Below, piece after piece: positions 1 through 39,203 of a DNA stretch of 39,203 nucleotides (its first letter is position 1; every line of letters starts with the position of its first letter). The notes beneath the pieces are model-generated. The model did no database searches. It was not told the origin of the DNA and saw only the letters and a list, made by a program, of their open reading frames with translations. The stretch spans positions 1 through 39,203 of the forward strand of contig WRCA01000007.1 of NCBI GenBank assembly GCA_009784275.1, written 5' to 3'. The position numbers and the translations under genes were made by a program. This DNA comes from Alphaproteobacteria bacterium. Lineage in GTDB: Bacteria > Pseudomonadota > Alphaproteobacteria > Rs-D84.

Positions 1-75
1 CATGAAATCAAACGAATGCTTGAAGAGTATGTTGAAGAAGATTCTTTTTTGAGTATTACGATGTGGCAGATTTCG

Positions 76-191
76 TTCTGGTGATTATCGAGCACCAGCC
101 ACCCTCTGTTCCATCCCGAACCAGACAGGGAAACCCGGTATCGCCAATGGTACTTTGGCTTAAGCCACGGAAGAGTAGGTCGTCGCCAGAA
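76..191 (+). rRNA. rrf: 5S ribosomal RNA
   Basis: 5S rRNA, a structural RNA of the large ribosomal subunit. The ends were set from the terminal helix: TTCTGG at 76-81 pairs with CCAGAA at 186-191. The interior has the usual 5S landmarks, including CCATCCCGAAC near 111-121 and GAGTAGGTCGTCGCCAG near the 3' end. The length of about 116 nt is normal. It should be the last gene of an rRNA operon whose 23S gene lies upstream of the window; bases 1-75 would be the 23S-5S spacer. Ends may be off by one or two bases. Confidence 0.93.
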
Positions 192-227
192 TCAAACCAA
201 TTTGAAACATAAAAACCGAACAATATT

Positions 228-253
228 ACACCGCACTTTCGCGGTGTTTTTTG
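228..253 (+). terminator. Rho-independent terminator of the rRNA operon
   Basis: ACACCGC (228-234) pairs with GCGGTGT (241-247) around a six-base loop, and a T-run follows. It lies 36 nt after the 5S gene. Confidence 0.9.
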
Positions 254-266
254 TTTATATAATTAC

Positions 267-294
267 TTGACAAATAATTTATTTATACTATATT
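267..294 (+). promoter_or_regulatory. Sigma-70-type promoter
   Basis: TTGACA at 267-272, a 16-nt spacer and TATATT at 289-294. It precedes the small membrane protein gene at 320. The TTGACAAAT core and 16-nt spacing recur at 1614 and 2682, and on the minus strand at 4295. Confidence 0.75.
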
Positions 295-319
295 GAATTT
301 AAGATCAAAAGAGGCTGAT

Positions 320-718
320 ATGGATTACAGAAAAGAAGTATGGGGATATGCGTGGAAGATCGCTTTGAGTATTGGTTTGCCTGTTACTGTGTTCTTTGCA
401 GGACCGCGGATATATGATTATTGCGCCGATAAAAAAGCAGACAAGCGTACTTTAAACTTGGAAAGAGAGGTTCAATCATGGTCTGATGCTTTGGCGCAAA
501 ATATTCTTGCATATGATTCCATGAAAAATATATGGATAGAAATACCAGGAAAGAGCGGTAAATATCGACCGGATGGCTGGATAGAGCACCAAAATGATTT
601 GTATTCCGAAAATGTAAAAATTCACGAAGAATTAGGTAAAGCCAACAAAAGCTTTGAAGAATGGCGTAAAGCAAAAAAATTTAGATTTTATAAAACAGGA
701 TTCTATAGAAAAAAATAG
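320..718 (+). CDS. Small membrane-anchored protein, unknown function
   Basis: I do not recognise a family. The start was placed at ATG 320 because AGAGG lies 6-10 nt upstream and the promoter -10 box overlaps the alternative TTG at 293. The product is about 132 residues. A short basic/acidic N-terminus is followed by one likely transmembrane segment (roughly residues 8-28, WKIALSIGLPVTVFFAG), then a charged Lys/Glu-rich, mostly helical tail with several Trp. The topology resembles a signal-anchor protein with a soluble C-terminal part. It is monocistronic, with its own promoter and terminator, directly after the rRNA operon. It is AT-rich like the other accessory genes up to about 5.7 kb. Confidence 0.7.
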   Translation: MDYRKEVWGYAWKIALSIGLPVTVFFAGPRIYDYCADKKADKRTLNLEREVQSWSDALAQNILAYDSMKNIWIEIPGKSGKYRPDGWIEHQNDLYSENVKIHEELGKANKSFEEWRKAKKFRFYKTGFYRKK

Positions 719-730
719 TATTTCCCATCA

Positions 731-755
731 ATCCCGCCGAGAGCGGGAATTTTTA
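731..755 (+). terminator. Rho-independent terminator
   Basis: TCCCGC (732-737) pairs with GCGGGA (743-748), followed by ATTTTTAT. It ends the gene at 320-718. Confidence 0.85.
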
Positions 756-968
756 TGGCGTAACAATACTAGCATATTAAATAGTTGAATAATTTTATTT
801 ATCCAATCATTTATTGGATATAATGCCAATTCGTATATTCCTAGTAGTTTTTTTGATGATTTATTAGGACTAATTTTATTAGATGGTTGAATAATTATAA
901 TAATTCTACCACAGGTAGAATGCAGCCCCAGTTTCTCTGACTGGTACATAAAAACGGTTTATTCCGTC
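756..968. other. AT-rich gene-free stretch with two palindromes
   Basis: No convincing gene is visible in this roughly 210-base AT-rich spacer. It contains a perfect hairpin TATCCAAT/ATTGGATA (800-807 with 813-820). A second perfect hairpin, ATTCTACC/GGTAGAAT (903-910 with 914-921), could act as a weak terminator for the leftward regulator gene, since on the minus strand an AT-rich tail follows it. The string GTTGAATAATT occurs twice, near 784 and 884. Confidence 0.4.
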
Positions 969-1421
969 TTATTCTTTTATTTTTTTAAACATTGTTGGGT
1001 TTGCTTGCCTAATTGCATCCAGCGCGGCATAGATTCTTTCCTTGGAATTATTTTTTTCCTTGTAAAAAAGCTGTGTGATTACAACCTTGTCTACAATTTC
1101 CATAAATAAAAGATTCTCGGTCACATAATTGTTTATTGCCTGCATTATATCCAATGCTTCCAAATTACACATCATGCCCAAGGCACTAAGATCATCACTA
1201 TCCATCAATACATTTAATGGAACTTTGAATTCGTGGCTGAATTTTTCGATTAAATTTACAGGTATTTCACTTCGTCCGGATAAATAATGATTTAACGAGG
1301 ATTGATAAGGCAGACCCAGCTTGAAAGCGGCCTTTTCTTGGCTTACTTTTACCTCTTTCAAAATCTTCTTCATTCGCATGCCGAGGTTTTTTGACGACTG
1401 CGAAACAGGTTTGCCGGCCAT
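969..1421 (-). CDS. XRE-family helix-turn-helix transcriptional regulator
   Basis: Likely cytoplasmic DNA-binding regulator of 150 residues. The N-terminal half reads as a Cro/C1-type HTH (about residues 14-75): a first helix (GMRMKKILKEVKVSQEKAA), a recognition stretch around LPYQSSLNHYLSGRSEIPV, and a closing helix followed by FKVPLNVLMD, typical of XRE domains. The C-terminal half is helical with no known sensor domain that I can see. The start at 1421 (MAGKPV) was chosen over an upstream in-frame ATG because GGGGAG precedes it by nine bases. A TATAAT-like box lies at 1452-1457 on the minus strand. It may control itself or the neighbouring accessory genes; no operator could be assigned. 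Confidence 0.85.
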   Translation of the reverse strand: MAGKPVSQSSKNLGMRMKKILKEVKVSQEKAAFKLGLPYQSSLNHYLSGRSEIPVNLIEKFSHEFKVPLNVLMDSDDLSALGMMCNLEALDIMQAINNYVTENLLFMEIVDKVVITQLFYKEKNNSKERIYAALDAIRQANPTMFKKIKE

Positions 1422-1613
1422 AAGTAAATACTCCCCATAAGCGTAAATTTTATTATACTTTAAAACAAACAACAAACAGACTAGTTAATAATTCTTTTTT
1501 TATATTATTATGTAAATTACGGTTTCAGACAGTAAGAAACAATTCGTAAATGAAAAATAAATCACTCCATAAAAATAGACAGCTTCCTATGCAGTGCTTA
1601 AATTTGTCCATGC

Positions 1614-1641
1614 TTGACAAATTATTGCAGTGTGTTATAGT
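1614..1641 (+). promoter_or_regulatory. Sigma-70-type promoter
   Basis: TTGACA at 1614-1619, a 16-nt spacer and TATAGT at 1636-1641. It drives the gene at 1669. The rest of the 1422-1613 spacer shows nothing I can name. Confidence 0.75.
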
Positions 1642-1668
1642 TCGTTTCGAATAACAAAGGTATCAAAA

Positions 1669-2280
1669 ATGGCTTCGAATACGACTTCTCCCGCCCTGTG
1701 TAAAGGCAATCCATGCACAAAAGGATTGAATAACTGTCCGCATTTCCAAGTATTAGCTTTTTATTTCGATGGAAATTACAAGGCAAAGAAAAACTATTGC
1801 ATAATAAAAGAACACGCCAAGAAAGATGTAAAAGAATTGGTAACTTGTAGAAGTTGCCCAGATGGCACCTGGGAAACAAAGCCCGGACATTTGTTATGCA
1901 AGCAGGAATGCTGGGAATGGAGCCGTATGGAAGAAATAAAATCCAAAATGACCGAAATTATAAAAGCCAATGGCGTGGGGGCTAAATTTAATCCCAACAA
2001 TTTGTCTGATGACCAAATTACAAAATTATTTCAAGGCCTTGGAAATAAAATAAATAAAAACTTTAATGAAAATGACAGCGAGCTTCATCCAAAAATGAAT
2101 ATCAGGTTGGTATCAAAGTACTGTGACAGCTTGTTATGCGTTATAGATAATATGTTGGCGCGTGAAAGTTTCAGAGAACATCAAGATATGCTTCAAACCC
2201 AAAAAAAGGTAATTGGAAATATACAGGATAGGCTGTTTTATTTGAGTGTGGTAGCCGGCGCAATAGCACAGGGAAAATAG
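1669..2280 (+). CDS. Cys-rich domain protein, member 1 of a local three-gene family
   Basis: The 203-residue product has no signal peptide and is probably cytoplasmic. Start ATG 1669 has AAAGG eight bases upstream. The N-terminal 85 residues hold a Cys pattern: LCKGNPC, then NNCPHF, a single Cys (NYC), CRSC, and CKQEC. The same spacing of PC...C, C, CxxC and C(x2-3)C occurs in the proteins at 4406 and 5440, so this is a shared domain. The paired cysteines suggest one or two structural zinc sites. The C-terminal part is helical and charged. It is followed after nine bases by a lipoprotein gene, probably co-transcribed. Function unknown. Confidence 0.75.
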   Translation: MASNTTSPALCKGNPCTKGLNNCPHFQVLAFYFDGNYKAKKNYCIIKEHAKKDVKELVTCRSCPDGTWETKPGHLLCKQECWEWSRMEEIKSKMTEIIKANGVGAKFNPNNLSDDQITKLFQGLGNKINKNFNENDSELHPKMNIRLVSKYCDSLLCVIDNMLARESFREHQDMLQTQKKVIGNIQDRLFYLSVVAGAIAQGK

Positions 2281-2289
2281 GGAACAGTA

Positions 2290-2625
2290 ATGAACAAGCG
2301 TTATTTAGCCCGTATAAGAATATTAAGCCTGGGAATTATCGCATTCCTGATGCTTTCATGTAAAAAAAGCGCGGAATCTTTGGATAAAAAAATAGCCGCA
2401 ATGGAAGCGGATTCTATAATACGGGAAAAAATCTTTATTGATTTATGGGAAAAAGCAAGCATTTGCCTTGATGAAAAAGATTCACGAAAATGTTGTAACA
2501 GCAAACCGGGCCGGCCACATAAATGTGCAGTAGATGTTTATACGCAAGCCATAGGAAATGCGGAACAAGCGAAGGATTTGAAAAAACTTCGGGAAAAACG
2601 AGCACGTATTGTGAAAGAAAAATAA
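2290..2625 (+). CDS. Small lipoprotein, unknown function
   Basis: The 111-residue predicted lipoprotein has a basic start (MNKRYLARIR), a hydrophobic stretch and the lipobox LMLSC, giving an acylated Cys near residue 24. The rest is Lys/Glu-rich and helical, with a small Cys cluster (SICLDEKDSRKCCNS and a later HKCAVD). The second half (CAVDVYTQAIGNAEQAKDLKKL) could be a single TPR-like helix pair, but that is weak. The AGGG eight to eleven bases before ATG 2290 can serve as ribosome binding site. It follows the gene at 1669 by nine bases and ends at a strong terminator, so the two form a small operon. Family not recognised. Confidence 0.75.
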   Translation: MNKRYLARIRILSLGIIAFLMLSCKKSAESLDKKIAAMEADSIIREKIFIDLWEKASICLDEKDSRKCCNSKPGRPHKCAVDVYTQAIGNAEQAKDLKKLREKRARIVKEK

Positions 2626-2636
2626 AAGAATTTTTT

Positions 2637-2660
2637 ATCTCGCGGGGGCGAGATTTTTTA
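2637..2660 (+). terminator. Rho-independent terminator
   Basis: ATCTCGC (2637-2643) pairs with GCGAGAT (2648-2654), followed by TTTTTA. It closes the 1669-2625 operon. Confidence 0.9.
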
Positions 2661-2681
2661 TTGTTTTCTTCGATAAATTAC

Positions 2682-2709
2682 TTGACAAATTATATTATTT
2701 TGGTATATT
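2682..2709 (+). promoter_or_regulatory. Sigma-70-type promoter
   Basis: TTGACA at 2682-2687, 16-nt spacer, TATATT at 2704-2709. It drives the gene at 2739. Confidence 0.75.
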
Positions 2710-2738
2710 CACGGTCAAATGTGAAAAAAGAGAACAAA

Positions 2739-3197
2739 ATGAATAAAAAACGTGCATTTATGATAGGTCTCTCTATATTTGGGCTGTCTTTGATCGCTAA
2801 TATTGCCAATGCGCAAAAGCCGCATGACTGTAATTGTGGCAATTCAAATCATCCGGGATATCCAAAGAAAAAGTTCACAGGAATTACATATACCATAGCA
2901 GACACTTGTCGTTCGCATCATCCTGATACTTGCGTAACTTGTTTTAAAAGTCCGGCTGGCGCGGTATATTATGCTTTGGCGAGATTCCCGACCATGGCGA
3001 AGAATCCTAAATGGGAAAAAGAAGGATATCCGGAATTGGCATTGCTGATGGCCGCGTATGGTACAGAGGTTATTGCATATGAAGATTCCAATGGACGCTG
3101 GTGGGTTTCCAGAGATGCAACAGATAAAGACCCGAACAATTTCTTGCAAGAAGCTATAAAAGCGGGCAAGGAAAGAGGAAAACAAAAAGTGCAATAA
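2739..3197 (+). CDS. Secreted protein with N-terminal Cys/His cluster, unknown function
   Basis: The 152-residue product has a clear signal peptide: MNKKRAF, a hydrophobic core, and cleavage after ANA near residue 25. The mature N-terminus is Cys/His-rich (HDCNCGNSNH, then CRSHHPDTCVTCF), which could bind a metal or form disulfides in the periplasm. The remainder is a compact domain (residues about 70-140) with VYYALARFPTMAK and GRWWVSRDA, probably an alpha/beta fold I cannot name. Start ATG 2739 is the only one that gives the signal peptide; the Shine-Dalgarno is weak (AAAAAGAG). Own promoter and terminator, so monocistronic. Confidence 0.75.
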   Translation: MNKKRAFMIGLSIFGLSLIANIANAQKPHDCNCGNSNHPGYPKKKFTGITYTIADTCRSHHPDTCVTCFKSPAGAVYYALARFPTMAKNPKWEKEGYPELALLMAAYGTEVIAYEDSNGRWWVSRDATDKDPNNFLQEAIKAGKERGKQKVQ

Positions 3198-3223
3198 ATC
3201 CCGTATATAACGGGATTTTTTAT
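3197..3223. terminator. Terminator between convergent genes
   Basis: AATCCCGT (3197-3204) pairs with ACGGGATT (3210-3217), with T-run TTTTTATT on the plus strand. It serves the gene at 2739 and probably also the leftward glycosyltransferase whose stop codon lies at 3220-3222. Confidence 0.85.
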
Positions 3224-4257
3224 TGATAAGGCTTTTGATTATTGTGCATATATTTATTCAAGTTCGCTTGCGCCATTTGATACAATCCTGCCCAATCATT
3301 AAAATTACGATGGATTTTTGGCGACAAGACATGATTTGAAAAATCCTGCGGATAAATATCGTAATCTTGCAGCGAAAGTTTTTCACGAAGTTCATAATCC
3401 TGGGAAAATTGTTTTATAACATCCATATTGTGCTGGATAACTCTATCCAAAATGAAATACGCAGTTTCGCGGATATTGGCAAAATCTTTCTTTCGCAGTT
3501 GGATTATGGCCAATATAGCCGCCAACAAGGACCAAAATTTTTGTCTTGATTTTGCCCGCAATTCAAAGCTTAAGCTGTGTTCTTGGGAATCATTCAATTT
3601 ATTGTATATGTAAAATGAATTTTCTGAATATCGTATATTTTTCGTAAAATATCCGCAAAGGCTGCCGAACAACATGTCTTCGATTGGCTCTGTTCCGGGC
3701 ATGAATTTAAGGTTATGTCCGGTTAAAAAATCTTTTTTGAACAGAAACCCATTGATGTATTTATGTTCATACATATATGCGATGCATTGATCGGCCTTAT
3801 AGTTATCCGTAATCTGCCAGTATTTTTTCTGTGCGACTTCTTCGTCTTTTACAAGTATCCTGGAACAGGCGATAATATCGGGCGAATGTGACATATGGTT
3901 ATCCAGCATTTCTGAAAAATGAAGATGTTCTAGTTTGCCGATTTCTTCAATTTCTTGGTTTGCCCCCAGCATGTCATCATGGTCCAAAAAGCAAATATAT
4001 TTACCCTGCGCCAGGGAAATTCCTGTATTTCGGGCCGCAGCGGTGCCCTTATTCGTATTATGGCGATGTACCCTAATTTGATTGGAAGAATTCCCCAGGT
4101 ATTGCAAGAAATCTTCTGCTCCATAACTGTTCGATGCATCGTCTATAAGCAATAACTCCGGCTTTCCCGGTTGGGCAAGCACGGAATCCACGGCCGCCAT
4201 CAGACGAAGCGGATCAGAGTTAAAACACGGAATAATTACAGAAATGCTGGTTGACAT
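3220..4257 (-). CDS. Family 2 glycosyltransferase
   Basis: Cytoplasmic GT-A fold enzyme of 345 residues that would transfer a sugar from a nucleotide-sugar to a glycan acceptor, most likely for a surface polysaccharide. The N-terminal half is diagnostic: ISVIIPCFNSD (about residues 5-15), LLLIDDASN, the GTAAARNTGI stretch, and the nucleotide/metal motif FLDHDD near residue 95. The C-terminal half is variable and may set acceptor specificity. There is no transmembrane helix. Donor and acceptor cannot be read from the sequence. It stands alone with no other polysaccharide genes nearby. A promoter overlaps the start region, leaving only a few bases of leader, and there is no Shine-Dalgarno, so translation may be nearly leaderless. 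Confidence 0.9.
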   Translation of the reverse strand: MSTSISVIIPCFNSDPLRLMAAVDSVLAQPGKPELLLIDDASNSYGAEDFLQYLGNSSNQIRVHRHNTNKGTAAARNTGISLAQGKYICFLDHDDMLGANQEIEEIGKLEHLHFSEMLDNHMSHSPDIIACSRILVKDEEVAQKKYWQITDNYKADQCIAYMYEHKYINGFLFKKDFLTGHNLKFMPGTEPIEDMLFGSLCGYFTKNIRYSENSFYIYNKLNDSQEHSLSFELRAKSRQKFWSLLAAILAIIQLRKKDFANIRETAYFILDRVIQHNMDVIKQFSQDYELREKLSLQDYDIYPQDFSNHVLSPKIHRNFNDWAGLYQMAQANLNKYMHNNQKPYQ

Positions 4258-4267
4258 ATCATATGAA

Positions 4268-4295
4268 ACTATAAAACAATAAATTCATTTGTCAA
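4268..4295 (-). promoter_or_regulatory. Promoter of the glycosyltransferase gene
   Basis: On the minus strand: TTGACA (4295-4290), 16-nt spacer, TATAGT (4273-4268). The start codon is only ten bases past the -10 box, which implies a very short leader. Confidence 0.7.
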
Positions 4296-4325
4296 TATAT
4301 TTTCGCTAAATTTAAGTGGTTGGGC

Positions 4326-4353
4326 TTGCTTTTGAGGATTTTTCCTTTATTAT
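4326..4353 (+). promoter_or_regulatory. Possible promoter of the gene at 4406
   Basis: TTGCTT at 4326-4331, a 16-nt spacer and TATTAT at 4348-4353. The match is weaker than the neighbouring promoters but keeps the 16-nt spacing. Confidence 0.45.
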
Positions 4354-4405
4354 TCATTTCGTCAAGTTTAAAGAGGGGGCAAAGAGGCGATACAAGGAAT
4401 ATCGC

Positions 4406-5407
4406 ATGGCCATGGTAAGTCCGCAAAACTTTGTGGGGATTTTTGTAAATCATTACCGAAGATTGGGCGATACGAAAAGTAAGCTCCCGTTTGTAGAGCC
4501 TGTATTTTGCTTTGAATTCAAAGAAGCCTTTATGTACGGCCCCTACATTACCGGCAACAACGATCAACGGGAACATTGGAATTTTATGGCGTATGGTGTT
4601 CAAAGGAAAATAAACGGTAAGCATTTTCGTCTTTGTACCCCTAGAGTAGTGAAAGATTTTAAACATCTTCTGGTTGTAGATAATGAAAATATTCAAACTA
4701 AAAGAATAGAATTCGGACCCGGCTTTCTTTACAGCTGTGTGCAAGACCGGTTCATAGCAGATGGTGAATATAATTTGGTGCCATGTCCGGTAAGAATAGA
4801 ACTGGGGACAAAAGAAGATAAAAAAATATTTTTCCACAGAAAAGGAACATTCGCCTGGATGAAGTGGGAAAAGTATCTGGCGTTTGACCAAAAGGCTTAT
4901 GCGCTTTTCGAAGAAAGAGAAATTCGTATGGCAAAAACAAGGAAGGATTGCCGTTCGGGAATCGAAGACCTGTCAGAAGATGAACCTTTCTTTGAAGGTC
5001 AAAAATCTATGATTGCAAGATATAAAGCTGATGCGCTCGCTTCGGCACATTGGGATTATTTTGCAGGAATGGAAAATCTTATAACAAATATGCTGGGGAT
5101 AGATACACTGCGTGTATGCGGAGAGCCATGTCCAGGAATATATAACTGCCGGTATATACCTGCATTAATGGGTTATGTAGATACTTCAGGTTTGGGTAAG
5201 GAAACTTGTCCCGTTAAACATTACGCATATATGAAGACTGAAGATATCGAAGAGCTGGCCGGATGCACCGTTTGTAATTTTAGAGATTCCAAAGATATAG
5301 ATGGATGCATGGGTTGTAAAAAATATAATAATCTTTTGACAGCACGTGAAATCGCAAACAAAATTATTACCGATGCGCAAAATAAAAGACAAGGCGTAGG
5401 TAATTAG
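4406..5407 (+). CDS. Cys-rich domain protein, member 2 of the local family, with long N-terminal extension
   Basis: Predicted cytoplasmic protein of about 333 residues. I prefer ATG 4406 because AAGGA lies seven bases upstream; an in-frame GTG at 4316 has no ribosome binding site. Residues 1 to about 220 form a domain I do not recognise, rich in aromatic and charged residues. The last 100 residues carry the same Cys framework as the proteins at 1669 and 5440: VCGEPC, YNC, TCPVKH, CTVC and CMGC, then a helix ending AREIANKIITDA. The matching C-terminal helix in the 5440 protein (MQNIAKRIISDV) makes the homology convincing. The 5440 gene follows after 32 bases, so the two are likely co-transcribed. 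Function unknown. Confidence 0.7.
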   Translation: MAMVSPQNFVGIFVNHYRRLGDTKSKLPFVEPVFCFEFKEAFMYGPYITGNNDQREHWNFMAYGVQRKINGKHFRLCTPRVVKDFKHLLVVDNENIQTKRIEFGPGFLYSCVQDRFIADGEYNLVPCPVRIELGTKEDKKIFFHRKGTFAWMKWEKYLAFDQKAYALFEEREIRMAKTRKDCRSGIEDLSEDEPFFEGQKSMIARYKADALASAHWDYFAGMENLITNMLGIDTLRVCGEPCPGIYNCRYIPALMGYVDTSGLGKETCPVKHYAYMKTEDIEELAGCTVCNFRDSKDIDGCMGCKKYNNLLTAREIANKIITDAQNKRQGVGN

Positions 5408-5439
5408 ATTTTATGCCAAAAACTGAAAGGAGATTTCAG

Positions 5440-5730
5440 ATGATGGAAACACTGACCAGGACTGATTTGTGCAAGAATAGGCCTTGTGCCCAGGGTTTGG
5501 GAAAATGCCCATATTTTTCAAGATTCAGCGGGCTGCCAAGTAATTTTATTCCCCAGTGCGAATGCGTTGTTTTGTATTATGCGGATTTGATCATAGAAAA
5601 TAAAGTTGGATGCAGCGATTGTAAAGACCGTGGCAGTTGTGCGAAGAACTGCACATTCTTCAGCAAGTATAGAGCGATGCAGAATATTGCGAAAAGAATT
5701 ATTTCCGATGTAAAAGAAAGTCACTTATAA
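5440..5730 (+). CDS. Small Cys-rich domain protein, member 3 of the local family
   Basis: The 96-residue protein consists almost only of the Cys domain shared with the 1669 and 4406 products: LCKNRPC, GKCPYF, QCEC, CSDC, SCAKNC, then the helix MQNIAKRIISDV. Nine or more cysteines in under 100 residues, with no signal peptide, argue for a cytoplasmic zinc-binding module. Start ATG 5440 was chosen over ATG 5413 because AAAGGAG lies seven bases before it. The 3' end overlaps the convergent M23 peptidase gene by six bases. Function unknown; a regulator or adaptor role is only a guess. Confidence 0.75.
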   Translation: MMETLTRTDLCKNRPCAQGLGKCPYFSRFSGLPSNFIPQCECVVLYYADLIIENKVGCSDCKDRGSCAKNCTFFSKYRAMQNIAKRIISDVKESHL

Positions 5731-6534
5731 AAATTTCTTTGGCGGAACAGGTCTGGATTGGTAAGAAACTTCGTAATGCAAATGTGGACCTGTGGTCGAA
5801 GTCCCCGTGTTTCCTGAATATGCGACTTGACATCCGCTGTCTACAAAATCTCCTTTGTTCACAGTAATTTTGCTTAAATGGCAAAACCTTACGGCAAATT
5901 CTCCACTGCTGATTTTAACCTGGTATCCGCATTTGTCATTCGCATATTTCACAGACTCTACAATACCCGCGATTGGCGAAAATACTGGCGTTCCAACTGG
6001 CGCGGAAAAATCCATTCCGTAATGCATTTCAAGTTCGCCATTGCGAATTCTTTTCCCGAAATCCGAGGTCATTCGCGGATTCCCCCTCAAAGGATTTCCT
6101 TTTGGTGCAATTTGGTCATTTGCAATATTCGGATGATTGGGTTCACAACTTGGAAATAATGGGGCGGTAGTTTCGGATTCTTCCACTTCTATGGCAGTTG
6201 GAACTTTCGGTGCATATCTTCTTGCGACTTCCATCGCGATGGCCAAATCACGTTCTATGAGGTCGATTTCAGTTTCGATACTTATTCCGGAATAAACACA
6301 GTTTCTGATACATTTTCCAGTAGCCAGATCATATGTGGCCTCAAAGGGTTCATATCCTTGCGCAAGGACTTTGTTTCTTTCGACAAAAGAAGTATCCGCG
6401 GCAACAGCCGGGAATTTCTGCGCGGCAAGAATCAGTACGTCATCATTGCTGCCGCCGGCAGACGCGCCTGGAAAATCGGCGGCATAAACACTCGTTATCG
6501 CCATAAAAAAACAAAATACCGCAAATTTTTTCAT
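5725..6534 (-). CDS. Periplasmic M23-family (LytM-type) peptidase
   Basis: Secreted zinc endopeptidase or LytM-like protein of 269 residues, expected to cut or bind peptidoglycan cross-bridges. The signal peptide covers residues 1-19 (cleavage near VYAAD). A unique domain spans residues 20-140, with a disulfide-prone CIRNC. The M23 domain spans about 150-269: metal ligands H171 and D175 (HYGMD), H219 in FCHLS, and H253 in PHLHYEV, so all catalytic positions are present. The fold ends close to the C-terminus, as usual. There is no Shine-Dalgarno. The -10 box TAAAAT ends six bases before the ATG, so the mRNA is probably leaderless. It could be an active hydrolase; degenerate activator homologues lack these residues. 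Confidence 0.92.
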   Translation of the reverse strand: MKKFAVFCFFMAITSVYAADFPGASAGGSNDDVLILAAQKFPAVAADTSFVERNKVLAQGYEPFEATYDLATGKCIRNCVYSGISIETEIDLIERDLAIAMEVARRYAPKVPTAIEVEESETTAPLFPSCEPNHPNIANDQIAPKGNPLRGNPRMTSDFGKRIRNGELEMHYGMDFSAPVGTPVFSPIAGIVESVKYANDKCGYQVKISSGEFAVRFCHLSKITVNKGDFVDSGCQVAYSGNTGTSTTGPHLHYEVSYQSRPVPPKKFL

Positions 6535-6540
6535 CAGTAT

Positions 6541-6569
6541 ATTTTACTATGTTTCGGGCTTTTGTACAA
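6541..6569 (-). promoter_or_regulatory. Promoter of the M23 peptidase, predicting a leaderless mRNA
   Basis: On the minus strand: TTGTAC (6569-6564), 17-nt spacer, TAAAAT (6546-6541). Seven bases past the -10 box is the A of the ATG start at 6534. Confidence 0.65.
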
Positions 6570-6634
6570 GATTGGCTTTGCGAGTATTTTTTCTATCTTT
6601 TTCTCTATTCTTTCTTTCTCTTTTTCTCTTTTTA

Positions 6635-6643
6635 TGCTATAAT
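6635..6643 (+). promoter_or_regulatory. Extended -10 promoter
   Basis: TGC followed by TATAAT (6638-6643) downstream of a C/T-only tract at about 6590-6632. No good -35 box. It precedes the Cys-rich gene at 6671. Confidence 0.6.
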
Positions 6644-6670
6644 TCAAAGAAAGTAGGAAAGGGGTTTTTG

Positions 6671-8884
6671 ATGAAAAGCCGGTTTTTAGTGTATTTTGCA
6701 TTTGTAATTGGGGTAATGTTTGCATTGCCTGTTGCCGCTGATCCGATTGCTGGATATGACCAGACGACGCCTGTATCGTCTGCGACCGCGCAGTCTCCGC
6801 GCAGCACCGCAACCAGCCCGCGTACCGGGCGCGCAACGCCTTCGCCCGCAGCGGCAAAAGCGGGGGCGACCACCACCGCTACATCCCGTGCTGTTGGATC
6901 GCGCAGCACTGCGTCACGTCCAGCTGCAGAAACTTCTCGGAACGTGGCAGCCAGGCCAGCCAATATCGCCAGAACGGCAGATAACAGAGCAGTTCGCGCG
7001 CGTACCGGCGAAACCCCGGCATCCAGCAGAGTGGGTGTTGTAGGGCCCGCAATTCGCGCCAGCACCGGAACTTCGATCAGTTCTTTGGCCAATCGGCTTT
7101 ACACGGGCAGCTATTCGAATATCATAGACCCGACAACTGGATTAATTTCCGCAGATGCGTACAGCAATTGTTTGGAGTCTTACTATGCATGTATGGATGA
7201 AATCTGCACTGCCAGGAATCCTGGACAGCGCCGCTGTGCCTGTGCCGGACGCGTCAAGACTTTCAATAATGTAGAAGGTCAGCTACAGCAAGCAAGGGAA
7301 GATCTGCTGCGTGTATCTGGCGAATTGTCATTGCTGATTGCATCAAAGGGTAAGGAAATTATCTCTGCATTTACATTAACGGATGCGGAAAAAACTTTGA
7401 ACTGCGTGTCTTGGCGCGAAGCGAAAATAAATAAAACCACCGGTCTGTGGTGCTATAACCATATGGTTGCAGGCACAACTACATCAGGTTCTGGTGTTAA
7501 TGCGACCCATACCTGTCCCAGCGGCTATGAACCACAATATTGCAGTGCCGAAGTCAGCGCAGGCGGTTTGGGACTGGGCATGAATTGGGAACAGATTTTA
7601 AATGGTGCTGATTCCGATATTCTGGCGTCATTGAAAACTTATGCCAGCACGATCGATCAGGTCAATGTAATCACGACGAATGATAATGGAAACCTGTTTA
7701 CTTCGTTCATGAACGTCAATGACATTGTAAATCAGCTGGGCGACATAAACATATTCAATACAACCGAAACCTCGGCGGATTTCCTGGCGCGTTTGTGGGG
7801 ATATAACTTGTTCCAATATGCGCATAACAATGTTTGCAACAGAGTTCTGGATTCTTGCTTTAATGGAATTTACGAAGCATGCGGCACTCCGAAAAACGGC
7901 CAGAAGTGCGCCAATGGGCAAGCCCAATGTCCGTTTAATTACAACAGCATAATTTCTGTAAATAACGATGGCAATGATTTGAACTTTGTAAATCCGGGGG
8001 ATACTTACACCAATACTGCATCGGCAACGTGTTATGGATACACAACAACCAGCGGAGATCCATATACTACCTTGCGCCGGCCGGTCGCGGATGCGCGTCG
8101 CAGTGTCGTGCAAAAGTATGCGCTGGATGCGAATGCAGATTGTGACCTGTACGGGGAAGAGCTGAAAAGACAAGCGCAAAATATGGCGTATCAAAAGATA
8201 GCTGCGACTCAATTGCTGCAGAACAAACGTCTTGAATTCAGAATGGAAGAAGACGAGGCATTTGTCCGCGAATCCAATGCGGCCAAGACGAATTTCAGCG
8301 AATGTTTGTCCGAAGTCTTTGAATGCTATCTGACCCAAGAAGTTGCAAATCCGTCTTGGACTACATCGCGCATAAAAACATACTGTGCCCAGATTGCCAG
8401 CATACCGCGCTGTTACACCACGATGATATGCAATCCGCCGAACTCTAACTTGGCCGCGGTCATAGATGTTCCGGATGCGCAGACTTGCACCGACAGTCAA
8501 GACCCGCGCGAAAATAACTGCCGCAATGTTGTGACACTGAATGAAATTCTGAATGGAATGGCAGGAACTGCTTATCCGAATGGCACATCGGCGAAAAACC
8601 GTGAAGCATGTTTACTGTCACAGTTTGTGCAAGACATTCGCGATTGGAAAAGATGGACCGACAACTGTCCATTACCAACAACCGCAGGCGGAATGGGCGG
8701 ATTCCACCCGACCGCGACGGGATGTAGATGTCCGAACAGCAACGAGAATTGGGACGGCACTACCTGTTGCCCATCAGGAACGAGCGTATCTGGAATAGGC
8801 GGCAATCACCCGACCGCGACAGGTTGTAAATGTTTCAATAATAATACAAGCTGGAACGGCAGTATGTGCGTTGCGAATCCTTAA
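6671..8884 (+). CDS. Large exported Cys-rich protein A (paralogue of the gene at 8975)
   Basis: The 737-residue protein has a signal peptide (MKSRFLVYF to about AAD at residue 24). Start ATG 6671 has AGGAAAGGGG upstream; earlier in-frame starts spoil the signal peptide. Residues 25-155 are low-complexity Ala/Arg/Thr/Ser/Pro and basic. The conserved body begins with a Cys motif (SNCLESYYACMDEIC, then RRCACAGR) and a long helix, continues with a central helical segment (DCDLYGEELKRQAQN), and a second Cys cluster (CLSEVFECY). It ends in two short repeats of the type GGxHPTATGCxC...NWDGTxC. The gene at 8975 shares this order. It is probably a periplasmic or surface protein folded by disulfides. 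Family not recognised; role in an envelope structure is inference. Confidence 0.75.
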   Translation: MKSRFLVYFAFVIGVMFALPVAADPIAGYDQTTPVSSATAQSPRSTATSPRTGRATPSPAAAKAGATTTATSRAVGSRSTASRPAAETSRNVAARPANIARTADNRAVRARTGETPASSRVGVVGPAIRASTGTSISSLANRLYTGSYSNIIDPTTGLISADAYSNCLESYYACMDEICTARNPGQRRCACAGRVKTFNNVEGQLQQAREDLLRVSGELSLLIASKGKEIISAFTLTDAEKTLNCVSWREAKINKTTGLWCYNHMVAGTTTSGSGVNATHTCPSGYEPQYCSAEVSAGGLGLGMNWEQILNGADSDILASLKTYASTIDQVNVITTNDNGNLFTSFMNVNDIVNQLGDINIFNTTETSADFLARLWGYNLFQYAHNNVCNRVLDSCFNGIYEACGTPKNGQKCANGQAQCPFNYNSIISVNNDGNDLNFVNPGDTYTNTASATCYGYTTTSGDPYTTLRRPVADARRSVVQKYALDANADCDLYGEELKRQAQNMAYQKIAATQLLQNKRLEFRMEEDEAFVRESNAAKTNFSECLSEVFECYLTQEVANPSWTTSRIKTYCAQIASIPRCYTTMICNPPNSNLAAVIDVPDAQTCTDSQDPRENNCRNVVTLNEILNGMAGTAYPNGTSAKNREACLLSQFVQDIRDWKRWTDNCPLPTTAGGMGGFHPTATGCRCPNSNENWDGTTCCPSGTSVSGIGGNHPTATGCKCFNNNTSWNGSMCVANP

Positions 8885-8891
8885 AAAATTT

Positions 8892-8917
8892 GGGGTGCCG
8901 ATTGGCACCTCAAGTTT
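8892..8917 (+). terminator. Rho-independent terminator (weak T-run)
   Basis: GGGGTGCC (8892-8899) pairs with GGCACCTC (8904-8911) around GATT, followed by AAGTTTTAT. Lies seven bases after the 6671 gene. Confidence 0.65.
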
Positions 8918-8957
8918 TATCTATTTCTACTAATCGCTTTTTCCGTATAGCTTTTTA

Positions 8958-8966
8958 TGGTATAAT
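8958..8966 (+). promoter_or_regulatory. Extended -10 promoter, predicting a leaderless mRNA
   Basis: TGG then TATAAT (8961-8966). The ATG of the next gene starts nine bases after the box, so the 5' leader would be zero to three bases, consistent with the absence of a Shine-Dalgarno. Confidence 0.65.
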
Positions 8967-8974
8967 TTATAAGT

Positions 8975-11575
8975 ATGAAATTCCGTTTTCTGCCTTTTGC
9001 CTTTTGCCTTTTGCCTTTCGGGGCGTTGGCTGCCGACGTCGCTCCGTCGCGTGCTATTCCTGGAAAACAAACCGCGGTTGAACAACCCGCAAGAACAGAA
9101 ACAGAAACTTTAAATGTCGTAGAGTCACGAACTACAGAATTGCCCGCAGCCCCCGTTTCTCAAGCATCAGCGCGCACAGCGACGGTTTCGCGCACAGCGG
9201 CGACCGCAACTGGCCGTGGGGAATCCATTACCGATGTCAGCCGCCAGGTCGGAAGATCCGCGCGCACAGAAGCGGCCAGCCTTAATGCAACCGCACCAAT
9301 TCGTCGCGCTGGATTAACTTTGCGTCCGACAACGGCGGAAGTCGGCGGTCGCGCTGTTATCCGTGGCACTGGGGTTCAGACAGGCTCTAATATCGGCGCC
9401 GAAAATCGTAAACTGACGGTGCGTGCGGCGACAGTCGGGCCGGAAGAAGTTAGCATCGAAGAAGCATCCCTTGCGACCGAAGCATGTCTTGCGCAATATA
9501 TGGATTGCATGGATCAGTTTTGTTCGGTTATCGATGCCAATCAAAAAAGATGTTCATGCAGCAGTCGCTTGCAGTCTTATTCGCGCATAGAAAATGCGGT
9601 AAAGGAAGCGAATAGTCAGCTGAACGATGTCGCGCAGCGTATACGCTATGTAGGCCTTACCGCACAAGAAATACGCAGTATTATGCAAGCGACCGAAGCA
9701 GAATTGGCATTGCAGAGCACCAAGGACACCACCCAATCCCGTAAAATGTTGGATCAGATTGAAAAATTAATTCGTCAGCCGGAAAATTTTGTAGCGGAAA
9801 ATAACAGCTTTGGTTTGGATCTAGATATAAACTTTGATTCTATGGGCGGCGATATTATGGAATTATTTAATCTGGAAGGAAATTCCGGATCGTTTTCTAA
9901 TTTACGCGGGACCGAGCTTTATAATGCCGCGAAAAAGCGTTGTCAGAATGTTTTGAACAGTTGCAAGACCAGGGGCGCAAATGTTTCCCAGGTAACAGGT
10001 CGCTATGATATGGAAATTGACAAGGATTGCATCGCGTATGAAAAAGGTCTGGAGAAAATGAACCAGACGCTGAAATCGAATGTGCGCTCTGCGACCCAGA
10101 TGTTGCAAAAAGCACGTTTGGCGGTTCTGCAAGATCATAATACTTATGATGCCAAAGGCTGCGTAGGTGCACTGGAACAGTGCATGCATGATGATATGGT
10201 ATGCGGCAGCGATTATGCAAAATGTTTGGATCCGACGAAGCGCTTTATAGACGAAAATGGTCAGGTTATCTTGGGGCAGAATGTTTCTTCGATAAGAAAG
10301 ATGATGAACAACTTTGACAACTCGAAGATAGATACAGGCTTTATCACCAGTGCATGGGGAATGACCGGATATATGAATTGTGATGTGCCGGGACAAAACG
10401 ACGATGGTAAATGCATTGTGAAATACTTGCTGTCGAAAATCGGAATGGGTGATGTGAATTCCGGATTATGCAGACCTGTGTTGGACAAGTGCCGCAGCTA
10501 TACCTATGACGCGCGCGGAAAGTATGATAATAAAAACAGTATTGTAGTGGGCTATATCCAACGTGCGATGACCAATATACGCGCGGCGCAGGAACAGATA
10601 ATTTCTGACTTTGCATCCAGCTGTATGGCAGATATTGCAGTATGCTATTCAAAACAAATTACGCAGATAAACGCTTGGTCGACCAATGCGAATATCCAGA
10701 ACGTTTATGCAGTGTTAAAAGGCGCGTGCCGGAATGTTGCGTTAACATGCAGCTATGCAGTGTTTGCCGCGGATGATTCTATGGCGGGTTGCCCGACAGC
10801 GCCGCTTACTAATCCCCCCTATAGTGCTGCCGATGTCATTGCAACCGTGACGGATGCCCAGCGTCAAAATATCTGCATAGAAAATATTTCGGATATCTTC
10901 TACCAGTCTATGTTGTGTCCGGATAATTCATTCTGGGTACAGCCACAACTGGGCACGAAAATGGGTTCTACGTGGCCGGTTACAGAAACATGCTCTATTG
11001 GCCCCAATACTGGCGACACTTGCTTTACCCCCAATGGTGGCAAATGCACTAATGGCGGTGGTGGTGCTTGCACTGCCAGCAATGGCAACTGCAGCATCAG
11101 TGGCACCACTTGTACTTATACTGGCGTTGTGGGTGTATTTGTGAATGAAAGATGCGTATGTCAAGCGGGATATGGCGTTAATATGGGTCGTTGCGATATG
11201 TGTCCAGCTGGGGCAACTTTCCAACCCAGTTGCGGTGCATATAGTATTGATGGCCAGAAATGCATTATGGTCGGTTGCGGATGTCCGGGTGATAAAATTT
11301 ATAACTCCAGCACAGGCTCATGCGCGTGTCGTGGGGGTGCAGGGGCTATACCTAATGGAGACAGCTGCTGTCCTGTTGGCGAAGTGTATATAGACGCTCT
11401 ACCTGGTTGTGGCACATGCGCTGCTGGTGAAATTTATGATTCTGCAACACGTACATGCAATTGTCCAGCAGGGACAAGTGTTGGGGGTGGCGGTAGTCCG
11501 GTTGCCTCTGGTTCGTCCTGTGAATGTCCATTGGCGACTCCGAACTGGAGTGGCACCGCATGTGTCGGACCATAA
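8975..11575 (+). CDS. Large exported Cys-rich protein B (paralogue of the gene at 6671)
   Basis: The 866-residue protein has a signal peptide (MKFRFLPFAFCLLPFGALAAD, cleavage near 20). Residues 21-155 are Ala/Thr/Arg-rich low complexity, as in protein A. The body starts with EACLAQYMDCMDQFC and KRCSCSSR, aligning with the A motif. A central region has DCIAYEKGLEKMNQ, CVGALEQCMHDDMVCG and CMADIAVCY. The last 200 residues are a chain of Cys-rich modules (CPAGATF, CGCPG, CACRGG, CPAGEIY-like) ending in a module shared with A (CECPLATPNWSGTAC). Together A and B look like tandem duplicates that diverged. Probably exported and disulfide-bonded; EGF-like or TIL-like tail modules are a loose resemblance only. 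Function unknown. Confidence 0.75.
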   Translation: MKFRFLPFAFCLLPFGALAADVAPSRAIPGKQTAVEQPARTETETLNVVESRTTELPAAPVSQASARTATVSRTAATATGRGESITDVSRQVGRSARTEAASLNATAPIRRAGLTLRPTTAEVGGRAVIRGTGVQTGSNIGAENRKLTVRAATVGPEEVSIEEASLATEACLAQYMDCMDQFCSVIDANQKRCSCSSRLQSYSRIENAVKEANSQLNDVAQRIRYVGLTAQEIRSIMQATEAELALQSTKDTTQSRKMLDQIEKLIRQPENFVAENNSFGLDLDINFDSMGGDIMELFNLEGNSGSFSNLRGTELYNAAKKRCQNVLNSCKTRGANVSQVTGRYDMEIDKDCIAYEKGLEKMNQTLKSNVRSATQMLQKARLAVLQDHNTYDAKGCVGALEQCMHDDMVCGSDYAKCLDPTKRFIDENGQVILGQNVSSIRKMMNNFDNSKIDTGFITSAWGMTGYMNCDVPGQNDDGKCIVKYLLSKIGMGDVNSGLCRPVLDKCRSYTYDARGKYDNKNSIVVGYIQRAMTNIRAAQEQIISDFASSCMADIAVCYSKQITQINAWSTNANIQNVYAVLKGACRNVALTCSYAVFAADDSMAGCPTAPLTNPPYSAADVIATVTDAQRQNICIENISDIFYQSMLCPDNSFWVQPQLGTKMGSTWPVTETCSIGPNTGDTCFTPNGGKCTNGGGGACTASNGNCSISGTTCTYTGVVGVFVNERCVCQAGYGVNMGRCDMCPAGATFQPSCGAYSIDGQKCIMVGCGCPGDKIYNSSTGSCACRGGAGAIPNGDSCCPVGEVYIDALPGCGTCAAGEIYDSATRTCNCPAGTSVGGGGSPVASGSSCECPLATPNWSGTACVGP

Positions 11576-11594
11576 TTCTGGGCAAACATATTTC

Positions 11595-11622
11595 TTGAAA
11601 CTATGTTTATTTTTGCTATTCT
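11595..11622 (+). promoter_or_regulatory. dnaX promoter
   Basis: TTGAAA at 11595-11600, 16-nt spacer, TATTCT at 11617-11622. AGGAAG (11631-11636) is the ribosome binding site for ATG 11644. Confidence 0.65.
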
Positions 11623-11643
11623 TTCCGCAAAGGAAGATTTAGC

Positions 11644-13194
11644 ATGGATACTAATTACACCGTTCTCGCACGAAAATACCGCAGCCCAGACTTTTCATGG
11701 CTTATTGGACAAGAAGTTCTGGTTAAAACACTGACCACTGCAATCAATACAGACCGTATTGCTCATGCCTATATTTTTACCGGAATTCGCGGTACCGGAA
11801 AGACCAGCACAGCGCGAATTCTGGCGAAATCTTTGAACTGTTTAAGCGCAGATAAAGCAACTGCAACGCCTTGCGGAACTTGTGAAAATTGCCGCGCAAT
11901 CGCAGCGGGTCAGCATATTGATGTTTTGGAAATAGACGCTGCATCACACACCGGTGTTGATAATATGCGCGATATCTTGGATGCAGCGCAATACCGTCCA
12001 ACGAATGGCAGATTCAGGGTTTATATCATAGACGAAGTTCATATGCTATCCACCAGCGCTTTTAATGCTTTACTGAAAACGCTGGAAGAACCGCCTGCAC
12101 ATGTGATTTTCATTCTGGCGACTACGGAAATTCGTAAAGTCCCGGTTACTATACTTTCAAGATGCCAGCGCTTTGATTTAGTTCGCGTTCCAGTTGAAAC
12201 ACTAAAGAAACATTTTGCTTGGGTTGCGGAGCAAGAAAAAATCGAATTATCAGATGCAGCGAATGAACTGATTGCGCGGGCTGCAGATGGTTCTGTACGC
12301 GATGGATTAAGCCTGTTGGATCAAGCGATTGCGCAGACCGGCGGCAAGGTTGATGAAACTGCGGTCTTGGATATGTTAAAACGCGCGGATCGCGGTGTAG
12401 TAGTGGACTTTATGCAGACTGTGTTGTCTGGCGATGTCGCATCAGCAATTGCAAAAGTTGATCAGCTTTATGCCAACGGCGCTGACCTGGCTATGTTGCT
12501 TAACGATATGATGGAATGGACGCATTGGGCAACACGCATGCATCCAGGATTGCGCGTGGGCGGTACAGATTCCGCGCCTTATACATCAGATCAACGCGAA
12601 CAGATAAAGAAAATTAATGAAACAACAAGCCTGAATACTCTGTCGAGAATATGGCAAGTAATGGTGGCGAGCGTTCCGGAAATGCAAGCAGCAGGAAATC
12701 AAAAACAATGCTTTGATATGCTGGTCGTGCGCCTTATGCGGATTGCAGATATACCCAGCGTGCCAGAGTTAATGAAACAACAGAGCGCAAATAATGAATC
12801 GTCATTACGAGCAGAGCGAAGCAACCCAGCAGCAAGTAATACGAATACAACAAATACATTCAGTTCTCCAACGGATTTGGCTTCTGCGCTTTCCGATGCG
12901 AAAGAATTAATGCTGATGACTCATTGGAGTAACAATATAGAAGTTATTGAATTTTCAGACGGACATATAAAATTTTTTGATCGCAAAGATGATCGCGATT
13001 TTCCAATGAAGTTAAAACAATTCTTGCAAGAAAAAACTGGAAAAATTTGGACGCTTGAAAAAATAGAACAAGCGCAAAAAACCGAAGAATTGCAAACGCC
13101 GGGCGAGATAAAAAAAGCAGAAATAGAAAGCGATCCTGCTGTTGCGAATGCTCTGGATTTATTCGCCGGCGCAGAAGTTGTGGGAGTGAAATGA
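11644..13194 (+). CDS. dnaX: DNA polymerase III subunit gamma/tau (clamp loader ATPase)
   Basis: Cytoplasmic clamp-loader ATPase that opens the beta clamp and loads it at primed DNA. The 516-residue protein has all AAA+ hallmarks: Walker A GIRGTGKT (47-54), the zinc module C66/C77/C80/C83, Walker B IIDEVH (128-133), sensor 1 (ATTE), the SRCQRFD arginine-finger motif and the sensor 2 region (GSVRDGLSLLDQ). Domain III follows to about residue 375. A low-complexity linker then carries a REP-like insertion (residues about 385-397), and the C-terminal 100 residues would be the shortened tau part. The usual ybaB-recR neighbours are absent. Its stop overlaps the start of the next gene (ATGA). A run of seven A at 13110-13116 is a possible slip site. 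Confidence 0.97.
   Translation: MDTNYTVLARKYRSPDFSWLIGQEVLVKTLTTAINTDRIAHAYIFTGIRGTGKTSTARILAKSLNCLSADKATATPCGTCENCRAIAAGQHIDVLEIDAASHTGVDNMRDILDAAQYRPTNGRFRVYIIDEVHMLSTSAFNALLKTLEEPPAHVIFILATTEIRKVPVTILSRCQRFDLVRVPVETLKKHFAWVAEQEKIELSDAANELIARAADGSVRDGLSLLDQAIAQTGGKVDETAVLDMLKRADRGVVVDFMQTVLSGDVASAIAKVDQLYANGADLAMLLNDMMEWTHWATRMHPGLRVGGTDSAPYTSDQREQIKKINETTSLNTLSRIWQVMVASVPEMQAAGNQKQCFDMLVVRLMRIADIPSVPELMKQQSANNESSLRAERSNPAASNTNTTNTFSSPTDLASALSDAKELMLMTHWSNNIEVIEFSDGHIKFFDRKDDRDFPMKLKQFLQEKTGKIWTLEKIEQAQKTEELQTPGEIKKAEIESDPAVANALDLFAGAEVVGVK
12799..12831 (+). repeat. REP-like palindromic repeat inserted in frame in dnaX
   Basis: The stretch beginning CGTCATTACGAGC and continuing AGAGCGAAGCAACCCAG closely resembles the widespread REP-type repeat (CGTCATTGCGAGC...GCGAAGCAATCC). 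It is translated as SSLRAERSNPAA in the DnaX linker, similar in style to rickettsial palindromic elements that sit inside genes. Identification rests on remembered consensus. Confidence 0.7.
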
Positions 13195-13841
13195 AAAATC
13201 CAATTTCACCGTTTAATGATGATATAGAAAAAAATCCCGACAAGGAATATATCGGTGGCCAGTATAGCACTTTTGATATCGAGTTGAGCAGACTGTCGCA
13301 AGATACAAAGGCGAGCAAGACAAAAATATATATAGCCGCCAGAAAAAAAATTTCAAAACAGAAAGCAAAAGAATTCTATGACTATGTTCGCTCGAAATTT
13401 GAAGGTGTGATAAATGGCGATGACGAAATTAATAACAGCTTGCTTAATTTAAAGAAGTTGAAGTTTGCAGAAAAAATTTCTTTGGCGCAGAAAATTATTG
13501 ATACCACAACGGCGATTATAAATGGCGAAAAAGGTGATTTTATTCCAAATATCCCTGTGAAAAAAAATAAAAAAATAGGGCGAATGGCAATTTGCGGTTT
13601 AAAAAATCAATTAGAAATAAATTTGTTTGAAAAAGATTATTCAAATGACATGGATTGGTTGGTGTCCGATTTATTTCATGAATATATACATATCGTTGAT
13701 ATCTATGCACCGCATATTTCTCCGTTGGGTGCGCAAATATCTTGTATATCGCAAAAACATTATTCCAATAAGCCCGGAAAATTACATAATATGAATCCGC
13801 TGGAAATTAATGCGTATGGCGAGTATCATAAATTCAAGTAA
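13191..13841 (+). CDS. HEXXH-motif putative zinc metalloprotease
   Basis: The 216-residue protein has no signal peptide. It holds a zincin-type motif HEYIH at residues 163-167 inside the helix DLFHEYIHIVD, and a downstream NPLEINAY (E205) that fits the third zinc ligand of gluzincin-like enzymes. The N-terminal 120 residues are Lys-rich and helical, with a small domain around KNKKIGRMAICGL. The gene overlaps the dnaX stop by four bases (ATGA), so translation is probably coupled. The pilin-like gene follows after ten bases. The substrate is unknown. It could act on a neighbouring exported protein before export, or be a phage-derived peptidase; both are guesses. Confidence 0.65.
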   Translation: MKNPISPFNDDIEKNPDKEYIGGQYSTFDIELSRLSQDTKASKTKIYIAARKKISKQKAKEFYDYVRSKFEGVINGDDEINNSLLNLKKLKFAEKISLAQKIIDTTTAIINGEKGDFIPNIPVKKNKKIGRMAICGLKNQLEINLFEKDYSNDMDWLVSDLFHEYIHIVDIYAPHISPLGAQISCISQKHYSNKPGKLHNMNPLEINAYGEYHKFK

Positions 13842-13851
13842 AGAGGAAATG

Positions 13852-14319
13852 ATGAGAAAAAAGAACCAAGAATCAGGTCGGTCGTTAATTGAAATGCTGG
13901 GCGTTCTGGCCATCGCGGGTGTTATGACTGCTGGCGCAATAGCAATGTATAATGTAGTGCGAACCCGCCAAATTCGCATGGTTGCAACCGAAGATATGAA
14001 AACAGTTGCTAATAATGCAAAACTGTTGTTTTCTGCGCGCCGCGACTACAGCGGAATTTCGGTTGATTATTTGGTAAAGGCTGGCGCGATGAAGACTGAA
14101 AAAAGTCCGCTGCCGGGCGCGGAATTTTCAGTAATGGCAGAGCCCGGAGTTCGCGAATTTATAATGATGTTCGGCAATTTGGATTTCAGAACTTGCAGCT
14201 GGCTGGCAACGGTAAAGCTTGATTGGGCAGACCGCATAAGTGTGAATGGATATTTCGAATCTGCCGCGACTTACTGCAGAACAGTTGAGAAGAACGAGGT
14301 TTCAATTTGGGTGAAATAA
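13852..14319 (+). CDS. Type IV pilin-like / pseudopilin protein
   Basis: The 155-residue protein starts with a short basic leader and a class III signal: SG|RSLIEMLG, with Glu at mature position 5, then the hydrophobic helix VLAIAGVMTAGAIAMY. This is the prepilin peptidase signature, so the product should be cut after Gly9 and assembled or anchored in the inner membrane. The globular part is short, with a C-terminal disulfide pair (TCSW and TYCRTV). Of two adjacent ATGs I chose 13852 because AGAGGA at 13842-13847 is better spaced from it. No prepilin peptidase, assembly ATPase or secretin is in the window. Downstream the OmpA-like gene overlaps its last 13 bases. Confidence 0.8.
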   Translation: MRKKNQESGRSLIEMLGVLAIAGVMTAGAIAMYNVVRTRQIRMVATEDMKTVANNAKLLFSARRDYSGISVDYLVKAGAMKTEKSPLPGAEFSVMAEPGVREFIMMFGNLDFRTCSWLATVKLDWADRISVNGYFESAATYCRTVEKNEVSIWVK

Positions 14320-14990
14320 AAAAATATTTTTTTGTTTTTTGCCTTTTATTATGCAGCTGCGCTACATATCAAACTCCACCGCGCAGTGAATGGTCGTCGG
14401 TTTTAAAGGGCGCTTCTTTTTCTGAAATGACCGCGGATGCAAAGGTCGCAAAACGCCCGGTGTTCCTGGGGGCAGGGGGAAAATTAATCAGTAATCAGCA
14501 ACTGTCGGTCGGGAATCAGTATGGCGCTGAACCGACGCCAGCCGATATAAATCCCGCGGTATTCAATTACATGGTTGCGCTGGAAAAAGAATTATATGAT
14601 TCCTTACTGAAGCCTGGAATTCAAGTGCAGCGCGTGGGAACGGATGTAGTTTTATTACTGGTGCGGGATGCATTTATGTATATAGATGCGCCGGAAATTT
14701 CTGCGGATGGCGAAGATACTCTGAAAATTATCGCAAAAATTTTGAAGAAATACGATGCGACTTTCATAGAAATTGTCGGTTATACGGATGCGATGCGTGA
14801 TAAGAATGCGGCGCAAGCATTGTCTTTGGACATGGCGCAAAGGATGGCGATATTCTTGGCAAAGCATGATGTTACGCCCGTCAGAATGTTTATATCTGGC
14901 CGCGGCGCTGCGCGTCCGATCGCGGCGCAAGATGACGCGGGGCGTCGTATGAATCGTCGTGTGGAAATAAGACTTTCGCCGGCAAGATAA
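14307..14990 (+). CDS. OmpA-domain lipoprotein (Pal-like)
   Basis: Outer-membrane lipoprotein of 227 residues with an OmpA C-terminal domain. Start is TTG 14307 (GAGG seven bases upstream). The signal KKYFFVFCLLLCSC gives a lipid Cys at residue 18. Residues 19-100 are a linker, and the OmpA-like domain covers about 115-225: VGYTDAMRDKN, SGRGAARPIA and the closing MNRRVEIRL. In the family the domain binds peptidoglycan through an Asp in the TD motif and an Arg in LSxxRA. Here the second reads LSLDMA, so the Arg is replaced by Met and binding may be altered. The gene overlaps the pilin-like gene by 13 bases, suggesting coupled translation. Confidence 0.88.
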   Translation: MGEIKKYFFVFCLLLCSCATYQTPPRSEWSSVLKGASFSEMTADAKVAKRPVFLGAGGKLISNQQLSVGNQYGAEPTPADINPAVFNYMVALEKELYDSLLKPGIQVQRVGTDVVLLLVRDAFMYIDAPEISADGEDTLKIIAKILKKYDATFIEIVGYTDAMRDKNAAQALSLDMAQRMAIFLAKHDVTPVRMFISGRGAARPIAAQDDAGRRMNRRVEIRLSPAR

Positions 14991-15007
14991 ATTTGTAAAA
15001 ATTCCCA

Positions 15008-15035
15008 TTGAAATTCAAAATTAATTGGCTATAAT
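15008..15035 (+). promoter_or_regulatory. Promoter of the Skp-like gene
   Basis: TTGAAA at 15008-15013, 16-nt spacer, TATAAT at 15030-15035. AAGGAAGG before ATG 15067 is the ribosome binding site. Confidence 0.8.
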
Positions 15036-15066
15036 CTTGCCATCCAAACAAAAAAGGAAGGAAATC

Positions 15067-15732
15067 ATGGAAAAAAAGACAACTAAAAAATTAGTACCTG
15101 TGGTCGCGAAAAAATATACCAAGATCGGTATCATCGCTGTTGCAGTTGTGGTCGTTGCCGCTTTGGGCGTGTGGGGTGTCCGTCACTTCTCTGGCCCGAT
15201 GTCGATCGATCGCGCGATCGCAGATGTTTCGACAGAGGCGGTTAGCGGTGCGGATATGCGCATCGCAGTCGTCCGCATGGATGCGATCCAAGAAGGCGCA
15301 AAGGTCTTGACCGATCTGCGTAAACAGCGCGAAGCGATGGAGCTTAAACTTCGTGACGAGCTGACCAAACGCCAGAAAGACCTGGAAAAAGAAAAGGCAG
15401 AGATTGAAAAGTCCCAAGATGTCCTTTCCAGGGATGCGTTGCAAAAACGGGTAATCGAATATCAACAGAAAGTTGCGAAGTTGCAGCAGGATTTGACCAC
15501 CCGTGCCCAAGCGATCGATGTTGCGTTCCAACGGTCTCTGAATAAAATCCAAGCCGAACATCTGGACCCGATTATCGACGCGATAATCGCGAAGAAAAAC
15601 CTGTCGATAGTTATCGATGGACGTTTCGCGCGTATATCCCCGAATTCGATGAAAGGCCTTGATATAACGGATGATATCATTTCATCGCTGGACAAGCGAG
15701 TATCCAGCGCGAAAATGGAAACCCCGAAGTAA
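15067..15732 (+). CDS. OmpH/Skp-family periplasmic chaperone-like protein, membrane-anchored
   Basis: The 221-residue protein has an N-terminal transmembrane segment (about residues 19-38, IGIIAVAVVVVAALGVWGV) after a Lys-rich stretch. The Skp-type core then starts with MRIAVVRMDAI, followed by a long charged coiled coil (about 85-165, rich in Lys, Glu and Gln), and closes with LSIVIDGRFA and DITDDIISSLDKRV. This order matches OmpH/Skp, which holds unfolded outer-membrane proteins in the periplasm. Unlike classical Skp there is a long uncleaved-looking anchor rather than a simple signal peptide, and the gene is not next to bamA or lpxD. It sits among exported protein genes, which suggests a helper role in their passage. 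Confidence 0.85.
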   Translation: MEKKTTKKLVPVVAKKYTKIGIIAVAVVVVAALGVWGVRHFSGPMSIDRAIADVSTEAVSGADMRIAVVRMDAIQEGAKVLTDLRKQREAMELKLRDELTKRQKDLEKEKAEIEKSQDVLSRDALQKRVIEYQQKVAKLQQDLTTRAQAIDVAFQRSLNKIQAEHLDPIIDAIIAKKNLSIVIDGRFARISPNSMKGLDITDDIISSLDKRVSSAKMETPK

Positions 15733-15757
15733 AAAACCCGCGAGAGCGGGTTTTTTT
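15731..15757 (+). terminator. Rho-independent terminator
   Basis: AAAAAACCCGC (15731-15741) pairs with GCGGGTTTTTT (15746-15756) around GAGA. It ends the Skp-like gene. Confidence 0.93.
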
Positions 15758-15767
15758 AAAGAAAGAA

Positions 15768-15938
15768 CTCCCTCCTGCCCCCGTTTTCGGGGGCGGGATA
15801 GTTTTTATTATGAGCGAAGCGAATTATAAAAACTTGGGTGGGGGTGTTTATTTCTCTGAAGCCCCCACCCAAGCTACGCTAAATGACTGCGTCATTAAGC
15901 TTCGCTTTCCCGCCCCCGAAAACGGGGGCAGGAGGGAG
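15768..15938. mobile_element. 171-bp nested palindromic element (MITE-like or paired REP)
   Basis: Perfect 31-bp inverted repeats bound the element (15768-15798 and 15908-15938, outer ends CTCCCTCCTGCCCCCG). Each arm carries its own small palindrome (CCCCCG TTTT CGGGGG). Inside are three more symmetrical pairs: AGCGAAGC/GCTTCGCT (15813 and 15899), CTTGGGTGGGGG/CCCCCACCCAAG (15833 and 15862), and AATGAC/GTCATT (15882 and 15891). No ORF for a transposase and no clear target duplication. It resembles non-autonomous intergenic repeats of REP/MITE type, possibly two copies in head-to-head orientation. It fills most of the 271-base gap before the next gene. Confidence 0.7.
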
Positions 15939-16003
15939 AAAATTTGATGATTTTTCCCTTCCAAAATTTCGGTTTTTATGATAGAATTTCCCAAAGAGAG
16001 AAT

Positions 16004-17947
16004 ATGAAGAAAACCGCCAAATTTTTCTTTGGGCTTTGGGTGATGTGCTCTGCGCTGTGCGTAATGCCGCAGGCATTGCATGCAGATTCACCTATTGGCG
16101 GGCCGGGACCGTCGTTTCAGAATGCGGGCGGAATTTCCGGGAATCGCACTACTTTTACCGGGAATATGGGCGCGCTGAATAATAATCAGTGGAACAGTAT
16201 GATGAACCCGAATCCAAAGGGTCAGGGTGGCGCGACGGCTGATTTTGGCAATTGTAATTCTTTGATTTTGCGCTGTGCCCAGCCGAAATGTTCGGGCTGT
16301 ACCAGTATGGAGCTGGCAATTCCGATTGTAAACGGATGTATGCAAAGTAATCCCAGCTGCAAGCAGTACGGCGATGCGCTGATAGAAAGCATGGCGGCGC
16401 AACTGGTAAGCAACGCGAACGCAAAGGCGAATGAGCAGATGGCTGCCGCGTCCGAGGCTGCAGCAATGCAGGCAGCGGCGCAAGGCGCGGCCCAAATGGA
16501 ACAGATGCAGATGCAAATGCAGCAAATGCAGATGGAAATGGCGCAACAGTCGGCACAAAGCGCGATGGCGGTGCAGGCGGCGCTGGAAGAACAAAAACAA
16601 CTGGCGGCGGAGCAAGCCGCGGCTGCGGCCACCGCGCAAGCCGCAGCACAAGCGGCCGCGCCGGAACAAAAGGTAGAAGCAGCGGCGGCAATGGGCGTGT
16701 CATCGGATGTGATTGCTCGTCAACAAATTTCCGGCAAAATAATGACACAGATGGAAAATGCCGAAGTCGCGATGAAAAACTTGAATAATACAATGCAGAA
16801 TATTTTCGATTACGCGCGTTGTGACCGGAATGGAAATAATTGCGAAGGCCCGCGGCGCGTAAAGGCCTTTAAGAATAAAGCAGGCCAGTTTTTCGAACCG
16901 TATGAGACAGTGCTGGATGAAATCTATGATGCGTTGATTCTGGCGCAAAGCTTGGGCGTGGATATAACAGAAATCTATATGATGCTGAATAATTCCTGTA
17001 ATGTATGGGGAAAGTATATGTGCCAACCATGCAGAAATTCGGGTGATTCTTATTCGGTCGGGGGAATAACGCATTATTGTACTAATGGCGGAAGTGGCGA
17101 TTTCTATTTCGAGGTTGCAAAGGAGTGCAAAGAAGGTTCTAATTGCAAAGTATCGCCTGTTCAACATAAATGCACTTTGTTAAGCATGATAACCGATCAA
17201 GAAACCATCCAGCAGAATTGGCTTGATATGGAAGCAGGATCTTCCGGCGGAATTCGTATTGCTTGCGCATCGGATGCGCTGGATAATTCAATGCTGTTCC
17301 GCAACCGGAAAAAGCAGGCGAGTATAACCATAGAAACCCTGCAAAGAATGGTAGAACAAGATGCGCCAACGGTTATAAGGTCACAGGATGATGCCCAAAA
17401 TGCTTTACGGTTCTGCTCGGTCGATGATGATGATGTGGCTAAATTGCAGGTATTGGTTCAGAAAAAAGCGCTGACCAGCACTGGCGCTGGCTGGGGCAAG
17501 GTCTGTGTAGAAGATAAGAAATCGCAAATGTTCGCCAGGGGCATATATGCTGCGACTATTAAGTATTTAGACTGCGAAACCAGCAATCCACCTATAACTG
17601 ACAAGGATTGCACAGAAAAAAGTTTAGATGCGGATGATTGTAAAGTTGCAAAAGAAAATCGGCAAAAAAATCTAGATGCTTGCAAAGTTCGCCGTAATAA
17701 TGATATGAATGCCTGTAAAGATTCTAAAGGGTATTGGAACGACAATATATGCATTTGTGATGAAGACAGAGGATTCGAGCGTAATCGAAATTCTAATACA
17801 TGTGTAGAGAAAAAATATGAATCTCGTGTATCCGGCGCACAAACGTTTAGATACAAGGGTGAAAAGGAATGCAGAGACTATTTGCTGCCCGGTGAAAAAT
17901 GCGAATGGAGAATGCCTCTTGATGAATGGTGGCGCGTACCAATTTAA
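16004..17947 (+). CDS. Exported Cys-rich protein with Ala/Gln/Met-rich helix, unknown function
   Basis: The 647-residue protein has a signal peptide (MKKTAKFFFGLWVMCSALCV to about HAD at residue 28). Residues 80-130 hold a Cys cluster (CNSLILRCAQPKC, SGC, NGCMQSNPSC). Residues about 132-230 are an Ala/Gln/Met-rich helix with runs such as QMQMQMQQMQMEM, likely a long coiled coil. The central part has more paired Cys (CDRNGNNC, YMCQPC, CKEGSNC), and the C-terminal 120 residues are Cys/Lys/Asn-rich. Start ATG 16004 gives the signal peptide; GAGAG precedes it. Its general style matches proteins A and B at 6671 and 8975, but I cannot claim homology. The 17957 gene follows after nine bases, so the two are an operon. 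Confidence 0.75.
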   Translation: MKKTAKFFFGLWVMCSALCVMPQALHADSPIGGPGPSFQNAGGISGNRTTFTGNMGALNNNQWNSMMNPNPKGQGGATADFGNCNSLILRCAQPKCSGCTSMELAIPIVNGCMQSNPSCKQYGDALIESMAAQLVSNANAKANEQMAAASEAAAMQAAAQGAAQMEQMQMQMQQMQMEMAQQSAQSAMAVQAALEEQKQLAAEQAAAAATAQAAAQAAAPEQKVEAAAAMGVSSDVIARQQISGKIMTQMENAEVAMKNLNNTMQNIFDYARCDRNGNNCEGPRRVKAFKNKAGQFFEPYETVLDEIYDALILAQSLGVDITEIYMMLNNSCNVWGKYMCQPCRNSGDSYSVGGITHYCTNGGSGDFYFEVAKECKEGSNCKVSPVQHKCTLLSMITDQETIQQNWLDMEAGSSGGIRIACASDALDNSMLFRNRKKQASITIETLQRMVEQDAPTVIRSQDDAQNALRFCSVDDDDVAKLQVLVQKKALTSTGAGWGKVCVEDKKSQMFARGIYAATIKYLDCETSNPPITDKDCTEKSLDADDCKVAKENRQKNLDACKVRRNNDMNACKDSKGYWNDNICICDEDRGFERNRNSNTCVEKKYESRVSGAQTFRYKGEKECRDYLLPGEKCEWRMPLDEWWRVPI

Positions 17948-17956
17948 TATAAACAA

Positions 17957-18700
17957 ATGAAAAAATTATATTTGATCTTTGCTGTTTTCTCTTTGCTGTT
18001 TATCGGTGTGACCCATGCCGCGGATACCAGCTGTGAAGATGAAAGAAACGAGTATGTTAACCAACGCTTGGCATTATGCACTGTTCATGCGTATAACATC
18101 GGTAAAACATCAAATCCGACTGGTGCAGACGAAAAGCAGCTGATGCAAGACGTTGTCGCATTAAAGGCAACAATAACCACCCAGCAGATGAAAAAACAGT
18201 ATGACTTTTTGGATACAACGTTGAAAAGATTCAAGGTTCAGCTGGAGAAAGCGGTTCTGATGGCCCAAGCGCAAACCCTGGGCGCGCCCGAAGGTGGAAC
18301 TGTTGGCATGAGTGGCGGCGGCGGCGGTGGTTCCGGTGGCAGCAGTGCAACGTCAAAGAATAGAAATGTAGTAATTACGGGTGCTGAAGATTGCACTACG
18401 ATGCTGGGGGGGATTTCCGATTCTCTGGCATGCCTTCGCAGAAACTATGCAAAGATATCGAGTGAAACAAGCGTAACAAATGCCAGAAAACAACTGGAAA
18501 TAGATCTCAAGATATTCAGAGGTATTAGCGATAGTGAATTGGGAAAAGAGGGAACTGTTAACGACTGTGGAAAGCTTTCCAATATAAAAGAAATCAAAGA
18601 TTGCCTTATTGTTTATAGTGGTTCTTTGACCAAAGAACTAACCAAGGCAAGTAAAGGAAGCAATTCTGGCGGCTTTGTATTTATACCAAGCGACAAATAA
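17957..18700 (+). CDS. Exported protein with Gly-rich linker, unknown function
   Basis: The 247-residue protein has a signal peptide (MKKLYLIFAVFSLLFIGVTHAAD, cleavage near 22). Two domains of mostly helical character are joined by a Gly/Ser linker around residues 113-135 (GMSGGGGGGSGGSS). Domain 1 has two Cys (TSCEDE and ALCTVH); domain 2 has four (DCTTML, LACLRR, DCGKLS, DCLIVY), fitting disulfides. No Shine-Dalgarno is visible, so translation probably depends on coupling to the upstream gene nine bases away. A strong terminator follows. I do not recognise a family. Co-transcription with the 16004 gene suggests that the products act together. Confidence 0.75.
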   Translation: MKKLYLIFAVFSLLFIGVTHAADTSCEDERNEYVNQRLALCTVHAYNIGKTSNPTGADEKQLMQDVVALKATITTQQMKKQYDFLDTTLKRFKVQLEKAVLMAQAQTLGAPEGGTVGMSGGGGGGSGGSSATSKNRNVVITGAEDCTTMLGGISDSLACLRRNYAKISSETSVTNARKQLEIDLKIFRGISDSELGKEGTVNDCGKLSNIKEIKDCLIVYSGSLTKELTKASKGSNSGGFVFIPSDK

Positions 18701-18726
18701 CAATCACGTTGAATTAAGACACCGAT

Positions 18727-18748
18727 TCGCGCTTGGCGCGATTTTTTC
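18727..18748 (+). terminator. Rho-independent terminator
   Basis: TCGCGC (18727-18732) pairs with GCGCGA (18736-18741) around TTG, followed by six T. It ends the 16004-18700 operon. Confidence 0.9.
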
Positions 18749-18887
18749 TTTTAATAAATTATTTAATAAAATCCCTGAAATGTAGCCCTATAATCTATTT
18801 GTAATTGAACTAATTGATTCTATTCAATCATTTCTAGTATAGGAATTCGTGCCCATCAATCATGTTGGGCAACAAGGAGAGAGAAAA

Positions 18888-19247
18888 ATGTTTAACAATA
18901 CAAAAAAGTTGAGTGCAGATTGCGAAGGAGTTAGGAAATTTAGGGATGCAGAACAATTATGGTTTTGGTTTTTATCTTGCCGACAAAAAGACGCCTTGAT
19001 CGGACGTACACGCACATTGGTATGTAATCCTTATCCATGCGAAGCCATCGATGTCGAAACTTTGATTACAAGGCTGTTTTTGTCGGGAAAAATCAAAGCC
19101 GAACAATTAGAGGTTCTGAAAGAATTCGGAGATCGCAAGCGGACCCCAAATCAGCATATGTGGGCGGAAAATAAAAAGGCCTCGCTGTGGTCGGGCGCTA
19201 TGCGTGAAATCACCGTCGCAGCCCGCGAAAAAAGATGGATAGAATAG
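18888..19247 (+). CDS. Small conserved-looking soluble protein, unknown function
   Basis: The 119-residue protein has no signal or membrane segment. Start ATG 18888 has AAGGAGAGAG upstream; an in-frame GTG at 18849 is less likely. A recognisable stretch is YPCEAIDVETLITRLF, then LEVLKEFGDRKRTPN, and a final LWSGAMREI...REKRWIE. From memory this resembles a short family in Rhodospirillales with RPCE, a YGRR-like motif and LWxEAM near the end, of unknown role; I could not check this. It is followed by a CCGCC/GGCGG hairpin without T-run (19261-19274) and then the gene at 19297, so the two are probably co-transcribed. Confidence 0.7.
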   Translation: MFNNTKKLSADCEGVRKFRDAEQLWFWFLSCRQKDALIGRTRTLVCNPYPCEAIDVETLITRLFLSGKIKAEQLEVLKEFGDRKRTPNQHMWAENKKASLWSGAMREITVAAREKRWIE

Positions 19248-19296
19248 GGGTGGATAATATCCGCCCCAGGGCGGGTAATACTATGGAGTAATTTTT

Positions 19297-19641
19297 ATGA
19301 TAATCATTGGATTCACGCATAGAACCAGCAAGATTTTACCCAGGCTTTTCTGCCGTCATTTTCGCCACTGTGCAGTGATATTAAAAGATAAAGAAAACAA
19401 GTATATTTTAATTCAAGCAGGGCTTGGCATACGCAAATTAATTGTTTTGCAAAAACGCGATTTAAAAATTCTGGAGCAATATGGGTGGGTGTTTGTAAAA
19501 TTTCCAACTGCTGGTGCCTCATGCCCGATGCCTTATTCTACAACTTGCGTTGGTTTTGTAAAACGCACATTGGACATACGTGCACCATTTATATGGACAC
19601 CGGATCAGTTGTATAGGTATTTGTTATTCTTCGTTCTTTGA
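19297..19641 (+). CDS. Small protein with possible papain-like (permuted NlpC/P60-type) His/Cys motifs
   Basis: The 114-residue protein has GGAG before ATG 19297. Two motifs stand out: FRHCAVILKD near residue 27, and STTCVGFVKRTLDI near residue 82, followed by TPDQLYRYL. A His-bearing strand first and a Cys at the start of a helix later is the order in circularly permuted NlpC/P60-like hydrolases, and TCVGFVK resembles the DCSGLV helix of NlpC/P60. It is shorter than usual for such enzymes and has no signal peptide, so activity on peptidoglycan is doubtful. Its 3' end overlaps the convergent cvpA gene by 18 bases. Pairing with the 18888 gene suggests a joint function. Confidence 0.6.
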   Translation: MIIIGFTHRTSKILPRLFCRHFRHCAVILKDKENKYILIQAGLGIRKLIVLQKRDLKILEQYGWVFVKFPTAGASCPMPYSTTCVGFVKRTLDIRAPFIWTPDQLYRYLLFFVL

Positions 19642-20358
19642 TTCAATCTGTAGCAATTGATTATCCAATGCTTTGCGTTCGGAATCTTTATATCCGACCT
19701 CTGCCGGTTCTGTATCAAGCTCTACAGTTTGCGTGGTTTCTTCGCTTTCGCCACGTCGTATTGGACGAATGGATTCTGGCGCTGATTGTACTGCCGGGTT
19801 TATAAGATTATCGTATAGCTGTTGGGCTTCCAGCATTCCGGTGATATCACGTTCCAGCAATTTATTTTCACCCGGTATAAACCAATCATGCAATTTCTTC
19901 GCCGTCAGCTGCATCACAGGCCGCGTGCGCGCCGTAGTTATATAGCTGGGCAATGCTGTATCCGAATAATACCACAAAAGGCCCCAATACACCGCGCCCA
20001 TTACGACTATGCCGCGAATTATACCGAATACTATTCCAAAGGTATGATCGGTAACGCTTAACATGCTTTCTTGGATTCTATCGCGCAGTTTTTGATTAAA
20101 CAGCCCGAATATTACCAGTATCACAAAGAACACTATGAAATAAGACGCAACCAGCGTGCCAATCGTAGATTCCGGCAGCTTAAACCAGCTTTGAAATAAT
20201 CCATCCAGCAACGGCGATACAAAGCGTGCCGCAATTGCCGCAATAACCCAAGACAACGTCGCGACGGTTTCATATACTCCGCCGCGAATAGACGCCCACA
20301 CGGTTGATACCAATATCAATCCGATATAAACGTAATCTAAAGTTGTCAGGTCAAACAT
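19624..20358 (-). CDS. cvpA: CvpA family inner-membrane protein
   Basis: Inner-membrane protein of 244 residues. The N-terminal 140 residues fit CvpA: DYVYIGLILVSTVWASIRGGVYE at the start, then SWVIAAIAARFVSPLL, and two further hydrophobic segments (ASYFIVFFVILVIFGLF and FGIVFGIIRGIVVMGAVYWGLLWYY), giving four transmembrane helices. The C-terminal 100 residues are soluble, acidic and variable. CvpA is needed for colicin V export in E. coli and contributes to envelope homeostasis; its mechanism is unsettled. It follows the thiol-oxidoreductase-like gene by six bases, so the two form an operon. It usually lies near purF, which is absent here. Confidence 0.9.
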   Translation of the reverse strand: MFDLTTLDYVYIGLILVSTVWASIRGGVYETVATLSWVIAAIAARFVSPLLDGLFQSWFKLPESTIGTLVASYFIVFFVILVIFGLFNQKLRDRIQESMLSVTDHTFGIVFGIIRGIVVMGAVYWGLLWYYSDTALPSYITTARTRPVMQLTAKKLHDWFIPGENKLLERDITGMLEAQQLYDNLINPAVQSAPESIRPIRRGESEETTQTVELDTEPAEVGYKDSERKALDNQLLQIESKNEE

Positions 20359-20364
20359 GGCCGA

Positions 20365-20871
20365 TTATTTTTTCTTTCTTTTTGTAAAGACCAGAACACC
20401 CACTGCCGCGACTACCAAGCCCAGCAAGATATACAGCATTGTCGAATTTCCTGTGCTTTTTGGTGCCGGCGCCAATTGTTCATCTGGCAGCTTTGCAGCT
20501 TCTTCTTCAACTACTGCTTCTTCCTGTGTGTCCGCTGCGCCCAATGCCCCGCGATAATCTACCGGTGTTGCTTCGCCGAAACCTTGGAAGCATTTATCGC
20601 CAATCACAACCAATGGAACATATCCGCCTTGAACACCGCAAGCCTTAATAGCATCCATAAACCTTTGTCTGTTGGCGGCCTCGGTCACATTGACTTCTTC
20701 CACTTTCAGATCTGTGTATTCTGCTTCCAAAACTTTATGCACAAAATCAAGCGCATGATGGCAATGCGGGCAAGATGGAGAATAGTAAAGCGTCATAGTA
20801 CGCGCCGCCATTGCATTAGTTGCGAAGAGGGCAATGCCCGCGGATGTTAAAATTATTTTTGAAAATTTCAT
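20365..20871 (-). CDS. Exported, membrane-anchored glutaredoxin/thioredoxin-like protein
   Basis: The 168-residue protein has a signal peptide (MKFSKIILTSAGIALFATNAMAA, about 1-23), then a thioredoxin-fold domain with active site CPHC (C34, C37) in YYSPSCPHCHHAL, a cis-Pro region (GGYVPLVVIG), and a third Cys in DKCFQGFG. Residues 115-135 are an acidic linker, and a C-terminal transmembrane helix (about 142-162, LYILLGLVVAAVGVLVF) ends in basic residues. So a redox domain is tethered on the periplasmic side. CPHC is the DsbA-type dipeptide, which favours disulfide formation. Given the number of Cys-rich exported proteins in this window, they are natural substrates, but that is inference. Ribosome binding site AAGGAAGG; operon with cvpA. 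Confidence 0.85.
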   Translation of the reverse strand: MKFSKIILTSAGIALFATNAMAARTMTLYYSPSCPHCHHALDFVHKVLEAEYTDLKVEEVNVTEAANRQRFMDAIKACGVQGGYVPLVVIGDKCFQGFGEATPVDYRGALGAADTQEEAVVEEEAAKLPDEQLAPAPKSTGNSTMLYILLGLVVAAVGVLVFTKRKKK

Positions 20872-20940
20872 CTCTTTTCCTTCCTTTCTTTGGATGCGGA
20901 AAAGATAACAAAATAACCTGCGCCGCGCAAGTATGATTTT

Positions 20941-20969
20941 TTGTTTTATTTTTTATTTTTTTGTAGTAT
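20941..20969 (+). promoter_or_regulatory. Promoter of the LptM-like gene
   Basis: TTGTTT at 20941-20946, 17-nt spacer, TAGTAT at 20964-20969. The ATG begins nine bases after the -10 box, implying a near-leaderless mRNA. Confidence 0.55.
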
Positions 20970-20978
20970 AAACCAGGT

Positions 20979-21101
20979 ATGAAAAAAGTAATTCTGCTAT
21001 TTGTCTTTTCAGCAATGGTCGCATTGACCGCTTGTGGGGTAAAGTCCGACTTGGAACATCCGAACGGCGCGAATTTTCCCAGAAACTATCCGGTAGAGTA
21101 A
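20979..21101 (+). CDS. lptM: Very small LptM/YifL-like outer-membrane lipoprotein
   Basis: The 40-residue lipoprotein has signal MKKVILLFVFSAMVALTAC with lipobox LTAC (lipid Cys at 19). The mature part is CGVKSDLEHPNG followed by ANFPRNYP. The pattern Cys-Gly-x-Lys-x(2)-L/P-x(2)-P and the final YP match the LptM family; alphaproteobacterial members often read like CGRKG...YPRTYP. In E. coli LptM helps LptD/LptE mature at the outer membrane. The usual lysA/argH neighbours are absent. The gene is easy to miss because of its length, but it has its own promoter and an immediate terminator. Family call rests on motif memory. Confidence 0.75.
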   Translation: MKKVILLFVFSAMVALTACGVKSDLEHPNGANFPRNYPVE

Positions 21102-21108
21102 AAAAGGA

Positions 21109-21129
21109 GCCGCATTTGCGGCAATTTTT
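21109..21129. terminator. Bidirectional terminator
   Basis: GCCGCA (21109-21114) pairs with TGCGGC (21117-21122). T-runs lie on both sides: ATTTTTA on the plus strand and TTTTTT on the minus strand. It serves the LptM-like gene and the convergent repeat protein. Confidence 0.9.
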
Positions 21130-22492
21130 ATGGTGTTGGCAGGGTTGGCGTGGGAACATTAACGATTCCGGTAAAATCTTTATTACCGGTAATTGGTTGG
21201 CTGGTGGCTACCGTCTGGTTTGTGCCTATAGTAACCATATTGTCATAAACAACCTTTGCCGAAGGGTATTCTATATGTGTGCCGGCTGTGCTGGCAGTAG
21301 CCATAGCGCCCATGGTTGTAACCTTGTTAGCTGTATATTCTACTCCTGTCAAACTCGATGTCGCAGTGGTTATTGCATCTTGAACCGCTTTTACAGAAGG
21401 GTATTTTGTGGTGCTGCCGAAATCAGATCCGCTCATATCCTGGGTGATATTGGCCACATCTTGCTTGCCGGCCAATGATTCATGCACAGCTTTACCCGTG
21501 GTTAAACCACCGGCGCTGGAAGTAATACCGGTACCTGCGTTAATAATTCCGACTTCGCCTGCAGTTTGAAATTTCCCGTCCCCATCAGAAGCCCAAAGCG
21601 CGACATTTCCCGCAGTTACGCCTGTCGCTTTGTCTTGCTTGCCAGAAATATCGACTGTTCCGCCAATAGAAGCCGCATCAATTGCCTCGTATACGGCTTT
21701 ACCTGTGGTTAAACCAGTGGCGCCGGAAGTAATGCCAGAACCTGCGTTAATAATTCCAACTTCGCCTGCGGTTTGAAATTTTCCATTCCCATCCGAAGCC
21801 CAAGTTGCGACATTGCCCGCAGTCACGCCTGTCGTCTTGTCTTGCTTGTCAGCGAGGTCCGAAGCTATATTGTTTGTTATGTTTGTTGTAGCCGAAGTTA
21901 TCGCGTTATAAACAGCCTTTGCCGAAGGGTATTGCGTATCTGTGCTGGATCCAGATATAGACGTTACTTTGTTGACTGTATATTCTACCCCAGAGATGCC
22001 TGATGTTGCAGAGGTTATCGCATTTTGAACTGCCGCAACTGATGGGTATTTTGTCGTGCTACCGAAATCGACATCCATATCCTGTGAAATGTTAGCTTTA
22101 AGCTGAAAACCGGAAAGATCCGGCTGATTATTTTCTAGATATTCAATTCGCAGATCCAGGGAATCATATTGATTTTGGGTAACATAGTTTGACATATCAA
22201 AATTAGACATGTCATTTGGAACTTTAATAGTAGATCCGGGATTTAAAGTATTAGCGGTTGATCCAAGATATTTGCTGATGGAAGAGCTTTGCGAAGTGCT
22301 GGCAGCACGTGCCACAGAACCACTGGGGGCAGCCGCCGTCTTGACAGTCCCAGAACGCGCAGGCGTCGATACATTTTTCGCCGCCGCCGGGGCGGGTACA
22401 GTCGAGCCACTAGTTTGTTTTACAGAAGCTGCCGCGTGTGCACCGCCAACAGCCGTCATACCCGCCACAAAGACGCAAAGAAACTTTTTCAA
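21128..22492 (-). CDS. Exported repeat protein resembling phage tail-fibre repeats
   Basis: The 454-residue protein starts at TTG 22492 (AGGGAGAG upstream). Signal peptide about 1-20 (MKKFLCVFVAGMTAVGGAHA), then an Ala/Ser/Thr-rich spacer to about 90 and a short helix (YDSLDLRIEYLENN). The rest is repeats. The unit KYPSVxAVQxAI...GVEYTxNKVT...YPSAKxVY occurs twice, and a 69-residue unit beginning TGVTAGNVAxWASDG and ending GLTTGKAV occurs twice in tandem. It ends with QPITGNKDFTGIVNVPTPTLP. Such phrases (YPSAKAV, and FTGIVNVPTPT as terminus) are common in phage tail fibres and trimeric surface fibres, so an exported fibre or adhesin is likely. A TGA-TATAAT extended -10 box precedes it. Confidence 0.75.
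   Translation of the reverse strand: MKKFLCVFVAGMTAVGGAHAAASVKQTSGSTVPAPAAAKNVSTPARSGTVKTAAAPSGSVARAASTSQSSSISKYLGSTANTLNPGSTIKVPNDMSNFDMSNYVTQNQYDSLDLRIEYLENNQPDLSGFQLKANISQDMDVDFGSTTKYPSVAAVQNAITSATSGISGVEYTVNKVTSISGSSTDTQYPSAKAVYNAITSATTNITNNIASDLADKQDKTTGVTAGNVATWASDGNGKFQTAGEVGIINAGSGITSGATGLTTGKAVYEAIDAASIGGTVDISGKQDKATGVTAGNVALWASDGDGKFQTAGEVGIINAGTGITSSAGGLTTGKAVHESLAGKQDVANITQDMSGSDFGSTTKYPSVKAVQDAITTATSSLTGVEYTANKVTTMGAMATASTAGTHIEYPSAKVVYDNMVTIGTNQTVATSQPITGNKDFTGIVNVPTPTLPTP
21461..21855. repeat. Two tandem 207-bp coding repeats
   Basis: Units offset by exactly 207 bp (for example CCTGCGTTAATAATTCC at 21534 and 21741), corresponding to 69 residues each in the fibre-like protein. 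The copies differ at scattered positions. Boundaries are approximate. Confidence 0.8.
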
Positions 22493-22548
22493 GATTCTCT
22501 CCCTTACTTGTCATAAAATTATATCATAAAATAGGAAAATAATAAAAT

Positions 22549-22581
22549 AAAAATAGCCCATGATGCGTTTTTTAGCGCATC
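22549..22581 (-). terminator. Possible terminator overlapping the stop codon
   Basis: GATGCG (22562-22567) pairs with CGCATC (22576-22581). The TAA stop of the gene ending at 22572 sits in the loop, and on the minus strand ATTTTTATTTTATT follows. Confidence 0.5.
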
Positions 22582-24281
22582 CCTAATGCATCCACTATGC
22601 ACGCGGGAATGCATGCTTTTTTCGTACAGTCGGTTAAATCAAAATTTTCTGCGGAACTTCCGGCAACATACGCCTTGTTCCAGCATATTCCCGCGCAATA
22701 ATCGTCGTCGTTATTGTAAAAATAAGTCTTGTCATAGAATTTAGTATCACAAGTGTTCAATACGCTGTTCCTGATGTAACCTGGCGCCGGAACGCAAGGG
22801 GTAACCGGGTTGTACACGAACATCTTATCAGTGCCGAATCCGCCGGATACAAGCACGAAGTTATTAAAGAAGTCGAATTTCTGTCTGCCCGAAAAAGCCC
22901 CAGGCAAGTTCATAGCGGTCCAGCCGTTATTCAGGGGATCATCAGAATAATATATTGTTTTCATGTTTGGTCCGCCTATGAAAAACTTATTGTCATAACA
23001 GCCTATCATATTAAACCCGGCAAAAAGGTGAGCGTCATTACAGCCGGAGAGAGCTGTCGTAGCAACCACCCGGTCCGGGTCATTTGGCAAGGCGACCGCT
23101 TGCCAAAATTCTCCTGTGGCATCTGTGGACAATGCCGCCGTAAGGCCCCCGTCAGGAACAACAAGAAATTTTCCATTGCAGAACCTAACAAATCGGTATC
23201 GCCCACGACCTTCAAGAATAGTTGTCATATCCGACCCATTCGCTAGATTTTGTAAATCACGCGCAGGTGTGAAATTCTGACCCGTACTTAAATCGGAGAA
23301 TGGGAATCTGTATGCCAGCCCAGTTGGGAAGTTTGTACATCTTTGTGTAATCATCAAACAATATCCATTCGGGTCACAATCAAATAACTTTTCCCCACTG
23401 TGGGTATTCAAAGTTGTTTCTGTTACCTGGGATATTGTATAACTGGGCTCACCACTAGCAGTATAAGACATAAGTGCGATGTTTTTATTTTGGTAACCAA
23501 ATACAGCAATCTGAGAACTAGAGATTTTTATATGCTCGGTCCATTTATCCGAGGAGTCAAAATATGCCGAAACGAAGTTGCCTGGCGTACCGCTCCTGTA
23601 ATACTGGTATTGCTTGGTTCCTGTGGCGTCATGGGTCATTATCCAAATAGTATCCGTTGGTCCTTTGAGATTGGAAAAAGCCCATTGTCCATGCGGACCA
23701 AATGCTTGGTTTTTAAAATCCGACCAGCTAAGTCCATCCAAAGACATTTTTGTAGGATTGGAATATGGGAATGTAACAAACATATTCTCGTCATAAGAAG
23801 TATATCCCGAAATATTACACAGCATGGTCCACTTGTCATTTACGCAAGTCCTGGAGTCCGAATCATAAACAGTACCGTTCCCTGTCGCGCATACCGCCGC
23901 TGAAGCGCAATTGCCGTCAAATATTGGGACATGTGTAACCTCGTTATCTAAATCCAATAAACTGGGCGGATAATATTTTATTAAAGTATCAATACCCTGA
24001 ATCGATGCGTTCGTATCAACAGCTTGTGTTGTAGAATAAACAGAATTTCCATAATAATCCGAAACTGGGCATCCATTAAGTATTTCGTTTGCAACATCAA
24101 TGGACTTCAGCAAGTATTGCATATTAGCGGCCTGGGTAACAGACTGGCCAGATGCAACTGAAACGGATACATTATGCTTTGCATCGATATAATCGTGAAT
24201 AAATTTAACATTAGCAATCGGACCACCAAAGGCATGCCCGACAAATAGGAAATTTAGCAATAAACCATGCATAATTTTCAT
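22572..24281 (-). CDS. Exported protein with probable beta-propeller, unknown function
   Basis: The 569-residue protein has a signal peptide (MKIMHGLLLNFLFVGHAFG, about 1-19). Residues 20-130 are a helical N-terminal region, followed by a Cys segment (CASAAVCATGNGTVYDSDSRTC). The body (about 155-500) contains phrases typical of bladed propellers of the BNR/Kelch type: MSLDGLSWSDF, YYRSGTPGNFVSAYF, FVRFCNGKFLVVPDGG, IYYSDDPLNNGWTAMNLPG. It ends in a Cys-rich tail (CDTKFYDK, CAGICWNK, CTKKACIPACI). Together with the adjacent fibre-like gene it may form a surface-exposed pair. There is no Shine-Dalgarno. A ligand cannot be deduced. Confidence 0.7.
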   Translation of the reverse strand: MKIMHGLLLNFLFVGHAFGGPIANVKFIHDYIDAKHNVSVSVASGQSVTQAANMQYLLKSIDVANEILNGCPVSDYYGNSVYSTTQAVDTNASIQGIDTLIKYYPPSLLDLDNEVTHVPIFDGNCASAAVCATGNGTVYDSDSRTCVNDKWTMLCNISGYTSYDENMFVTFPYSNPTKMSLDGLSWSDFKNQAFGPHGQWAFSNLKGPTDTIWIMTHDATGTKQYQYYRSGTPGNFVSAYFDSSDKWTEHIKISSSQIAVFGYQNKNIALMSYTASGEPSYTISQVTETTLNTHSGEKLFDCDPNGYCLMITQRCTNFPTGLAYRFPFSDLSTGQNFTPARDLQNLANGSDMTTILEGRGRYRFVRFCNGKFLVVPDGGLTAALSTDATGEFWQAVALPNDPDRVVATTALSGCNDAHLFAGFNMIGCYDNKFFIGGPNMKTIYYSDDPLNNGWTAMNLPGAFSGRQKFDFFNNFVLVSGGFGTDKMFVYNPVTPCVPAPGYIRNSVLNTCDTKFYDKTYFYNNDDDYCAGICWNKAYVAGSSAENFDLTDCTKKACIPACIVDALGMR

Positions 24282-24310
24282 GTCTTTTTATTATATATTA
24301 AAATGGAAAA

Positions 24311-24338
24311 TTTATAAAATGAAAAGTTTGTATGTCAA
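24311..24338 (-). promoter_or_regulatory. Promoter of the propeller-like gene
   Basis: On the minus strand: TTGACA (24338-24333), 16-nt spacer, TATAAA (24316-24311). An alternative TATAAT lies closer to the ATG and would give a leaderless message. Confidence 0.65.
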
Positions 24339-24365
24339 TAGTGTGTTTATATATTATTTCAGTTC

Positions 24366-24398
24366 GTCAAATATAAATAACGCGGCTTTCGCCGCGTT
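24366..24398 (-). terminator. Terminator of the rpoBC operon
   Basis: AACGCGGC (24379-24386) pairs with GCCGCGTT (24391-24398) around TTTC. On the minus strand it follows the rpoC stop at 24401 directly, with an AT-rich tail TTATTTATATTT. Confidence 0.8.
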
Positions 24399-24400
24399 TC

Positions 24401-27400
24401 TTATATCCCAAGCAATTGCTGTTCTCCGCCGGCTTTTTCCCGTGCGATACGTTCTTGCGTTTCTTCTTCTTTCGCAATCTCGCGCACGCGGCGTACATAA
24501 GCACCTGTTCCAACCGGTATCAAGCGACCAACAATCAAGTTTTCGTTAATACCCGCCAGCTTGTCAACCGCGCCGTTAATTGCCGCATCCACCAAGATTT
24601 TAGTAGTCTGCTGGAACGAAGCATTTGATATAAACGAACGGCTGGTAAGCGATGCGCGTGTTAATCCAACCAGAATCTGGCTGGCTTCGGCCTTTCTACC
24701 ATTGTCACGAATAACGCGAGCATTTTCTTCCTCGAAATCAACGCGGTCGACAACTTGTCCCATCAGGAAGCTTGTATCCCCGGGTTCGGAAATTTCAACG
24801 CGGCGTGTCATTTCGCGTATCAGAATTTCAATATGCTTATTATTGATAACCACACCCTGCAAGCGATACACTTGCTGGATTTGATTCACCATAAACGTTG
24901 CAAGCGCCTTTTGTCCCAAGATGCGCAATATATCATGCGCGACTGGGTCTCCGCTAACCAGCATATCGGCTTTCTTAACAATATCGCCGCTGCGTACCAA
25001 TAATGCTTCGCCCTTTGGAATCAGATATTCCACCGGCGTTCCATCCGTTGGCATGATGCGAACGACAATTTTGTTTTTCCCGCCATCTTCGATTTCGATT
25101 TCGCCATCGATTTCTGCCAGTATCGCCGGATTCTTTGGCTGACGCACTTCCAACAGTTCGTTGATTCGCGGCAAGCCTGCGGTAATGTCATAAGTCTTTT
25201 TCGTGTTGATCGGAATACGAACCAAAATATCGCCGCTGCGTACCATCGCGCCATCCGATACATTCAAAACCGAATACATCGGCAGCAGATATTCCGCCAG
25301 CTTCTTTCCGCCCAGCGCCAAGACTTGTCCATTGTCGCCGACAAGCGAAACTTTTGGCTGCAACGGTTTTTTCGTTTGGTTTTTCCAGTTAAGTATTTTG
25401 CGCGAAACCATTCCGGTCAAAGGATCAATACTTTCTGTATAAGAAATATTTTCAATCATATCGCTAAGGTGAACTTTACCATCTTTTTCCGCGATAATCA
25501 GATTTGAGTACGCATCCCATTCCGCAATCTTAGTTCCTTTTTCAACCTTGGTTCCTTCTTTCACGATCAACCAAGAAGCATAGGGAAGTTTATCGCTGAA
25601 CAAAGTGGCGCCTTTGGCGTCGACGATCGCGATTTTCGCATTGCGTGATACAACGATAGTCTTGCCCGCGCTGTTTATAACTGTATCCGAATCAATCAAG
25701 GAAATCGTTCCATCCATTGGCGCTTCGATAAAGTTGCTTCCGCCGCCCGCGGACGCAATTCCTCCGACGTGGAAGGTACGCAGCGTCAGCTGGGTTCCAG
25801 GTTCGCCAATCGACTGGCCGGCAATAACACCCACCGCTTCGCCGACATGCACCAGTGCATTGCGCGACAAATCCATACCATAGCATTTTGCGCAAAGACC
25901 GCTGGATTGGCAAGTCAGCACGCTGCGAATTTCAACGCTGCCGAGTCCGGAATCATTGATCTTTTTTGCATCTTGCTTTGTAATCAGCTCGCCAGTTTTT
26001 ACAATCAATTCACCGGTCGAAGGATTGACTACGTCTTTCGCAGCAGTTCTTCCAACAACAACATCTCCCAAAGAAATGGACAAGACAGAACCATCGAATA
26101 CCGGCTTTGCCGTGATGGATTCGCCTGTTCCGCAATCATGTTCGGTAATAAATGTATTCTGCGCAAGGCTGACCATACGACGCGTCAAGTAACCTGCATT
26201 CGCAGTTTTCAAAGCCGTGTCCGACATACCCTTACGCGCGCCGTGCGTCGATGTAAAGTATTCCGCCATCGACAGGCCTTCTTTAAAGTTCGAAATAATT
26301 GGAACTTCGATAATGCTGCCGTCCGGTTTCATCATCATTCCGCGCATACCCGCCAGCTGTTGAATCTGGGCCTTGGAACCGCGCGCACCGGATGCCTGCA
26401 TCATTGAAATGCTGTTCCAGTTGTCTCCGTCGACTTTACGCAGGTTCGAGAATGCCAAATCCGCCAGCTTGTTCGTAACGCCATGCCACATATCGACGAT
26501 CTTGTTGTATTTTTCTTTGCGCGAAATCAAACCGTTCTGGTACTGGGATTCGATTTCTTCCGCTTGTTCGGTTGCTTTTTCAACAATTTCTTGTTTTTCT
26601 TCCGGAATCTTAACATCGTCGAATCCAATGGAAATTCCAGATATGGCCGCTTGTTCAAACCCGGTGTTTTTCAATTGGTCCGCAAGCACAATCATGTCTT
26701 TATCGCCGCAACGTTCATAAGTTGTTGACAACAAGGCCTTGATTTTTCCAACAGGCATTTCTTGGTTTACCAAATCGAATGGCATATTTGGTTTTTTCGG
26801 CAGCAGTTCACTCAATATCATGCGTCCTGCGGTGGTCTTTACGGTCTGCGTGCCTTCGAATGCTTTATAGCGCGCAACGATTGGCGTATGCAGCGTAATA
26901 GTTTTGTTTTCCAGCGCCATTTTGATTTCGTCCATCGATGCAAAGCGCGGAGATTTATCAGTATGATCGCCATTAACCAGTGACAGATAGTAAATTCCCA
27001 AAACCATGTCTTGCGATGGCACAATCATTGGTTCCCCATTTGCAGGCAGCAAGACGTTATTTGTGGATAACATCAAGGTGCGTGCTTCCAATTGCGCTTC
27101 CAATGAAATCGGAACATAAACCGACATCTGGTCGCCGTCAAAGTCAGCGTTAAAGCCTTTGGTAACCAGCGGATGCAAACGAATTGCCTTGCCTTCGATC
27201 AAGACTGGTTCAAATGCTAACATAGACAATCTATGCAGCGACGGTGCGCGGTTTAACAGAACCGGATGCTGATGTATAACTTTTTCTAAAATTTCCCAAA
27301 CAATATCTTCGCCGGCATCGACCATCTTGCGCGCGGTCTTCAGAGTATTTGCATAATCGCCCGCCAACAGACGCGCGAACACGAATGGCTTGAACAATTC

Positions 27401-28525
27401 CAAAGCCATGGACTTTGGCAATCCAACTTGATGCAATTTCAAAGTCGGTCCCGACACAATCACAGAACGACCAGAATAATCGACACGTTTACCAAGCATG
27501 TTCATACGGAAACGTCCTTGCTTACCCAGCAATGAATCAGACAAAGATTTCAGCTTGCGACGATTTTGGGACACCAGCGGACGATTTTTATGTCCGTTGT
27601 CGAACAATGCGTCAACCGCTTCCTGCAGCATTCTTTTTTCGTTGCGCACGATGATTTCCGGCGCGCGCAAATCCATCAATTTCTTTAAACGATTGTTACG
27701 AATAATCACACGACGATATAAATCATTAAGGTCTGATGCCGCGACATGTCCGGCTTCCAATGGAACGAGGGGACGCATATCCGGCGGAATAACTGGCAGA
27801 ACATCCGGCAACATCCAAGCTGGTTCAGTCTTGGAATCCATAAACGCTTCGACCAATTTCAAATGTTTGATAATGCTTTTGCGTTTTGCTTCGGATTTAG
27901 TTTCTGATAATTCCTGACGCAGACGAGTGCGTTCGTCACCCATATCCATATTTGCAATAACTGCGCGAACGCCATCCGCACCAATTCCGACATGGAAAGC
28001 GCCGTCACCAAATTCTTCCAATGCTGCCTGGAATTCATCTTCGGAAATAACGTCAAAAAGTTTCAGCTTTGTTAAACCCGGTTCAGTTACGATATACGCG
28101 TCATAGTAAATAACCTGCTCTAACTTTTTCTGCGGCATATTGTTAAGCAAGGTCGCGATTTTTCCTTCGCGCATAAACCAAAAGTGAGAAACCGGTGTTG
28201 CCAATTTAATATGACCCATACGTTCGCGACGAACGGAACTGCTGCCGACTTCGACACCACAACGTTCGCAAACAACACCACGGAATTTTACGCGTTTGTA
28301 TTTTCCGCATGCGCATTCATAGTCTTTCGACGGACCAAAAATCTGCTGGCAGAACAAACCGTCTGATTCCGGCTTTAACGAATGGTAGTTAATAGTCTCT
28401 GGCTTTTTAACCTCGCCATGGGACCAAGAAGAAATTTCTTCGGGCGATGCAATTTTAATCTGCAGCGCATCAAAGTGTTCCTTCGTTTCTATCTGACCAA
28501 AAATCTTTTGCAGCATATTTGTCAT
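24401..28525 (-). CDS. rpoC: DNA-directed RNA polymerase subunit beta'
   Basis: Catalytic subunit of RNA polymerase, 1374 residues, close to the usual alphaproteobacterial length. The N-terminal zinc ribbon is intact (CACGKYK then CERCG), as are the active-site magnesium motif NADFDGDQM and the second zinc site (CQSSGLCAKC). Bridge helix and trigger loop regions are present (MSDTALKTANAGYLTRRM). The C-terminus ends with a short charged tail. The start at 28525 has AAGGAG at a good distance. It follows rpoB by 43 bases, as the final gene of the operon. Confidence 0.98.
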   Translation of the reverse strand: MTNMLQKIFGQIETKEHFDALQIKIASPEEISSWSHGEVKKPETINYHSLKPESDGLFCQQIFGPSKDYECACGKYKRVKFRGVVCERCGVEVGSSSVRRERMGHIKLATPVSHFWFMREGKIATLLNNMPQKKLEQVIYYDAYIVTEPGLTKLKLFDVISEDEFQAALEEFGDGAFHVGIGADGVRAVIANMDMGDERTRLRQELSETKSEAKRKSIIKHLKLVEAFMDSKTEPAWMLPDVLPVIPPDMRPLVPLEAGHVAASDLNDLYRRVIIRNNRLKKLMDLRAPEIIVRNEKRMLQEAVDALFDNGHKNRPLVSQNRRKLKSLSDSLLGKQGRFRMNMLGKRVDYSGRSVIVSGPTLKLHQVGLPKSMALELFKPFVFARLLAGDYANTLKTARKMVDAGEDIVWEILEKVIHQHPVLLNRAPSLHRLSMLAFEPVLIEGKAIRLHPLVTKGFNADFDGDQMSVYVPISLEAQLEARTLMLSTNNVLLPANGEPMIVPSQDMVLGIYYLSLVNGDHTDKSPRFASMDEIKMALENKTITLHTPIVARYKAFEGTQTVKTTAGRMILSELLPKKPNMPFDLVNQEMPVGKIKALLSTTYERCGDKDMIVLADQLKNTGFEQAAISGISIGFDDVKIPEEKQEIVEKATEQAEEIESQYQNGLISRKEKYNKIVDMWHGVTNKLADLAFSNLRKVDGDNWNSISMMQASGARGSKAQIQQLAGMRGMMMKPDGSIIEVPIISNFKEGLSMAEYFTSTHGARKGMSDTALKTANAGYLTRRMVSLAQNTFITEHDCGTGESITAKPVFDGSVLSISLGDVVVGRTAAKDVVNPSTGELIVKTGELITKQDAKKINDSGLGSVEIRSVLTCQSSGLCAKCYGMDLSRNALVHVGEAVGVIAGQSIGEPGTQLTLRTFHVGGIASAGGGSNFIEAPMDGTISLIDSDTVINSAGKTIVVSRNAKIAIVDAKGATLFSDKLPYASWLIVKEGTKVEKGTKIAEWDAYSNLIIAEKDGKVHLSDMIENISYTESIDPLTGMVSRKILNWKNQTKKPLQPKVSLVGDNGQVLALGGKKLAEYLLPMYSVLNVSDGAMVRSGDILVRIPINTKKTYDITAGLPRINELLEVRQPKNPAILAEIDGEIEIEDGGKNKIVVRIMPTDGTPVEYLIPKGEALLVRSGDIVKKADMLVSGDPVAHDILRILGQKALATFMVNQIQQVYRLQGVVINNKHIEILIREMTRRVEISEPGDTSFLMGQVVDRVDFEEENARVIRDNGRKAEASQILVGLTRASLTSRSFISNASFQQTTKILVDAAINGAVDKLAGINENLIVGRLIPVGTGAYVRRVREIAKEEETQERIAREKAGGEQQLLGI

Positions 28526-28568
28526 TCGTTTGCTCCTTGTTGTCGGATTCAGCTTTCAATTTTTAATT

Positions 28569-31500
28569 TTAATCAATCTTCTTTGGCATCATGGCCAGGC
28601 CCAGCCCGCGCAATTCACGCGTTAAGACATTAAATGCCTCTGGCGTACCGGTTTGGATGTCATAGCTTCCGCTGATGATCGTTTCGTACATTTTGTTTCT
28701 GCCCGCAATGTCGTCCGATTTCACCGTTAACATTTCTTTAATCAAGTGAGATGCGCCATGCGCTTCCAATGCCCAGACTTCCATTTCACCCAAACGCTGA
28801 CCACCATTGTGTGCTTTACCAGACAGCGGCTGTTGCGTAACCAGTGAGTATGATCCGACAGAACGCGCGTGGATTTTTTCATCTACCAGGTGGTGCAGCT
28901 TTAGCATATGCATTACGCCGACTGTTACTTGACGCGCAAACTTTTCACCGGTCATACCGTCGTATAAAGTAAACTGTCCGCTTTCTGGAAGCTTCGCAAG
29001 CTTCAGCATCTTTTTAATATCATCAGGCATCGCGCCGTCGAATGTAGGTGTCGCCATGGATACTCCGCTGCGCAGTAAAGCCGCTTGGGCGCGAACATCC
29101 GTGTCCGTCATTTTTTCCAATGTGGCCGCGGTTTCTTTGCCATAGACTTTGCCAATCATCTGACGCAGGTCATCTGTTACTGCGCGACGTGCCTTTACTT
29201 CATCCAGGGCTTCGCCGATTTGCTTACCCAATTCACGCGCAGCCATACCAAGGTGAGTTTCCAAAATCTGGCCGATATTCATACGCGATGGCACACCCAA
29301 CGGATTAAGAACGATATCAACCGGCGTTCCGTCTTCCATATGCGGCATGTCTTCGATTGGCACAACCTTTGAAACAATGCCTTTGTTCCCGTGGCGTCCC
29401 GCCATCTTGTCACCCGGTTGCAGTTTCATCTTATGGGCGATGTAAACTTTAACTTCTTTTAATACACCAGCGTTTAGAGAGTTACTTTCCGTCACGCGAG
29501 ATATTTCACCATCAGCTTTTTCATTCAAGTTTTTCAGAACGATTACGTGTTGTTCGCGCAGCTCGTCAATTCTTGCCTGTTGCTCTTTACCACGTACAGA
29601 AATCTTTTTCATGTCACCAGGGCGGATTCCTTCAAAGACTTCCGCAGTCAGCTTTTTCCCAATGAATGGTTTTATGCTTCCCACGCCGCCTTCGATAACC
29701 AAGCCTTCAGCAGTCTGAAAAGCCTGCGTCGCAAAGCCGCGTTCCAAAATTGCAATTTCTTCTTCACGATCTTTGTTGATTTGTTCGATTTTTTGCAGCT
29801 CTATCATTTGTGTGCGTTCGTCTTTCTTCACTCCGTGTCTGGTCAGAACGTTAACGCCAATCACGACGCCTTCTTCATTCGGACCAACGCGCAAGGAAGT
29901 GTCTTTTACTGACAAAGCTTTTTCACCAAAGATGCTGCGCAGCAATGATTCTTCCGGTGTCAGCAGAGATTCTGATTTCGGCGAAACGCGTCCGACCAGA
30001 ATATCGCCTTGCTTCACATGGGAACCGATATAGATAATTCCACTTTCGTCCAAGTTCTTCAGCGCTTCTTCACCAACATTCGGGATATCGCGTGTAAAGC
30101 TTTCCGGCCCCAATTGAGTATCGCGTGCTTTGAATTCTTTCTCTACGATTTTGATGCTGGTAAACACGTCATCGCGGGAAATCTTTTCAGAAATCACAAT
30201 CGAATCTTCAAAGTTATATCCGCGCCAAGGCACAAACGCCACCAAAACATTCTTTCCCAATGCCAATTCGCCAAAGCTGGTACTGGAACCGTCCGCAATA
30301 ATATCACCGACTTGAACGCGATCGCCAACTTTTACGAGGGGCTTTTGATGCACCAAGGTTTCCGAATTAGACTTTTGGAATTTTTCCAAGTTATAAATAT
30401 CAACACCGGTAACGACATTGCGGCTGTTCATACTTTTCACCACAATGCGGTTTGCATCGACAGATTCGACAACGCCTGAATGCTTTGCAACTTTTACAGT
30501 GCGGCTGTCACGCGCGACTTCGCGTTCGATACCGGTACCGACCAGCGGCGCGTCAACGCGCATAAGCGGAATCGCTTGACGCTGCATGTTTGAACCCATC
30601 AACGCGCGATTCGCGTCGTCGTTTTCGATAAACGGGATAAGTCCCGGCGCAATAGATACAATCTGGCGCGGTGCAACGTCGATCAGGTCGATTTCTTCAC
30701 GCGCAATCTTTACAGTTTCGCCATCTACGCGCGCAGTCACGACTTCTTCGGATAAAGCGCCTGATGGGGTCATTGCAGAGTTGCCTTGTGCGATTTTGTG
30801 TCCTGCTTCTTCATCAGCGGTCAGATAAACGATGTCTTCTGTAACCTTGCTGTTCTTCACAACATAGTATGGGGTTTCGATAAATCCATAAGGATTCACG
30901 CGAGCATATGACGCCAAGTGATTAATCAATCCGATGTTCGCGCCTTCGGGCGTGTGTATAGGGCAGAGTCTGCCGTAATGTGTCGGATGAACGTCGCGGA
31001 CATCGATGCCTGCGCGGTCGCGATTTAATCCGCCTGGACCCATCGCGGAAATCAAACGCTTGTGCTCCAATTCCGCCAGCGGATTATAAGCATCCATAAA
31101 CTGCGACAACTGGCTGGTGCCAAAGAATTCCGCAATTAACGCAGTCAGAGGTTTTACATTAATCACATCTTGCGGCTTTAAATTCGAAATGTTTGGCGAT
31201 GCAAGGTGTTCGCGCACCAGTCTTTCAATACGTGCCATACCGATGCGAAACTGTTGTTCCAGCAATTCGCCGACAGTGCGCACGCGACGGTTGGACAAGT
31301 TATCGATGTCGTCGATAACATCCTTGTGGTCAATAATATCCGCCAAGGTTTTCAATACTGCCAGGAAATCACGCTTTGTCAGCAAACGGTCGTCTTCCGG
31401 TTTTTTCCCAGAATCCAAACGCAGTCTTTTATTCATTTTAAACCGACCGACCGCAGATAAATCATAATACGAAGAATCGAATCCTTGGTGTGCGAACAAA

Positions 31501-32708
31501 GCCGCCGCTGCTTCGACTGTCGGTCTTTCACCCGGACGAATGACATTATAGATTTCTATTAATGCTTCATCACGCGTTGCGGTTTTATCCGCGACCAATG
31601 TATTGCGCATATGCGCGCCATAGAACATATTATCAATAGAAATGATGGAAATATTTTTGACATTCAGTTTTTCGATATCCGCCAAAATTTCTTCAGAGAC
31701 TTCAGCGCCGCTGGCAAACAGAACCTCACCATTTTGTTGGATAGCGTCAAACAAATATTCACCAACTATGGCATCCGCAGCGATAGAGAATTCCTTGCTC
31801 CCGGCCAACAGTTTTTCCCATTTTTTGGCGTTCATACGCTCGCCTTTGGTCGCAATCGGCTTATGAGATTTAGCATCCAACAGGTCATAGTTCAGGCGAT
31901 AGTTGCCCAAGTCTTTAAAGTCTGCAGTCTTTCCATTCCAGAATTTTCCATCAAAGGTAAGAGAAATCTTCTTGTAGAATTCTGCTAAAATCTCGCTGTC
32001 ACTCATTCCGCGAACTGCGGCTTTGCGTGGGTCGGCTTCGAATTTCTTTTCGTCTTCTTTTGTCGGCAGGCAGCGCAGCAATACAGTGGTCGGCACTTTG
32101 CGCTTGCGGTCGATACGCGCATAAATAACGCCCTTGGCTTCTTCAAAATCAATCCAAGACCCGCGTTCCGGAATAATACGCGCGGTGTAAGTCGCATTCG
32201 TTGCGTCCACAGTTTTTGCTTCTTTGGTAAGTCCAAAAACAACACCTTGCGCGCGATGCATCTGCGAAACAATCACACGTTCGACACCGGACGATACAAA
32301 AGTTCCACGTTCGGTCATCATTGGAACTTCGCCCATGAATATTTCTTGATCTTTGATATCGCGCAAAGTCTTTTTGCCGTTTTCCGCAATATCCCAAATG
32401 ATTAATTTCAACTTTAATTTCAAACGAGTACTGTAAGTAAGATTACGCAGCATGCACTCTTTAACATTATACTGCGGTTTATCCAACGTGTATTCCACGA
32501 ATTCAAGGTCGGCGACACCGGCATAATCTTTGATGGGAAACGCGGAACGAAAAACATTCTGTAAACCGATGTTTTTGCGTGCGCTGGGCGCGACATCTTC
32601 CTGCAGGAAATCCCGATAAGAATTATACTGAATTTCGACCAAATCACGCAGAGGCGTCTTTAACAAACTTTTTCCAAAATATTTTCTGAATTTATGGATG
32701 ACAGCCAT
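28569..32708 (-). CDS. rpoB: DNA-directed RNA polymerase subunit beta
   Basis: Second catalytic subunit of RNA polymerase, 1379 residues, full length for the family. The rifamycin pocket reads FFGTSQLSQFMDAYNPL and HKRLISAMGPGG. Compared with E. coli, the position of Arg529 is Leu (codon at 31053-31055), Leu533 is Met, and Gln517/Asn518 are Ala/Tyr. Downstream CPIHTPEGANIGLI replaces the usual CPIETPEGPNIGLI. C-terminal hallmarks are normal (GDKMAGRHGNKG, GRFNEL-type region replaced by GQRLGEMEVWALEAHGA). GGAG lies seven bases upstream of the ATG. It is separated from rplL by a 194-base spacer with an attenuator-like hairpin. Confidence 0.98.
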   Translation of the reverse strand: MAVIHKFRKYFGKSLLKTPLRDLVEIQYNSYRDFLQEDVAPSARKNIGLQNVFRSAFPIKDYAGVADLEFVEYTLDKPQYNVKECMLRNLTYSTRLKLKLKLIIWDIAENGKKTLRDIKDQEIFMGEVPMMTERGTFVSSGVERVIVSQMHRAQGVVFGLTKEAKTVDATNATYTARIIPERGSWIDFEEAKGVIYARIDRKRKVPTTVLLRCLPTKEDEKKFEADPRKAAVRGMSDSEILAEFYKKISLTFDGKFWNGKTADFKDLGNYRLNYDLLDAKSHKPIATKGERMNAKKWEKLLAGSKEFSIAADAIVGEYLFDAIQQNGEVLFASGAEVSEEILADIEKLNVKNISIISIDNMFYGAHMRNTLVADKTATRDEALIEIYNVIRPGERPTVEAAAALFAHQGFDSSYYDLSAVGRFKMNKRLRLDSGKKPEDDRLLTKRDFLAVLKTLADIIDHKDVIDDIDNLSNRRVRTVGELLEQQFRIGMARIERLVREHLASPNISNLKPQDVINVKPLTALIAEFFGTSQLSQFMDAYNPLAELEHKRLISAMGPGGLNRDRAGIDVRDVHPTHYGRLCPIHTPEGANIGLINHLASYARVNPYGFIETPYYVVKNSKVTEDIVYLTADEEAGHKIAQGNSAMTPSGALSEEVVTARVDGETVKIAREEIDLIDVAPRQIVSIAPGLIPFIENDDANRALMGSNMQRQAIPLMRVDAPLVGTGIEREVARDSRTVKVAKHSGVVESVDANRIVVKSMNSRNVVTGVDIYNLEKFQKSNSETLVHQKPLVKVGDRVQVGDIIADGSSTSFGELALGKNVLVAFVPWRGYNFEDSIVISEKISRDDVFTSIKIVEKEFKARDTQLGPESFTRDIPNVGEEALKNLDESGIIYIGSHVKQGDILVGRVSPKSESLLTPEESLLRSIFGEKALSVKDTSLRVGPNEEGVVIGVNVLTRHGVKKDERTQMIELQKIEQINKDREEEIAILERGFATQAFQTAEGLVIEGGVGSIKPFIGKKLTAEVFEGIRPGDMKKISVRGKEQQARIDELREQHVIVLKNLNEKADGEISRVTESNSLNAGVLKEVKVYIAHKMKLQPGDKMAGRHGNKGIVSKVVPIEDMPHMEDGTPVDIVLNPLGVPSRMNIGQILETHLGMAARELGKQIGEALDEVKARRAVTDDLRQMIGKVYGKETAATLEKMTDTDVRAQAALLRSGVSMATPTFDGAMPDDIKKMLKLAKLPESGQFTLYDGMTGEKFARQVTVGVMHMLKLHHLVDEKIHARSVGSYSLVTQQPLSGKAHNGGQRLGEMEVWALEAHGASHLIKEMLTVKSDDIAGRNKMYETIISGSYDIQTGTPEAFNVLTRELRGLGLAMMPKKID

Positions 32709-32846
32709 CTCAACACTCCGTTGTTAGCGGTTAGTAGTTTAGGGCTTTTCGCAGGTTTATCATCTCTGCAAGCGACACAACTTCTAATGCGCAGTAATTG
32801 AATTATTCAAGAATTGCATGTTTGCAATCCCAAAATAATCCGCAGT

Positions 32847-32882
32847 GCAGAAAAGCAGCCAGCATTTTTAACTGCTAACTGC
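32847..32882 (-). terminator. Attenuator-like hairpin between rplL and rpoB
   Basis: On the minus strand GCAGTTAGC (32882-32874) pairs with GCTGGCTGC (32863-32855) over nine pairs including two G-U, followed by TTTTCTGC. It begins 20 bases after rplL. In E. coli the same spacer holds a partial terminator that lowers rpoBC relative to rplJL, so this is probably its counterpart. The rest of the spacer shows nothing further. Confidence 0.65.
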
Positions 32883-32902
32883 GATTCTTTCACTGCTTAT
32901 GG

Positions 32903-33268
32903 TTATTTCAGCTCCACCTTGGCGCCGGCTTCTTCCAGCTTTTTCTTCAAGGCTTCGGCTTCGTCTTTGGACAGGCCTTCTTTCACAACTTTCGGCGCAG
33001 ATTCGACGAACGCTTTCGCCTCGCCCAGTCCCAGTCCGGTCGCGTCTTTTACAGCTTTGATAACGCCCAGCTTGTTCGCGCCTGCGTCAGCCAAGACCAC
33101 ATCGAATTCAGTCTTTTCTTCCGCTGCCGCTGCCGCCGGTCCTGCCGCAACCGCAACCGCCGCCGCTGCAGAAACACCCCAAGCTTCTTCCAAGGCCTTG
33201 GACAATTCAACAGCTTCTAAAACGCTTAATTTTGACAATTCTTCAACGATTTTTTTGATATCAGCCAT
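32903..33268 (-). CDS. rplL: 50S ribosomal protein L7/L12
   Basis: Stalk protein of the large subunit that recruits translation GTPases; present in multiple copies on L10. The 121-residue sequence is full length: N-terminal dimerisation helices ([18 protein letters not shown]), the Ala-rich hinge (about 32-50) and the C-terminal domain ([20 protein letters not shown], ending GAKVELK). The start is ATG 33268, with AAGGA upstream; a longer in-frame reading frame to 33325 would overlap rplJ and has no family support. Follows rplJ by 19 bases. Confidence 0.97.
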
Positions 33269-33287
33269 TTTTGTTTCCTTTTGATTT

Positions 33288-33764
33288 TTAATTCTTTTTT
33301 CCGTATTCCCCAGAAACACGTGCAAGGCGCGATGCAGGTTCTACCAATATACGCGCGATTGTTCCGCGGATTTCCAGCAATGACGGAAGTTTGGACAATT
33401 GTTCTATCGCTTTTGCATCCAGCAAATCCGCATCCATTTTCCCACCGACAATAGATACCGTCGGATGAGTTTCGGCAAATTTAGCCAAAACCTTGGTCAC
33501 CGCCAAACTGTCGGTCGCAATTGCGATTGCAGTTGGGCGCTGCATGAATTCGGACACACCTTCGAATGAGGTTCCGCGTACCGCCAGTTTGAACAAGCGG
33601 TTTTTGACGACCTTGAAGACCGAAGTAATCGGGGCCAGTTCGCGGCGCAAAGCTTCGAAATCTTTCACGGTAATACCGTGATTTTCGATAACGAAAATTC
33701 CGTTAGCGTTTGCGATTGTAGCCTGCAAAGACGATATAAGCGATGATTTATCTTCTTTCTTCAT
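33288..33764 (-). CDS. rplJ: 50S ribosomal protein L10
   Basis: Base of the ribosomal stalk; binds 23S rRNA and the L7/L12 dimers. The 158-residue protein is slightly shorter than usual (about 165-175). The N-terminal domain is typical: [38 protein letters not shown] near residue 45. The C-terminal helix that carries L7/L12 is shortened ([12 protein letters not shown]). Ribosome binding site AAGGA. The L10-L7/L12 complex is expected to repress translation by binding the leader at 33779-33886. Confidence 0.95.
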
Positions 33765-33778
33765 CTGCTTTATCCTTT

Positions 33779-33886
33779 TGCTTTTGTTTATTTTCCGGTT
33801 TTTAAGGCCGGGGCTCCTTCGTGTCCCAAAAGAGCAGAACTCTTTTGTCTATGATGGGTTGTTTTTTGAGTATTTCTACCCCATCA
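33779..33886 (-). promoter_or_regulatory. L10-type ribosomal protein leader (autoregulatory RNA)
   Basis: The 5' region before rplJ is highly structured on the minus strand. A stem GATGGG/CCCATC (33885-33880 with 33858-33853) is followed by a perfect hairpin AAAAGAG/CTCTTTT (33846-33840 with 33834-33828). A GGAGCC motif and a CCGG/CCGG pair then lie close to the start of rplJ. In other bacteria L10(L12)4 binds this leader to repress its own operon. Match to the Rfam model was not tested. Confidence 0.6.
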
Positions 33887-33906
33887 GTCTCGGACAAGAA
33901 TCTTTT

Positions 33907-34176
33907 TTATTTGTTTACGTTTCTCTGCTTTGTTACATAACCCTGCTCGCGAAAGCATACTGCTGTAATATATGCGTCAAATTGATTATCAAATACATCT
34001 GTAATTATATACTTTGGCTTACCTTGTATATATTTATATGGAAATTTTGCACTCCAACCAGCTCTTTTCCCAAATTCATCCACCATTGCACAAAGAACTA
34101 TATGACCTAAAGGTTCAAATAACCCTTTGAGTTGCGGACCCCAATCAGGAGACTTGATTACACCCAAAACTTTCAT
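33907..34176 (-). CDS. Unknown 89-residue protein inside the rplA-rplJ interval
   Basis: Small soluble protein, no signal, inserted between rplA and the rplJ leader, where other bacteria have no gene. It begins MKVLGVIKSPDWGPQLKGLF and continues with FGKRAGWSAKFPYKY and YIITDVFDNQFDAYIT, suggesting a compact alpha/beta fold. AAAGG precedes the ATG by about seven bases, and the frame is clean, so it is probably expressed with the operon. I do not recognise a family. It could be a recent insertion or a lineage-specific ribosome- or operon-linked factor; no tRNA-like or IS sequences flank it. Confidence 0.6.
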   Translation of the reverse strand: MKVLGVIKSPDWGPQLKGLFEPLGHIVLCAMVDEFGKRAGWSAKFPYKYIQGKPKYIITDVFDNQFDAYITAVCFREQGYVTKQRNVNK

Positions 34177-34225
34177 AATTCAGCCTTTTGTATTTGTATC
34201 TCTCCTTTTCTCCTACAACAATTGG

Positions 34226-34897
34226 TTATATAGTAACCTTCAAGCCAGGTCCCTGTGTCGTGGACACAGAAATGCCCAGGATATACTGACCTTTGCTGGA
34301 TGATGGTTTCACTTTTTTCAATTGGTCTATCAGTGCAACAGCATTTTCAACCAACTGTTCATTCTTGAATGACATCTTGCCAAGTCCAGCATGAATAATG
34401 CCTTTCTTTTCTGCGCGATATTCAATCTGGCCTGCTTTGGCGGTGGCAACTGCTTCAGCTATATTATTAGTAACCGTGCCAAGCTTTGGATTCGGCATCA
34501 AACCTTTTGGCCCCAAGACGCGGGCGACTTTTGACATTTTTGGCATCATATCCGGGGTTGCAATTACTCGGTCGAATTCCAAGAATCCGCCAGCAATCTT
34601 ATCAATCAAATCTTCGCCACCGATAACTTCCGCACCAGCTTTTTTTGCTTCATCCGATTTATCAGCAGTAATAACTGCAACGCGAACTTTTTTGCCAGTA
34701 CCATGCGGTAAGGACAGCATTCCGCGAATATTTTGGTCTGCTTTGGTTACATCGATACCCAAACGAACTGCGATTTCAAAAGCTTCGTCGAACTTCTTGC
34801 TGGTAAAGCTGCGCAAGACTTCAATCGCTTCGGCAATCGGATAAACTTTTTTGGAATCCAATGTTTCCCAAGTTTTAATTCTTTTTGTGGTCTTCAT
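34226..34897 (-). CDS. rplA: 50S ribosomal protein L1
   Basis: L1 stalk protein that contacts E-site tRNA and, in other bacteria, represses the rplKA mRNA. The 223-residue protein is typical: SKKVYPIAEAIEVLRSF near the N-terminus (DSKKVY), the conserved RVLGPKGLMPNPKLGTV, and GQIEYRAEKKGIIHAGLGK near the C-terminus. The ribosome binding site GGAGG lies before the start at 34897, three bases after the rplK stop, so the two are coupled. Confidence 0.97.
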   Translation of the reverse strand: MKTTKRIKTWETLDSKKVYPIAEAIEVLRSFTSKKFDEAFEIAVRLGIDVTKADQNIRGMLSLPHGTGKKVRVAVITADKSDEAKKAGAEVIGGEDLIDKIAGGFLEFDRVIATPDMMPKMSKVARVLGPKGLMPNPKLGTVTNNIAEAVATAKAGQIEYRAEKKGIIHAGLGKMSFKNEQLVENAVALIDQLKKVKPSSSKGQYILGISVSTTQGPGLKVTI

Positions 34898-34900
34898 ATC

Positions 34901-35332
34901 TTATTCCTCCACCTTTACGCCCATGGAACGGCATTGACCGGCGACAATCTTCGCAGCCGCATCAACGGTAGAGCAATTCAAATCAGGCATTTTTTCTTCG
35001 GCAATCTTACGAATTTCTGCCATAGACAGAGTTCCGACAAATTCGCGTCCCGGTTTTTTCGAACCGGACTTTAATTTTAATGCCTTTTTAATAAAGTATG
35101 ACACCGGGGGCAGCTTCATAGTAAATTCAAAGCTGCGGTCCGTATAGACCGTGATAATCACAGGAATCGGCGTGCCGGCTTCCATGTCTTTGGTCGCATC
35201 ATTAAACTGTTTGCAGAATTCGGCGATATTAACGCCATTCGCGCCCAAAATTGGGCCAATCGGAGGCGACGGATTCGCCTGTTTTGCGGGGGCAACCAGT
35301 TTTACTGTCCCCTTGTACTCTTTCTTTGCCAT
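34901..35332 (-). CDS. rplK: 50S ribosomal protein L11
   Basis: Part of the GTPase-associated centre. The 143-residue protein is full length: KLVAPAKQANPSPPIGPILG in the N-terminal domain, FTMKLPPVSYFIKKALKL in the middle and SMAEIRKIAEEKMPDLN with a C-terminal CRSMGVKVEE. Start ATG 35332 has AGGAG six bases upstream. Confidence 0.98.
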   Translation of the reverse strand: MAKKEYKGTVKLVAPAKQANPSPPIGPILGANGVNIAEFCKQFNDATKDMEAGTPIPVIITVYTDRSFEFTMKLPPVSYFIKKALKLKSGSKKPGREFVGTLSMAEIRKIAEEKMPDLNCSTVDAAAKIVAGQCRSMGVKVEE

Positions 35333-35354
35333 TTTATTCTCCTATTTAAGAGTT

Positions 35355-35383
35355 TGTGGTGCGAAGTGGCTGCTTCTACCACA
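35355..35383 (-). promoter_or_regulatory. Hairpin in the rplK leader, possible L1 site
   Basis: On the minus strand TGTGGT (35383-35378) pairs with ACCACA (35360-35355), with an inner GAAG/CTTC helix. A smaller hairpin GAGAA/TTCTC lies next to the nusG stop. In E. coli L1 binds the rplK leader to repress it; this hairpin sits in the right place, but the L1 consensus was not tested. Confidence 0.4.
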
Positions 35384-35412
35384 TTTTTTAATGAGAAACT
35401 TTTGCTTCTCTA

Positions 35413-35934
35413 TTAAACTTTTTCTACCTGGCTGAAATCCAAGCCAACGCTGGTTTCACGCCCGAATACCAAAACAGTAACGGTCATCTTTTGCTTTACA
35501 TTATCTACTTCAGCAACAATGCCATTAAAGTTCATAAATGGGCCGTCAATCACGCGGACTTCCTGACCGACTTCGTATACCGTTTCATCGGTAATGGTCG
35601 TGCCTTCTTCCATCTGACGCATCAGACGGCGGGCTTCTTCCTCGGTAATCGCCACAGGTTTTTGCTTTTGCCCCAGGAACATCACAACTTGCGGATGCAG
35701 CTTTACAAGCGAGAAAGTTTCATCCGTCATGTTCATTTGAACGACGATATACCCAGGAAAGAATTTCTTTTCAGACTTTACGCGTTTGCCGGCCTTGATT
35801 TCGGTTACTTCGCGGGTAGGGATCAAAATCTCGCCGAACATAGGGTTCAGTTTACGTGCATCGATCTGTTCACGCAATTCACGCGCAACTTTATCTTCGC
35901 ATCCGGTATGAACATTGACGACGTACCAATTCAT
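35413..35934 (-). CDS. nusG: Transcription termination/antitermination protein NusG
   Basis: Binds RNA polymerase and couples it to the ribosome or to Rho. The 173-residue protein has the NGN domain (NWYVVNVHTGCEDKVARELRE at residue 2, FFPGYIVVQM near 55) and the KOW domain near the C-terminus (VGQEVRVIDGPFMNFNGIVAEV). Length is normal. It follows secE by 17 bases with AAGG upstream of the ATG. Confidence 0.97.
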   Translation of the reverse strand: MNWYVVNVHTGCEDKVARELREQIDARKLNPMFGEILIPTREVTEIKAGKRVKSEKKFFPGYIVVQMNMTDETFSLVKLHPQVVMFLGQKQKPVAITEEEARRLMRQMEEGTTITDETVYEVGQEVRVIDGPFMNFNGIVAEVDNVKQKMTVTVLVFGRETSVGLDFSQVEKV

Positions 35935-35951
35935 TCACGCAAACCTTATGT

Positions 35952-36131
35952 TTAGAATATCCAGCTTACCAACGCATTCAAAATACTATCGGTTATAAAA
36001 AAGAACAATGCCGCGATTCCTGAAAATATAAGGATCATAATCGTAGCGCGAACAACGGCGTCACGCGGTGGCCATACGATTTTGAACCATTCGGAACGGA
36101 CTGCTTTTATGTATTCGATTAGTTTTTTCAT
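35952..36131 (-). CDS. secE: Preprotein translocase subunit SecE
   Basis: Essential inner-membrane clamp subunit of the SecYEG channel. Only 59 residues, so easily missed, but typical of the single-helix alphaproteobacterial form. The N-terminal amphipathic helix reads LIEYIKAVRSEW, followed by the family signature FKIVWPPRDAVVRAT and one transmembrane helix (about 29-47). It lies between tRNA-Trp and nusG, the standard place. Confidence 0.96.
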   Translation of the reverse strand: MKKLIEYIKAVRSEWFKIVWPPRDAVVRATIMILIFSGIAALFFFITDSILNALVSWIF

Positions 36132-36150
36132 GTGTTCAGTTTCATTTTTT

Positions 36151-36224
36151 TGGCAGGGGCAGTAGGAATCGAACCCACACCAAAGGTTTTGGAGACCTCT
36201 ATTCTACCGTTGAACTATGCCCCT
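36151..36224 (-). tRNA. tRNA-Trp (anticodon CCA)
   Basis: Cloverleaf on the minus strand: acceptor AGGGGCA with TGCCCCT, anticodon stem GAGGT/ACCTT closing loop CTCCAAA (anticodon CCA), T-arm with GGTTCGATTCC. Discriminator G and an encoded CCA end complete 74 nt. The trp tRNA before secE is a common bacterial arrangement. Confidence 0.97.
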
Positions 36225-36354
36225 AAAACTCCCTTTTGTGCGGATTTCACCCCATTCTATCCGGTAATTAGCTCGCGCACGATACCATATTAAATCTAGA
36301 AATCAAGCGGAAAGTATTATAATAGCTTATCTTTTTTAAGGCAAGCAAAAAAAC

Positions 36355-36410
36355 AAAGGCGAACCTTTTTACTTTCAACTTCTTACTTTCTACTTCTTTC
36401 CTCCGCCTTT
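36355..36410. repeat. Inverted repeat around a pyrimidine-rich tract
   Basis: AAAGGCG (36355-36361) and CGCCTTT (36404-36410) flank a 42-base C/T-rich tract with repeated ACTTTC/TTCTAC words. On the minus strand seven T follow the repeat, as in a terminator, but no gene ends there. It fills much of the divergent spacer between tRNA-Trp and virB8 (36225-36478). A TTGATT...TATCGT pair near 36270-36300 (minus) could be the tRNA operon promoter; weak. Confidence 0.45.
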
Positions 36411-36419
36411 ATTTTTCCC

Positions 36420-36475
36420 TTGCGCCGCCTGCGAAAATTTTACTACAATCGCGCAAAGAAGGGAGATTTTCGCAG
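36420..36475 (+). promoter_or_regulatory. virB8 promoter inside a perfect inverted repeat
   Basis: TTGCGC at 36420-36425, 18-nt spacer, TACAAT at 36444-36449. A perfect 10-bp inverted repeat CTGCGAAAAT / ATTTTCGCAG (36429-36438 and 36466-36475) brackets the -10 box and lies next to the Shine-Dalgarno GGGAG (36461-36465). This could be an operator or an RNA hairpin that hides the ribosome binding site. Confidence 0.45.
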
Positions 36476-36478
36476 AAA

Positions 36479-37126
36479 ATGGCCGTAATAGAACCACAAG
36501 TTTTAACTGCGCGCATGATGTCTTTTGTGTTTGCTGTCGCCTGTGCCACCGCCTTGGCGATGGTTTTGTCGTTGTCTAATATGTTTCCGTTGTCCAGAAC
36601 CCAGGTTTTTCTGCTGAATACAAAACGTGTTGAAAACCAAATAATTGAAATCCGTCCGCTGCCCGTAAACGATAAAACTCTGAATGCGTACAAGGAAAGC
36701 TTTATCAAGGAATACATCCGGGCGCGCAATGAAATTGTCCCGGATGTCAGAATTATGCGGCTGAAATGGCGCAGCCCGGAAGGCTCCGTCTATCAGTGGT
36801 CCACGCGCGAAGTTTATGCGAGATTTACGAATACCTTGCTGTGGTCGGCGTTTATGAAGGATACTCCGGATCCATTGTTTTCGTGTCCTGTGGAGTTCCA
36901 ACGGATAGAACCGCGGGGGAACGATAGATTCGCGGTAAATTTCAGATGGTTCTGTACTTCAGATAGTGCTGGACAGACCACGGCAAAAGATTTTACTATT
37001 GTAGTAGGATTGACTTCCGCACAAGAAGTAAAATGGGGTGCGAGGTTGGAAAATCCGCTGGGAATCCAAGTGTCGGAATACAAGGTGGAAGTCGGTGGCG
37101 GCGATCCGCTTGATTTCGTGCAGTAA
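36479..37126 (+). CDS. virB8: Type IV secretion protein VirB8
   Basis: Inner-membrane assembly factor of a VirB/D4-type secretion system; in other systems it links VirB9, VirB10 and VirB6 in the periplasm. The 215-residue protein has a cytoplasmic N-terminus, one transmembrane helix (about 14-37, FVFAVACATALAMVLSL) and a periplasmic VirB8 fold: LNAYKESFIKEYIRARNEI, then WSTREVYARFTNTLL, and C-terminal strands. It is followed 29 bases later by virB9 and then a virB10-like gene, which supports the call. The Rickettsiales have the same gene order (B8, B9, B10, B11, D4). Weak Shine-Dalgarno spacing. Confidence 0.85.
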   Translation: MAVIEPQVLTARMMSFVFAVACATALAMVLSLSNMFPLSRTQVFLLNTKRVENQIIEIRPLPVNDKTLNAYKESFIKEYIRARNEIVPDVRIMRLKWRSPEGSVYQWSTREVYARFTNTLLWSAFMKDTPDPLFSCPVEFQRIEPRGNDRFAVNFRWFCTSDSAGQTTAKDFTIVVGLTSAQEVKWGARLENPLGIQVSEYKVEVGGGDPLDFVQ

Positions 37127-37155
37127 CGGATTTTATGAAATTGGAAGGAAAAGTT

Positions 37156-38670
37156 ATGAAAAAATTATTTGTGCTCTGTGCTCTGTTCTCTGTGCTATGT
37201 GCGCCTGTGGCACGCGCCGATGATTTCGGCGTGCAGGATGCCTGGGATAATCCAGAGGCTAATATGTCTGCGGGCAGTATAAAGCCGGGATTCGCCCAGC
37301 TGACTTGGAGCCCCGGCGTGGTATTGCCAATAAAGCTGCGCAATGGAATGGTGACCATGGTGAATCTGCCGCCAGGGGAAGCCATAGAAGACGGTATGGT
37401 CGGCAATGATGGATTATTTGACTTTTCTCCGACACGCGGCGGCGGAACTTTCTTTTTAACACCAACGCCAACAAACCAAGGATCTGATACGAACCTTATT
37501 ATCACCGGAAAATCTGGAAATAAATACTTGTTCTATCTGCGGTCCGAACCTTCGAATTCCAGCGAAATCACTTATTCCCAAGTTGATGTAGTTTTGGAAG
37601 GGCGCGGCAACCTGCCAAATGCGGGTGGTAATGGCGGCGGACAAACAACAAATGGCATGAATTCCATATTCAAAAAGGCATCGTCCAATAATTCTGTTAT
37701 GGGTGTTGATGGCGAAGATTACGGCTGGATAAAAACTATGAAGATAGACCCCAGCGAATTCCGGTTCGATTTAGATATTTTCGTGCCGAATCCGGATGAT
37801 TTTGTGATTGCGCCGGAGCGTGTGTGGCGCGATAGAATCTTTACCTATATCGACTTTGGTGACAAGGTTATCGCGATGACCCAGCGTCCAGTTGTGTCGA
37901 TCTTGGTCGAAGGTGGCGAAAGCCCGGTCGGATTCCGCACGGATGGAGAAAATGGCAGACTGCTGATTGTCGAAGCAGTCGGTGATATGGTATTGCGTTC
38001 GGGACAGCGCATAGTATGCATTAAGAAACGCGCAAAACCGTTCTTGATTGCCGATACTGCCAGCGTGATGGCACTGGCCGAAGCAAATGTGATGCGCAGC
38101 ATTAATTCTTCGCAGTCGCTGAATAATGTAGGATATGGCGGAATGCCGATGAATGCCGGACAAATGCAAATGATAGATTATGACATGCAGCCGGGCGGAT
38201 TTGATCAGGGATTCCAGCCGCCAATGATGATGCAGGTGCCGATGCAGTATGGCGCGCCGCCATCGGGTGGCGGGGCCGGTACGCGTGGCGTAAATATGTT
38301 GCCGGCAGAGCGAAATACAGCAGGCGCATTTTTGCCCCAACCGGATATTCCGATTATCAGCTCTAACCAAGTGGGCGTTGCGGTGGAGTTAAAATCGGAT
38401 ACATCTGTAAAGGCTTTGAATGATTATTGGACTAAATTACTGAATAAGTTCAGCGGTGACGAAGGTCAAGGCTTGCTGACGCCGTATCGTAACATGGTAT
38501 TTTTCGCGGTTGATGAACGCGGAGTGGGTGATCTGGGACAAAACGCGAGTAGCGCGCGTCTGTATCGTCTGCGTATCGGACCGATGCAGGATATAGATTC
38601 CGCACAAAAGCTGTGCGACCAGCTGACGAAATTCCAGGGCACCAGCTGTCATGTGGTAAGGGTTCAATAA
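37156..38670 (+). CDS. virB9: Type IV secretion protein VirB9 with C-terminal SPOR-like domain
   Basis: Periplasmic/outer-membrane core protein of the secretion channel. Start ATG 37156 has GGAAGGA upstream and yields a signal peptide (MKKLFVLCALFSVLCAPVARAD). The N-terminal VirB9 domain is clear: VTMVNLPPGEAIEDGMVG, DTNLIITGKSGNKYLFYLRS. The C-terminal VirB9 domain follows (PERVWRDRIFTYIDFG, ENGRLLIVEAVGDMVLRSGQ). At 504 residues it is nearly twice the usual 250-290. After a Met/Gly/Pro-rich linker (about 315-380) comes a SPOR-like domain (about 405-504, VGVAVELKS ... ARLYRLRIGPM ... CHVVRVQ). SPOR domains bind denuded septal peptidoglycan, so the channel may be tied to the cell wall. The fusion is unusual. 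Confidence 0.82.
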   Translation: MKKLFVLCALFSVLCAPVARADDFGVQDAWDNPEANMSAGSIKPGFAQLTWSPGVVLPIKLRNGMVTMVNLPPGEAIEDGMVGNDGLFDFSPTRGGGTFFLTPTPTNQGSDTNLIITGKSGNKYLFYLRSEPSNSSEITYSQVDVVLEGRGNLPNAGGNGGGQTTNGMNSIFKKASSNNSVMGVDGEDYGWIKTMKIDPSEFRFDLDIFVPNPDDFVIAPERVWRDRIFTYIDFGDKVIAMTQRPVVSILVEGGESPVGFRTDGENGRLLIVEAVGDMVLRSGQRIVCIKKRAKPFLIADTASVMALAEANVMRSINSSQSLNNVGYGGMPMNAGQMQMIDYDMQPGGFDQGFQPPMMMQVPMQYGAPPSGGGAGTRGVNMLPAERNTAGAFLPQPDIPIISSNQVGVAVELKSDTSVKALNDYWTKLLNKFSGDEGQGLLTPYRNMVFFAVDERGVGDLGQNASSARLYRLRIGPMQDIDSAQKLCDQLTKFQGTSCHVVRVQ

Positions 38671-38674
38671 TTGT

Positions 38675-39203
38675 ATGCAAAGCGTAACGACCACTATCAA
38701 TGACGTAAAAAAATCCATGCCAAAGCATGTGCTGTGGTTGGTGCTTTTTGCGGCATTTTTGGTTGTGGTGATTCTGCTTGTTTTATTGTTGTCCAAGAAA
38801 TCCCCAAAGGCGCCCGAAGCGCCGCCGATTGAATTAGCGCTGACAACTGACCCGACAGAAATTCAGTGGACGGATATTCCTATCGGCGAAAAGCAAACAC
38901 AGCAAATAAAAATAACCGCCAACACGTTCGCAATGATTCCATCGGTGACATTGTCCGAGAAGATTGAAGGATTATCGATCACTACTACTTGTGTGAATAT
39001 GGGCGAGATTGCGCCGGAAATTCCATGTTTGGCAGATTTGGCTTGGATACCGGAACATCAGCAGGATGTTAAAGGCATAAAGATACTGATAAAATATCAT
39101 TTGGCTGATGCGGATGAAAAAATGTCAAAGATAATTGAACTTCCTGTTGCGCTGTCAACGAAAACGCCGGTGGCAAAGTCTGAACCCGAACCAGTAATCG
39201 AAC
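38675..39203 (+). CDS. virB10: VirB10-like type IV secretion protein, N-terminal part (cut by window end)
   Basis: Open frame from ATG 38675 to the window end, 176 codons without stop, four bases after virB9. A short cytoplasmic segment is followed by one transmembrane helix (about 19-40, VLWLVLFAAFLVVVILLVLL), then a Pro-rich piece, and a beta-rich periplasmic domain with two Cys (TTTCVNMG and IPCLADLAW). VirB10 normally has one helix, a Pro-rich linker and a conserved C-terminal barrel domain, which would lie beyond the window. The extra periplasmic domain before the linker is not usual for VirB10. The call rests on gene order and topology. No clear Shine-Dalgarno; coupled translation likely. 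Confidence 0.6.
   Translation, partial: MQSVTTTINDVKKSMPKHVLWLVLFAAFLVVVILLVLLLSKKSPKAPEAPPIELALTTDPTEIQWTDIPIGEKQTQQIKITANTFAMIPSVTLSEKIEGLSITTTCVNMGEIAPEIPCLADLAWIPEHQQDVKGIKILIKYHLADADEKMSKIIELPVALSTKTPVAKSEPEPVIE

Follow-up and report, generated by a model that had tools for sequence, protein, structure and literature searches.

Our analyses have identified a hitherto undescribed family of large, cysteine-rich exported proteins with about ten members, two of which (proteins A and B) are encoded side by side in the 39,203-nucleotide stretch of DNA analysed here (the window). From the profile searches reported below, this family appears to be specific for one order of genome-reduced gut Alphaproteobacteria, and its members probably make up a structure of the cell envelope on which these bacteria depend. 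Our proposal as a whole, which we consider about equally prone to prove right or wrong, is that an order-specific and fixed set of about ten ancient paralogues, stapled by disulfides, makes up one envelope or surface structure in which the members have separate jobs. The order concerned, Rs-D84, holds Enterousia, sub-megabase gut Alphaproteobacteria found in termites and livestock (PMC12306168, PMC11257099), and a dependence of Rs-D84 bacteria on partners has been suggested (PMC12306168).

Paralogy of proteins A and B

Protein A, a member of orthologous group A of the exported Cys-rich family, is encoded at positions 6671..8884 (+) of the window by an open reading frame that starts with ATG (737 aa, 32 Cys); the open frame extends upstream of the ATG at 6671 to a TTG at 6572. 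Protein B (8975..11575, +; 866 aa, 49 Cys, of which 48 follow the signal peptide) is the member of orthologous group B. Both genes are intact and lie on the same strand, separated by 90 bp. The description of A and B as tandem paralogues in the initial annotation of this DNA is confirmed as a whole, both reading frames being in place and adjoining, although proteins of 737–866 aa are not "giant" and the pair, while adjacent, accounts for only two of the ten paralogues that the genome encodes.

In a BLASTP comparison A and B share 22% identity across 667 aa (E=7e-14), with a separate match between their tails (E=1e-6), and their core regions still align when low complexity is masked (E=2e-9). 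The masked core match, together with the match to A of a profile made from paralogues, excludes an origin of the similarity in low complexity alone, so that the claim of paralogy holds and A and B can be regarded, as judged from their sequences, as true paralogues.

Domain organization

The general plan of the family members consists of a Sec signal peptide, a linker that is usually rich in Arg, Ala, Ser and Thr, a core and a tail. The signature C-x3-[YF]-x2-C-M-[DN]-x2-C ... RCxC is followed by the conserved core, and profile A1 is matched by both B and A, the latter not being a row of the profile. In protein A, a predicted Sec signal peptide (6671..6739, +; residues 1–23, with a putative cleavage site at ALPVAA/DP in the pattern read from the translation) precedes a basic linker of low complexity, delimited by composition (6740..7150, +), which is weakly conserved across orthologues and whose basic stretch, counted from the upstream TTG frame, contains 16 R with a net charge of about +15. 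The core domain (7160..8311, +) is recovered by hmmsearch with a profile of 8 paralogues as three homologous segments with two insertions between them. It includes the first Cys motif CLESYYACMDEIC...RCAC (7169..7243, +; residues 167–191), all five Cys of which are retained in 21/21 orthologues. A variable Cys-rich tail with NWxGTxC-type modules, viz. NENWDGTTC and TSWNGSMC, ends the protein (8639..8881, +; residues 657–737).

Protein B has a predicted Sec signal peptide (8975..9031, +; residues 1–19, with the cleavage site placed by sequence pattern) and a linker of Arg/Ala/Ser/Thr-rich composition (9032..9469, +), the net charge of its basic stretch being +4. The core domain, with its series of CX6C motifs and its CMDQFC/RCSC motif, is delimited by profile match and invariant Cys (9476..10249, +; residues 168–425) and matches the family profile, of which B itself is one row, at E=5.5e-95. 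A second Cys region (10469..10750, +) contains three CX6C motifs (C499/506, C550/557 and C585/592) that are invariant in 17/17 orthologues, and a variable Cys-rich tail ending in PNWSGTACVGP, with the module PNWSGTAC, closes the protein (11225..11572, +; residues 751–866).

The signal peptide, the basic stretch, the CMDEIC/CMDQFC motif and the RCAC/RCSC motif that A and B were said to share are each present in both. The central helical segment ascribed to them is visible as a sequence pattern only; the structures predicted for A and for B by AlphaFold2 with three orthologues each (pLDDT 36–37) are unreliable models and were not used for a fold search. The wider interpretation first placed on the two proteins is partly supported: their lack of a known family, export and disulfides stand, whereas the tail module as a defining part does not.

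Relatives, distribution and cellular location

Neither A nor B nor the paralogue profiles gave a significant match in Pfam, NCBIfam or the PDB, in keeping with the earlier remark that these proteins matched no family known to the annotator. Profile searches of the PDB with the core, A and B alignments returned chance matches only, Pfam searches over 17 family members gave two isolated matches, each in one member, and the plasmid and phage collections contained no match to the family. The family profile matches 200 of the 201 genomes of the order. In a class-wide sample of 385 genomes it matches only 5, all of them from this same order, about 380 other Alphaproteobacteria being negative. Within the order, matches are fewer and weaker in genomes beyond the window's own taxonomic family.

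By a simple pattern test in four genomes, a signal-peptide pattern was found in 39/39 members and a stretch further along that is hydrophobic enough for a membrane segment in few of the 39; a lipobox-like match was found in 1/39, which is neither A nor B. A search of the family proteins for a lipid anchor, a beta-barrel or a sorting signal found none. A surface or periplasmic location of A and B is plausible.

The paralogue set and its orthologous groups

The genome of the window (0.89 Mb, 96% complete) contains 10 family members, and 10, 10 and 9 were counted in the genomes G010, G011 and G001, respectively; ten is a lower bound, since the counts come from the loci read and drafts may miss genes. 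The ten-member set of the window's genome amounts to ~24 kb, or 2.7% of the genome. A maximum likelihood tree of the core from four genomes of three genera, made by a quick method and in which some of the group nodes are unresolved or have weak support, distinguishes nine groups (A to I) with one member per genome, and two further groups, viz. J, seen in two genomes, and K, a short form.

An orthologue of A is present in 22/24 family genomes, in single copy in each and with 38–61% identity. At most loci B adjoins A or sits within a few kb of it while the outer neighbours differ, and the A-B linkage is kept in most genera examined, including the named metagenome-assembled genomes Alphaproteobacteria bacterium Lab288P3bin109 (termite gut) and Rickettsiales bacterium Gx485_bin105. 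One genus has a row of four family members, K, A, B and one more, and H and I form another tandem that is likewise conserved.

Secretion machinery and neighbouring genes

Among the alternatives to our proposal, the one that survives best, though we regard it as unlikely, links the family proteins, as cargo or accessory components, to a type IVb-pilus-like or type IV secretion machine whose secretin would give them passage across the outer membrane. A secretin gene is present in single copy in 24/24 genomes of the order; in the window's genome a TcpQ-like gene stands beside it (locus L147, G000:C2, 12380-14792) and a pilin-like gene is found on the same contig (L148, 8770-9264). Pilin-like genes also adjoin A in loci of two genera, and the window itself encodes a VirB9/CagX-like protein with a SPOR domain (37135-38670, +; Pfam CagX E=3.7e-20, NCBIfam VirB9 below its cut-off). 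Secretin systems, as in type II secretion, can pass folded, disulfide-bonded proteins, and the order may possess machines of this kind, as its gene content suggests. However, the family genes lie outside the secretin neighbourhood, no member being present in the secretin loci of the three genomes read, pilin-like genes adjoin A in no more than two genera, and the remaining paralogues are located elsewhere. Pfam gave no match to a subunit of a type IVb pilus or of type IV secretion for A, B or the 17 members searched.

Several further observations concern these and other neighbouring genes. The TcpQ-like, secretin and pilin-like genes together represent a type IVb-pilus-like system; one study (PMC12306168) speaks of type IV pili in another lineage only. 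The VirB9/CagX-like gene, by which a reduced genome encodes a component of type IV secretion, is situated near genes for a ribosomal protein and NusG. Exported Cys-containing proteins without a Pfam or NCBIfam family are encoded at 16001-17947 (+) and 17957-18700 (+) of the window, adjoining OmpA- and OmpH-like genes. Exported proteins with repeated tail-fibre-like segments and few or no Cys are encoded at 21128-22492 (-) of the window and, several in a row, at 14644-18639 of locus L012. The latter locus also encodes, near family member D, an exported protein of 1013 aa with 76 Cys that lies outside the family (11155-14196). In locus L009 a collagen-like repeat protein (391-3486) precedes an autotransporter-like protein whose last residue is Phe (3464-7156), just upstream of family member F.

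Variable tails

The tails of the A orthologues range from 5 to 126 aa and have dissimilar sequences, and those of the B orthologues likewise vary in length and sequence. The NWxGTxC tail, which the initial annotation counted among the shared parts, does occur in both A and B; it was rejected as a family feature, as it is absent from most orthologues, and is best described as a variable end module. The A and B tails of the window align above shuffled controls (95 vs a maximum of 71); we do not claim that A and B have swapped tails locally in this genome, since the B tail is matched just as well by an A tail from another genus.

Sharply differing orthologue tails, and the match of the window's two tails above the shuffled controls, are what would be seen if turnover had diversified the family into an ordinary repertoire of variable adhesins or surface antigens. 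A repertoire of this kind should show gains and losses, and the one-for-one retention of nine groups across three genera, as read in four genomes, counts against it, as does the conserved Cys frame; we consider this explanation improbable. The combination of a conserved core with free tails suggests, under our proposal of a fixed set, that the tail faces outwards.

Cysteine spacing, parity and disulfides

Cysteines spaced seven residues apart (CX6C) are observed 263 times in the family against 49 expected, a five-fold excess (z=33), whereas spacings of nine are below chance (30 observed vs 45 expected). A hydrophobic residue occupies position +4 in 81% of the CX6C motifs, successive motifs are commonly 35–41 residues apart, and the two Cys of a motif would share one face of a helix. 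Invariant Cys number 19 across the A orthologues and 18 across the B orthologues.

Of 82 family members, 78 have an even number of Cys beyond the signal peptide (p=4e-19 if these are independent), including 22/22 A-type sequences, in which the number ranges from 20 to 34. When kinship is allowed for, the A orthologues show at least 13 changes in Cys count and 0 changes in parity, and the B orthologues 11 changes in count and 1 in parity. In a control of sequences cut at random positions the Cys number is even in 51%, and in cytosol-like proteins from the same loci in 59%, while it is even in 80% (28/35) of the exported proteins outside the family. Since other exported proteins are also mostly even, parity reports on an oxidising compartment and not on a special role of the family, and the compartment of the exported proteins looks oxidising in general. 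Among the A orthologues Cys 446/453 and Cys 639/650 (in numbering that begins at the TTG) are lost together, but such pairs are too few to reveal the disulfide connectivity.

The gain and loss of Cys by pairs makes it most likely that Cys bond with Cys, for the most part inside a single chain, and this pairwise change with its even parity is the strongest new evidence on bonding in the family. The Cys are most likely oxidised and bonded mostly within each chain, as far as sequence comparison can indicate, and the claim that A and B are disulfide-built is strengthened by both the parity and the CX6C excess. The same pairwise gain and loss speaks against a covalently cross-linked coat, in which Cys would bond between molecules to give a rigid net like that of the Chlamydia outer membrane complex: the many Cys, the several co-conserved members per genome and the presence of a DsbA-like gene would all suit such a coat, but even numbers that shift by pairs point to pairing within the chain and no Pfam match to Chlamydia envelope families was obtained, which leaves it with a low probability. 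That the proteins are metal-binding or thiol-buffering and not disulfide-bonded, as their high Cys content might suggest, is very improbable in view of the pairwise Cys changes, the few His and the CX6C spacing in place of CXXC clusters.

Redox partners

A candidate accessory oxidoreductase, an exported CPHC redoxin of 168 aa with a C-terminal membrane anchor, is encoded at 20365..20871 (-), 9 kb from A and B, and matches Glutaredoxin weakly, below the cut-off. The initial annotation had drawn attention to its proximity. In support of a link, it is conserved in 35/40 genomes of the order and lies 1–3 kb from a family member in four of them (G011, G015, G016 and G020, the copy in G016 being without a signal peptide); against it, the redoxin is much farther away in several other genomes and a separate DsbA-like gene exists, so that the connection with the family is no more than suggestive. 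The DsbA-like gene is present in 36/40 genomes, and a family member is found within 12 kb of it in 11/21 genomes, which are not independent; this linkage too is suggestive. Neither DsbB nor VKOR was detected in any of the 40 genomes (G000–G039), control genomes being positive, which counts against our proposal as regards the re-oxidation of DsbA. How an anaerobic gut lineage with neither of the two would form disulfides is a second question raised by these results.

Proposed role of the family

Although most of their metabolism has been lost, these bacteria devote ~2.7% of the genome to ten large proteins without a known family, each of which is kept across the genera read. That a genome short of biosynthesis keeps all ten suggests that each is probably needed, which favours a fixed structure over an interchangeable repertoire. 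In the mechanism that we envisage, each protein would enter the periplasm unfolded through Sec, would be oxidised by a DsbA-like enzyme, possibly with assistance from the CPHC redoxin, and would fold as a rod whose amphipathic helices are stapled by disulfides within the chain. The ten members would then serve a single envelope or surface structure in which each has its own job and none can stand in for another; their fast-changing tails would point outwards, and the most likely purpose would be to hold partner cells or to draw on them.

An envelope or surface assembly for contact with other cells stands at about even odds. The most detailed version, to which we give tentative weight and which we think more doubtful than probable, is a disulfide-stapled helical envelope machine of about ten proteins by which auxotrophic cells hold partners and draw nutrients from them, its disulfides being formed by a pathway without DsbB and VKOR. 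The set represents a candidate contact structure for metabolite uptake and supplies named genes.

Comparison with known systems

A lipobox of the kind found in outer-membrane lipoproteins is absent from A and B, and no Pfam match in A, B or the 17 members searched indicates a C-terminal autotransporter beta-barrel, the tails being short Cys modules. In F-like conjugation, adhesins of the TraN type are large exported Cys-rich proteins linked to a transfer machine; compared by Pfam only, the present family differs in having no TraN match, in lying outside a transfer operon and in numbering ten paralogues. The mitochondrial twin-CX9C (CHCH) proteins, in which Cys pairs at a fixed helical spacing staple helices, offer an analogy in the fixed spacing only, for the family is bacterial, its proteins are large, have CX6C and not CX9C motifs, and lack a Pfam match to this group.

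The Chlamydia outer membrane complex (OmcA, OmcB and Pmps) is a Cys-rich exported envelope set of a reduced genome served by Dsb enzymes (PMC6752827), and our family too is a Cys-rich exported set in a reduced genome. Searches of Pfam gave no indication of homology to OmcA, OmcB or the Pmps, and, while the Chlamydia proteins are cross-linked both within and between molecules, the even Cys numbers of the family point to bonds within the chain.

The Helicobacter proteins HcpA-E and Campylobacter Csep1P are exported helical proteins of host-associated bacteria in which each helix hairpin is held by a disulfide, and H. pylori is without the classical DsbA/DsbB pair (PMC4597128, PMC12904459). The family resembles them in its signal-peptide pattern and its high Cys content, and its bacteria are, like H. 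pylori, short of the classical Dsb pair; helices in the family are a matter of sequence pattern, the predicted models being of too low quality for a verdict on a helical solenoid. No sequence relation to HcpA-E or Csep1P was found, nor a Sel1 Pfam match, as in the Sel1-like proteins of Helicobacter, for A, B or the 17 family members. The hairpin Cys of Csep1P are nine apart, e.g., Cys59/Cys68 (PMC12904459), whereas in the family the enriched Cys spacing is seven (263 vs 49), with the spacing of nine below expectation (30 vs 45), and the family proteins are longer and are distinguished by their linker and tail.
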